A stretch of DNA of 64,000 nucleotides. Source: Xestospongia bergquistia. Its lineage: Eukaryota > Porifera > Demospongiae > Haplosclerida > Petrosiidae. The translations under genes were made by a program, and so were the position numbers. Numbering within the stretch: position 1 is the first letter of the stretch; each line of letters begins with the position of its first letter. Shown here piece after piece: positions 1-64,000 of this stretch. Location of the stretch: positions 9,016,101 through 9,080,100 of the forward strand of contig OZ014413.1 of assembly GCA_963965975.1 (NCBI GenBank), in the 5' to 3' direction. The notes beneath the pieces were generated by a model that was not told where the DNA came from, ran no database searches, and worked only from the letters and a program-made list of their open reading frames with translations.

Positions 1-236
1 ACCTTGATAGAAAATTGATAATTTCTATTAACACTGAACGTAATTTAATTTATGTCCTCTCAAGTAAAGACGGTTCACTTCAGGTTTCCTTTAACATAAC
101 AGATTTACCTGGCTATAATAGATGTGTTGAGACTCCTATTTTCATGGGAGATGCAGTGTATTTGATAAAAGCTGAGTCAGGATATAGCATCTCTTATTTG
201 TATAGTATTTTACTGCTAAAACGTTATCTTAATTAA
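1..236 (+). CDS. PQQ-like beta-propeller protein, 3' end only (partial)
   Basis: The window opens inside the last exon of a gene paralogous to the two complete PQQ-propeller genes downstream. The frame beginning at base 3 reads LDRKLIISINTE and runs to a TAA at 234-236. It matches the end of exon 2 of the copies at 413-1878 and 9490-10954, including the landmarks NITDLPGY and GDAVYLIKAESGY. The C-terminus differs, reading LLLKRYLN where the intact copies read PLVKMLTVT. The decayed copy ending at 9252 has the same kind of terminus. Nothing visible disrupts the 77 codons present, so it may be the end of an intact gene to the left or a remnant. Family assignment comes from the complete paralogues. 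Confidence 0.7.
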   Translation, partial: LDRKLIISINTERNLIYVLSSKDGSLQVSFNITDLPGYNRCVETPIFMGDAVYLIKAESGYSISYLYSILLLKRYLN

Positions 237-412
237 GTCCATTATTTATTATTATGAATGTTATTATTCTTTGCTTAAAAAATATAGTATAGTTAGTATT
301 AAAGATACATAATTATTTCTTTCAAAATTTTTACTCATGAATAATACATACAAGTAATGAATGTTATTGATATTGCTATTGCATCAGACAGAGTGACTGA
401 TCTATATTCAGA

Positions 413-1878
413 ATGTACTTGGTACTTCTCTGTTTACAGCTTTTCTTTTATTCAACTCTCTCCTCTTGGACCCAACAATATGGAGATCCAGCATCAACAA
501 ACTACATACCTCTACCTAAGACACTGCCTGTAAAGACTAATTGGAATTACTCAGTACCTTATGATAAAATTTTTCGTGTATCTGTTTTCTACAATTCTCC
601 TTCTTTATCAAATGAAGGTGTAATCTTTATTCCTTTTGCAATAACTCTGTCATTTCCATTTCGTGTACTATTTCAAGTTAGAGCTGTTTCACCAGATGGT
701 AAAGAGTTGTGGGTTGCTCCACATGATCTTACTAATGATGACAAGTGTGCTTCCATTTTGTTGACAAACACTTTGTATAGTTATGAGCAAAATATGGTTA
801 TTATTGCATGGAACTGTGCAGAAGCATTTCCGTATTATGAGAAAGCAGGTCAGGTGGTGGCTTTCAATGCTACTAATGGCTCTATTATTTGGAAGACATC
901 AAAATTGAAAGTGAACGATGTGGCTACTCTTTCTATGAGTTTAGATACTGTCTTTCTTATTGGTGGTTATTCTTGTCTTTTGGATACTTATTCTAACCTT
1001 CTATATGATCAGGAAAATAATACTCAAATTATAGCAGTAGATTTAGTTACTGGTAAAGTACTTTGGAATAGAATAGAAAATCATGGAGGCTGTACAGCTC
1101 AGACCAAACTGACTAAACTAAAAAATGGCTCTAATTTGGTTATTTTTCCAGTTAATCTACCTCCTGGACCCTATCCTGTTGGTGATTTATTATCATTGAC
1201 TTGTCCTCCATCTTCTTCTCACTGTAATCAGGCTTGGTTTGATCATCTTAAAATCACTTATGATGCTAAGTTTGCCTTCTCTGATAATGGAGTCATGTTT
1301 GGTAGCTATGGTTATTCTGGTATTCCAGATCTTATCTTTGCATTGGATGTAGAAAGAAATCAGATCTTATTTAGTAATCGAGGTTATTGTGATTCTGGTA
1401 TCTATCCAAGTGGTCCTGCAGTAGATAAACAAGGCTATGCCTATTTTAGGTAAGTTCATATTTCTACAATGTTGTACATCATTTGTATAATGTAATATTA
1501 AGCTTTTCTTTGTTATATAGCTGTGGTAATAAAGGGTTTGCTGTTGATTCTAAAGGAAGTCTTATCTGGAAGAGTAAGACATTATTTGATAATAAAGGCT
1601 ATCCTTTTGATTTATGGTACAAACTATCTCCTGCCATCCACCTTGATAGAGAATTGGTAATTTTTATTAACACTGAAAGTACTTTTGTTTATGTGCTCTC
1701 AACTAAAGATGGATCACTTCAAGGTTCCTTGAACATTACAGATTTACCTGGCTATAATGGATGTGTTGAACCACCTATTTTAGTGGGAGATGCAGTGTAT
1801 TTGATAAAAACTGAATCAGGATATCAAATCTCTTATTTGTATAGTATTCCACTAGTTAAAATGCTCACTGTCACATGA
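413..1878 (+). CDS. Secreted PQQ-like beta-propeller protein, copy A (2 exons, 464 aa)
   Basis: Exon 1 is 413-1449 and exon 2 is 1521-1878, joined across a 71-nt GT-AG intron (donor GTAAGT at 1450, acceptor after TTATATAG) in phase 2, giving 464 aa. The start MYLVLLCLQLFFYSTLSS is a hydrophobic signal peptide. The rest has blade-like repeats with the Trp-containing motif of quinoprotein-type propellers: DGKELWVAP, NGSIIWKTS, TGKVLWNR, KGSLIWKSK. No membrane anchor follows, so the product is probably secreted. Such repeats can be structural, and I see no basis for claiming PQQ binding or dehydrogenase activity. A near-identical paralogue lies at 9490-10954 and decayed copies at 1-236 and 8690-9252, so this is a local tandem family. 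The ligand or reaction is unknown. Confidence 0.85.
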
Positions 1879-2822
1879 TTGATAATGGCTGTGCTATCTA
1901 ACAATAATTTTATATATAATAAATTGTAGTTGCATTTGTTGATAGTCTATTTGTGATTATTAAAGCCAATTTTAATTTTTTGCTATACTTAATTGGGTTC
2001 TTTTGATGAGAACTGCCAGCTTCAAGTCTAACTAACAAAAAATAAATGATGCTAAACATGAGCAAAAATAAAGATGGAACATGGTACAAAGTATGTTTGT
2101 CCAAAATAATTGTTTTCATAGTGGTTGGATCTTACAACCATGCAATAAGCATCATTATCTTTAACATTCAGTACATTAGTAGTACATATCCTCTACATTG
2201 CTATTTGGATAAGACATGTGGTTCTGACATCTCTCTCCATATGTAGCACGTGCAACCAAAAACAGTTAGAACACAGACGTTACAATGACTGAGGCCAAAC
2301 TGACTAAACTGAAAAATCACCATTTGATGATAGTTGTAATGAATGAGCTGTGTGATCATTATAAGAAGAACTTGTAGGAATCACAACCTGAGTAATTAAA
2401 GTTGAACCTAAGTATTATTGACACTCTCCATTTATTTATTCATTCATATTTTCATGTATCCATTTAGTTTGTTGGGTAGTGTAAGGTTTTATTGTTAATC
2501 CACTTATATAGTGCCATCTGTCCACTTTAATAGTTGAAAAGTACAATGTTCAGTAGAGTTCAAATTATATAATAAATTTCAACTTGATAATATAACCATA
2601 AACAGACAACATCTATAGTGGTCTATGTGATCATGAAGTGTGCAAATAGTATTGGCAATATTGTACATTCTATATCACAAGATGCTCTACTAAAGAGATA
2701 GTTGATTTATACTTGAAATAAAGTGACGTTGAATAATATTTGGAGTTAATTGTACAAATGTTATTCTATTAATATTTAGTTAATACAACGAAATCATGTA
2801 ATGACATACTATTAAGTCTGGA
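1879..2822. other. Intergenic / 3' flank between convergent PQQ and Ig/Fn3 genes
   Basis: No coding exon could be supported here. The first 370 bases resemble the stretch after the second PQQ gene (10955-11450), including a shared run around a Cys/His-free short frame near 2096-2200, so this is duplicated 3' flank. The remainder is AT-rich without recognisable features. Confidence 0.5.
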
Positions 2823-4944
2823 TTAAAAAATTGTTTCATAATGACTCTCAGTACTCTTGTTGGCTTGTATAATTTGACTATAAGCATTATTATCTTGAAC
2901 TGTTACTACATTTGGAGCACACAACTGTTGTAATGTTGTTCTTTGTCTTCTCTTCCATTTCATATATCGATAACACAGAAAGCCAGATATAAGTGAAACA
3001 AGAAGTGCTGCCAAGACTGAACTCAATACAGCTAAACTGATAAGAGTAGTCTGTGATAGTTGGTGAGTTGTTATGTCATCATTAGTACACTAGAAATATA
3101 GAACATAACATATTGAATAATGATCCATTCATCTATCAATCCGTCCATCCATCCATCTATCCATCACTCATTTTTACATATTGTTGTGGTACCATAGTTA
3201 CTGTACATTCTTGAAGAGATACAACATTCTAACTCATCAAAGATAAATTTAATCATTGTCATTTATTTGTAATTCTAACCTGGTATAGTGATATTCTTTA
3301 GTGTCTTAAAAACACCATTGACAGATTTAATGACTAACGTTGTATTATATATAAATACTTGATATTCATATAATGAATTCACTTCTAACTCTCGTAACAC
3401 AACTATTGATCCATTTTTATCTGATATCAGATTATACTGATATTTTATAGTAGAGTTGAGTGTAGTATTCTTTATATTATATACAACAGTAATATCTAGT
3501 GGTGATCCACATGGCTCTGACCACTGAACAGTGATATGTAGTACTGCAAAGTCTGAACCAATGAGATTTGTTTCAACAGATATAAAAGAAAAGATTTCTA
3601 GAAATTGAAAATTCAGTAAAATATTAATGTATTGTAAATTAATAATAATAGTTATTTGATAATTATAAAATATAAAGTGCATATATTATACTGTTTACAA
3701 TGAACAATTAAGGCATATATATATATCTCAAAACTATAATTAACAATAATTATGATGTAGATTTTTACATTACAGTATATTCTAGTATAACAAACAAAGT
3801 TAAATAGTTTACTTACCAATAGACTTTGTTGGATTGTTCTCACTTTTACCAATAACATTTGCACCTGACAATGAAAAATTATATCTTTTTCCTTGAATCA
3901 CAGGTATATTGTAGTAATATGTATTTACAGAGTATGAGATATTGTGATAAATTGACTTTCCTTTATGGTTGACAATTTGCAAAATAAAATACCAGGGAAC
4001 TGGGCGAAAATCATCTTCAACTTGAGAATACTAAACAAAAGGAGAGTTATCATTTCTGTTGTTGACATAAGTATGTTATTATGCTTACTTTCCAACTAAG
4101 AAAAGCTGCCGGTTTGTCTCATCATAAACAGTACATATTTCTAATTTAGCAACTGAAAACGGTTCTAAAATAAGATAAACTATTAAATATTAATGTAATG
4201 CTGATCTGTGCATGTAGCATAGTGTATCCTGTACTACTTACTATATGCAGTAACATTGAATGTAACATTTTCACTTTCTGGTCCAATCCCTATGCAGTTC
4301 ACTGCATACACTGTGAATATATAATTAACCAAAGGTTTCAAATTAACAATATAGGCTTTTGTATTTGGTAACATTACAAGACCCATTGGTACATTTGCCA
4401 GCAATATCAGGAGGTCTAATATTAACAGTATAATATTGAAACCCAACTTCATCGACAGCATCCCATTGTAGAAGGACACTCTTGTAAGATATAGGAATTG
4501 CATGCTTTAAGATTTAATGGAAGTATGAGATCTATAAAAATATAGCTACATTAAATGCAAGACTATATTTGAAATTCTTTCTCTTGGATATGTGGTATTG
4601 ATTACACAGGTTCTAGTATCTCCTTCATTTAAATCACAACATAATATGGCCACTCCATTGTGAGATGAATTACTTGGAAATGATAATACACTTATCATGT
4701 ACAAAGAACCTGTTTTGCTTGTAACATTAGCACTGAATTCTTTTTCATTTTTTACAGTACCAACTGATGAACCAAAAAACTCAATATCAGAAGGAAATAT
4801 TGAGCTTTTCCATTCCAATGATCCACTTTCAATTGCACAAGTAAAGTGCTGTATATCTCCTGGACAATGAAATTTTGAGTTCCCACATTGCAAGTTTAGG
4901 ATTGCTGCGGAACAAAGCTGAAATAAAATAGAGAACACTAACAT
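2823..4944 (-). pseudogene. Ig/Fn3 type I membrane receptor with long tail, unit A copy (broken)
   Basis: All six exons of the intact gene at 11554-13678 are recognisable in order: signal peptide plus Ig-like exon, Fn3 exon, short linker exon (4089-4164), Fn3 exon (3817-4030), Fn3 exon (about 3280-3597), and a TM/cytoplasmic exon ending at 2823. Several lesions break it relative to that copy. The exon 1 donor is GA instead of GT (CCAAGAGAAAG against CCAAGTGAAAG). Exon 2 has a 4-nt insertion after LNLKA and a 1-nt insertion before the TKAYIV motif. Exon 3 is 76 nt rather than 83. Exon 6 lost 8 nt at its start, which puts TAA in frame. The tail itself (QLCAPNVVTVQDNNAYSQI, ending SHYETIF) is conserved, so decay looks recent. 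The start used is the ATG shared with unit B; ATGs at 4965-4968 would extend it. Confidence 0.8.
3128..3170. repeat. Imperfect (TCCA)n short tandem repeat
   Basis: A run of CCATCCATCTATCCATC type tetranucleotides lies in intron 5 of the pseudogene. A similar tract lies at the equivalent place in unit B (about 11871-11910), so it predates the duplication. Confidence 0.7.
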
Positions 4945-5141
4945 TGTTGTTACGCTAAAATGCATCATAGAGTAAAGTTTACCTTATTATCTATGGAACC
5001 ACCTCCCACATCTAGGAGGTTGGGTGCATACTTGAGGTTTGCTGAGTTTGCTATTAATATAATACTAGTTGCTGATTCAGTCTTCAAAAAGCTATAAAAT
5101 AAGATGTTATAAGGTAAGACATTTCACTCTATATTGTTCAA
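4945..5141. promoter_or_regulatory. Divergent intergenic region between long-tail (-) and short-tail (+) Ig/Fn3 genes, unit A
   Basis: About 200 bp separates the two head-to-head start codons and must hold both promoters and 5' leaders. A TATA-like CTATAAAAT sits at 5092-5100 on the + strand, about 45 bp before the + gene ATG. On the minus strand an AATAAG/GTAAAC donor-like sequence near 4980 could pair with the TTTATTTCAG just inside the minus gene signal-peptide coding region. The layout is conserved in unit B. Confidence 0.45.
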
Positions 5142-7034
5142 ATGATGATGACTGAAGAAGGTTTTTTAATTATATTCTTTTCGATATCATGTATCATCAT
5201 CCCCTTCGGTCGGTAAAGAACTCATAGTAATGTTATGTTATATTCTCTTTTGTTTAGGTTGTACAGCAAGTAATGTGACTTTAAACTGTGATGACTTTCT
5301 ACTAGCATGTCCAGGGGAAAAAATCCAGTGTGTCTGTACTGAATACCTTAAATTTAATGAGACTGCAGCTGGTTTCGATTTAAAGTCACCTATATTCTTG
5401 AATGATATTTCCATCTTTGCAAAATCCCCAGTGAATTTCACAAATGTTGATCCCAAAGGCTTTGTAGTAACTGTGATTGAGAGAACAGACAGCTATTTGA
5501 AAGCTGCATTACATTTCTATGCAAATCCCTCCTTCCAACATCAGAAGATTACGTGCGTGAGTTTTGGTAATGGAGATCATCAAGACTCCCGTACAATTCA
5601 ATTTCCCAGTAAGCTATAGTAGATAAATATGTATTTGAAATGTCATCATTTTTTCTTATAGACCCTCCATCGTCACCAAAACATTTTAGTTATACATCAA
5701 AAAATTACAATAGTGTTGTTGTTAGTTGGGATCCACCACATAGGACAGAAAGAGAACCAGCCCTTACTGGATATATCCTTAAAATAAGTCCTAAGCCTAA
5801 AGGTGGTCACTGTAAAAGTGGAAGATGCCCATTATTAAATGAGTCTGCTAAGAATTATACAATTCATCATTTAAAATTTGGTATAAAGTATACTATAACA
5901 ATTGTAGCATTGAACTGTATTGGAAGAAGTGATAACACGTTAATTGAAGTACTAACTATTGCTGAGAGTAAGTCTGTTAGAACTTTTAATATTTTATAAA
6001 ATGCTTGTTTCTATTAGAGCCACATATTAATGCTAATGTCACTGTAGTACATGACATGGCTACTTCTGATAGCAATGAGTCTGATTTCATTGAAGTCTCG
6101 TGGAATGTTAGTGTATTAATAAGAAACTATAACCTTTATTTAACCCTAATCACACAGATCATGGAGTCTAATCGGCAACCACCAATCAACTTGTTGAAAA
6201 TTGAACTAGAGCATGACAACAGGAAGATTTACAATGTGGCATATTCTGTCACTAACCACACCCATATTTTCCCGATCAAACATAATGATGATTCCTATGT
6301 TGCAAGATTAATTGCTGAAAATGCTAAGGGTCGCAGTGTTGTATCAAAAACTATTTATAAGTATTAACTACAAAAACAAATTGGTTATTATGATTCATTT
6401 TATTAGCTAATAGGTTTCCTTTTAAAGTGAATATCAGTCTCTATGATACTAATACATTCCAAATTGACTGTATACGTAGAAGACTACTTCATTCATGCAC
6501 TGTAATGCTACATAATGGCACCACGTTAACAAAACAATTTGGTAACTTAAAGATCATTTCCTTCCAGTTCTCAAGAAATAATGCCACAGAAGTTCGTTAT
6601 ACTATGTCTACTGAAGTCATAAGAGGCTTTTCTTCTATAAAAACATTTTACAAATCTAGACATGTATATCGTTACGAATATAATATACCTATAAATCTGA
6701 CAACAGGTAAATAATCAAGAAAAACAACAATCCAATTAAGCAACTAAATATACCAGTCTCTTTATAATTATTATTATTATGTTCACAGTATGTAACCTAG
6801 TACTATTACTGTATATAACTATATAATACACATTTCCTTGAAGTGATTTAAGCAATATTAATCTAATTATAATGACATTTCATCTATTGTATTGTACTAA
6901 TGTTATATTATTATTTACCTTTATTAGGCACTAATACTACTGTTGCTACAAATTCATGTCAAAGATACAATCTACATATTTATATCCTTATCGTGATGGT
7001 TGTCATGGTGATTATGTATTTAGAACACTTTTAA
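5142..7034 (+). CDS. Ig/Fn3 type I membrane protein with minimal tail, unit A copy (one mutated donor)
   Basis: Six exons parallel the unit B gene: 5142-5208 signal peptide, 5258-5608 Ig-like, 5662-5967 Fn3, 6018-6356 Fn3, 6407-6706 Fn3, 6928-7034 TM. All junctions are phase 1 and would give 489 aa. The ATG at 5142 is preferred over 5230 because exon 1 differs from unit B only by in-frame indels and joins in phase through a GTCGGT donor. The TM segment reads LHIYILIVMVVMVIMYLEHF and ends at once with stop, so there is virtually no cytoplasmic tail. Two changes suggest decay. The intron 4 donor at 6357 is AT where unit B has GT, and an Ig-domain Cys (DSC in B) is Arg (DSR). Reading into intron 4 stops at 6367, which would give a soluble protein lacking the last Fn3 domain and the TM. 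Ligand unknown. Confidence 0.65.
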
Positions 7035-7638
7035 ACTTCACAACAATAATTTAGACCATTTTAAACTTGTTTACAACATATTATAATCATATTATTTGGC
7101 TCTATCACCTTATTTTTTTAATGTCTTAATATTGTCTTAAAATTGAAACATTAAACATTTGTTTGACATAGCAAGCACCATCAATTAATATAAAATTATT
7201 ATACGTTACCTTTGCTTCCTGTGAGTAAAGGTTGGGTGTGTACTTGTGTATGTATAATAGAATGATCAAAAGTTGGCCATTTGGGGAAATCCCTGGGATT
7301 TCACCTATTGTATGTATTGAAATAATGTAACCAGTGGATAGATATAAACTCAATACTCTATCAATGACATCATAGTCATTTCTATATATAGATCTAATAT
7401 ACAAATCACATCTAAGTTAGTAAATGTGCATGTAATAAAGCATGTTGCACAGTGCTCAGAAAAGATATTATGCATATGAAATATTTCCATAAACCTCACA
7501 TTACACATATCATATGACATACACCTACCAATAACAGTTGCTATAAGACCAATTAATACTGTAGAGTGGTTAATAATGATGTAATGACTAATTTTAAGAT
7601 TAGAATATCACAATAGCAACTCAATCAATATATAATCA
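7035..7638. other. Intergenic, duplicated flank of ALG8 3' end
   Basis: No gene. Several blocks match 15900-16400, the stretch downstream of the ALG8 stop codon in unit B, showing that the duplicated segment once reached ALG8. Confidence 0.55.
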
Positions 7639-7718
7639 TTAGTTAGTATGTGATTTATATCCTATAACAGATATTACTGATATATCAAGTCCCAGGGTGA
7701 GTACCCACGTCCAAACCA
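7639..7718 (-). pseudogene. Remnant of the last ALG8 codons
   Basis: Read on the minus strand this matches the end of the true ALG8 at 16410-16488: a TWVLTLGLDIS-like stretch followed by GYKSHTN and stop. Only about 26 codons survive. At 7719 the similarity stops and an unrelated Ig/Fn3 fragment begins, marking a duplication or rearrangement breakpoint. Confidence 0.75.
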
Positions 7719-8312
7719 ACAAATTGTATAATTCTTAGCAGATTCATTTAATAATGGACACATTCCACTTCTACAGCAACCACCTTTAGGTTTAGGACTT
7801 ACTGTAATGATATATCCAGTAAGGGGTGATTGTCCTATGTAGTGGATCCCAACTAGTAATAAAACTATTGTAAGTTTTTGAAATATAATCAAAAGCTTTT
7901 GGTGAAGATGGTGGGTCTATAAGAAAAGAATGACGACATTTCAAATACATATTATCTATAACTTACTGGGATATTGAATTATACAGGAATCTTGATCTCC
8001 ATTACGAAAAACTCACACATGTAATCTTCTGATGTTGGAATGAGAGATTTGCATGGAAATGTAATGCACCTCTCAAATAGCTGTCTGTTAACTCTCTCTA
8101 TCACATTTACTGTGAAGCCTTTGTCATCAGAAGTTGTGAAATTCACTAGGGATTGTGCAAAGATCAGAATATCTTCTGAAAATAAAATTGACTTTAAATC
8201 TAAGCCAGCTGCAGCGTCATTAAATTTAAAGTATTCAGTACAGATATACTGGACTTTTTCCCTGGACAAGTTAATAGAGAGCTATCACAATTTAATTAAA
8301 ATAGTTGAATAG
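7719..8312 (-). pseudogene. Inverted Ig/Fn3 fragment (short-tail receptor family)
   Basis: On the minus strand, 7979-8300 encodes an Ig-like exon close to exon 2 of the short-tail genes (KVQYICTEYFKFND, LVNFTTSDDKGFTV), and 7719-7912 an Fn3 exon close to exon 3 (PLTGYIITVSPKPKGG, CPLLNESAKNYT). The orientation is opposite to the parental genes. Frames are broken: there are indels around FERCITFPC, and bases are missing between the WDP motif and PLTGY. The Fn3 exon is cut at NYTI where it meets the ALG8 remnant. No signal peptide, TM exon or other exons are present. Confidence 0.75.
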
Positions 8313-8689
8313 TTGAGCCTATTAGAAGATACAAGATCTTACTTAAATGGAACATCACTATATAGTGGACACTACAGACGTCTAGTGAACCTTAAGCCAT
8401 ATACTTCCTTGATAAGTAATAGGCATGTGTATGACCTTCAATATAATAGACTTGATCAAGTTCACTATATCTCCCACTATAGAATTCATGGCTTTATGTA
8501 TTTTTATACCAATGTGTGAATGTGAACGTGAGAATTTAATAGTTATATAGATCATATGACCTTATTTATATTGTTATAATTCATTTCCTGCTTGGATATT
8601 ACATCATACTGAAATAGCCACTTCATGTATGATAAAAAACAAGGCCCAATGATTATATACTGACCCCTATAACTACTGTATTTTCTACA

Positions 8690-9252
8690 ACTCTGAGTGA
8701 AGTATTACAAGGTATATTACTGTATTATCTGATGGCAAAGAATTGTGGATTGTTGATGAGGTAATGATAAGTGTACTTCAGTATTACTGGCTAATACTCT
8801 ATAAAGTAGAGAGCACAATATTATTGTTGAATGGAGCCGTGCAGATACTGTATGTTATTTCTTTAGTGTAATATTGTGTTATATAGCTGTGGCAATAAAA
8901 GATTTGCTCTGGATTCTAAGAGAAGCCTTATCTGGAAGAGTAAGATATTATTTGATGATAAAGGATATCCTTTTGATTCATTGCTCAAAGTTTGAAACTA
9001 TCTCCTAGCATCCACCTCGATAGAGAATTGATAATTTTTATTAACACTGAAAGTAATTTCATTTATGTCCTCTCAAGTAAAGATGGTTCACTTCAAGTTC
9101 CCTTAAGCTTGAACATAACAGATTTACCTGGCTATATATAATGGATGTGTTGAGCTTCCTATTTTAGTGGGAGACGCAGTGTATTTGATAAAAGCTGAGT
9201 CAGAATATTACATCTCTTATTTGTATAGTACTTCACTGTTAAAATGTTCTTA
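8690..9252 (+). pseudogene. Decayed PQQ-propeller gene copy
   Basis: Bases 8887-9252 match PQQ exon 2 behind a still recognisable ATATAG acceptor (CGNKRFALDSKRSLIWKSK), but a TGA interrupts the frame after FDSLLKV and an indel follows PGY. Upstream, 8700-8850 retains faint exon 1 similarity (a DGKELW-like codon run and the following block). It probably represents the PQQ gene at the end of unit A or the start of unit B, now nonfunctional. Confidence 0.75.
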
Positions 9253-9489
9253 ATTAATTCCAATATTTATTATTATGAATGTTATTATTCTTTGCTTAAA
9301 CAATTTAATATGGTTATCACTAAAGATGCATAATTATATCTTTCATTATCTATTTTTTAAAAATTGTTGCTCATGAATTACTAGCTAATAAGTAATCCTA
9401 TTGAAAATTATTACTCATGAATAATACATATTGTCAAGTAATGAATGTCATTGATATTACTATTGCATCAGACTGATCTATATTTCATA

Positions 9490-10954
9490 ATGTACTTGGT
9501 ACTTCTCTGTTTACAGCTTTTCCTTTATTCAACTCTCTCCTCTTGGACCCAACAAAATGGAGATCCAGCATCAACAAACTACATACCTCTACCTAAGACA
9601 CTGCCTGTAAAAACTAATTGGAATTACTCAGTACCTTATGATGAAGTGTATCGTGTATCTATTTTCTACAATTCTCCTTCTTTATCAAATGAAGGTGTAA
9701 TCTTTATTCCTTTTGCAATAACTCTGTCACTTCCATTTCGTGTACTATTTCAAGTTAGAGCTGTCTCACCAGATGGTAAAGAGTTGTGGGTTGCTCCACA
9801 TGATCTTACTAATGATGAAAATTGTGCCTCCATTTTGTTGACAAACACTTTGTATAGTCATGAGCAAAATATGGTTATTATTGCATGGAACTGTGCAGAA
9901 GCATTTCCATATTATGAGAAAGCAGGTCAGGTGGTGGCCTTAAATGCTACTAATGGCTCTATTATTTGGAAGACATCAAAATTGAAAGTGAACGATGTGG
10001 CTACTCTTTCTATGAGTTTAGATACTGTCTTTCTTATTGGTGGTTATTCTTGTTTTAGGGATACTTATTCTAACCTTCTGTATGATCAGGAAAATAAGAC
10101 TCAAATTATAGCAGTAGATTTAGTTACTGGTAAAGTACTTTGGAATAGAATAGAAAATCATGGAGGCTGTCGCACTCAGACCAAACTGACTCCACTAAAA
10201 AATGGCTCTAGTTTGGTAGTTTTTCCAGTTAATCTACCTCCTGGAGCCTATCCTGTTGGTGATTTATTATCATTGACTTGCTCTCCAGGTTCTTCTCATT
10301 GTAATCAGGCTTGGTTTGATCATCTTAAAATCTCTTACGATGCTAAGTTTGCCTTCTCTGATAATGGAGTCATGTTTGGTAGTTATGGTTATTCTGGTAC
10401 TCCAGATCTTATCTTTGCATTGGATGTAGAAAGTAATCAGATCTTATTTAGCAATCGAGGTTATTGTGATTCTGGTATTTATCCGAGTGGTCCTGCAGTA
10501 GATAAACAAGGCTATGCCTATTTTAGGTAAGTTTATATTCTACAATGTTGTACATCATTTGTATAGTGTAATATTAAGCTATTCTTTATTATATAGCTGT
10601 GGTAATAAAGGGTTTGCTGTGAATTCTAAAGGAAGTCTTATCTGGAAGAGTAAGACATTATTTGATAATAAAGGCTATCCTTTTGATTTATGGTACAAAC
10701 TATCTCCTGCCATCCACCTTGATAGAGAATTGGTAATTTTTATTAATACTGAAAGCACTTTTGTTTATGTGCTTTCAAGTAAAGATGGCTCACTTCAAGG
10801 TTTCTTGAACATAACAGATTTACCTGGCTATAATGGATGTGTTGAACCACCTATTTTAGTGGGAGATGCAGTGTATTTGATAAAAGCTGAGTCGGGATAC
10901 CAAATCTCTTATTTGTATAGTATTCCACTAGTTAAAATGCTCACTGTCACATGA
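9490..10954 (+). CDS. Secreted PQQ-like beta-propeller protein, copy B (2 exons, 464 aa)
   Basis: Exon 1 is 9490-10526 and exon 2 10597-10954, split in phase 2 by a 70-nt intron at the same position as copy A. Both copies give exactly 464 aa. The ATG at 9490 is preferred to the in-frame one at 9445 because it aligns with copy A and opens the signal peptide MYLVLLCLQLFLYSTLSS; the longer form would bury it. Propeller-type repeats (DGKELWVAP, NGSIIWKTS, TGKVLWNR) are intact. Compared with copy A most differences are scattered substitutions such as DEVYRVSIF for DKIFRVSVF, with no indels. This suggests both are under coding constraint. Probably secreted; ligand or activity unknown. Confidence 0.87.
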
Positions 10955-11553
10955 TTGATAATAGCTGAGCTGTCTGAGAATATTTTTACACTTAGTAGAT
11001 TGTGGTCACATTTATCTATGCATATGCTGATAGTCCATAATTACAAAGCCAATTTTAATTATTTCTTATATTTTGAGTGTTTTTTTGATGAGACTGAATA
11101 AAAAGAAGGAGGATACAACTAAATCTATTACTTTTAACTGCAAACTTCAAGTCTGATAAACCAATAAAAGAATAAACAATGCAAGTAGAAATAAAAATCC
11201 TAAGAAATACTAAATAGTAAGAAATATTAAGTATGTTTGTCCAAATAAATGTTTTCGTGGTAGTTGGTTCTTACAACCATGCAATAAGCATCGTGATCTT
11301 TAACATTCAGTGCATTATATTAGTAGCATATATTCTCTGCATTGCTAGAGTTGAATCAGACATGATGGTTCTGTCTTCTCTTTTCTCCGTATTAGCAGAT
11401 ATACAATCTATATATGATGCACTACTAAATACATGGTTGACTTATATTTGAAATAAAGTGATGTTAAATAATGTGTGGATTTAATTGTACAAATATTATT
11501 GTTATTAATTTTAATTTCCTGTTAATACAATTCAAATCATGCATGCAATACAA
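10955..11553. other. Intergenic between convergent PQQ and Ig/Fn3 genes, unit B
   Basis: AT-rich 3' flanks of two convergent genes. No conserved reading frame was found; parts match 1879-2760 of unit A. Confidence 0.5.
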
Positions 11554-13678
11554 TTAAAAAACGGTTTCATAATGACTCTCAGTACTCTTGTTGGCTTGTA
11601 TGATTTGACTATAAGCATTATTATCTTGAACTGTTACTACATTTGGAGCACACAACTGTTGTAATGTTATTCTTTGTCTTTTCTTCCATTTTATATATCG
11701 ATAACACAGGAAGCCAGATATAAGTGAAACAAGAAGTGCTGCCAAGACTGAACTCAATACAGCTAAACTGATAAGAGTAGTCTGTGATACTAGTTCTAGT
11801 TGGTGAGTTGTTATGTCATCATTAGTAGGAAAACTCACTAGAAATATAGAATATAACATATTGAATAATGATCCATCCATTTATCAATCCATCCATCCAT
11901 CCATCCATCCCTCCTTTTTACATTTTGTTGTGGTACCATAGTTACTGTACATTCTTGAAGAGATACAACATTCTAACTCATCAAAGATAAATTTAATCAT
12001 TGTCATTTATTTGTAATTCTAACCTGGTATAGTGATATTCTTTAGTGTCTTAAAAACACCATTAACAGGTTTAATGACTAATGTTGTTGTATTGTATACA
12101 AATACTTGATATTCATATAATGAATTCACTTCTAACTCTCGCAACACAACTATTGATCCATTTTTATCTGATATCAGATAATACTGATATTTTATAGTAG
12201 AGTTGAGTGTAGTATTCTTTATATTATATACAACAATGATATCCAGTAGTGATCCACATGGCTCTGACCACTGAACAGTGATATGTAGTACTGCAAAGTC
12301 TGAACCAATGAGATTTGTTTCAACAGATATAAAAGAAAAGATTTCTAGAAATTGAAAATTCAGTAAAATATTAATGTATTGTATATTTATAATAATAGTT
12401 ATTTGATAATTATAAAATATAAAGAGTATATATTATATTGTTTACAATGAACATCTCTATCTCAAAACTATAATTAACAATATGATGATGTTGATTTTTA
12501 CATTACAGTATATTGTAGTATGACAAACAAAGCTAAATAGTTTACTTACCAATAGACTTTGTTGAATTGTTTTCACTTTCACCAATAACATTTGCACCTG
12601 ACAATGAAAAATTATATCTTTTTCCTTGAATCACAGGTATATTGTAGTGATATGTATTTCCAGAGTATGAGATATTGTGATAAATTGACTTTCCTTTATG
12701 GTTGACAATTTGCAAAATAAAATACCAGGGAACTGGGCGAAAATCATCTTCAACTTGAGAATACTAAACAAAAGGAGAGTTATCATTTCTGTTGTTGACA
12801 TAAGTATGTTATTATGCTTACTTTCCAACTAAGAAAAGCTAAATCTGTCTGGTTCGTCTCATCATAAACAGTACATATTTCAAATTTAGTAACTGAAAAT
12901 GGTTCTAAAATTAAGATAAACATTTGAATATTAATGTAATGCTGTTCAGTGCATGTAGTATAGTGTATACTACTTACTATATGCAGTAACATTGAATGTA
13001 ACATTTTCACTTTCTGGTCCAATCCCTATGCAGTTCACTGCATAAACTGTGAATACATAATTGACCAAAGGTTTCAAATCAACAATATAGGCTTTTGTAT
13101 TGGTAACATTACAAAATCCATTGGTACAGTTGCCAGCAATATCAGGAGGTCTAATATTAACAGTATAATATTGAAACCCAACTTCATCATTGACAATGTC
13201 CCATTGTAGAAGCACACTCTTGTAAGATATAGGAATTGCTTTAAGATTTAATGGGATTGTGAGATCTACAAAAATATAGCTACATTAAATGCTAGTCTAT
13301 ATTTAAAATTCTTTCACTTGGATATGTGGTATTGATTATACAGGTTTTAGTATCTCCTTCATTTAAATCACGACATAATATAGCCACTCCATTATAAGAT
13401 GAATTACTTGGAAATGATAATACACTTATCATGTACAAAGAACCTGTTTTGCTTGTAACATTAGCACTGAATTCTTTTTCATTTTTTACAGTACCAACTG
13501 ATGAACCAAAAAACTCAATATCAGAAGGAAATATTGAGCTTTTCCATTCCAAGGATCCACTTTCAATTGCACATGTAAAGTGCTGTATATCTCCTGGACA
13601 ATGAAATTTTGAATTTCCACATTGTAAGTTTAGGATTGCTGCGGAACAAAGCTGAAATAAAATAGAGAACACTAACAT
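11554..13678 (-). CDS. Ig/Fn3 type I membrane receptor with tyrosine-bearing tail (6 exons, 516 aa)
   Basis: Exons on the minus strand are 13318-13678, 12978-13265, 12822-12904, 12550-12763, 12024-12344 and 11554-11837. All have GT-AG borders and consistent phases, giving 516 aa. Order of parts: signal peptide MLVFSILFQLCSAA; an Ig-like domain with CPGD...FTC and a later Cys pair; an Fn3 domain (VLLQWD, GFQYYTVNI, YAVNCIGIG); two further Fn3-like regions, the last with VQWSEPCGSPLDITVVY; a TM helix (LISLAVLSSVLAALLVSLIS); then a basic stop-transfer and a tail of about 55 residues. The tail has AYSQI and ends SHYETVF, which fits the S/I/V/L-x-Y-x-x-V/L/I ITIM pattern and also a class I PDZ ligand (T-V-F). 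It is divergently paired with the short-tail gene at 13905. It is probably a surface recognition or adhesion receptor; signalling is inference. Confidence 0.82.
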
Positions 13679-13904
13679 TGTTGTTAATTTGAGACGCTAA
13701 AATGTATCATAGAGTAAAGTTTACCTTATTATCTATAGATTCTGGAGAACCACCCCTTACATCTAGGAGGGGAGGGGTTGGTACATAGTTGAGGTTTTGT
13801 TGACTGCTTACTGAGCATAGATGCTGACATTAAGATGACTCACTCCGTCAAAAAAGGCTAATATTTAAACGGCGCGGTAAGATATTTAGTTTATTTTGAT
13901 TCAA
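13679..13904. promoter_or_regulatory. Divergent promoter region between the paired Ig/Fn3 genes, unit B
   Basis: 226 bp lies between opposed start codons. It includes the same minus-strand AATAAG/GTAAAC donor-like sequence as unit A and a GCGCG/GTAAGA donor-like sequence on the + strand near 13873, so untranslated leader exons are possible on either side. An 8-nt insertion here, relative to unit A, closes the longer minus-gene reading frame and supports the start at 13678. Confidence 0.45.
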
Positions 13905-15785
13905 ATGATGATTGAAAGTTTTATAATTATATATTTTTCAATATCATGTATCATCATCCCCTTTGGTCAGTAAACAAGTCGTAGTAATATTGTTATAATT
14001 ATGTTTCTCTTTTGTTTAGGTTGTACAGCAAGTAATGTGACTTTAAGTTGTGATAGCTCTCTATTAACTTGTCCAGGGGAAAAAGTCCAGTATCTCTGTA
14101 TTGAATACTTTAAATTGAATGAGGATGCAGTTGGCTTTGATTTAAAGTCAACTTTATTCTCGAAAGATATTTCAATCTTTGCACAATCCTCAGTAAATTT
14201 CACAACTTCTGATGACAAAGGCTTCACAGTAACTGTGATTGAGAGAACAGACAGCTATTTGAGAGGTGCATTACATTTCCATGCGAATCTCTCATTCCAG
14301 CATCAGAAGATTACGTGTGTGAGTTTTCGTAATGGAGATCAAGATTCTTGTATAATTCGATTTCCCAGTAAGCTATAGTAGATAAATATGTATTTGAAAT
14401 GTCATCATTTTTTCTTATAGACCCACCATCTTCACCAAAAGCTTTTAGTTATATATTAAAAACTTACAATAGTGTTGTCATTAATTGGGATCCACCACAT
14501 AGGACAGAAAGAGAACCACCTCTTACTGGATATGTTGTAACAATAAGTCCACCACCTAAAGATGGTCCCTGTAAAAGTGGAAGGTGTCCATTGTTAGATA
14601 AGTCTGTGGAGAATTATATGATCCGGCATTTACAATTTGGTGTAAATTACACCATAACAATCTCTGCAATGAACTGTATTGGAAAAGGAGATGATGTGTT
14701 AATTAATGTGCTAACTAAAGCTGAGAGTAAGTCTGTTAGAACTTTTAATATTTTATAAAATGCTTGTTTCTATTAGGGCCACATATTAATGCTAATGTCA
14801 CTGTAGTACATGACATGGCTACTTCTGATAGCAATGAGTCTGATTTCATTGAAGTCTCGTGGAATGTTAGTAAATTATTAATAAGAAACTATAACCTTTA
14901 TTTAACCCTAATCACACAGATCATGGAGTCTAATCGGCAACCACCAATCAAAGTGTTCAAAATTGAGCTAGAGTATGATAACAAGACTTACAATGTGACA
15001 TATTCTGTCACTAACCACGCCCACATTTTCCCAATCAAAAATAATTACAATACTTATTTAGTAAGGTTGATTGCTGAGAATGCTAAGGGTCGCAGTTTTG
15101 TATCAAAAAGGATTTGTAAGTATTAACTGCAAAAACAAATTGGTTATTATGCTTCATTTTATTAGCTAATAGGTTTCCTTTTAAAGTGAATATCAGTCTC
15201 TATGATGCTAATACAGTCCAAATTGATTGTATACGTAAAAGACCACTCCATTCATGTACTGTAGAACTACAAAGTGGTACCACTTTAACTAAACTATTTG
15301 GTAACTTAAACATCATTTCCTTTAAGTTCTCAAGAAATAATACCACAAAATTTTATTATATTGTATCTACTAAAGTCACAAGAGGCTCTTCTCCTATAAA
15401 AACTTTTTACAGATCTAAACACGCATATCTTTATGAAAATAATATACCAAATATGACAACAGGTAAATAATTAAGAAAAAAATACCATTAAGTAACTAAA
15501 TATAGCAATCTCTTAATAATTATTATAATGCTCACAATGTGTAACCTAGTACAATCACTACTATATATCTGAGTCTGTTTATAGTGCACATTTTCTTATA
15601 GTAATATAATCAATACTAATCTAATTACTAATTGTAATGACAGTTCAGCTATTGTATTAATGTTATGTTGTTATTTACTTTTTTTAGGCACTGTTGCTAC
15701 AGGATCATGTCAAAGATGCAATGTGCATACTTGTATCCTTGTCATGATGGTTGTCATGGTGATTATGTATATAGAACACTTTTAA
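13905..15785 (+). CDS. Ig/Fn3 type I membrane protein with minimal cytoplasmic tail (6 exons, 482 aa)
   Basis: Exons are 13905-13965, 14020-14367, 14421-14726, 14777-15115, 15166-15462 and 15688-15785. Every internal junction is phase 1, which is typical of shuffled extracellular modules. Exon 1 encodes the signal peptide (MMIESFIIIYFSISCIII) and is spliced by a GTCAGT donor. Exon 2 is an Ig-like domain (LTCPGEKVQYLC, ITCVSF). Exon 3 is Fn3 (VVINWDPPHRTE, YTITISAMNCIGKG). Exons 4 and 5 each encode an Fn3-like unit. Exon 6 has a short stalk and one TM helix (CILVMMVVMVIMYIEHF) that ends within two or three residues of the membrane. It lacks any signalling tail, in contrast to its divergent neighbour, so it would need partners or act as decoy or adhesion molecule. 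Ligand unknown. Confidence 0.82.
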
Positions 15786-16409
15786 ATTTCAGGACTATTT
15801 ATAATACTAGTTTACATTGTACTACATTAATATTGTCTGGCCCTATCATCTATATTTTTTAATGTCTTCATTTTTTTTAAATTCGAAACATTAAATTTTG
15901 TTTGATGTAGCAAGCACATCAATTAATATAAAATTATATGTTACCTTTGAGTAAAGGTTGGATGTGAAACTTACACGTAAAGTGATTAGCTAGTTGAGAA
16001 ACATCCCTGGGGATATTTCCACATATAAAAACATAATTAATGGCAGCATATCATTATATATTGTATTAAAATAATATAGTGGGTTGATATAAACTCAGAA
16101 CTCTATCCATGGCATCAGAGTCATTTCTATATACAAATCATGCCAAGTTAGTTAATGTACATGTAATAAAGCATGTGCTCAGAGAAGATATACATAAATA
16201 TTTATAAGGGAAAATCCCTGGGGGTTTCCCCATGTCTTGGCATATAAATTACATTGAGAGAAGAATGTGTACTTATATCTTCATACTACTACATACACCT
16301 ATTAATAACTGTTGCTATAAGACCAATACTGTTACTATATATAGAGTGGTTAATAATGATGTAATGAATAATTTTAAAATTAGAATACAACAATAGCAAT
16401 ATATAAGCA
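15786..16409. other. Intergenic between convergent short-tail receptor and ALG8
   Basis: 3' flanks of two convergent genes with no coding signal. Blocks recur at 7040-7640 in unit A. Confidence 0.5.
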
Positions 16410-22242
<5,833 letters not shown>

Positions 22243-22978
22243 ACGAGGGGTAGATGACACGGGCAGATTTGACAAGATTTCCGAAGATTTCCAAAGATCT
22301 CAAAATGTTTTCACACAAATTTTGTAACCAAAGTTTTTATTGCATTCTCTCACGTGAGCAAAAGTTTTGAATTGATTGCTTGTCTAGAGGAGCTGTTATA
22401 AAGTTAGATAGAAGGAACAAAACACAATGAAGAAGAGTTATAAAGTAAGCATTTTTGTAATATAAAAAAAGGGACATTATGATAATTACATTAGTAATAT
22501 GAAATGAACACAATAAAAGAAATATTTTGACACAAACAGACAACTATACCATTTAGTGTCATGTTCAGTATAAGAGAATTGACAAATGTAGTTATTAGCT
22601 ATTGCATTTGTTTTTGGAATAGTACATGTAAAGTACATCCATAATAGACAGGAGTCATACTGTATCCATTCAATAGTTTCTTTAAAACAGCATCCACAAA
22701 TTTTGCATCTTTTTGCAAGTATTTTCTTAGCTCCATTAATTTGTAATTGAGATGGTTTTGATATAGTTGCTATAGTTGTTGTTCTTTTCTGCTTAGTTAA
22801 AAAAAGCTGTCAATGGTCTCACAATTTTATTTGATGGCACTTTCCTTTTAACTGGTAGACTTTTTATATAGATATTGTGCAATAGTTTTTATGTATGTGT
22901 GATTGCTGTTTGAAGGTTCTTATTAGCTGTAGATATGACATGAGGTCTTTACAGTGTTCACCTAATAGTTCTAGTTCA
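22243..22978. other. Upstream flank of ALG8, no gene seen
   Basis: AT-rich sequence with no supported exon. It should contain the ALG8 promoter and leader; no TATA box could be assigned with confidence. Confidence 0.4.
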
Positions 22979-23330
22979 TGTTTAAAAAAATTCAAACATT
23001 GGACGATGTACAAAAATAAATTACACAAACATTATTACACATTAAAATATTCACAGTATATAATACACGTTGTGGTGTTACAGTGTGTTAAAGTGAATAT
23101 GGCTCCTTTGTAATATCTGAAACCAACAGATAAGCTTTCAGACCCAAAAAGTTCTCTATCATCTACCACGCAGGCACAGGGAATTGATCGGACAAATGAA
23201 GAAGTTAGGGTAGCAAGATATTTGGGTTAATAAATTTCGTATATGCCTCTTGTTTTCGAAATTTTTTAACATGTAAATTTTTTACATGAAACTTTTGTAA
23301 CGCAAACATTTCTCAATCTACAGTATTTTA
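22979..23330. repeat. Dispersed repeat, copy 1
   Basis: Shares an extended similarity, starting at TTGGACGATGTACAAAAAT, with 35105-35600 and 43310-43870. The similarity includes the later run ending TTTTTTACATGAAACTTTTGTAAC. No protein could be recognised; it may be a nonautonomous transposon. Confidence 0.6.
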
Positions 23331-23379
23331 ATTGACATTATAGTGCTAGCATCTTGTCACAAGAGTATGTTTGTAGAGA

Positions 23380-24320
23380 ATGATCCAGAATATATGGTGG
23401 AAAGAAGGCAGCGGCTGCTACTAATGATGGAAGATCAGAATTCAAACGACTTCCATTTAATTGTTGTAGGTAAGTACATATAATACAACTGGTTTGATAA
23501 TATTGTGTGTCTAGTTTATCTCTTCAGTCATTTGAACATCCTTTTTGTACATCTGATGGAGTAGTGTTTGATTTGATGTAAGTAGTTATGAAATGGATGA
23601 ATGGGTGAACAGAGGGATTAAAGGATGGATCCAATGGACAACAGATAGATGAATGGATGAATAGATGGATAGAAAGATGTGGGAAATACAGAGCAGAGGA
23701 TAGATCGATGGACTTACTTTACAATTGATGTATTACTAGGAACATTGTACCCCTGGTTAAAGAAGTATGGTCATAATCCTTTAACAGGAGAGGTAATATA
23801 TAGTTATTTTTAACCGTTTAGTAATTGATTATATTATTTTAGCCAATGGATGCCAAGTCACTCATCAAATTGAATTTTCATAAAAATTCCGAAGGTATTC
23901 CATATTTAATCAATGTGGGTGTGGCTTAATTCACTAATAATATTCATGACAGGTCAATATCATTGTCTAATCACCTTCAAAGTCTTTAATGAAAATAGTC
24001 ACATTGTTGCTTATGTAGCCCAATGGTAACGTCTATTCTTATGAGGTCTATAAATAGTTTTATTATTACATCATTATGTTACTATTAATAGTGCATGCTT
24101 ACTATATTTTTATGCTATTAATATTAGTAACAGAGCTCCGTTTCTATAGGCAATTGACAGATTAAATATTAAAACAACACTTTCAAGATCTTTTGACAAA
24201 ACAATCTTTTAAAAGAGGTGACAATAACTATACAGGTAATTATTGTAATTACTTTATAATTAGTAGGGTCATCCTCAATTTTAGTACATAGGATCCAACT
24301 GCACTTGAACAATTTATATA
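23380..24320 (+). pseudogene. PPIL2 (U-box cyclophilin) 5' fragment, copy 1
   Basis: Successive exons match the N-terminal U-box half of PPIL2: YGGKKAAAATNDG and EFKRLPFNCC (to 23469), SFEHPFCTSDGVVFDLM, KKYGHNPLTGE, PMDAKSLIKLNFHKNSEG, QYHCLITFKVFNENSHIVA, and DPTALEQF near 24305. Splice sites are mostly present. Lesions: TGG to TGA in the EWS motif near 23390; an extra C in the NIVPWLKK exon; a 2-nt deletion in the RLNIKT exon; a frame break before GNVYSYE shared with copy 2. Similarity stops after the DPTALEQF exon. An almost identical segment is at 29391-30320. PPIL2 is a spliceosome-associated ubiquitin ligase; the functional gene must lie elsewhere. Confidence 0.85.
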
Positions 24321-24401
24321 TCATAACTATAGAAGTAAATTATATAACTTTATAAATGAAATATTTCATACTTTTATGATTATATTTGTTATTGTTCATT
24401 A

Positions 24402-24510
24402 GTAAAGACAAGAGTGTCTACTTCCCAGCTCTCACACCACGTCTACCTAATCCAGTATCAGAGCGACACAAACAAGCTCTATCACTACAAAGAACTAGAT
24501 TAGGTACATT
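24402..24510 (+). other. Exon-like fragment of unknown gene
   Basis: After a TTCATTAG acceptor a frame reads YFPALTPRLPNPVSERHKQA and continues with LSLQRTRL up to a GTACAT donor-like end. The composition is protein-like and unlike the flanks. I do not recognise the family. It replaces the PPIL2 continuation seen in the second copy. Confidence 0.3.
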
Positions 24511-24739
24511 GACAAAAGACCATTTGAATTTTTTGTAGAATATTTTTTTCTGAAATATAGAATTTCAGTGCTATAAACACGTTAGTAGCAATAAAGGGAC
24601 GAGAGTTTATAAGTAATACCTATTATTAGAATCATATGTCTGTCTACATGTACTTCCATGGATTCTAAGAAACCAGTAATTCTTCCCTTAACAACTTCAA
24701 CAAGCCCTGAGCTAGGTAGCTAGCAATAGTCAATGAATT

Positions 24740-25060
24740 ATCTGAAAGTGTTACTAGTAAAGGTTAAAGTGTTGTATGCTCTAATAGTCTTACAGGATAT
24801 CAACAAACTGGATGATATCCATACAGACTACGTAATCACTGTCAACTTTCAACTCAAAGATTTTACTCTCTGTTCATATAGTAAACTAAATGACACTTGA
24901 TTCTCATGTAACACAGTAACATGTTTAAATGGCGAACCTACAATTTTCATTCATGGCTAAAATTTACAAAATGTAAAGTTTGTCAAAAAATTGAAACAGT
25001 AATGTGTGCGTTAAAAGATTGATATATTTAAAATGCAGAATTTTTCGAAGCTAGCACTGA
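24740..25060. repeat. Diverged repeat, copy 1 of 2
   Basis: Matches 27150-27510 in several blocks: an AAACTGGATGA(T)ATCCA(T/G)ACAGA run, an AGTAACATGT/AGTGACATGT block, and an AAAATGTAAAGTTTG block. The minus strand of the first block reads KIFELKVDSDYVVCMD, so it could be an exon remnant; identity unknown. Confidence 0.4.
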
Positions 25061-25783
25061 CAGATCCAGGTTCATTTAGCTAGTGAGCACACTATGATAG
25101 CTGTCTCCTTCATACATACACAATTTTCACTAATTCATTCATAATATATACACATGTACACGTAATATATATTGTTATAGAAAAATCTGAGACCGCCTAC
25201 TGTCTAGTTTAGAAGTTCTGATAGAAATGTATCATATATCGACATTGCTTTAAAACTATATTTCTTTCTAGTAACACTTGTAGAATGTTAAAAATACTTG
25301 TATAATTATTTTGAAGATTTTAATTAGTTGTTAATCAAATCAATTAAAAAATCAATTAATGTTGGTCACGCGTGTAGTTATTTCCCGCCAAATGTGTCAC
25401 GAGTTTGTGTCGACTGGTTGTCAAATTGAAGCATGACGATTGACAATATAATACTACTCCATTTTGCATATTTTTATTATCAGGTGAGTCTCTCTCCCTC
25501 CATCCATCCATCTTACATCTATTCTGCAGTTGTTTATAACTCTCTCTGTCTACGTTCTCTAGGATTCACCTCATCGATGGATCATCTCGTACTTCGTTGG
25601 ATCAACTCTCCTCATCGTTGGATAACCTTTCGTCGCTGGATCATTTTTTTATTTTAGTTATGTCATCTTTATCTGTTTTTTTTGTCCTTAAATCTTTTCA
25701 TTTATTTTATTTTTTAATTTTTGTCAATTGATTTTTTAAATTTAAAAAAAAAATTCCTCTCTTTTCGTTTTTACAGGACTCAA

Positions 25784-25950
25784 CTGTTCTTCTTTGGTGT
25801 TCTCTGATGTCCTTGACTGTTCTTCTCTGGTGTTCTCTGATGTCCTTGACTGTTCTTATCTGGTGTTCTCTGATGTTCTTGACTGTTCCTCTCTTGTGTT
25901 CTCTGATGTGCTTGACTGTTCTTCTCTGGTGTTCTTGAGTATTCTTCTCT
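25784..25950. repeat. 33-bp minisatellite, about 4.5 units
   Basis: Units beginning CTGTTCTTCTCTGGTGTTCT recur every 33 bp with a few substitutions, then break down near 25940. On the minus strand the period keeps an 11-residue frame (EHQRRTVKDIR), but no splice or start context supports a gene. Confidence 0.85.
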
Positions 25951-25959
25951 GACGTTCTC

Positions 25960-27754
25960 TGGATGTAAAAGATGAGTCGCTCTCCTGCTTGGTCTTTTCT
26001 GTCTTCCTTCAAGCCTTCTTTCCTCTTCTTTTAATTTTTTTTTTAATTTTATTTTGGGCTATTCAGCCCATACACTATACACACACTCATACAAACTCTA
26101 TTAATCATCTCCTCCCTGCCGCCTGGCGGCCTAAAAAAAAAAATTTTTAATATCCTAGGCCGCCAGGTGGCGGGGAGGAGCTCTGATCTTCTAGGGTGCG
26201 TGTGTGTGTGCTGTGTATGTGTGTGTGTTGATGGTCCCTTTTCACTTCCTCTGTCTCTCTTCACTCTCTATCCATTCATTGTCTCCGCCAGTTTAGTTAC
26301 TTTTTTCTTTCCTTGCAGGAGCAGCACTGTTGAAGAAGGTGAGCTATCTCTCTATCCATCCATTCATCCATCTTTAGCAATCCAGTTGTTACAACTAACT
26401 CTTTCTTTCTTTCTCTATGTTCTCTACTTGTGGAGTGACTGGACTCTTGGGGACTTTCAACTACTGAAACTGTCTTCTTTTAATTTATTCTTTATTTTCT
26501 TTTGTTCTAATTTTTTTCTTTCTTTTTTTATTGTAATTTTTTCATGTTTAAAGTAGTTTGTTAGTTAATATTGAACTTCTTAAAAAAACATTTTTACTCT
26601 AAAACTTGTTAAAGTCAATTATCTTAATTTCACTTATAGTTTAAGTTGATCACTAATCACCAACTTTGAAATTTCGAAAAGTGACATTTTAGATTTAATA
26701 TAACTTTGTAAATTGAATTAATTTAGAAGTTAATTTTTTATCTTTACAACATTTACAATCATACCTGAATTTTTACTAATCCTTTGTATTACACATAATC
26801 ATCTTACCAATTTTAAAAATTTCTTTAGATCATATTATCATTAATATTTTTTCAACAAAAAGCTAAATTATTTAATTAAATTTTTTTTAATAATTAATTT
26901 AAAACCCTATTCTTGTAAGCGTTTTGATGTACGCGTGCTGCTGCTATATTTTCCCGCCATAATGACAGGTCACGCGTTTGCTCTTCCTCGCTAGTCGCGT
27001 GCTAGTCACGGTGACCTTTCATTGACTCTTTACCTATTTGAAATTTTAATTTCTGTTTCAATGTTAATTTTAATCAAGTTCTTTTAGACTATTATTTTTA
27101 TTCTGGCTTTTAATTGTTAAAATGTTTATTAACCATTTAACTTGTATCTTTACATGTACAAAGTTCAGTACTCTCAAAAGATATCAAGAAACTGGATGAG
27201 ATCCAGACAGATCAGAAAAAGTGAACAATTGCTGTCACCTTCTAACACAAAGATCTTCCTCTCTGTATTATAAGTGCTACTACTTGATGATATATACTAG
27301 TTGGTTGCTGATGATATAGTCACGGTTCTCTGGAGACCTTCTTTTATTGGACTCTTAGCAATATATTCACATGTAATGTAGTGACATGTCTAAATGACAA
27401 ATATACAATTTTATTTATTGTAAATATAAAAATGTAAAGTTTGGCAATAAAACAAATTTAATTGGAATTGTATTAAATGATACATTTAAAGTACAGATAA
27501 TGTTAGGTATTTGTGATACAAGAGTGCAGTTTATAGTCTGGATGTGGCCAAATGATGTCGTACTGAACTGGTTGATACTGTTTGTTAGACAGATGTTTTG
27601 ACTTGATGAGGTTATCTTCTAAACTAAATGAACCAGTATAGTCTAGACAGTGGTGGGATTTGTCACCAGTGTAATGAGAATAAATATAATAAGTCATAAT
27701 TTTACAATCAGTACTAGTCACATGATGACATAGAGAACACTGGAAAGTATCTTG
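25960..27754. other. Low-complexity, repeat-rich intergenic DNA
   Basis: Pyrimidine-rich stretches with (TCCA)n tracts at 25496-25515 and 26348-26370, T-rich runs, and the second copy of the 24740-25060 repeat (27150-27510). No supportable gene. Confidence 0.45.
26109..26180. repeat. GC-rich inverted repeat (hairpin)
   Basis: 24-bp arms 26109-26132 and 26157-26180 pair with two mismatches around a 24-nt AT spacer. The core is GCCGCCAGG/CCTGGCGGC-like. It is strikingly GC-rich against its surroundings. Confidence 0.8.
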
Positions 27755-27799
27755 TTTAACTGATCATCTCAACAATGATTGTTGAGATGATCAGTTAAA
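27755..27799. repeat. Perfect 22-bp inverted repeat with 1-nt loop
   Basis: Left arm 27755-27776 (TTTAACTGATCATCTCAACA...) is the exact reverse complement of 27778-27799, with a single G at 27777. Confidence 0.95.
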
Positions 27800-27814
27800 T
27801 CAGTTATATGGAAA

Positions 27815-28639
27815 ACTAGTCTCAGGTTTGTTTTGCAATTATACTACCTGACAATTGTTGCTGTTCTTACAATCTTAGGCTATTTTTCACCAAGACTTTC
27901 CAATACAATAGTTAACTCCTCAATTCAAGTACTAGTTATTGTTGTACTCCGTTATTTTTCAAACCTACTTCTTCAATTAATCAATGTAATTATTATGTTG
28001 AGATCTACAAATTCAATGATGTACATCACATTGTATTTAGATTGTAAAATCAAGTATGGAGGACACTCCCATCATATAGTAATGATAGTGACTTTGATAG
28101 TACTCCCTGGTCTACTGTTACCATATATACTCCTACTTATCTTTGCTAAACCACTTAGACCACTAGTATGTGCAACTAAATACTTACGGCCATTTCTAGA
28201 AGCTATTAATGCTCCTTATAAGGAAGGTAAGGTTTACACTGCACTTCTCCTACTATGTGCTATGTATGGCATATATTCAAGATATAGAGCTACTGATATT
28301 TATGTTATTTATTTTACAACAAGTCCAATGTTAGTAGCATTTCTTCTCCTACAAGTTTATATCACACCATTTAAAAATAAATTGGTCCATATTTTAGATT
28401 CTTGGATGATGATAAATCTGACTTTTCATTATCTCACTAATTGGTTATAATATATCATGTGCTCTGTGCTATGGGAAAAGTGTACTACATAAAGTGATGG
28501 ATTGAAAACAAATGGGAGAAAATCTGTCTTCTCGTACTTGTATAAAATTATCAATCATTTACCAATTACAGATAGAAGTAGCTCATTTTATGGATCATGC
28601 TCAGAATTTAGAGAGCCTGTCCTAAATTACAATGACTAA
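27815..28639 (+). pseudogene. C-terminal fragment of a beta-helix/multi-TM surface protein
   Basis: Bases 27830-28450 encode membrane segments matching the C-terminal part of the large genes at 49750 and 54089: LYYLTIVAVLTILGYFSPRL, SSIQVLVIVV, PYILLLIFAKPLRP, EAINAPYKEGK. After a stop at 28448 and about 120 bases of unrelated sequence, the family terminus resumes as SSFYGSCSEFREPVLNYND with stop at 28637. The N-terminal beta-helix, Cys-rich region and the last TM helices are missing, and no start codon or promoter is evident. It is a truncated relic of that family. Confidence 0.8.
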
Positions 28640-28749
28640 TCAATTATAGTATAAAATGTGTGTTTTAAATTACATACAACTTAGTAAATGTACATCACAT
28701 TAGATGTTTTGATTCTTTATTTTTAATTAGTTTTAACAAACAAATGAGA

Positions 28750-29275
28750 CAAGTCTACATGAAATATTAAAAATACACAAAGCTTTGGTCTTCTGAGAAT
28801 AATACAATACTCTTTAAATTTTGGATTACCTTTATTCCATTCCAGTGTCCTTGACATTACTTTACCATCACCATGACAACCATATCTCCCAGCACGAGTC
28901 TCTGCATCAGTTTTATATCGTATTGTCTCTCATACATAAGGAATTAACTTCATACCAACTTCATCGCTATTTTCTGCTGTAGTATACACACATATCACTT
29001 TTATATTTGGGTCTGAATAATTTGGGTTGGTCGACACTTTAGCGGCAGTAGCTCCCAGTTCACCAGATACCACAGCCTGACTTGTTGTCTCCCAGACCTG
29101 ATCTATACAGGAGATGTGTTTGAAGATCAACCATTTGCCTAATGTTGGTACTTTGGTATTGTGGACCATTGACACAAATCCAGTAATTATCAAATATCTC
29201 TGTGGGTTTGGTTAAAGTAGGCGGGTCTTTAATTTGTAACCCATTTTCAACATTTCCAGTGGGAAAAAGCAGCAC
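28750..29275 (-). pseudogene. DUF1917 / C11orf68-like (UPF0696) pseudogene
   Basis: On the minus strand, without introns, the sequence resembles the DUF1917 family: PPTLTKPTEIFDNYW, then after a frame change near 29165 VPTLGKWLIFKHISCIDQVW, SGELGATAAKVSTNP, IKVICVYTTAENSDEVGMKL, and RYKTDAETRAGRYG. A 1-nt frameshift separates the first two parts and a TGA replaces a residue after IPYV (28930). The remaining frame continues to GNPKFKEYCIILRR. Two independent lesions make it nonfunctional. The lack of introns may point to a retrocopy, but the family is often intron-poor. Function of the family is poorly known. Confidence 0.7.
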
Positions 29276-29374
29276 CAGAAAGACAAATTGTAAGTTTAAT
29301 ACAAAGATAAACAGGACTGAAAATAGTTAAATTATGTTCCTATTTTAAATTCCATTTCTTTCTCTTTCAATCAG

Positions 29375-31274
29375 ATAACTCACTTGTACAGAATGGTCCA
29401 CAATATATGGTGGAAAGAAGGCAGTGGCTGCTACTAATGATGGAAGATCAGAATTCAAACGACTTCCATATTATTGTTGTAGGTATGTACATATAATACA
29501 ACTGGTTTGATAATATTGTGTGTCTAGTTTATCTCTTCAGTCATTTGAACATCCTTTTTGTACATCTGATGGAGTAGTGTTTGATTTGATGTAAGTAGTT
29601 ATGAAATGGATGACTGGATGAACAGAGGGATTGAAGGATGGATCCAATGGACAACAGATAGATGAATGGATAAATAGATAGATAGAAAGATGTGGGAAAT
29701 ATAGTGTAGGAGATAGATCGATGGACTTACTTCACATTTGATGTATTACTAGGAACATTGTACCCTATTTAAAGAAGTATGGTCATAATCCTTTAACAGG
29801 AGAGGTAATATATAGTTATTTTTAACCGTTTAGTAATTGATTATATTATTTTAACCAATGGATGCCAAGTCACTCATCAATTTCATAAAAATTCCGAAGG
29901 TATTCCATATTTAATCAATGTGGGTGTGGCTTAATTCACTAATAATATTCATGACAGGTCAATATCATTGTCTAATCACCTTCAAAGTCTTTAATGAAAA
30001 TAGTTCCATTCTTGCTTATATAGCCCAGTGGTAACGTCTATTCTTATGAGGTCTATAAATAGTTTTATTATTACATCATTATGTTACTATTAATGGTACA
30101 TGCTTACTATATTTTTATGCTATTAATATTAGTAACAGAGCTCTGTTTCTATAGGCAATTGACAGATTAAATATTAAAACTAAACACTTTCAAGATCTTT
30201 TAACAAAACAATCTTTTAAAAGAGGTGACAATAACTATACAGGTAATTATTGTAATTACTTTATAATTAGTAGGGTCATCCTTAATTTTAGTACATAGGA
30301 TCCAACTGCACTTGAACAATTTGTTATTTCCAATTGTCATCACATGAAGAACAACTTATTTGCGGATAAAGAAGGTATGAACATTGTACTATATTATAAT
30401 ATTGTGGTCAAGTCTAATAAAAGGATCTTATCATGTAAAAGATTTAAAACAGAAACTGAGATATAAATAGTAGTTATCTCAAACAGAAACTTTACTAAAT
30501 TTGCTATGTAAGAAGAAAAGTACCTTCATAGTAGACTTCCTATTGTGTAGCAATAAGACCTCTTTAGTTAGAGTTGGTCACATCATCTACTATTGTTATA
30601 TCTGTGTTTATAATTATAATATTGTTTAATTTTAACTCTATAGAACTAGAAAGAGCAAGAACAGATCCAACATATTGTTTACTAGTCATTAATCCTGTGG
30701 TTAGAGCCACTTTAGAAGGACTTTATGAAGAATATAAAGCTCCTGTAAGATATCGTTGTGTCCATTGTGAAACCATCTGTCCATTAATCATTTTATTTGT
30801 CATTTATCTAGGAGAAAAAAGAAAAAACCAAGACCAAACTCTAACTGCAAGAAATGCTGTAAGATATTGTTAATTAACCACCTTGTTGCTATGACAACTG
30901 TTGCTACGGTAACCCTATCTCCAGGCTCATTATTCAACAGGAGCTGTGGTACAGTCCTTTACATCTACGATATCTGCTCCAGTAACAGAGAATGAAGCAG
31001 GTAAATAGATCAGCTATATGTGTGGGTGTGTCTCTCTTAGATATACTGGAGCTTGATGTGATTAGATATAGACGAGTTAAAAAGAAAGGTTAGGAAACTA
31101 TACTACCTCATTGAGTTATGTGTGGATCTATTACTAAAATTTATCTGTCTGTTGATTTGTTTACCTATTTTCTGTTAATCCATTTGTCTTATTGCCTTAG
31201 GATATGTCAGAGTCCATACCAATATGGAAGATCTTAATTTAGAGTTACACTGTGACTTAGTTTGTTGTTTATAG
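29375..31274 (+). pseudogene. PPIL2 (U-box cyclophilin) fragment, copy 2, lacking the isomerase domain
   Basis: A longer copy of the PPIL2-like gene. Exons: TEWSTIYGGKKAVAATNDG and EFKRLPYYCC (to 29482), SFEHPFCTSDGVVFDLM, NIVPYLKKYGHNPLTGE, AKSLI...FHKNSEG, FKVFNENSS, AIDRLNIKTKHFQDLL, DPTALEQFVISNCHHMKNNL, ERARTDPTYCLLVINP, AHYSTGAVVQSFTSTISAPV, ELDVIRYRRVKKK, and GYVRVHTNMEDLNLELHCDL, ending VCCL-stop at 31274. It stops exactly where the cyclophilin domain should begin. Lesions differ from copy 1: a 4-nt duplication before TEW, an acceptor AG changed to AA and a 7-nt deletion in the AKSLI exon, and a phase clash at the exon before AHYSTG. Confidence 0.85.
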
Positions 31275-31523
31275 TAAATAAATGACACATCAAAATATTT
31301 GCTTTATTGTGTTAATTTCTTATTACTAATGTAAAATATCAGTCTCATAAAAATTTTCTAAAGTCATTTTCATGAATACTTGCTGTCAACAGAAGTATTA
31401 GTAAGTATAGTACTGTTGACACAAAACTGTTTGTATTGAACATTTTAAGTTTAGAGGGTGTAGGCAATATAAATGTACTATACTAACTACATTATAATAG
31501 TTTGAGTACAATGGTATATCCAG

Positions 31524-31868
31524 AGAAGCATACTGAGTTAGGAGACTATTCAGCACTATATGACATGTGACTTAGTAGGTCAGATGATATGACATGTGAC
31601 TTAGTAGGTCAGATGACTTGCATTTTTTATAATGTGACATCACCTCCTGCATGTATTCAACACATGCAAAGTCTCCACATATTATTATACAAAATTATAA
31701 TAGTATTAACTAATGCATATTAAGTTAGGAAACTATTCAGCACTATGTGACTTAGTAGGTCAGATGACTTGCATTCTTTTATAATGTGACATCACCTCCC
31801 ACATGTATTCAACACATGCAAAGTTTCCACATATTATTATACAAAATTATAATAGCATTAACTAATGC
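31524..31868. repeat. Local tandem duplication, about 170-190 bp, two copies
   Basis: The run from the GAGTTAGGAGACTATTCAGC-like start through ACAAAATTATAATAG is repeated once, the first copy at 31530-31705 and the second at 31722-31868. Only unit 1 has it. Confidence 0.8.
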
Positions 31869-32362
31869 TATGGACTATTATATACTTGATTATTTAAGTG
31901 CTTTGTTAATTTTTATTAAGAACATGCCAGTTGATATCATAACTTGTATCTTTATTTTTATATATATAGTTTCCTGAAATCTACTTTTTTAAGATTAACT
32001 CTTTAATGTTATCAATATCACTGAACTCTATTGTTGAATTGTACAAGAAAAAAGTCTTTACATTTTTAGTTATGAATCACCTTTACTATATCAAATATTT
32101 GGCATAAAGCTACATGTTCTTTCAAGACTCTTCATTGTAGATGTTGCTCTCAGACTTGCACGATATTTATAATTCTTCAAATAAAATATGACTTCCTTTG
32201 TTATTGTTTATTCTCAGTGCAAGATAAATATTGTCATTTTTATAGATAGTACAGTAATACAAAATTGTCCATGAATCAATGTGTTTAAAAAAGATGTGCA
32301 TGATTTAAATATAGTTAAGATAAAGTTATATTGAAAACTGAGTCCATGTTGTTCCTTTCTTA

Positions 32363-32730
32363 TCAGTTATTTTTTATTTGTCCTCCTAACTTTGCAAATA
32401 CTCTGGCTTTGCTCCGTAAACTAGATGTTGTCATTTCAAGTTTAGAAATGGCCTCTTGTCTCTATTGATAAGAAATATCATTAAAAGACTTGTATCAAAA
32501 TACACCATCCCACACAAGACAAAGTACATTGTCATGCATACACAAATTAAAGTATTATAAATGACAATGCATATAAAGGTACATGAAGTTATAATTACAT
32601 CTTGAAGTTTGATATGAATATTCTAGAAAAATTCCTCTTCTTCTTTACTTCTTTCTCTGATCCTTTTATATTTATCAGAATGTCTAATTATTGGTTTACC
32701 ACTAGTCTCAGTACAGTCTGTAGCTGACAT
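32363..32730 (-). pseudogene. Small SNARE-motif-like protein gene, unit 1 copy (premature stop)
   Basis: Exon 1 32599-32730 and exon 2 32363-32461 correspond to the intact unit 2 gene. It begins MSATDCTETSGKPIIRHSD and keeps KYKRIRERSKEEE, but TTC-CAG has become TTC-TAG (stop at 32623-32625), cutting the product to about 35 residues before the coiled region. Exon 2 (RQEAISKLEMTTSSLW) is still open. Either a pseudogene or a short peptide gene. Confidence 0.6.
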
Positions 32731-33635
32731 GATTGTAGGTTAAGAAAAGGTAGTAGTTTCACTCTCTTTCTTGAAATCTCTGAAGTCGTCTGGAGTGGGC
32801 AAACACGACCCGGATAAGGTAATATTCTTCTGTTTTTAAAATATATACTTCGTTAGCTAAGTGAATTACTGAATATTTAAAAGTAATGCTTATGTTATTA
32901 GCATTAGTTGCCCGACACTTCCTGCTTCCCCGGGAACTTGCTAATTATCGTCTCTCGTTCTTTTGCCATTACTGTACTATTATATATATATATCCTGTGG
33001 TATTGTTACTATTGCTTACCAAATAACAGTGTATGAAGAGATGTTTTGTTGTCTGCTATAGTGTGATGGTACACTGCATGAGGTACATACTTAGCCCAAA
33101 ACATTTGTTTAGTAACTTTTCTCTGAAATCCTTGAAATCTACTTGTAATGATGATAAATTTGACCAAGCTCTGCCATATTTGCTTTTAATTAATCTGTTG
33201 ACACAAAACTGTTTGTATTGAACATTTTAAGTTTAGAGAATGTAGGCAATATTTTGGCTAACCTGAGGTTATAATATCATCTTATACCATACATACATCC
33301 CTTGTATTAATGTCAAATTACTATAAAATATCATTGTCTCTTTTTTTATGTTACAGCAAATAATAATAATAATAAAAGGACATTAGATTGGTGTTTTATA
33401 TGTGATTTTGTTAATTGTGTTATTCAGTTTTAAATTTTAAATCTTTTAAAATTGATTTTTTTGGTATTAATTAAGTATAGCTACTAGCTACACAAATTGT
33501 TTAGTATACAATTCACTCTATACAAAAAAGTTCCACTGTAGTATTTATTGCTGTGACAATCATTGAGTGAAGCATATACTGTAAATAGGATACTAATAAA
33601 CACATAAAAGAGGTCAGTTTGCCACAATCATTAGA

Positions 33636-34499
33636 TTAATAACGATGAAGCAAAACAATTTGTGAACAGAGGCTCTCTTCAAGACCACAATCTGGTAGGA
33701 CATAGTTCTCATGTGATCTTTGTGTACCAAGTTCTCTTAAATTATTAACACTAGCAAGTAACTGATCTAATCTCCAGAGACCAAGATGACGACTCTTGCC
33801 ATGTCTTGCAAACACATGAACATTGTTACATTTCATTAGAATGTCAACTAATGATAGAAATTGTATTGAAGTTTTTAATTTATCACTAGGTGGTAATAGA
33901 TAGTGCTTCGGATATGAGGACACTTCATTGCAATATGAAATCAACTCTTTTAATATTGGTAAATCTTTTTTTAGAGGAAAGGTTACCCCTACAACTAAAC
34001 ACCAGTGGGCATAGTGTCCAGAACCCAAGCAAGGGGTATGATCTTTATCACAGTCATAAGGGATCAATATAGGACAATAAGAGATAATCCAGTCAAGTAA
34101 CATATTTGGAGTAACCTCTGTACTTAAAATAACATCTCCTTTACAAGATAGTGTTTCTTTTGCTATTGAAAGTAAGTGACGTGAGGATAATACTTCACCT
34201 TGTTTGGTATAACCTCTACTTTGTGAATAGGTTAACAATTGTAATGGCTCTGCATTTGTTCTTATACTACCATTCATTAGTTCATCAGCCATTGTCACTG
34301 CTACTAAGCCACACATTGGACGACCACGTTGAAGAACAGGGCGAACGTTGTTGATACATGTAATATAGGTAACAGTTTCGTCATATGTGTAGTTTTTCTC
34401 GATAAAAGTCCTTTGAACTAGATCAGAAACTTCCGAGATTAGAGGAAGAGGTTCACTAATGATAGGATCATTCTCCTTTGAGACTGTTGTTGAAGACAT
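33636..34499 (-). CDS. ACTMAP: Actin maturation protease ACTMAP (C19orf54-like), unit 1 copy
   Basis: Intronless, 287 aa. The family is a papain-fold cysteine protease that removes the acetylated N-terminal residue of newly made actin. Family landmarks are in order: QRGRPMCGLVAV with the presumed catalytic Cys at residue 63 and oxyanion Gln at 58; RGYTKQGEVLS; LIPYDCDKDHTPC; GHYAHWCLVVGV with presumed catalytic His at 165; HGKSRHLGLWRLDQL; and CGLEESLCSQIVLL at the C-terminus. It has no signal peptide, consistent with a cytosolic enzyme. It is head-to-head with the SHQ1 5' exons, 76 bp apart. The unit 2 copy (41835-42698) has the same length with only scattered substitutions (R60H, K180N, F216I and a few others), so both appear functional. 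Confidence 0.88.
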   Translation of the reverse strand: MSSTTVSKENDPIISEPLPLISEVSDLVQRTFIEKNYTYDETVTYITCINNVRPVLQRGRPMCGLVAVTMADELMNGSIRTNAEPLQLLTYSQSRGYTKQGEVLSSRHLLSIAKETLSCKGDVILSTEVTPNMLLDWIISYCPILIPYDCDKDHTPCLGSGHYAHWCLVVGVTFPLKKDLPILKELISYCNEVSSYPKHYLLPPSDKLKTSIQFLSLVDILMKCNNVHVFARHGKSRHLGLWRLDQLLASVNNLRELGTQRSHENYVLPDCGLEESLCSQIVLLHRY

Positions 34500-34575
34500 T
34501 CATACATACCACGCCTACATTATAATTGCCACACCTCTCTTGTTGTATCCACATGTTACTTTTTAGCTTTTTACA
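34500..34575. promoter_or_regulatory. Bidirectional promoter between ACTMAP and SHQ1 exon 1, unit 1
   Basis: Only 76 bp separates the two start codons. The interval has CCACGCC and CCACACC elements (CACCC/GT-box type) and no TATA box, and is nearly identical in unit 2, including both start codons. Confidence 0.6.
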
Positions 34576-36236
34576 ATGCTAACTTCTTCATTTGAAGCTA
34601 AGCAAGATGCAGACTTTGTTATCTTGACGATAAGAGTACCATACATTAAGGTATGATATTCATATAATAATAATACTCGGTGTACCATACATTATCATTG
34701 TAGATTTCTGAGGCTGAGATTGATATTAATGGAAAAGATTTCAAATTTCATTGTCATCCATATTTCCTGTGGTAAGTATCAATGATATAGTAATGTATTG
34801 ACTCAGTTGTTAAAAATGGAATTTAATATAATGACCAAAGTTAGATATGTTGATAATTGTGGGAGGAGTTTCAAGCCCAACACACTTGTCATGTCAATTG
34901 ACAGTGTTGTATGACATACTACAACATTTTATTATGTGTTAATTAATTATTATTAATTAGTTATTAATGGTTAAAAGAAATTGTTGAACATAATACAAAC
35001 TTTTTAAAAGTTTCTTCCAACATGTAGAGGACTAATAGAAAGACAAAGAAGCCACTATGTATGCAAGATATACCATAGATTGGGAAAGTTTCGTTGTCAA
35101 AAAAAAGTTTGAATGTTGGACGATGTACAAAAATTAATCACACTAAAATTATTACACATTGAAATATTTACGCTGTGTATTGTACATGTTGCGTGGTCAT
35201 GTAGGAAGTGTTTGAAGAGAGTGTAGATATGACTAAGATGGCTTTTTAAAGATATCTGAAACTTATCAGTGATCCAAAAGGTTCTATCATCCTCTATACA
35301 GCCACAGGCAATTGCTCAGCCAAATGATAAAGTTAGGAAGGCCATGACAGTGTGTTGAGAAAATGTGGACCTTATCAGCTGTCATCATGGTGTTACTGCA
35401 GCCTTGTATTTCTTTTTTAGAGTTATATACATGATAGCCTCGAATAAAATAATGTATGCCACACTCTTTTATATTGTTCAGTGTTGCACATTGGAAAATT
35501 TAAGGGTTAATCAATTTTGTCCATGACTTTTGTGTTCAGAATTTTTTTAACATTAATTTTTTACACGAAACTTTTGCAACACAAAATTTAAATGTAATTA
35601 TAATTAACTGCCCACAAACAACATTATTTGTAGGTAGTCATTATTAATGACTCATTAATTATATTTACATACATTGTTTATAGAGTTTGAGGGTGTGTTT
35701 TTTTATGAATATATTATAAACATGTATTGGTGTAGTACCTGACACACCCACACATTAATTATAAAGTATATTACATTAATACAATTTAACACCATTTAAC
35801 ACTGATTATAATATTATGGTATAATTATATTTTAAACATGTACAAAGTATTGGTTTGTTGCCTGACACACACTACATTAAGTTATTATATAATATATAAT
35901 TATTAATAGAGACTAATGAAACTGATTATGCTTTAGAAATAACCATGCTTATCCTGTTATTGTTATTATTGGTTGATGTAGGCTGCATTCTTATTAATAA
36001 TAGTTTATCTTTCAAGGATATGTTTTGTCTGCCACTTTATTGAGTTTATTGAATATGAATTAACAACTCTAGTATGCAAACAGTTCATTAAAACTATTTA
36101 ATATATCACTAGTACAATAATTTATTTAATGATCATAAAAGTAAAAAGATCATTATACTTTATTTCCATAGGCTACAGTTTTCTGGAGAAGTGACTGAAG
36201 ATGGCACAGAGAAGGCACAATATGATGTCGACTCAG
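34576..36236 (+). CDS. SHQ1: SHQ1 exons 1-3, unit 1 copy (5' part only)
   Basis: Exons 34576-34650, 34704-34771 and 36172-36236 encode the N-terminal CS-like domain of SHQ1: MLTSSFEAKQDADFVILTIR, ISEAEIDINGKDFKFHCHPY, LQFSGEVTEDGTEKAQYDVD. All three are open with good splice sites and the same phases as the unit 2 copy. No exon 4 follows within unit 1, so it is either a truncated duplicate or an alternative first part splicing to the remaining exons at 58269. SHQ1 is the assembly chaperone that holds dyskerin before H/ACA RNP formation. Unit 1 reads MLTSSFEAKQD where unit 2 reads MLTPSFEAKQN; the Pro form looks closer to the family. Confidence 0.8.
35105..35600. repeat. Dispersed repeat, copy 2 (in SHQ1 intron 2, unit 1)
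   Basis: Homologous to 22979-23330 and 43310-43870. It starts at GTTGGACGATGTACAAAAAT and ends near TTTTTTACACGAAACTTTTG. Noncoding as far as can be seen. Confidence 0.6.
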
Positions 36237-38234
36237 GTAGGTTCTTTGTATCCTCTCAATAGTTATAAGACACGATTGTAAATGATGTTTCAGTAACATC
36301 ATGTGTACATAATATCTGAATGTTAGTATACAGATGGTTTTGGAGCCATTTAAATAAGCCACTTGTATTGCAATCAATGGTAAAATATAATATTTTTTCA
36401 ATATGGATAATTATACATGGGGTAATGTCAGCAATAAAGTTACCTTTATATTCTATGTACATGTTATATAATGTAATTTTTAAATATCTCTCTGCTGGTA
36501 TGCTTTGATGTGGCTAAGTTCTGCTGATATTCTTAGAGGTAACTAAATAAGCAATGAAAGTCTATTAAAAGGCACTAAATAGATTATCATCATTCCTACA
36601 TTAGTTGCTAAATATAAAACAAAAATTTTATATAAAGAACTATTACTCAAGCTCTAAGGATATCTTCATAGTCATTGTACTTATTGCTCAGTCATTGAAC
36701 ATTTTAAGATATTTTATGTAGACGTTGTTACTAAATACTAGTAATTGTTGACGTACATATATTACTTATATTACTACATTGATAATTGAATAGTGGAGTG
36801 TTTGTACATCTCTCAGAACTGACAGAAGACAGTACATCAGAGAAAAGACAGTTGCTAATCATTTGAATGACATTCTATGAAAACAAATACTAATTTACAC
36901 AGTCTAATGTTGAATCAGCAATAGATTTGTTAATTTGTTTTAAATAGTGTTAAGCCTTTGTGTTATTATGTCATCTCACCTTTTTAACAATATTGTTTTG
37001 TTATTATCCAAATGAGGCCTTGCTCTATCATGTATACTTAAGTTGCTTCACTTATTAGTTGTTCCTGACATTCAGTTTGTTATACACTTTTAAAAAGTGT
37101 CTTAGTTATATGCACTTTCAAACAATGTCCAAGAATTACACATACATTTATTGATAGTGCATTACAGACATTACAGTCTCTTGGAATCACTTCTATTATT
37201 AGCAATATATATTGTATTAAATATTGAAGGCGATTAAGAGTTATTTATTAACAGTTTTATCTGCAGTAGACACAGCCTTGTCTTTATGAACTAAAACATT
37301 TACTACAAAAGATTCACTAACCAATCAATTTTTGGAATACTATCAATAACAAATATGTGTAAATTACTCATTTGGTTCATGTATCTTGTACAATTATAAA
37401 CCAACTATTTCTTGACTGAGTAAGTATGGCAACAGAGTATGATTTTGGTATTTCATATTTTAATTAACATATGTTATAAATTGGTTGGCAAAGACAATTA
37501 TTATTTTTTAACATATTTTTGTTTTCCTTAACTGAGACCTTTGTTACTGATTAAATTCTCCAACGTTGTAATAAGTTGTATAATAATGTATTTTTTTGAT
37601 AAGATGAAATTTTTTTTTCAGTCAACAAGAATGTTTCACTATGTATTAAAATTAACTACCAGCAAATTTTGTTTAGTTAGGGTTAAAAATACTGTAGTAT
37701 TAACTTGTTTGGGGAGAAGTTAATACTATAACAACACCTTGACAAAATCTTAATCTATTACATTATTACAGTATACACCATACAATTATATAAATTCAAA
37801 AACTACATCAAAGTTAAGCAATTAAATAGTTTATAGTCTTCTATTAGTATAGAAGTGTACTTTGTTCTTTTATAGCTTGAACTTTGAACCTTTGTAATTC
37901 CCCTAAAGTCTCTTATAATATTTCTTTCTACTAAAATGTGGGGTTTTCACCATGTCTTGTTTTGGCTAGTAGATCAGTTATATTTACAATATCAAATTCT
38001 GAATCAGTGTTACATCATCTGGGTCATAGCATAGTCAACTCATATAATATACCATGATGCAAGGTGGGAAAGCCCATTGTCCACCTATATCCTCATGTGA
38101 CAGCCTTCATTTGAAGTGGGGCTTTAAATGCAAAATACAGATATAACAAATAGCATATCAGATTGAATCAAATTAAATTAGTTAATTGTAGATAACATTT
38201 GTGAAAAATTAATTAATATAAAGAATGTTTAATA
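36237..38234. other. Spacer after SHQ1 exon 3, unit 1
   Basis: About 2 kb of AT-rich DNA. No SHQ1 exon 4 and no other reading frame could be supported. Unit 2 has a shorter version (44363-45600) with deletions relative to this one. Confidence 0.5.
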
Positions 38235-38989
38235 TTAATGATGTCCTTGTTGCTTTTGACGTATTTGTCTACTCAACTTTTCAAAACCATCTGCTTCCCC
38301 TTCTATAGTCTCTGATCTCTTTTGAAGTTCAGTAAGTTTCTCTTCTCTCTATCAATTAAGAAAATACAGAGATATTTTTAATATACAAAGAGACAAGAGA
38401 AATTACATGACAAATACTAGTTCAGAAAAGGATGCTATTCACAAAACATTACCATGTATTTGGCATAGAAGCTTTGTTTATAGAACTTAAGTACATATAT
38501 GGCAAGCCAGCTTAAAGGCAACACACACTTGCTGTTAGAAACTATAATGCATTCTCAGAAAATCAATTCCAGTTGGCAATTGCTATGTAGAATAAGGGGT
38601 GACTATCCCTCAATTTCTTGGATAAGCCTTTGACTGAGATATGATATATAAGGGATGCATGTGATATATGGACAATATGACAAGTAGAAATATACTTCTT
38701 GAAAACGACGTTGATGGCTCTCTAATATAGGGTTTTCCCCCTCTTTTCTTTCTCTAATCCTGTGATATTTATCAGAACGTCGACTAGTGTCTTCTCTATC
38801 TCCTATTGGCTGACCTGCACCAACTGTAACTCGTCTATCTACTGAAGGACTTTGTTTCTGCCTAACAACCTGCGTATCTACTGGTGTAGGTCGTTGTCTA
38901 CCTAATAGGGGTGACGTTTCTTCATCATCTTGAGATTTTGAAAAGATAGAACGAAAGCAACTAGTCAAACAGCGCAGACAATTTCCCAT
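38235..38989 (-). CDS. R-SNARE-like protein with N-terminal MGNC lipidation motif, unit 1 copy (135 aa)
   Basis: Exon 1 38696-38989 and exon 2 38235-38348, phase 0, give 135 aa. It starts MGNCLRCLTSCF: Gly2 for N-myristoylation with Cys4, 7 and 11 available for palmitoylation. A polar linker follows (DDEETSPLL, VDRRVTVGAGQP), then RRSDKYHRIRERKE. Exon 2 opens with Arg and reads REEKLTELQKRSETIEGEAD and then GFEKLSRQIRQKQQ. This aligns without gaps to the second half of R-SNARE motifs of the synaptobrevin/tomosyn type (pattern ER-x-x-KL-x-EL, R, A-x-x-F), with the exon boundary at the presumed zero-layer Arg. There is no C-terminal TM helix, so the membrane anchor would be the lipidated N-terminus. 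SNARE assignment is inference; any small coiled-coil is the alternative. Confidence 0.6.
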
Positions 38990-40490
38990 GTTGACATGAA
39001 CTTGAACTGCAAGTCGAATGAGCTATATAGCAGGTTTCCATGGGAGTGGCTTATATGACTCCCACGCCTATTTTCGCCCCTCCTATTAGTGAGTGGGCGG
39101 CTAGTCAGGATTAGATTTATAAGAAAAAGATGATGTGTAAAAGACGAGTTACAAGTCGAATGTGAACACACTTGTGCATCAAGTGTTTTGTTGAAGATTA
39201 AACCATATCTCAGAACCTTGGTACTCATTTTAACGTTGATGCTACACGTACATCAATTTTAGATCTACCTCACATCTTATCACATAGCAACATCTTTCTT
39301 GAGAATGTAGACAAGAAAACACACTATTGTCCACAATAGCTCCATCAATACTAAATACAGTCACAATCTTTATCCTCAACTGTATGTCCACAGAAGTATG
39401 TTTGTGAAGACCAAAGATTCTGGTTTGTTATGTATATTCTTGTTGTTGTTTACAATTGACTTACTATAAAATGAATGCCAATTTTGTATCTTCAATTTTA
39501 TGATATATAGAAGTGACTTGTGTCTATATCACTAATGCTATATGACATTGTTTTCTTAAGGTAAGTGCTTTAGAAATACTTATATGATGTTGACTGTTTT
39601 GTTGTCTGTTTAGTTTGTCTTGGTAGTACTATAAATGGATAGTAAAAGTCATAGTGGTTGTCTGAGAAGCTATACTATGCAAGGCATAACAATTTTCTAA
39701 AGTCATTATCATGAATACTTGCTGTCAACAGAAGTATTAGTAAATACAGGTTCAGCCATATCAATGTACTATACTAACTACATTATAATCGTTTGATAGT
39801 ACAACGGTATATCCAGAGAAGCATATTAAGTTAGGAAACAATGTCACATATTCAGCACTATATGACACGTGACTTATTAGGTAGATGACTTGCATTCTTT
39901 TATAATGTGACATCACCTCCCACATGTATTCAACACATGCAAAGTTTCCACATATTATTATACAAAATTATAATAGCATTAACTAATGCTATGGACTATT
40001 ATATACTTGATTATTTAAGTGCTTTGTTAATTTTTATTAAGAACATGCTAGTTGATATCATAACTTGTATCTTTATTTTTATATATATAGTTTCCTGAAA
40101 TCTACTTTTTGTATATATAAGATTAACTCTTTAATGTTATCAATATCACTGAACTCTATTGTTGAATTGTACAAGAAAAAAGTCTTTACATTTTTAGTTA
40201 TGAATCACCTTTACTATATCAAACATTTGGCATAAAGCTACATGTACTTTCAAGACTCTTCATTGTATATGTTGCTCTCAGACTTGCACGATATTTATAA
40301 TTCTTCGAATAAAATATGACTTCCTTTGTTATTGTTTATTCTCAGTGCAAGATAAATATTGTCATTTTTATAGATAGTACAGTAATACAAAATTGTCCAT
40401 GAATCAATGTGTGTAAAAAAGATGTGCATGATTTAAATATAGTAAAGTTAAAGTTATTTTGAAAACCGAGTCCATGTTGTTCCTTTCTTA
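38990..40490. other. Spacer between units 1 and 2
   Basis: Contains the upstream region of the MGNC gene and the start of unit 2 (39689). 39907-40098 resembles 31786-31977 and is a noncoding repeat of the array. No gene seen. Confidence 0.5.
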
Positions 40491-40873
40491 TCAGTTATTT
40501 TTTATTTGTCCTCCTAACTTTGCAAATACTCTGGCTTTGCTCCATAAACTAGATGTTGTCATTTCAAGTTTAGAAATGGCCTCTTGTCTCTATTGATAAG
40601 AAATATCATTAAAAGACTTGTATCAATATACACCATCCCACACAAGACAAAGTACATTGTCATGCATACACAAATAAAAGAATTATAAATGATAATGCAT
40701 ATAAAGGCAAATGAAGTTATAATTACATCTTGAAGTTTTGTATGAATATTCTGGAAAAGTTGCTCTTCTTCTTTACTCCTTTCTCTGATTCTTTTATATT
40801 TATCAGAACGTCGAGCTTGTCTAATTATTGGTTTACCACTAGTACTAGTCTCAGTACAGTCTGTAGCTGACAT
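40491..40873 (-). CDS. Small SNARE-motif-like protein, unit 2 copy (81 aa)
   Basis: Exon 1 40727-40873 (start ATG, donor GAT/GTAATT) and exon 2 40491-40589, phase 0, give 81 aa. Exon 1 carries MSATDCTETSTSGKPIIRQA and SDKYKRIRERSKEEEQLFQN, sharing the SDKYxRIRER box with the MGNC proteins. Exon 2 starts with Arg, as in those proteins, and reads RQEAISKLEMTTSSLWSKAR then VFAKLGGQIKNN. The parallel exon structure suggests a common origin, with this version lacking the N-terminal lipidation module. No signal peptide or TM. Predicted soluble helical coiled-coil peptide; a regulator of SNARE pairing is conceivable but not shown. Confidence 0.6.
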
Positions 40874-41119
40874 GATTGTAGGTTAAGAAAAGGTAGTAGT
40901 TTCACTCTCTTTCTTGAAATTTCTGAAGTCGTCTGGAGTGGGCAAACACGACCTGGATAAGGTAATATTCTTCTGTTTTTAAAATATATACTTCGTTAGC
41001 TAAGTGAATTACTGAATATTAATTTTTATTAATGTTTATGTCAGCATTAATTGCCCGTCCCTTCCTGCTTCCCCGGGAACTTGCTAATTATCATCTCTCG
41101 TTCTTTGCCATTACTGTAC

Positions 41120-41122
<3 letters not shown>

Positions 41123-41157
<35 letters not shown>
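41123..41157. repeat. (TA)n microsatellite
   Basis: About 17 TA units; the corresponding site in unit 1 (32980-32992) has only a few, so it expanded in unit 2. Confidence 0.9.
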
Positions 41158-41159
<2 letters not shown>

Positions 41160-41250
41160 TGTGGTATTGTTACTATACTGCTTACCAAATAACAGTGTAT
41201 AAAGAGATGTTTTGTTGTACACTATAGTGTGACTGCACACTGCAAATATA

Positions 41251-41286
41251 TGGGCTAAAGTATGTGTATACATATACTTTAGCCCA
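41251..41286. repeat. 36-bp palindrome, zero loop, unit 2 only
   Basis: 18-bp arms TGGGCTAAAGTATGTGTA and TACATATACTTTAGCCCA pair with one mismatch. Units 1 (33085-33100) and 3 (49000-49015) contain only the right half, so the left half was created by a local inverted copy. Confidence 0.85.
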
Positions 41287-41834
41287 ACATATTTGTTTAG
41301 TAACTTTTCTCTGAAATCCTTGAAATCTACTTGTAATGATGATAAATTTGACCAAGCTCTGCCATATTTGCTTTGAATTAATCTGTTGATACTAAACTGT
41401 TTTTGTATTGAACATTTTAAGTTTAGAGAATGTAGGCAATATTTTGGCTAACCTGAGGTTATAATATCATCTTATACCATACATGCATCCCTTGTATTAT
41501 TGTATTAATGTCATATTACTATAAAATATCATTGTCTCTTTTTTTATTTTACAGCAAATAACAATAATAATAAAAGGACATTAGATTGGTGTTTTATATG
41601 TGATTTTGTTAATTGTGTTATTCAGTTTTAAATTTTAAATCTTTTAAAATTGATTTTTTTGGTATTAATTAAGTATAGCTACTAGCTACACAAATTGTTT
41701 AGTATACAATTCACTCTATACAAAAAAAGTTCCACTGTAGTATTTATTGCTGTGACGATCATTGAGTGAAGCATATACTGTAAATAGGATACTAATAAAC
41801 ACATAAAAGAGGTCAGTTTGCCACAATCATTAGA

Positions 41835-42698
41835 TTAATAACGATGAAGCAAGACAATTTGCGAACAGAGGCTCTCTTCAAGACCACAATCTGGTAGGAC
41901 ATAGTTCTCATGTGATCTTTGTGTACCAAGTTCTCTTAAATTATTAGCACTAGCAAGTAACTGATCTAACCTCCAGAGACCAAGATGACGACTCTTGCCA
42001 TGTCTTGCAAACACATGAACATTGTTACATTTCATTAGAATGTCAACTAATGATAGAATTTGTATTGAAGTTTTTAATTTATCACTAGGTGGTAATAGAT
42101 AGTGCTTCGGATATGAGGACACTTCATTGCAATATGAAATCAACTCTTTTAAAATTGGTAAATCGTTTTTTAGAGGAAAGGTTACCCCTACAACTAAACA
42201 CCAGTGGGCATAGTGTCCAGAACCCAAGCAAGGGGTATGATCTTTATCACAGTCATAAGGGATCAATATAGGACAATAAGAGATAATCCAGTCAAGTAAC
42301 ATATTTGGAGTGACCTCTGTACTTAAAATAATGTCTCCTTTACAAGATAGTGTTTCTTTTGCTATTGAAAGTAAGTGACGTGAGGATAATACTTCACCTT
42401 GTTTGGTATAACCTCTACTTTGTGAATAGGTTAACAATTGTAATGGCTCTGCATTTGTTCTTATACTACCATTCATTAGTTCATCAGCCATTGTCACTGC
42501 TACTAAGCCACACATTGGATGACCACGTTGGAGAACAGGGCGGACATTGTTGATACATGTAATATAGGTAACAGTTTCGTCATATGTATAGTTTTTCTTG
42601 ATAAAAGTCCTTTGAACTAGATCAGAAACTTCCGAGATTAGAGGAAGAGGTTCACTAATGATAGGATCATTCTCCTTTGAGACTGTTGGTGAAGACAT
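41835..42698 (-). CDS. ACTMAP: Actin maturation protease ACTMAP (C19orf54-like), unit 2 copy
   Basis: 287 aa, intronless and collinear with the unit 1 copy. All presumed catalytic features are kept: QRGHPMCGLVAV (Cys63), GHYAHWCLVVGV (His165), LIPYDCDKDHTPC and CGLEESLCSQIVLL. Residue 60, two before the motif PMCG, is His instead of Arg; further changes are conservative. It is head-to-head with SHQ1 exon 1 across 76 bp, as in unit 1. Conservation of both the coding frame and the divergent spacing argues that each copy is expressed. Expected to act in the cytosol on nascent actin. Confidence 0.88.
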   Translation of the reverse strand: MSSPTVSKENDPIISEPLPLISEVSDLVQRTFIKKNYTYDETVTYITCINNVRPVLQRGHPMCGLVAVTMADELMNGSIRTNAEPLQLLTYSQSRGYTKQGEVLSSRHLLSIAKETLSCKGDIILSTEVTPNMLLDWIISYCPILIPYDCDKDHTPCLGSGHYAHWCLVVGVTFPLKNDLPILKELISYCNEVSSYPKHYLLPPSDKLKTSIQILSLVDILMKCNNVHVFARHGKSRHLGLWRLDQLLASANNLRELGTQRSHENYVLPDCGLEESLCSQIVLLHRY

Positions 42699-42774
42699 TC
42701 ATACATGCCACGCCTACATTATAATTGCCACACCTCTCTTGTTGTATCCACATGTTACTTTTTAGCTTTTTACA
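42699..42774. promoter_or_regulatory. Bidirectional promoter between ACTMAP and SHQ1 exon 1, unit 2
   Basis: 76 bp between start codons, near identical to 34500-34575. It contains CCACGCC and CCACACC boxes and no TATA element. Confidence 0.6.
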
Positions 42775-44362
42775 ATGCTAACTCCTTCATTTGAAGCTAA
42801 GCAAAATGCAGACTTTGTTATCTTGACGATAAGAGTACCATACATTAAGGTATGATATTCATATAATAATAATACTCGGTGTACCATACATTATCATTGT
42901 AGATTTCTGAGGCTGAGATTGATATTAATGGAAAAGATTTCAAATTTCATTGTCATCCATATTTCCTGTGGTAAGTATCAATGATATAGTAATGTATTGA
43001 CTCAGTTGTTAAAAATGGAATTTAATATAATGATCGAAGTTAGATTTGTTGATAATTGTGGGAGGAGTTTCAAGCCCAACACACTTGTCATGTCAATTGA
43101 CAGTGTTGTATGACATACTACAACATTTTATTATGTGTTAATTATTTATTATTAACACATTTATTATTTTATTATGTGTTAATTATTTATTATTAATTAG
43201 CTATTAATGCTTAAAGTAATTCTTGAACATAATGCAAACTTTTTAAAAGTTTCTTCCCACTATTCATACAAGATATACCATAGATTGGGAAAGTTTTGTT
43301 GTTAAAATGTTGGACGATGTACAAAAATTAATTACACTAAAATTATTACACATTGAAATATTTAAGCTGTGTATTGTACATGTTGCGTGGTCATGTAGGA
43401 AGTGTTTGAAGTGTAGAGTTTGTAGATATGACTAAGATGACTCTTTTGAGATATCTGAACATATCAGTGATCCAAAAGGTTCTATCATCTTCTATACAGC
43501 CACAGGCAATTGCTTAGCCAAATGATAAAGTTAAGAAGGGGCCATTAAAGTATGTTGAGAAAATGTGGACCTTATCAGCTGTACAGTTCAGGCAACAAGC
43601 TAAAATTGGTGAATATGCTAGTCGTCATGATGATACTGCAGCCTTGTATTTCTTTTTTAGAGATATATACATGATAGCCTCAATAAAGTAATGTATGCCA
43701 TACTCTTTTATAGTGCTTAACATGTTGCATGTTGGAAAATTTAGGGGTTAATAAGTTTTCGTACATGCCTCTTGTGTCTGGAATTTTTTTAACATTAATT
43801 TTTTACATGAAACTTTTGTAACATGAAAGTTTACCAATCTATGGTAGTATAGAAATTTAAATGTAATTATAATTAACTGCCCACAAGCAACATTATAGTT
43901 ATTTGTGAATAATCATTAATTATATCATTTATAGAGTGTTGTCTTTATAATTATATTTTAAACATGTACAAAGGATTGGTTTGTTGTCTGACACATACTA
44001 TATTAAGTTATTATATAATATATAATTATTAATAGAGACTAATGAAACTATGATTATGCTTTACAAATAACCATGCTTATCCTGTTACTGCTATTATTGG
44101 TTGATGTAGGCTGCATTCTTATTAATAATAGTTTACCTTTCAAGGATATGTTTTGTCTGCCACTTTATTGAGTTCATTGAATATGAATTAACAACTCTAG
44201 TAAGCAAACAGTCCATTAAAACTGTTTAATTTATTAATCTTATTGAATTATTTAATGATCATAATAGTAAAAAGATCATTACTCTTTGTATCCATAGGTT
44301 GCAGTTTTCTGGAGAAGTGACTGAAGATGGCACAGAGAAGGCACAATATGATGTCGACTCAG
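42775..44362 (+). CDS. SHQ1: SHQ1 exons 1-3, unit 2 copy (5' part of the gene completed at 58269)
   Basis: Exons 42775-42849, 42903-42970 and 44298-44362 encode the CS-like N-terminal domain: MLTPSFEAKQNADFVILTIR, ISEAEIDINGKDFKFHCHPY, LQFSGEVTEDGTEKAQYDVD. Exon 3 ends in phase 1 (TCA-G/GTAGGT). The exon beginning at 58269 enters in phase 1 and continues the SHQ1 sequence (GNIVVHVPKKKKG), so these exons most likely splice across about 13.9 kb to form a 539-aa protein from 13 exons. The intervening DNA contains the MGNC SNARE-like gene, a small SNARE-like gene and two large surface-protein genes. Unit 1 holds a second, equally intact set of these exons, so which 5' end is used cannot be decided from sequence. 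Confidence 0.82.
43310..43870. repeat. Dispersed repeat, copy 3 (in SHQ1 intron 2, unit 2)
   Basis: Homologous to 35105-35600 and, more distantly, 22979-23330. Confidence 0.6.
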
Positions 44363-45600
44363 GTAGGTGTTCTGTATCCTCTCAATAGTTATATTATAAG
44401 ACAAGATTGTAAATGATATTTCAGTATTTTAGTATACAGATGGTTTTAGAGCCATTTAAATAAACCACTTGTATTGCAATCAATGGTAAAATATAATATT
44501 TTTTCAATATGGATAATTATACACGGGGTAATGTCAGCAATAAAGTTACCTTTATATTCTATGTACATGTATATAAAGTAATTTTTAAATATCTCTCTGC
44601 TGGTATGCTTTGATGTGGCTAAGTTCTGCTGATATTCTTAGAGGTAACTAAATAAACAATGAAAGCCTTGTATGCACTTTCAAACAGAGTCTTTGTTTAT
44701 CTTGTACAAGTACAATTACAAACCAACTATTTATTCACTGGCAACAAAGTATGATTTTGGTATTTCATAGTAATTAACGTATGCTATAAATTGGTTGGCA
44801 AAGACAATTATTATTTTTTAACATATTTTTTGTTTTCCTTAACTGAGACCTTTGTTACTGATTAAATTCTCCAATGTTGTAATAATTATATCATAATGTA
44901 TTTTTTCAATAAGGTTAAATTCTATTCAGTCAATAAGAATATTTCATAAAATTAACTACTAGCAAATTTTGTTTAGTTAGGGTTAAAATACTGTAGTATT
45001 AACTTGTTTGGGGAGAAGTTAATACTATAACAACACCTTGACAAAATCTTAATCTATTACATTATTACAGTATACACCATACAATTATATAAATTCAAAA
45101 ACTACATCAAAGTTAAGCAATTAAATAGTTTATAGTCTTCTATTAGTATAGAAGTGTACTTTTATAGTCTTCTGTTGCTATAGAAGTGTACTATGTTCTT
45201 TTGTAGCTTGAACTTTGAACCTTTGTAATTCCCCTGATGTCTCTTATATTTCTTTTCTACTCAAATGTGTGGGTGGGGTTTTCAACCATGTCTTGTTTTG
45301 GCTAGTAGATCAGTTATATGTGGTATATTTACAATATCAAATTCAGTGTTATATCATCTGGGTCATAGCATAGTCAACTCATATAATATACCATGATGCA
45401 AGGTGGGAAAGCCCGTTGTCCACCTATATCCTCATGTGACAGCCTTCATTTGAAGTGGGGCTTTAAATGCAAAATATTCTTTATAAATTTCAAAATGCAG
45501 ATGTAACAAATGACATATCAGATTGAATCAAATTAAATTAGTTAATTTTAGATAAAGTTTGTTAATGAATTCATTTGTAAAAAATTGATATAAAGAATGT
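44363..45600. other. Spacer after SHQ1 exon 3, unit 2
   Basis: Matches 36237-38234 with large deletions; no exon supported. Confidence 0.5.
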
Positions 45601-46745
45601 TTAATAGCAATGATGTTCTTGCTGCTTTTGATGTAATTGTGTACTCAAATTTTCAAAACTTTCTGCTCCACTTACTATAGTTGTTGATCTCCTATTAAGT
45701 TCAGTAAGGTTCTTCTTTCTCTATTGATTCAAAAAACACAAGTCAACTAGAGATATTTTTAAGATACAAAGACACAACAGAAATTGCATGACACAGACTA
45801 CTTCAGAGGAGGATGCTATTCACAAAATATTACCATGTATTTGGCATAGAAGCTTTGTCTATAGAACTTACATATGTATAGGGCAAGCCAACTTAAAGAC
45901 AACACACACTTACTGTAGAAACTGCATTGCATTATCAGAAAATCTATTCAGGTTAACAATTGCTACATAGAATAGGGGGTTTGAATCAGCTTTTGACTGA
46001 GACTGAGATATGATATATAAGGGATGCATGTGATATACAGAGATATTGATGGCAAATAGAAATGTACTTCTTGCAAAAGATGTCGCTGGCTCTCTAATAT
46101 AGGGCTATTTCCATCTTTTCTTTTTGTAATCCTACTATATTTATCAGAACGTCGACCAGTGTCTTCTATTGACTGACACGCACCAACTGTAAATCGTCTA
46201 TCCACTGAAGCACTTTGTATCTGGCTAATAACCTGCGTATCTACTGATGCAAGTCGTTTTCTGTCTAATAAAGGTGACGTTTCTTCATCATCTTGAGATT
46301 TTGAAAAGACAGAATGAAAGCGAGTCAAACGGCTCGGACGAGAACGTCGACCAGTGTCTTCTATTGACTGACACGCACCAACTGTAAATCGTCTATTCAC
46401 TGAAGCACTTTGTTTCTGCTTAATAGCCTGCGTATCTACTGGTGTAAGTCGTTTTCTATCTAATAAAGGTGACGTTTCTTTATCATCTTGAGATTTTGAA
46501 AAGACAGAATGAAAGCGACTAGTCAAACGGCGCAGACGAGAACGTCGACCAGTGTCTTCTATTGACTGACACGCACCAACTGTAAATCGTCTATCCACTG
46601 AAGCACTTTGTTTCTGCTTAATAGCCTGCGTATCTACTGGTGTAGGTCGTTTTCTATCTACTAAAGGTGACGTTTCTTCATCATCTTGAGATTTTGAAAA
46701 GACAGAATGAAAGCGACTTGTCAAACGGCGCAGACAATTTCCCAT
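45601..46745 (-). CDS. R-SNARE-like protein with MGNC start and triplicated linker, unit 2 copy (265 aa)
   Basis: Exon 1 46068-46745 and exon 2 45601-45720, phase 0, give 265 aa, about twice the unit 1 paralogue. The N-terminus MGNCLRRLTSRFHSVFSK keeps the myristoylation Gly2 and Cys4 but has lost the other two cysteines, gaining a basic patch instead. The linker (RFHSVFSKSQDDEETSPL, RFTVGACQSIEDTGRRS) occurs three times in 65-66 residue modules. Exon 2 reads RKKNLTELNRRSTTIVSGAE then SFENLSTQLHQKQQ, the same R-SNARE-like half-motif with leading Arg. The module number differs from unit 1, so it expanded after duplication without breaking the frame. Function is inferred only from the motif. 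Confidence 0.6.
46146..46735. repeat. Three coding tandem repeats of 195-198 bp
   Basis: The landmark GTCGACCAGTGTCTTCTATT recurs at 46151, 46346 and 46544. Spacings of 195 and 198 bp keep the frame. Units 1 and 3 lack the extra copies. Confidence 0.92.
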
Positions 46746-48243
46746 GATAACATGAACTGCAAGTCGAACGTGCTAGCTATAGGTTTCCATGGGTCCATAG
46801 GAGTGGCTTGTATAACTCCCACGCTTATTTTCGCTCCTCCCATTAGTGAGTGGGAGGCTAGTCAGGGTTAGATTTACAAGAGACGAATGTGAACACACTT
46901 GTGCATTAAGCGTTTTGTTGAAGATTAAGCCATATATCTGAACTTTGGCAGAAATTTGGTACTCATTCTAACGTTGGTGTCAAACATTCATCAATTTTTA
47001 ACATCTTATCACATAGCAACATCTTTCTTGGGAATGTAGACAACAAAACACACTATTGTTCGCAATAGCTCCATCAATACTAAATACAGTCACAATCTTT
47101 ATCCTCAACTGTATGTCCACAGAAGTATGTTTGTGAAGACCAAAGATTCTGGTTTGTTATGTATATTCTTGTTGTTTACAATTGACTTACTATAAAATGA
47201 ATGCCAATTTTGTATCTTCAATTTTATGATATATAGAAGTGACTTGTGTCTGTAGCACTAAGCCATTGTTGTCTTAAGGTAAGTGCTTCTTGAAATGCTT
47301 ATATGAAGCTAGTTCACTGTTTTGTTGTCTGTTTAGTTTATCTTGGTAGTACCATATATGGACAACAAAAGTCATAGTGGTTGTCTGAGAAGTTATACTA
47401 TGCAAGGGATAACCCAGTTCTTATGACATTTTCATGGACTTGTTGTCAACAGAAGTGTTAGTAAATACAAGTACAGCCATATAAATGTACTATACTAACT
47501 ACATTATAATCGTTTGATAGTACAACGGTACATCCAGAGAAGCATATTAAGTTAGGAAACAATGTCACATATTCAGCACTATATGGCATGTGACTTATTA
47601 GGTAGATGAATTACATTCTTTTATAATGTGACATCACCTTCCACATGTATTCAACACATGCAAAGTCTCCACATATTATTATACAAAATTATAATAGCTT
47701 TAATTAACTAATGCTATAGACTATTATATACTTGATTATTTAAGTGATTTGTTAATTTTTATTAAGAACATGCTATCAAAATCAGTTGATATCATAGCTA
47801 GTATCTTTATTGTTATATATAGTCTCCCGAAGTCTACTTTTTGTATATAAGATTAACTCTTTAATGTTATCAATATCACTGAACTCTATTGTTGAATTGT
47901 ACAAGAAAAAAGTCTTTACATTTTTAGTTATGAATCACCTTTATTATGTCAAATATTTGGCATAAAGCTACATGTACTTTCAAGACTCTTCATTGTAGAT
48001 GTTGCTCTCAGACTTACACGATATTTATGGTGATGATTATCCTATAATTCTTCAAAGAAAATGTGATACAACAACCTCCTTTGTTATTGTTTATTCCCAG
48101 TGCAAGATAAATATTGTCATTTTTATAGATATTACAGTAATACAAAATTGTCCATGAATCAATGTGTGTAAAAAGATGTGCATGATTTAAATATAGTTAA
48201 GTTAAAGTTATATTGAAAACCGAGTCCATGTTGTTCCTTCTTG
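46746..48243. other. Spacer between units 2 and 3
   Basis: Upstream flank of the MGNC gene and beginning of unit 3 (about 47413). Array repeat sequence, no gene seen. Confidence 0.5.
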
Positions 48244-48416
48244 TTAATTATTTTTTATTTGTCCTCCTAACTTTGCAAATACTCTGGCTTTGCTCCATAA
48301 ACTAGATGTTGTCATTTCAAGTTTAGAAATGGCCTCTTGTCTCTATTGATAAGAAATACATTAAAAGACTTGTATCAATATGCACCAAGACAAAGTGCTT
48401 ATGCATTATGCATAAG

Positions 48417-48460
<44 letters not shown>

Positions 48461-48629
48461 ATGCATTAAAAGCATATGAAGTTATTACATCTTGAAGTTG
48501 TGTATGAATATTCTGGAAAAGTTGCTCTTCTTCTTTACTCCTTTCTCTGATTCTTTTATATTTATCAGAATGTCGAGCTTGTCTAATTATTGGTTTACCA
48601 CTAGTCTCAGTACAGTCTGTAGCTGACAT
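48244..48629 (-). CDS. Small SNARE-motif-like protein, unit 3 copy (79 aa)
   Basis: Exon 1 48489-48629 (MSATDCTETSGKPIIRQA, SDKYKRIRERSKEEEQLFQN, donor GAT/GTAATA) and exon 2 48244-48342 (RQEAISKLEMTTSSLW, KLGGQIKNN) join in phase 0 to give 79 aa, two residues shorter than the unit 2 copy. The stop changed from TGA to TAA one codon position equivalent. The intron holds a (TA)n tract at 48419-48456. Open and spliceable, so probably functional, as in unit 2 and unlike unit 1. It is the last gene of the array before the palindrome at 49141. Confidence 0.58.
48419..48456. repeat. (TA)n microsatellite in the intron of the small SNARE-like gene
   Basis: About 19 TA units, absent from the corresponding introns of units 1 and 2. 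Confidence 0.9.
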
Positions 48630-49140
48630 GATTGTAGGTTAAGAAAAGGTAGTAGTTTCACTCTCTTTCTTGGAATCTCTGAAGTCGTCTGGAGTGGGCA
48701 AACACGACCCGGATAAGGTAATATTCTTCTGTTTTTAAAATATATATACTTCGTTAGCTAAGTGAACACTGAATATTAATTTTTATTAATATTTATGTCA
48801 GCATTTGTCACCCTATGCTTCCTGCTTCACCAGGAACTTGCTAATTATCATCTTTCGTTCTAATAACCTTTTGCTTTACACAGTTTACAGTACTATTATA
48901 TATATCCTGTGGTATTGTTACTACTGCTTACCAAATAACAGTGTATGAAGAGATGTTTTGTTGTAAACTATAGTGTGACTGCACACTGCATGAGGTACAC
49001 ATACTTTAGCCCAAGACATTTGTTTAGTAACTTTTCTCTGAAATCCTTGAAATCTACTTGTAATGATGATAAATTTGACCAAGCTCTGCCATATTTGCTT
49101 TTAATTAATCTGTTGACACAAAACTGTTTGTATTGGACGA

Positions 49141-49280
49141 GGGATGCATGTATAACATGCCTCTCTAACCTCAGGTTAGCCAAAACACTACCTACACCCT
49201 CTAAACTTATATAAGTTTAGAGGGTGTAGGTAGTGTTTTGGCTAACCTGAGGTTAGAAAGTCATGTTATACATGCATCCC
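49141..49280. repeat. 140-bp near-perfect palindrome, zero loop
   Basis: Arms 49141-49210 and 49211-49280 are reverse complements with only two mismatches (in the 49151-49170/49251-49270 blocks). The right arm (from TAAGTTTAGAGGGTGTAGG through TGCATCCC) is the normal array sequence present at 33227-33303 and 41417-41491. The left arm is new in unit 3. Confidence 0.95.
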
Positions 49281-49698
49281 TTGTATGTATGGAATAAATT
49301 GCTATTTAATATGTAATTAAATTTATTACACACTTTTATACACTTGTATGAAGATTTGTCTTAGTTAAAGAAAATAAATAGTTATGAGTGACGTCATCAA
49401 TTAATTATTGGGTGCACAAAAATGTCACTATTGTCAGTTCTGACGATTTGCTCACTAATATTCTACTATACATTGCTCAGTATATGTATGGTTCTTAGAA
49501 ACTAAAAGCCTGTTATCATACTGTATTGATCAACAAAATTATAGATTGCTTAATGCATATAATTTGGGGGGATTTTTATAAATATGTAATGTTTTCTCTT
49601 GAGAAATATTAAAATGTTTAGTTTCTAGTTAAAATTTTGCTTGGTTGTTTTAGTTTCAATTCTATTTCTGATAATACTTTCTGTTATTTTTCGTTTGC

Positions 49699-49706
49699 TA
49701 TAAAAG
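49699..49706 (+). promoter_or_regulatory. TATA box of the surface-protein gene at 49750
   Basis: TATAAAAG lies 44 bp before the start codon, which leaves room for a short leader. No competing element is nearby. Confidence 0.55.
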
Positions 49707-49749
49707 TAAGACTAAGTCTTCATTCTTACTAACCGACTGAACATTTAAT

Positions 49750-52700
49750 ATGTTACAATCATATATCTTTACCTTTCTATTCTGCTATATGTTGTCATCA
49801 TCTGAAGCAGTTAATCCTATATATGTTAAAAATGGCACAGAACTCATTGATTATTTGTGTGACCAACTTCTTCCTAAAGATGCCATCTTGATTTTGAACG
49901 ACTCTGTGAAATATGTAATATATCAACAGAATCGTTTTTGCCATGTTCGTGCAAAGAACTCCATCACAATAACGAGTATTTCTTCCAACATTGCAGACAT
50001 TAAGTGTAAGCCTTGGAATCACTCATATCCTCTTCCAACTAGTGGTTTCAGTTTCTATGATGTTTCTGTCAATATTACTAATGTTAAATTATCCCATTGT
50101 GGAGCCGAACTCATAACCTTAAACAATACTTTGCTAAGCATCCTAAATTCTTCACAGCTCTATTATTCCTCTCATCATTCAGCAACATTGTTGTTTGTTG
50201 ATTGTATTGTTGCTATCAGCTTTGCAAAGATCAGTACCTATTATGGATTTGCTGTTCTTGGTATTAACATTCGTGGTTTGAATGTCACAAAGACGTTAGT
50301 CTCTGGCTCAATTAACAGTGACATTGAGGTTCCAGCTAGGACAAATGGCTCTGTAAGTATAGGTAGTGGAATGATGCTACACTTCTATGATGAATCTGAA
50401 GCTGTGAAATTCACAGATTCCACAATCAAATTATACATTGAAAATTCCCATTTTCATAAAAATGCTGACTATGTCTTTTATGGTGATTGTATTACTAAAA
50501 TCTATTATAAAATTGAGCTTAACAACACTGTTTCACAGCCAGTTGTTAATGCTGCTGGTTTAACTTTAATTTTTAACCAAAAAAAGTTTAACATAGACTT
50601 TGTTATGAATGGAAGCCATATTTCCAAAAATGGAGGGACTTTAGCTGGTGGAATGTTGATCTTTATGCTCCATACTATCAATGCTGTTATTCATATCAAC
50701 AATAGCTTGTTCGATACCAATATCAATTTAAGTGAATGCTATGGTAGTGGTCTTGTTTATTATTTTCTTCTCCAAAATTCATCATTACCAGTAAATTCTA
50801 AAGATTTAAATGCTGGGACTAGTCTCTCTATTACTAACACTTATGTGGCATATGACATAGGACTTCGATTTAATTCAGCTGGAATTGGAAAAGCAGGAAC
50901 TGGTGCTCTATCACTATTAGTTTATAATGAGTTTAAGAAATATTGGGTGAAATTTCATCTCAAAAATGTGACATTCCATGACAATGTGGCAGAATTCAGT
51001 GGATCCTGTTTAATGGTCTCGGTGTATGGGAATGTATTCTATCCTATTCCTAAAGTCTACTTGATCTTAGAGAGTATTCTGGCCTATAGTAATTCTCAAG
51101 CTGCAATCCAGTCCTCTGCCAGTAATGCTGGTATGTTTTCTTTTTCTCGGGTATATCGTGTTGACATCAATGGATCATCAAGCCACCCTAGTATGTTTTA
51201 CGATAACTATGGATCTGTCATAGAGGGAACTGACTCACAATTATACCTGAATGGATATGTTGTGTTTGCAAGGAACATTGGTAGATTTGGTGGAGCACTC
51301 AGTTTAACAAACACATACTTGACTTTTTTGCAGTCTTCACATATTTTGTTCAGCAACAACACTGCTCAGGAGCTGGGTGGAGCTATATATGCTTACAGAA
51401 CTAGAAACAATATTATTCCACATTGTGCTATTGGTATTGCTTCCAATGCAGATAAGCTGAATGTAACATTCAACAACAACACTGCTGTTCTATCAGGCAA
51501 CTCCATATTTGCCTATCCACTTTACTGGTGCTATTTAAATCGCTATCAGCTTGCTAAAAACAGTGATGAATCTTATAGAAATCATTTTTATTTTGTCAAT
51601 CATGGTGGCAACCCAAATGACTTGTTCGACATATCAACTGAACCTTGTAAAATAAATCATTACAAAACTCAACCAACATTGGCATCAACATTTTATCCTG
51701 GTGAAACAGTTCGTTTGAATGTCACAGCACAGGATGTGGTTGGTCATCATACATTTGCTACAATTAGCATTGGTATTGCTAAAAAGTCTAAAAAAGGGCA
51801 CAAACTTGAGGCATCAGATTGGCAGATCCCATTTTCACAATACTATCAAATAATACGAGAGAGTAAAAAGAATGCATGTTCTACGGTCTCCCTGACAATA
51901 CAAGCTAACACAGAAGATCATTGCTCTAGGAATGAATGTTTCGCTATTATCCTATTTTCATCTATCTTCTCTGGCAACACTTTTCAGGTCCCTATTCTTT
52001 TTAAACCCTGTCCCTTGGGTTTCCATAATCATGATGGTGTCTGTGTATGTGATCCTGTGTTTAGTTCATTGTCTGCAAATATACAATGCTATATTGATAA
52101 CCAAACTATATATACTGGTCTTCGTTATTTATCTATATGGGTAGGAGAATATCAATGTAATAGGCATGAAAAAACATTAGCTGTAACTGACAACTGTCCA
52201 ATTGGTTATTGTGGCAGTGTAGGCTCATCTAATTGGATCCAATCTCTTCCTGAAGGAAAGTTTGCACTCAAAAGTACTAATGATCCCACCAGATACAAAC
52301 CTTTGTGTCTTCCATACAGAGAAGGAATATTGTGTGGGCAATGCAAGAATGGATTAAGTGTAGTATTTGGTTCAAGAAAATGCATGGAATGTTCTAGTAA
52401 CTGGTGGCTTTTGACTGTAATCCTCTATGTAGTGGCTGGTCCCCTCCTTATTTACCTGTTATATGCTCTGAGACTTACATTAACAACTGGTACACTCAAT
52501 GGAATTATATTCTATGCTCAAGCTGCTAACTGTGGATTGTTTGAATACATCAATCATTTTGAATCAAAGCAGTACACAGAAACTCGATTTGCTGATGTTT
52601 TGCTTTCCATTTTGAATCTGAATCTTGGTTTTCCTTTATGTTTTTATAATGGGATGACAGAGTTATGGAAAGCTGGTCTCAGTTTACTATTTCCACTTTA

Positions 52701-53589
52701 TCTCCTAACAATAGTTGTTGTCCTTATCATCCTCAGTCGTTTTTCCTTGAAGCTTTCCAACAGAATAGCTGATTCCTCAGTTCAAGTACTAGTTACTATT
52801 GTACACCTCTCCTTTTCAAAGTTGCTACTGGCAATTATTGATGTCTTTACATTAACTGTATTGTACACAAAATATGGCAAACATCAGGTCTGGTTCTGGG
52901 ATGGTTCAGTAGACTATTTGTCTAAGGAGCATATAGTATTAATGTCCTTCACTATCTTCATTGTTTTTATCTTTATTGTTCCCTACCTTCTACTGCTAGT
53001 AGTTGGAAGAGTGCTTTTTAAATGTCGCATTGGCAACAAAGTAAGACCTTTCTATGAAGCTATGCATGGCCCTTACAAAGAAAATAAACGATTTTGGTTT
53101 ACTGTACGTTTGTTTGTTCTTATCATTATGTATGCTATATTTGCATCTCTACGCGGCCAAAAAGATTCATTTGTTCTTCTCCTTACAACTCCTATATTGG
53201 TGATTTTTACCATAATACAAGCTTACATCAAGCCATTTAAGAAAAGAATTATCAACATACTTGATGTCATAGTGATGGTTGATTTCACATTGATATACGT
53301 AGTGGGTTGGTATGGTACTGTTGTAGTGAATGAACCTAATACACAGAATGCAATGCTCAGTTTTGCACTTTTTTCAAATGCTTTTCTGTTATTATTGTTT
53401 TTGGTAGTTCTTATTGGCCACATTCTTTGGGTGACTGGAAAGTTACCACTATTGAAACATCTTGTTAGGTTTTATCTGTTAAGAGGTGTAGCGGTATCTA
53501 TTCGTCACAAAAATCAGAGGTTGGTAAATGCTAGTAACTCATATTATGGGTCTTGTTCCCAGTTTCGAGAACCCATTCTTGAATATTAA
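49750..53589 (+). CDS. Large beta-helix / multi-TM surface protein, gene 1 (1279 aa, intronless)
   Basis: It has a signal peptide (MLQSYIFTFLFCYMLSSSEA). An ectodomain of roughly 750 residues is rich in short beta-helix-like repeats with N-N-T-A and G-G-A motifs (HILFSNNTAQELGGAIYAY, VTFNNNTAVLSGNSIF), as in right-handed parallel beta-helix proteins. A Cys-rich stretch near residues 753-885 (CPLGFHNHDGVCVCDP, GILCGQCKNGLSVVFGSRKC) leads into about 8-9 TM helices. These start with WWLLTVILYVVAGPLLIYLL and the signature LRLTLTTGTLNGIIFYAQ, then LLFPLYLLTIVVVLIILSRF, HGPYKENKRFWF and VLIGHILWVTGK. The cytoplasmic end is SYYGSCSQFREPILEY. It is intronless among intron-rich neighbours. The sister gene follows in tandem at 54089. 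Likely a plasma-membrane receptor or adhesion protein; no activity can be assigned. Confidence 0.85.
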   Translation: MLQSYIFTFLFCYMLSSSEAVNPIYVKNGTELIDYLCDQLLPKDAILILNDSVKYVIYQQNRFCHVRAKNSITITSISSNIADIKCKPWNHSYPLPTSGFSFYDVSVNITNVKLSHCGAELITLNNTLLSILNSSQLYYSSHHSATLLFVDCIVAISFAKISTYYGFAVLGINIRGLNVTKTLVSGSINSDIEVPARTNGSVSIGSGMMLHFYDESEAVKFTDSTIKLYIENSHFHKNADYVFYGDCITKIYYKIELNNTVSQPVVNAAGLTLIFNQKKFNIDFVMNGSHISKNGGTLAGGMLIFMLHTINAVIHINNSLFDTNINLSECYGSGLVYYFLLQNSSLPVNSKDLNAGTSLSITNTYVAYDIGLRFNSAGIGKAGTGALSLLVYNEFKKYWVKFHLKNVTFHDNVAEFSGSCLMVSVYGNVFYPIPKVYLILESILAYSNSQAAIQSSASNAGMFSFSRVYRVDINGSSSHPSMFYDNYGSVIEGTDSQLYLNGYVVFARNIGRFGGALSLTNTYLTFLQSSHILFSNNTAQELGGAIYAYRTRNNIIPHCAIGIASNADKLNVTFNNNTAVLSGNSIFAYPLYWCYLNRYQLAKNSDESYRNHFYFVNHGGNPNDLFDISTEPCKINHYKTQPTLASTFYPGETVRLNVTAQDVVGHHTFATISIGIAKKSKKGHKLEASDWQIPFSQYYQIIRESKKNACSTVSLTIQANTEDHCSRNECFAIILFSSIFSGNTFQVPILFKPCPLGFHNHDGVCVCDPVFSSLSANIQCYIDNQTIYTGLRYLSIWVGEYQCNRHEKTLAVTDNCPIGYCGSVGSSNWIQSLPEGKFALKSTNDPTRYKPLCLPYREGILCGQCKNGLSVVFGSRKCMECSSNWWLLTVILYVVAGPLLIYLLYALRLTLTTGTLNGIIFYAQAANCGLFEYINHFESKQYTETRFADVLLSILNLNLGFPLCFYNGMTELWKAGLSLLFPLYLLTIVVVLIILSRFSLKLSNRIADSSVQVLVTIVHLSFSKLLLAIIDVFTLTVLYTKYGKHQVWFWDGSVDYLSKEHIVLMSFTIFIVFIFIVPYLLLLVVGRVLFKCRIGNKVRPFYEAMHGPYKENKRFWFTVRLFVLIIMYAIFASLRGQKDSFVLLLTTPILVIFTIIQAYIKPFKKRIINILDVIVMVDFTLIYVVGWYGTVVVNEPNTQNAMLSFALFSNAFLLLLFLVVLIGHILWVTGKLPLLKHLVRFYLLRGVAVSIRHKNQRLVNASNSYYGSCSQFREPILEY

Positions 53590-54088
53590 GAGCTATTTTT
53601 TGACTTCTGTTTAAGTAATTTTCTTCCTTTTTTGAGTGCAAAAATTAAATAACAATTTTTACTTCCATTGAATTAATTATCAATAGTTTACTTATAGATT
53701 TTATTTAAGTAGTAATATTAGTGTCTGTTTTTATAAATAATATTATTTACCTTTGTTTATAAACACATTGTATATAAAGGATAATGATTAAATATCTCAC
53801 ATGTAACTTTCAGGTGATCATAATATGTTAAGCTGTTATAAACATGAACTTTTTAAATGCATGCATTCACTATTTAGGTACTATGTGACATAATCAACTA
53901 GAAAATGTCACGTCAATTATTTATAATAACACTCAAGTTTGTTTGCCAGTAGTTCTTTTTCTTAAGGTGCTTGTTAACTAATTGAACATTATAACATGTT
54001 TGTACAATCTTATATAAGTGATTCACAGTTCAGTGTGTTCCGACAAAACATATTGTATCATCCACTGTCCTTTTAATTGGATGTATTC
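53590..54088. promoter_or_regulatory. Intergenic region with TATA box before the second surface-protein gene
   Basis: About 500 bp between tandem genes. TATATAAG at 54011-54018 lies 70 bp before the ATG at 54089 and is the likely core promoter. Otherwise AT-rich and featureless. Confidence 0.5.
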
Positions 54089-57000
54089 ATGACTATGAGA
54101 ATTTGGTTTACACTATTAGTGGTCTTTGCTCTACCACAAGTGATAACTGCAACATCTCATCTAAAAAATGAATTGGCAGATGAAGCTCATAATGTGCGTA
54201 AGCATTACAGAGCTGATGATTCATACAGATTGCAACAGCTGATGTGTGGTAATGTTTCTTTAGCCAATGATGCTGTTGTTGAGCTCAATAGCTCAATTGT
54301 TCACCAACTTCATTGGAGTAACTTTTGTATCCTTGAGAATCACTACTCTCTTGTACTAAAAGGAGATAATCCTAATACACAGGCTGTTGTTCAATGTGAG
54401 GCTACAATTGCAGGTAATCGTTGTGGATTTGGATTCTATAATTTGACAAGTCTAACAATTGAGTATGTTTCATTTAAAAATTTTGGTTGCCATTTGAGCA
54501 CTCTTGATCCAAGATTGTTTAAACTTATTAGTAGCAAAAATGGGCCTCAAATTCCTCAGGTCAGTGCTGCTACTATGCTAATTATTCAAAGTGAAGTTGT
54601 CTTTAAATCTTTAAAGATTACTTCATACCAGGGATTTGCTGTAATTGGAGCAAATTTGATTCAGGGGTCAACTTTCACAACTTTGACTGTATCTGACTCG
54701 TTAAGTTCCTTTTATAACGGAAGTGGAATTCTTATTTATTTCTCTGACAATGGAAAAATGGCAGCTGAATTAACCATTTTGAATTCTAAATTTGAAAATA
54801 ATTCAATCACTCCTATTTCATGCAAGCCAAATGACAGAATAGATTTTAATTTTATTCGATTTGCAGCTGGGCTAACAATCATATATGGACAGCAAAACTA
54901 TTCAGCAAATGTGATGATCTCTGAATCTCATTTTACCTTAAATTCTGGTGTGTTTGTTGGTGCTGTTTCCATAATGCATGTCAATTCCCAATTGTCATCT
55001 GCAACTTTTATTACTGGTACCTCATTCCAGGAAAATGCTGCTTGTTGTTGCTGTAATGGGACTGCATTGTCATTGTACTTTTTTCAAAATACACGTAATG
55101 ACAAATCATTCACAACCTCTCCTTTGAATATTATTGACACAAACTTTCAGCGACATAATGGAGACTATCACAATCCTAATAGTACTAGTGGTGTTATTTG
55201 GATAGGAGTGAATAGTAGGAGGTATATGGAAATTGTTTTTACATTTGCTCGTGTTAATTTCACTGAAAATGCCATTTTAAGTACAGGTTCATGTATGAAT
55301 GTTAACTCGCATCAGTTTGAGCACAATGTGAATATTCTTTTAATAGATGTTAAAGCTGAAAGTAACTTTCTTCATCAACAGATCAATACAACTGATGGAC
55401 AAGGCTTTGGTAGTTTGTTTGCTTTCATTGGTATTAAGCATATATTAGTGTCTGGTTCAAAGCAACGAGGTAGCTTGTTCCATAACAATAGTGCTACTGT
55501 CTTAGCAACTACTTCTTCAAGTATCTTTCTTGAAGGGAACATTGTCTTTAGTAATAACAGAGCTACAACTGGTGCTGCTATAAAAATGGAGGGGTTCTCT
55601 TATCTCTACTTGAAAAAATCTTCAAATATATTATTTAGAAACAATTCTGCATATACTTTAGGTGGAGCTATTTACATATATAACGGAATGATGATATCAC
55701 CAATTAAGTGTGTATTTCAAATTCAAGAGAATAGCAGGTATGCGATTAGTGTGACTTTCATGAATAACAATGCAGTCTATGCTGGCAGTTCAATTTTTGC
55801 CTTTCCTATTTATGACTGTTACATGAATAGCAATCATATGTCTAGTAGTAAAGCATCAAATTATTATAAAGAAGTCTTTAAGTTTCATGATAATACAGTT
55901 CTACGGTCACTATCTACTGTGCCAAAAGAACTGACCCTAGAAAGTCAGAATAATATGATCACAACCTATCCAGGTAAGCAATTTTCTGTCTGCATCGCTG
56001 CCAAAGATGCAAATGGCCGCTTTGTTTATTCTGTTATTGGAGTAAGTATTGAATTAAGAGAAGCTCAACAAGGAAATCAAATATTTATTAATAAAGGTAG
56101 TGAACATATATTGAAGGAGTATTCTATGTGTACTCTCATTCATATTACCCTTGGTACTCACAAAAATCTGAATGTTAATGGATCTCTTGTATTTTCAGCT
56201 CCAAATCATGTTCACACTATCTCTTTACAAATTCACCTTCAAAAATGTCTGCTAGGATTTCGACTAAATCAATTTTCAAATATTTGTGAATGTGAACTTG
56301 CTTGGCATCGACTTAGACAGAGTGAAAACATTCAGTGCAATATTTCTGATGGGACCATTAAACAGCTGACACCATATTTTAATGTTTGGGCTGGAACAGT
56401 TCTTCTACCTGATGGAAAAGAAGTGTTTGGTGTATCTAATAACTGTCCTTTTGGACATTGTTTTTATATTCATACTGCGCAATTTTTTATTGCTATAAAC
56501 AGTACAACAATAGGGCTACTTGATAATAATAATATACGTAAACCATCTATTTGTGGTGATCACAGAATCGGAGTTCTGTGTGGTGCGTGTGAAAAAGGCT
56601 ACAGTACTCTTATTTCTGGCAGGAATTGCCAAAAATGCAGCAATGAATGGCTATGGTTGATAATTGTGTATGCAGTAGTTGGTCCACTTCTTATTTACTT
56701 GTTATATGCTCTCAGACTTACATTAACAACTGGTACACTCAATGGAATTATATTCTATGCTCAGGCTGTTGCAAATTTGGGTCCAAATGAATTACTTCAA
56801 TTTAGTTTCAGATTTAGTGGGATCTTAGAAGTGTTGTCTTATATATTGAGAATTTTTGTACAACCATTTCAGTTACAATTACCTCTTCCCATGTGTTTCT
56901 TTAATGGGATGACTGAACTCTGGAGAAGAGGTCTTGTGATAATTTTTCCACTCTATATTCTTACTATAGTTGCTGTCCTCATAATCCTCAGTCGTTTTTC

Positions 57001-57844
57001 GATAAGAGTTTCTAACAGAATAGCTCATTCTTCAGTTCAAGTACTAGTCACTGTTATACACCTATCATTTTCGAGTATTTTAGTGTTGCTTGTAGACACT
57101 TTTACTCCAGGCTATATCCATACAAGTGATTCTGTTATAGTTGTTTGGTATTGGGATGGGAATGTACCATATGGAAGTAGACACCATGTGGTCTTAATGG
57201 TCATCTCTACATTTGTTGGACTATCATTCCTATTGCCATATATCCTTCTACTTCTGTTTTCTAAACCAGTAAGACGGTATAGACGTATTTATATGTATAC
57301 ACAGAACATATTAGACTGTATTCATGCTCCATATAAAGAAAACAAACAATACTGGTTTGTACTTCGTCTCTTCTTTTTCACTGCTTCATACATTGTGTAC
57401 ACATTTGTTCCAAATATTTCAACAAGTATTTGTATTATATGTATTTTTTTAGGACTTGTAACTATTGCACAGGCCTACAATAAGCCATTTAAGAGCAAAT
57501 TTATTGACTGTCTGGATTTGTCAATAATGATCAATTTGTTCGTTCTTGCAAGCACAGCAGCGGTTTGTCTAGTTTTCAGAAAATACAATATTGTTGCTGC
57601 TATCACTGTTTGCTTTATTCTTGTTGTAATGCTGACATTTTTTGCTGTCATTGTAGGCCATGTCCTTTGGGTCACTGGTAAATATAAGACATTTAATAGA
57701 CGATTTCAGCAGCTGCAATCTTGTTTTTCTACTGTTAATCTGTCTTATAATGATCTATTTAGCTCACATCAAGCTCTTGAAAGATACGATGATTCTTTTT
57801 ATGGCTCATGTTCTCAGTTTAGAGAACCACTACTTGACTCTTGA
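54089..57844 (+). CDS. Large beta-helix / multi-TM surface protein, gene 2 (1251 aa, intronless)
   Basis: The first ATG in frame is at 54089 (MTMRIWFTLLVVFALPQVIT, a good signal peptide); the frame is open four codons further up but without ATG. The architecture is the same as gene 1: a beta-helix-like ectodomain (NILFRNNSAYTLGGAIYIYN, NNNAVYAGSSIF), Cys-rich junction (CLLGFRLN, GVLCGACEKGYSTLISGRNC), then multiple TM helices with AVVGPLLIYLLYALRL and TLTTGTLNGIIFYAQ, HAPYKENKQYWF, VIVGHVLWVTGKY, and the shared end DSFYGSCSQFREPLLDS. It has a distinctive CCCC cluster (ENAACCCCNGTAL) in the ectodomain. The TM part is much more similar to gene 1 than the ectodomain is, suggesting a conserved signalling or transport core under divergent ligand-facing sequence. 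Function unknown. Confidence 0.85.
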   Translation: MTMRIWFTLLVVFALPQVITATSHLKNELADEAHNVRKHYRADDSYRLQQLMCGNVSLANDAVVELNSSIVHQLHWSNFCILENHYSLVLKGDNPNTQAVVQCEATIAGNRCGFGFYNLTSLTIEYVSFKNFGCHLSTLDPRLFKLISSKNGPQIPQVSAATMLIIQSEVVFKSLKITSYQGFAVIGANLIQGSTFTTLTVSDSLSSFYNGSGILIYFSDNGKMAAELTILNSKFENNSITPISCKPNDRIDFNFIRFAAGLTIIYGQQNYSANVMISESHFTLNSGVFVGAVSIMHVNSQLSSATFITGTSFQENAACCCCNGTALSLYFFQNTRNDKSFTTSPLNIIDTNFQRHNGDYHNPNSTSGVIWIGVNSRRYMEIVFTFARVNFTENAILSTGSCMNVNSHQFEHNVNILLIDVKAESNFLHQQINTTDGQGFGSLFAFIGIKHILVSGSKQRGSLFHNNSATVLATTSSSIFLEGNIVFSNNRATTGAAIKMEGFSYLYLKKSSNILFRNNSAYTLGGAIYIYNGMMISPIKCVFQIQENSRYAISVTFMNNNAVYAGSSIFAFPIYDCYMNSNHMSSSKASNYYKEVFKFHDNTVLRSLSTVPKELTLESQNNMITTYPGKQFSVCIAAKDANGRFVYSVIGVSIELREAQQGNQIFINKGSEHILKEYSMCTLIHITLGTHKNLNVNGSLVFSAPNHVHTISLQIHLQKCLLGFRLNQFSNICECELAWHRLRQSENIQCNISDGTIKQLTPYFNVWAGTVLLPDGKEVFGVSNNCPFGHCFYIHTAQFFIAINSTTIGLLDNNNIRKPSICGDHRIGVLCGACEKGYSTLISGRNCQKCSNEWLWLIIVYAVVGPLLIYLLYALRLTLTTGTLNGIIFYAQAVANLGPNELLQFSFRFSGILEVLSYILRIFVQPFQLQLPLPMCFFNGMTELWRRGLVIIFPLYILTIVAVLIILSRFSIRVSNRIAHSSVQVLVTVIHLSFSSILVLLVDTFTPGYIHTSDSVIVVWYWDGNVPYGSRHHVVLMVISTFVGLSFLLPYILLLLFSKPVRRYRRIYMYTQNILDCIHAPYKENKQYWFVLRLFFFTASYIVYTFVPNISTSICIICIFLGLVTIAQAYNKPFKSKFIDCLDLSIMINLFVLASTAAVCLVFRKYNIVAAITVCFILVVMLTFFAVIVGHVLWVTGKYKTFNRRFQQLQSCFSTVNLSYNDLFSSHQALERYDDSFYGSCSQFREPLLDS

Positions 57845-58268
57845 GCAAGAAACAAGTTTCAAAAGCACAAACTTAAATATGTGTGTTTTCTGAAAATGAT
57901 CCATATTAGTTAACAATAAGTGTGTTTTTATTAGAGTCTGTCATATTCATATATTTGAATTGACAATTCAATTTATTTTAATTTAAAAAACATTCTATTT
58001 ACATGTCAAAAAAACTTTATGTACATATTTACTAAAAATAGTAACATATGATCATATGTACTACTATGTTGACAGATCCATTGATGAAATCATACTATGA
58101 TATTGGTTAAATCTAGAAACTAAAAAAATAACAATAAACTAACCAATTATTTATACCAACAGGAGGTAGTAGTATTGTAAATACTAATAATAATAAATAC
58201 ATTACTAGCATTTGATTGGTAGATTGCTTCTAACTAGTATTCATCATACACTACTTAATATTTTGCAG
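57845..58268. other. Intergenic / intronic spacer before SHQ1 exon 4
   Basis: AT-rich, no exon seen. It ends with the polypyrimidine-poor acceptor TATTTTGCAG of SHQ1 exon 4. Confidence 0.5.
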
Positions 58269-61200
58269 GAAACATTGTAGTGCATGTCCCCAAGAAGAAG
58301 AAAGGAGAATATTTTACTAATCTTGATATGCTTACAACATTGTTGGCTCAAAGAAAGAAAGTTGATTTGAGAACTGCTGGAAAGAAGCCCATAATTGAAA
58401 TATTGAATAATGGTATGTAAAATTTGTTTGCATTGCATGTGTTGTTTACATGTTTTTTACATGTATTTGTTTACATGGAAGTTTGTTTACATGTTTTTTT
58501 ACATATGTTTTGTTTTCCTGCATTTGTTTCTTTACATGTGCTTGTGTTTATTGTTTACAGAACAAGAAGACAGTCATGAGAATAGCAAGTTAAACAAAAC
58601 AGAAACTGAAAATGTTGAAAATGTTGACTCATTGACTGTTGATAGTGATGACAATAGTGCCTTCACAACAGAAAGCCACAGTTATGATTGGAAGTCTGGT
58701 GAACCATTAACTTGTGATTTCCAAGTAAGTGTATTTTATCATTAGATAGTTCATTAGTGTAATGTTCTTGTTCTGTGATTAAAGGAAACATCAATACATC
58801 AACTGGTAACTGGGTTGTGTAAGTATGGATTTGCTAATCAACACTCTGGTGTTTTTCTCAAACTACAGGTGAATTTTAATACTTAATGAATAGATAGATG
58901 GATGGATGCACAGCTGATGCACAGATGGATGAACATGAGAACAATTAGACCCACAGATAACTGAATAAAACAATAGATATTTGTATCTATTGGCTACTAT
59001 TCTATTTTTAACTTTATTAGGAGGAAATACCAAGTATTGTGGACTGTCCTAATCCTGATCATATGACAAATGAAGAGAGAAGAATAGCACGAATAGCGCA
59101 TGAGCAAGCCAGCTTTGATCCTGATCACTATCTGTAGGACCTTTATTAACATTTAACATATTTACAAATATTTTAATGTAGAGCTGATCTAATGGAGGAC
59201 GATCAAATAAAGGAGATATTGAAGTTCAAACCATCACAAACACAAGAGAGTATGTAATGATATATTATGTCTGTAGATCTTTTGTTAACTTTCATTTGTT
59301 AGATTCACTCTCTGAGCATGAGAAATCTGTTTTAAAAGATCTTCCTAACAAAGAATATATCCTACAAAATAAATCATATACATTGTATTAGTTCTGTGTT
59401 ACAATTTTTCTCTATACATTAACATTGACTTAAGATTCTGTTAACATTATGTTAATATAGAGTATCTCTCCTTAAATAATGTTCACATTTATTAGATTCA
59501 TCTACTAACAAATCACTCTATTTAGGTCTTGTTGACATAATTTTTGCTTATGCTTACAATCATCGTATCACAGAGGGAGAAAGCACAGTAGGAAAATTGA
59601 CGGTTTATGATATATATTGTGATCTCAAATCATTGTAGGTTGAGTCTGCTTGGACTATCTGTAAACTTAGTTCAACTATGTCATGGCTAGAGGTAAATCT
59701 TATTCATAATCATACATAACACTATTTAGAGTATGCCCAATTTAAATGAAGCAATCTGATTAGTCAGATGCATGTAACTATGTGTCTTAGTTACTCACCA
59801 GAGCTTACTTAGTTACTTTCTTCTATGCATTGATATAAATTTCTTTCAATACTCTAAATCGATTAAGGCTAGCATACCGAACAAAGCCCTTGTTCATACA
59901 ATCTGGCTTTACAGTAACAGCTCTTGGGCTTCTAAATGATGCAGTTCCCTTGGTATCAAAGCCAGCATTCAGTATTGTATAATTCATTGTTATCAACATT
60001 CTTATATGACATACCTATAATGCTATTTAGACATATTATATTTCCATAACATACCTACAAATGTTATTCCTATTAGAATAGTTTACAATAAAAAAATACA
60101 CAAACAAAAATTGTGTCTTTCTCTTTTTTAAGGAATTCAAAGATGATCTAAAGGATGTAGTATACACTTGCTTTCGTCGTAGTCTTTGTTATCCATTATA
60201 TCGTCACTGGGAGCTAACTTTACAAGTATTAGAAGATACAAAGACTATTTTAAAACTAGGTAATGCATAGAAAATGTAATGTTTGAGCATATGATCCTAG
60301 CCTGGTGAAGTCACATTATTGACTATATTGCTAAGTAATATTATCTCTTTCTCCATATAATCTGATTTCTGTCTCTTTAGGTAAGCACAAGTTGCTACAG
60401 TGTCTGTTGTCTCTCCGTCAGCTGCTGGCTATCTCTGAACCATATTATATAATGAATAATTTATATGTCACTGACTATTGTGTCTGGAGTCAGTATATAG
60501 AACCTCCTGTTCTCTTGTCACTAATACAAGAATTAGATCAGGTTTGTTATCTTATTAGTCTTGGCTTTAGATACCAACATGCAAAGTGAAAAAGTATGAT
60601 TTTCATATGTATCAAATAATACATTTTACATCACTGTTCAATTTCCATTCATAATTGGAAAGTTTCACTTAAAATTAGTTGCTTTCCAAAATTGGAAGAA
60701 GTTTCATTTTGAAATTTTCTTCTAATTTGAGTAGAAACAAAATCTTAAACAAATCTTGCTGATAACAAATAAATATTGAATAATGTCAATTAGTTTTAAT
60801 ATCAATATTATTATTTGGTCCATTTTGACATTTTTTATGTTGAAATTGTGAATAGTTATGCCAACAAATAGTTTCTTTTAAAATTTGGAAGAACTTGTCA
60901 CAGTGACCATTTTCCTAGTAGAAAACTATTTCTAAGCAAAACTTGCCAATTATGAATAGAAATTTATCGTATAGTACATTGACATTGTTTATGATGAAAT
61001 TGGAATAGTATGGCAAGAAATAAATATAAAATTTGGTCAGACAGAAGCCAAGACCACAACATATCTATAAAATTGTTATGCCAATATTGTATTTATTTAG
61101 TACTTCAAATTATAAAACAGAAAATATAGAGAGGCACCATTTAGTGCTATTGTTATACACAGTATTCTGTGCAACTATGTGCTCACCTCTAATTTACTAT

Positions 61201-61625
61201 ATTCATTTGGTTTATCATAGATTACCATAACCAAATCATCACTGAGATTTGATTTATGTGAGCTGGAAGGAGCAGCCTATTTAGTACTTGCTGAGGAAGA
61301 CAGCAGCAGTGATGAAAGCTGTGAAAAAAACGACTCAGAAATTGAGTCTGAAGCTGATACATGTGACAGTCCTCTTGAGATGGTAATAAATGATAATAGT
61401 CATCCTTCCCTTATGTTGCTTAACAAATCTATGGAGAAACTCACTATTGAACCAAATACGCAATGTGATGCAGACATTGATGGTCAACTATGTCTTGAGT
61501 TGGACAGTAATGAACACAATCAAGAATCTGTGGCTGACAATCCAGAGACTTTCAAACTTATATTTCCATTTGCAAACAAATCTTCAACAGTACCTATTAT
61601 TGAAGAGTTGAATCCATCATCTTAA
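58269..61625 (+). CDS. SHQ1: SHQ1 exons 4-13 (H/ACA RNP assembly chaperone), 3' part
   Basis: Exons 58269-58412, 58561-58724, 58785-58868, 59021-59133, 59182-59249, 59496-59587, 59639-59692, 60133-60259, 60381-60541 and 61221-61625. Phases are consistent, and with the upstream exons 1-3 the protein is 539 aa, near family size. Landmarks of SHQ1: VPKKKKGEYFTNLDMLTTLL, GLCKYGFANQHSGVFLKLQ, RRIARIAHEQASFDPDHYL, GLVDIIFAYAYNHRITEGES, VESAWTICKLSSTMSWLE, RRSLCYPLYRHWELTLQ, LYVTDYCVWSQY, ELEGAAYLVLAEED, then an acidic tail ending PIIEELNPSS. It acts in the nucleus and cytoplasm, holding dyskerin until H/ACA RNP assembly. An extra SHQ1-like exon at 59303-59391 cannot be placed (see findings). Exon 4 enters in phase 1, so this is not a complete gene on its own. 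Confidence 0.9.
59303..59391 (+). other. SHQ1-like exon with in-frame stop (alternative or poison exon)
   Basis: Begins after TTTGTTAG in the same phase as the 59496 exon and reads NSLSEHEKSVLKDLPNKEYI then LQNKSYTLY and TAG. The residues resemble the SHQ1 segment preceding the LVDII helix, yet no donor exits in a usable phase. Inclusion would truncate the protein. Confidence 0.5.
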
Positions 61626-61729
61626 TTATATAAATTATATTCATTGATTGTGAATTGATTTAAGAATGTGGGCGTGGTTCTATTAATTAACATTATTTAT
61701 GAGCCACTCCCTAACTGTTTTCCAAAAAA

Positions 61730-62043
61730 ATGTCAGGAACTCAAGGTCTCACTCGTACCTTCAGAAAAGACTTTGGCTTAAGCCATCACCGTCTAGCTCT
61801 ACCTGAAAATAATCATCGTGCAAACATTTCAAGTCATTTGGTGAGTCAGAAAAATGATAGTGTTACTCACCCTAAAAACAAAAAGAGATCAGGTACGTTT
61901 GAAGTCCAACCTGCAGGAAAAGGTGCACCAGGCTTTAGAGGGAAAGTCAAAAATCTCTTGAAAAAGTCCACACCTAAGAAAAAAATTAGCAACACAAAAC
62001 GTCCAGATCGCCAAGGACCAATCTCAGATGAAAGGGAATCCCC

Positions 62044-62076
<33 letters not shown>

Positions 62077-64000
62077 CATTGAAATCATTCCCAGTATGCC
62101 TTCAAGTAGTCAACCTAGTCCAATTCTTCATTCAAGAGTGTTACACAAGGGTAAACTCAAGAATGGTGCCACAAAAAGTTCACTGGAGAACATACTGGAT
62201 GAGTATGGCTTGCAAAAGGATGGGACACCTAAATTGGGTAGAAAAAATCTGAAACTACCCCTGGAAGGTACTGTATATGTAACAAAAACTTATAATGGAT
62301 AGCATTATATAATGACTTTATTTATAGGAAACAATGATTTCATTCGACTCACTATTGTCTCTCCAGAAAATGAATATGGTAAATAACTTTAGGAGCTGTA
62401 ATAAATTGAACCTAAAACAATATAAAATTATTTTGCCCTTTATCTATAGATGAGGAACATCAGATTACCTTAAAGAAAAATTATGATGGTTTTGGTATTC
62501 ATCTTAGTGTTGGTCCTCCTCCTGTCTCGGTAACACTAGTAGAGCCAGGTATCAAAGAAAGAGAAAGACAGCCATGGATTTATTCCTAATGTTTTTTTTA
62601 TTTTAATCAGGTAGCGAAGCATTGGCTGCAGGAATAAAAGAAGGCGATGTCATTGTAGAAGTAAACGGAAGAGATTGTCGTTCTATGGAGGCACTTGAGT
62701 TGTCAGAATTGATGGAATTGAAGTCACTAATACAACACATTCCAAGCACAAGCAGTGTTAATAGTAAGGACATGTCATTGTAAAAGCAATCAAATCTCTT
62801 TTCTGTTTTTTGCCTTTTTGTAGCACCTGTCATTAGCCGATCTAAGCCAACAGTAACAGTTACATCAATAGTAAGAGTCAGCTACATGTAATGTGATGTA
62901 CATAGAACATTAACTGGTTCACTGAAAAAAATATTCACAAATACAATTTTGTAGTTAGGCAGTATTGTCACATGTTCTAGGAATATCGTTAAATGATTAT
63001 ATTATTGTTAGCTAGTATATTATTGTTGAAAATGTCACTATATAGTACTTATATAAATCTTAAGTTTTAGTTATGATCTATCTAGTAATACTGAAATTTT
63101 TTTAAGGACTCTGATGTTATTTCTGATGATAATGACAATGATGATAGTAGTGAAGAAGAGGGCTCGAATATTAGCAATATGAGAACAACAAAACACAAGC
63201 TCACAGTTAGTACACCAAATGTATAACATAACTGCTTCCTTTACTCCTCATGTTTTGTGTATTGGCACTGTAGACTGAAGTTTGGAATAGAATCAAGGCA
63301 CAAGGTGGACTAGGCCGAGATATGGAGACAAATTCTGAATCTGGCAGTTTAACTGTAAGCAACTCCACTATATTAAATGTTTATTCTGTTTTCTTTGTTT
63401 TGTCCAGAATGAGCTAACAAACATTGACAGTGATGAGGTAAGTTATTATCATTAGTAGTACTAGTGTGGAATGTCAACTTTGTCTATAAATATATAAACC
63501 TTCATTTTTAACAATTAATAGGATATAATGCAGACTTTACAGAACAAGGCTGAAGCTTCAGCACTGACCAAAGTACATAGTTATTGTTTGACCACTCACT
63601 ATGTCTCCTTTAGGTTGAACTTGATGAGAAAGAATGGAGAAGGATTAAACAGCAACAAAATCTTATCTTTAACACAAATGCTCCCTCTTATATGATCAGT
63701 CAGAGTACACCAACACAAGCAAGCAAAACTAAAGACTTTCAGGAAGAAGAGCAGAAATCAGAACATGAATCAAAGAGTTCGGCTGTGAAGAAAAAGTTTT
63801 TCAAATGGCCTTTTGGAATACTAGTTAAATCATCAGCTTCACCAAAGGCAACAGAAAAAAATCAAAGTACTGTAGTACAAAGTCCTTCAGAGGTAACTAT
63901 GCAAGTGGTAGGTACACCTGTAAAACAACAAAAGAATGACACAGAAAGGTATTACTGGCCAATCAAAACTAAAAAAAATGTCTCTGTTTTGTTTGAAGAT
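61730..64000 (+). CDS. PDZ-domain protein, 5' part (runs off the window)
   Basis: Ten exons are visible: 61730-62267, 62328-62378, 62450-62548, 62611-62763, 62824-62870, 63107-63205, 63274-63354, 63408-63437, 63522-63572, and 63614 to the edge, all in phase. The start ATG follows TCCAAAAAA, 104 bp after the SHQ1 stop. The N-terminal 180 residues are basic and low complexity, with an acidic run of 11 Asp (GAT repeat at 62045-62076). Exons 2-4 encode a PDZ domain: LTLKKNYDGFGIHLSVG, then GSEALAAGIKEGDVIVEVNG and RDCRSMEALE. GIHL stands at the carboxylate-binding loop. Downstream are acidic and Ser-rich stretches and a basic region (KKKFFKWPFG). The intracellular scaffold role is inferred from PDZ; I do not recognise the family. 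Confidence 0.8.

Follow-up and report, generated by a model that had tools for sequence, protein, structure and literature searches.

Repeated head-to-head pairs of Ig-like/Fn3 receptor genes with and without tyrosine-motif tails in the sponge Xestospongia bergquistia

A head-to-head gene module is repeated on one contig (C3) of the Xestospongia bergquistia genome, in which a receptor with a tyrosine-motif tail is paired with a related ectodomain lacking a distal tyrosine motif. Two of the pairs (A and B) lie in the window, the whole stretch of 64,000 nucleotides that was analysed. To the reading we prefer we give slightly less than an even chance: the module would join a receptor that signals through phosphotyrosine to a co-receptor or decoy that does not signal, expressed from a shared promoter, the response being dampened through SHP-type phosphatases.

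The divergent long-tail/short-tail pair with an Ig plus Fn3 plan claimed in a preliminary description of the window was confirmed by spliced models with open frames of 516 aa (longB) and 481 aa (partB) (Table 1). longB comprises a signal peptide, a V-set-like Ig domain, about three Fn3 units, a transmembrane (TM) segment and a tail of about 50 residues in which both AYSQI and SHYETVF are present, as described. It has the layout of a type I TM protein with an Ig-type ectodomain, the signal peptide and TM segment being read from the sequence and the fold predicted; the structure prediction suggested in that description, performed with AlphaFold for exon 1 of longB, gave a V-set-like fold at a modest pLDDT of 69. 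No Pfam Ig family matched the pair B models. Matches above the Pfam cut-off were to Fn3 only, in longB, partB (one stretch) and longC, the long-tail gene of pair C, and no sushi or C2 Ig domain exceeded the cut-off in these three; the Fn3 match of partC was below it.

partB consists of a signal peptide, an Ig-like domain, Fn3-like units and a C-terminal hydrophobic segment. The short gene does end right after this segment, with a stop codon three residues past the hydrophobic run. Judged by eye, the C-terminus fits a small-residue cleavage site, a spacer and a hydrophobic end with no cytoplasmic tail, and its best 19-residue hydropathy is 2.2, versus 2.7 for the longB TM segment. It resembles a GPI signal or a very short TM segment, and a GPI anchor is a candidate means of attachment. 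Homology searches for a missed cytoplasmic exon, using five tails as queries (long B and C; partners C, D and F) and so detecting related exons only, gave nothing better than E 3.5 for partB (15688-20000) and a best E of 0.076 (17 aa, opposite strand) beside partner copy A (6928-9400). The interval between the two start codons is a candidate shared promoter region.

Table 1. Positions of the receptor genes and gene fragments in the window.
Feature	Position	Strand	Remarks
Long-tail receptor gene (pair B), longB	11554..13678	-	6 exons, 516 aa; spliced model and homology
Last exon of longB: stalk, TM helix, tail with NNAYSQI and C-terminal SHYETVF	11554..11837	-	
Ig-like (V-set-like) exon of longB	13318..13678	-	Includes AlphaFold model of exon 1
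Gap between modelled start codons of longB and partB	13679..13907	.	229 bp, distance only
Tail-less partner gene (pair B), partB	13908..15785	+	6 exons, 481 aa; spliced model, homology to longB
Last exon of partB: GTVATGSCQRCNVHTCILVMMVVMVIMYIEHF-stop	15688..15785	+	GPI-signal-like or very short TM
Long-tail copy of pair A	2826..4944	-	Exon-2 and exon-3 homologous stretches shift frame; tail exon open
Second partner copy (pair A)	5142..7034	+	Ends MVVMVIMYLEHF
Fragment of a broken partner gene with the Ig and first Fn3 stretches, interrupted by many stops	7698..8361	-	

Pair A (2826-7034) is a duplicate block, 87.5% identical, in which both genes are damaged. Its long copy, with a tail ending in SHYETIF, is probably a pseudogene; the partner copy lacks GT where the exon-4 splice donor is expected and is therefore probably not functional.

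Searching for further long/short pairs, as had been proposed, brought the number of divergent pairs on C3 to five (A, B, C, D and F, damaged copies counted), which hold 10 of the 11 Ig-exon matches on the contig with gaps of 277-642 bp. Three of them are situated further left, at a distance of no more than 28 kb, two (D and F) with truncated long copies. Both genes are complete in pairs B and C, so that four partner and two long ORFs survive complete; the models other than those of pair B measure 544 aa (longC), 481 aa (partC), 469 aa (partD) and 477 aa (partF). The 11 matches do not include an Ig-like fragment at C3:9009691-9009870, which contains a stop. On contig C2, 2 of 42 Ig-exon matches form a single tight divergent pair, and another two are 5.4 kb apart. 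Both tails of the tight pair carry motifs, and pairing with a tail-less partner is therefore seen in the C3 cluster only. The C2 tails were read without modelled splice junctions from the DNA downstream of 12 of the 42 Ig-exon places plus three in locus L038, of which one with internal stops was left out of the analysis. A weak tail match was seen at C2:5538297 (E 0.4).

That tyrosine motifs exceed chance across the long-tail relatives is supported by counts on the predicted tails. Of 47 tyrosines in long-type tails, 29 stand in Yxx[ILV]; shuffling gave a mean of 9.0 and never reached 29 in 5000 trials, and the count in 29 other ORFs was 162 of 810 tyrosines (Fisher p 2e-9). What is conserved is N-x-A-Y-x-x-[IV], a motif defined on the same tails as were used for its test: 7 of 11 representative tails contain it, compared with 0 of 5000 shuffles and 0 of 810 background tyrosines. 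The asparagine at -3 recurs as NNAY, NDAY, NTAY, NPAY, NSAY, NKAY and NPVY. Strict ITIMs number eight in long-type tails (shuffled mean 2.3; 13 of 5000 shuffles), a modest excess over other ORFs (8/47 versus 55/810, p 0.017); an ITIM-pattern site is present in six of the 11 representative tails, and C2 relatives have such sites in pairs (VIYADL/VIYSTL; VVYEEI/ISYGPV).

The C-terminal SHYETVF had been read both as an ITIM and as a class I PDZ ligand. SHYETV does fit the ITIM pattern [SIVL]xYxx[ILV] in longB. An exact pattern search for HYET[IV]F-stop gave two matches genome-wide, both of them the window copies, and this end is not present in the diverged paralogue longC, which has no strict ITIM and no second distal motif; SHYETVF is thus not the ITIM of the family, and NxAYxx[IV] is the shared motif. 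The same restriction of the exact pattern to the window copies led to rejection of the PDZ ligand as a family feature. A strict ITAM (Yxx[IL]x6-12Yxx[IL]) is found in one of the 11 representative tails, which is chance level (713 of 5000 shuffles), although the tail of damaged copy A, outside this set, fits it (YSQI-x10-YETI). It was not found in the longB tail, where YSQI-x10-YETV matches an ITAM pattern loosened to accept V.

In the partner tails, Yxx[ILV] is absent from all four complete models; the partial partner E (L029) has an ITIM-pattern site, SSYLAV, at the TM edge. Partners A and B have a short hydrophobic end, and partners C, D and F an ordinary TM segment followed by a tail of 18-23 residues. 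No Lys or Arg was found within the hydrophobic segments of B, C and D. Partner F has an Asp inside its segment and a Lys at the border, and partner E an Asp, which makes the basic-residue test less clear for these two. The uncharged segments of B, C and D and the GPI-like end of B do not point to an activating partner that works with an ITAM adaptor.

longB and longC are 64% identical with a dN/dS of 0.45. partB is 25-27% identical to partC, partD and partF, and among the latter three dN/dS is 0.74-0.91; by these measures the partner sequence is changing faster than the long gene. The C-terminal stretches of partC, partD and partF are about 30% identical, the remainder 62-87%. Ectodomain identity between long gene and partner is 29% in pair B and 24% in pair C. 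partB is roughly equidistant from longB (29%) and partC (25%). In the tree the three long genes group together (support 98/98), and partners A and B are separate from C, D and F on long branches. All partners fall on one side of a branch with support 98/98 but with long-branch warnings, and partner monophyly is tentative.

SHP-type phosphatases read tyrosine motifs of this kind in vertebrates. The genome contains seven single-frame genes of SH2-SH2-PTP plan, of which five form an array (C3, 1.265-1.284 Mb), and an additional one with introns on C6. The Pfam domain check was run on two of the seven. One of the seven, the ORF at C7:8318067-8319560, is SHP-2-like, with E 1e-196 to PTPN11 over 517 residues. 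It shares the SH2-SH2-PTP order of PTPN11/SHP-2, in contrast to which the plan here is multiplied and arrayed. HCSxGIGRTG is kept in six of the seven single-frame genes (five HCSA, one HCSS), and the seventh has QCSN. The extra SHP genes need not serve the Ig/Fn3 receptors. C6 also carries an array of SH2-kinase genes.

In the preferred reading, the long and partner genes would share a promoter region and be expressed together, and their products would act on the surface of the same cell. On binding of a ligand by the long receptor, the conserved tail tyrosine (NxAYxx[IV], plus the ITIM in pair B) would be phosphorylated by Src-type kinases and would recruit SH2 proteins, most likely the extra-copy SHP-type phosphatases, so that the response is dampened. 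The faster-changing partner may be a ligand-binding co-receptor or a decoy, unable to signal alone.

In an unlikely alternative, the conserved tail tyrosine would belong to an NxxY/YxxPhi signal for sorting or PTB binding in adhesion or uptake receptors, serving endocytosis or cytoskeletal attachment. PTB or endocytic motifs of the NPxY type just as typically have asparagine at -3, and this residue is kept here (NxxYxx[ILV] in 9/11 tails, NPxY in 3/11), and Ig/Fn3 ectodomains are typical of adhesion molecules. However, several tails have a second motif of ITIM form (VVYEEI, VIYDEI, VVYEEV, VIYADL, VIYSTL), a form better suited to binding SH2 than AP-2, and the frequency of Yxx[ILV] exceeds the need of one sorting signal. 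We consider it quite unlikely that the tail is activating and read by Src- or Syk-type kinases (ITAM-like or YEEI-type), with the partner as a decoy; the fits of longB to the loose and of copy A to the strict ITAM and the kinase array on C6 would agree with this, but the strict ITAM stays at chance level in the representative tails, the two motifs are, by inspection, spaced by 16-20 residues in the tails of L038 (plus), L041, L042 and L043, and longC has no second distal motif.

It is more improbable still that the partner has no signalling role and that the cluster arose as head-to-head Ig/Fn3 adhesion genes were duplicated in tandem, the genome being compact and the tails drifting. The damaged duplicate of pair A and the poorly conserved C-termini of partners C, D and F are as drift would leave them; against it, the complete partner and long ORFs persist, paralogues of the long gene retain its tail motif and the divergent arrangement recurs five times. 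A vertebrate-style pair of one inhibitory receptor and one activating through a TM-charged adaptor was considered and set aside as very improbable: long/short pairing within a cluster is what it predicts, but the ectodomains are at most 29% identical, no Lys or Arg lies inside the segments of B, C and D, and partB ends three residues after its own. The interpretation given in the preliminary description is, as a whole, partly supported.

Vertebrate inhibitory/activating twins have closely similar ectodomains, and the module is best read as closest in plan to the FcoR/fester pairs of Botryllus schlosseri rather than to such twins. FcoR is a type I protein of 520-610 aa with a V-type Ig domain and an ITIM, hemITAM or core Y-x-x-I/L/V; the fester family (FF) has no known signalling motifs, and FF and FcoR form co-expressed adjacent pairs in multigene clusters tied to fusion or rejection (PMC12065747). 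Here, too, adjacent genes comprise one with and one without a tyrosine-motif tail (complete in pairs B and C). FcoR differs in having sushi and C2-Ig domains, where Fn3 units are found here, and in being ascidian; the likeness is one of plan. In vertebrate SIRP, ectodomains are shared and tails differ (inhibitory alpha, DAP12-associated beta, adhesion-modulating gamma; PMC12975943), unlike the far more diverged ectodomains of the sponge pair (29%). ITIM-like tails in invertebrate Ig receptors have already been reported for Hydractinia and Botryllus (PMC12065747). Hydractinia Alr, candidate allorecognition genes of a non-bilaterian, resemble the present genes in being V-set-like Ig receptors with ITIM/ITAM motifs; neither Fn3 units nor a tail-less paired neighbour is described for them in the excerpts consulted (PMC12065747, PMC11999971). 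Among the papers listed by literature searches, judged by title and the start of the abstract, none dealt with paired Ig/Fn3 receptors or ITIM-like tails in sponges.

By analogy with these systems, the likeliest use of the module would be in self/non-self recognition. A working ITIM/ITSM-SHP inhibitory self/non-self system, with V-set/Fn3 head-to-head signalling/non-signalling pairs and a lineage-specific SHP array, is a doubtful proposition. If true, no such system would branch more deeply, and Botryllus FF/FcoR and Hydractinia Alr would have in it a counterpart of independent (or ancestral) origin; confirmation would add a third deep animal lineage to the cnidarian and ascidian ones with inhibitory signalling of immune type based on tyrosines. 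The molecular basis of graft rejection and cell recognition in sponges is, to our knowledge, a long-open question, for which clustered V-set-like receptors, conserved tail tyrosines, fast-changing partners and extra SHP-type phosphatases now provide named genes and peptides for testing.

The sponge adhesion molecule of Geodia has long and short forms. It is an Ig-domain surface molecule, with no Fn3/ITIM pair in the portion of its description at hand (PMC11999971). Tyrosine kinase, Ig and Fn3 domains predominate among sponge cytokine receptors called by a pipeline (PMC8242945), and relatives of the present genes may therefore already be listed there.

Further divergent pairs, which the preliminary description of a head-to-head pair in the window (pair B: a long Ig/Fn3 receptor gene with a tyrosine-motif tail and a related partner gene without one) had called for, were found, the cluster on contig C3 totalling five by Ig exons. 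Genome searches were performed exon by exon, scoring the best candidates only. Ig-exon places hand-listed from four exon searches numbered at least 53 (at least 11 on C3 and at least 42 on C2), these being lower bounds in which the weakest match has an E value of about 0.07 and a few places contain stops. The five pairs, the two members of each being 277-642 bp apart, make up 10 of the 11 places listed on C3; the remaining place is a broken fragment (window 7698-8361). Among the 42 places listed on C2 are two divergent pairs, one tight at 605 bp and the other loose at 5.4 kb. Three further pairs, C, D and F, lie left of the window at distances of up to 28 kb; the long gene of C and the partners of C, D and F gave complete open models with introns set by eye at GT-AG. 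Pair A, also inside the window (2826-7034), is 87.5% identical to pair B and is probably decaying, because its long gene changes frame inside exons 2 and 3 and the exon-4 donor position of its partner lacks a GT.

Coordinates of features (window, contig or local to the fetched L regions)
Feature	Location	Strand
Pair C, long	L028 5770-9081	+
Pair C, partner	L028 5269-2894	-
Pair D, partner (adjoins truncated long copy)	L029 596-3114	+
Loose C-type tail exon (pair D)	L029 about 4354-4609	+
Pair F, partner (adjoins truncated long copy)	L027 5209-2198	-
SH2-SH2-PTP single-frame genes	C7:8.318 Mb; C3:0.916 Mb; five at C3:1.265-1.284 Mb	
Beta-propeller gene copies	window 401-1878, 9445-10954	+
Beta-propeller gene copies	L027 6394-7862; L029 7560-9020	
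Actin maturation protease-like copies	window 33636-34499, 41835-42698	-
Large multi-pass ORFs	window 49741-53589, 54077-57844	+
Similar ORFs	L030, L031	

Pairs B and C supplied long-type tails, as did L038, the head-to-head pair on C2, and the DNA lying downstream of 12 more C2 Ig exons (L039-L050). The set comprised 11 tails, one per subfamily; those of pair A, the loose D exon, L040, L045, L046, L049 and L050 were left out as near-copies, and extra tail-like exons in L039, L049 and L050 fall outside the count. C2 tails were read from ORFs with splicing unmodelled, and their borders are approximate. Yxx[ILV] occurs at 29 of the 47 tyrosines (shuffled mean 9.0; reached in 0 of 5000 shuffles), including YRYI and YMWL, which are membrane-adjacent and unlikely to be functional. 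The strict ITIM occurs at eight (shuffled mean 2.3; 13/5000), and the two ITSM sites are at chance level. NxAYxx[IV], defined on these same tails, is present in 7/11 (shuffled mean 0.01; 0/5000). In 29 other long ORFs from the same regions (810 tyrosines; some ORFs paralogous to each other) it is absent, and the rates are 20% against 62% in the tails for Yxx[ILV] (p 2e-9) and 7% against 17% for the ITIM (p 0.017). The L038 pair carries VIYADL and VIYSTL (minus-strand gene) and VVYEEI and ISYGPV (plus-strand gene). The key tyrosine motif first described, the SHYETVF-type end, is therefore local, since a genome search placed HYET[IV]F-stop in pairs A and B only and the long gene of pair C ends in DAYGIILEHIHRY; what family members have in common is another tyrosine motif, NxAYxx[IV].

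Yxx[ILV] was found beyond the membrane segment in none of the four complete partners (B, C, D, F). Partial partner E (L029) has a matching SSYLAV at the TM edge, probably too membrane-proximal to function. In partners C, D and F an ordinary TM helix is followed by a tail of 18-23 residues (borders by eye). Partner B and its copy A stop three residues past a short hydrophobic stretch that has small residues and a spacer ahead of it, an arrangement that, judged by eye, resembles a GPI signal. An Asp lies inside the hydrophobic stretch of two partner-type TM segments, F (L027 2198-2352 (-)) and E (L029 ~7189-7364 (+)), and may have its counterpart in a basic TM residue elsewhere. Partner F also has a Lys at the border of its segment, and the long tail of damaged copy A fits the strict ITAM pattern; like the SSYLAV of E, these bear on alternative readings that had been considered already and leave their relative likelihood as it was.

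The long genes of B and C are 64% identical (dN/dS 0.45). Partner B is 25-27% identical to partners C, D and F, which are 66-69% identical to one another (dN/dS 0.74-0.91). Comparison of copy A with copy B gives dS values of 0.03-0.10 for the long gene (exons 1, 4, 5 and 6) and 0.07-0.41 for the partner (five exons compared). The partner has either changed much faster or been replaced; the trees do not decide between the two.

The genome holds both writers and readers of phosphotyrosine, as SH2-tyrosine kinases and SHP-type genes were found. SH2 and PTP searches gave SH2-SH2-PTP in one open frame at seven places, with an interrupted copy in the C3:1.265-1.284 Mb array and a separate-exon copy at C6:0.200 Mb. 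The seven PTP signatures are HCSAGIGRTG (5/7), HCSSGIGRTG (1/7) and QCSNGIGRTG (1/7). The C7 protein aligns with SHP-2 (PTPN11) across 517 residues (E 1e-196). Mammals have two SHP-type genes, a number exceeded here. In the single-exon C3 array (1265457-1283528), three of five intact genes end in IYENV or IYENI, resembling a tail tyrosine of human SHP-2, and one has QCSNGIGRTG in place of HCSAGIGRTG. The C6 array (1622265-1697212, L013) encodes SH2-tyrosine kinases; in the one copy scanned with Pfam, the open frame gave no match to SH3. PTP-domain exons also form large clusters on C5, C9, C10 and C2; on C5 and C10 these lie in regions that also gave Fn3 matches, which suggests expanded Fn3 receptor phosphatases.

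The analysis establishes the anatomy of the genes, their pairing, the conservation of the motif and the existence of SHP-type genes. In the mechanism proposed from these, a shared promoter would drive co-expression of both genes of a pair, the receptors would serve in recognition, tail tyrosines would be phosphorylated and then recruit SHP with an inhibitory sign, and the partner would be held by a GPI anchor. The workings would be like those of the Botryllus fester system, by analogy only; Botryllus has sushi/C2 domains where the receptors here have Fn3. In a review (PMC12065747), fester and uncle fester are described as encoding no known signalling domain, and ITIM/ITAM motifs as occurring in Hydractinia alr-locus genes.

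Adjoining several receptor pairs, and copied along with them, is a PQQ/BamB-like beta-propeller gene (PF13360, E 2.6e-6; one copy scanned) whose product looks secreted. The window also holds an array of single-exon genes for large proteins that are apparently multi-pass, several of which end in YGSCSxFREP (Pfam on one gave nothing beyond a sub-threshold match), and a duplicated single-exon actin maturation protease-like gene of 287 aa (PF21646, E 2.6e-32; one copy scanned).
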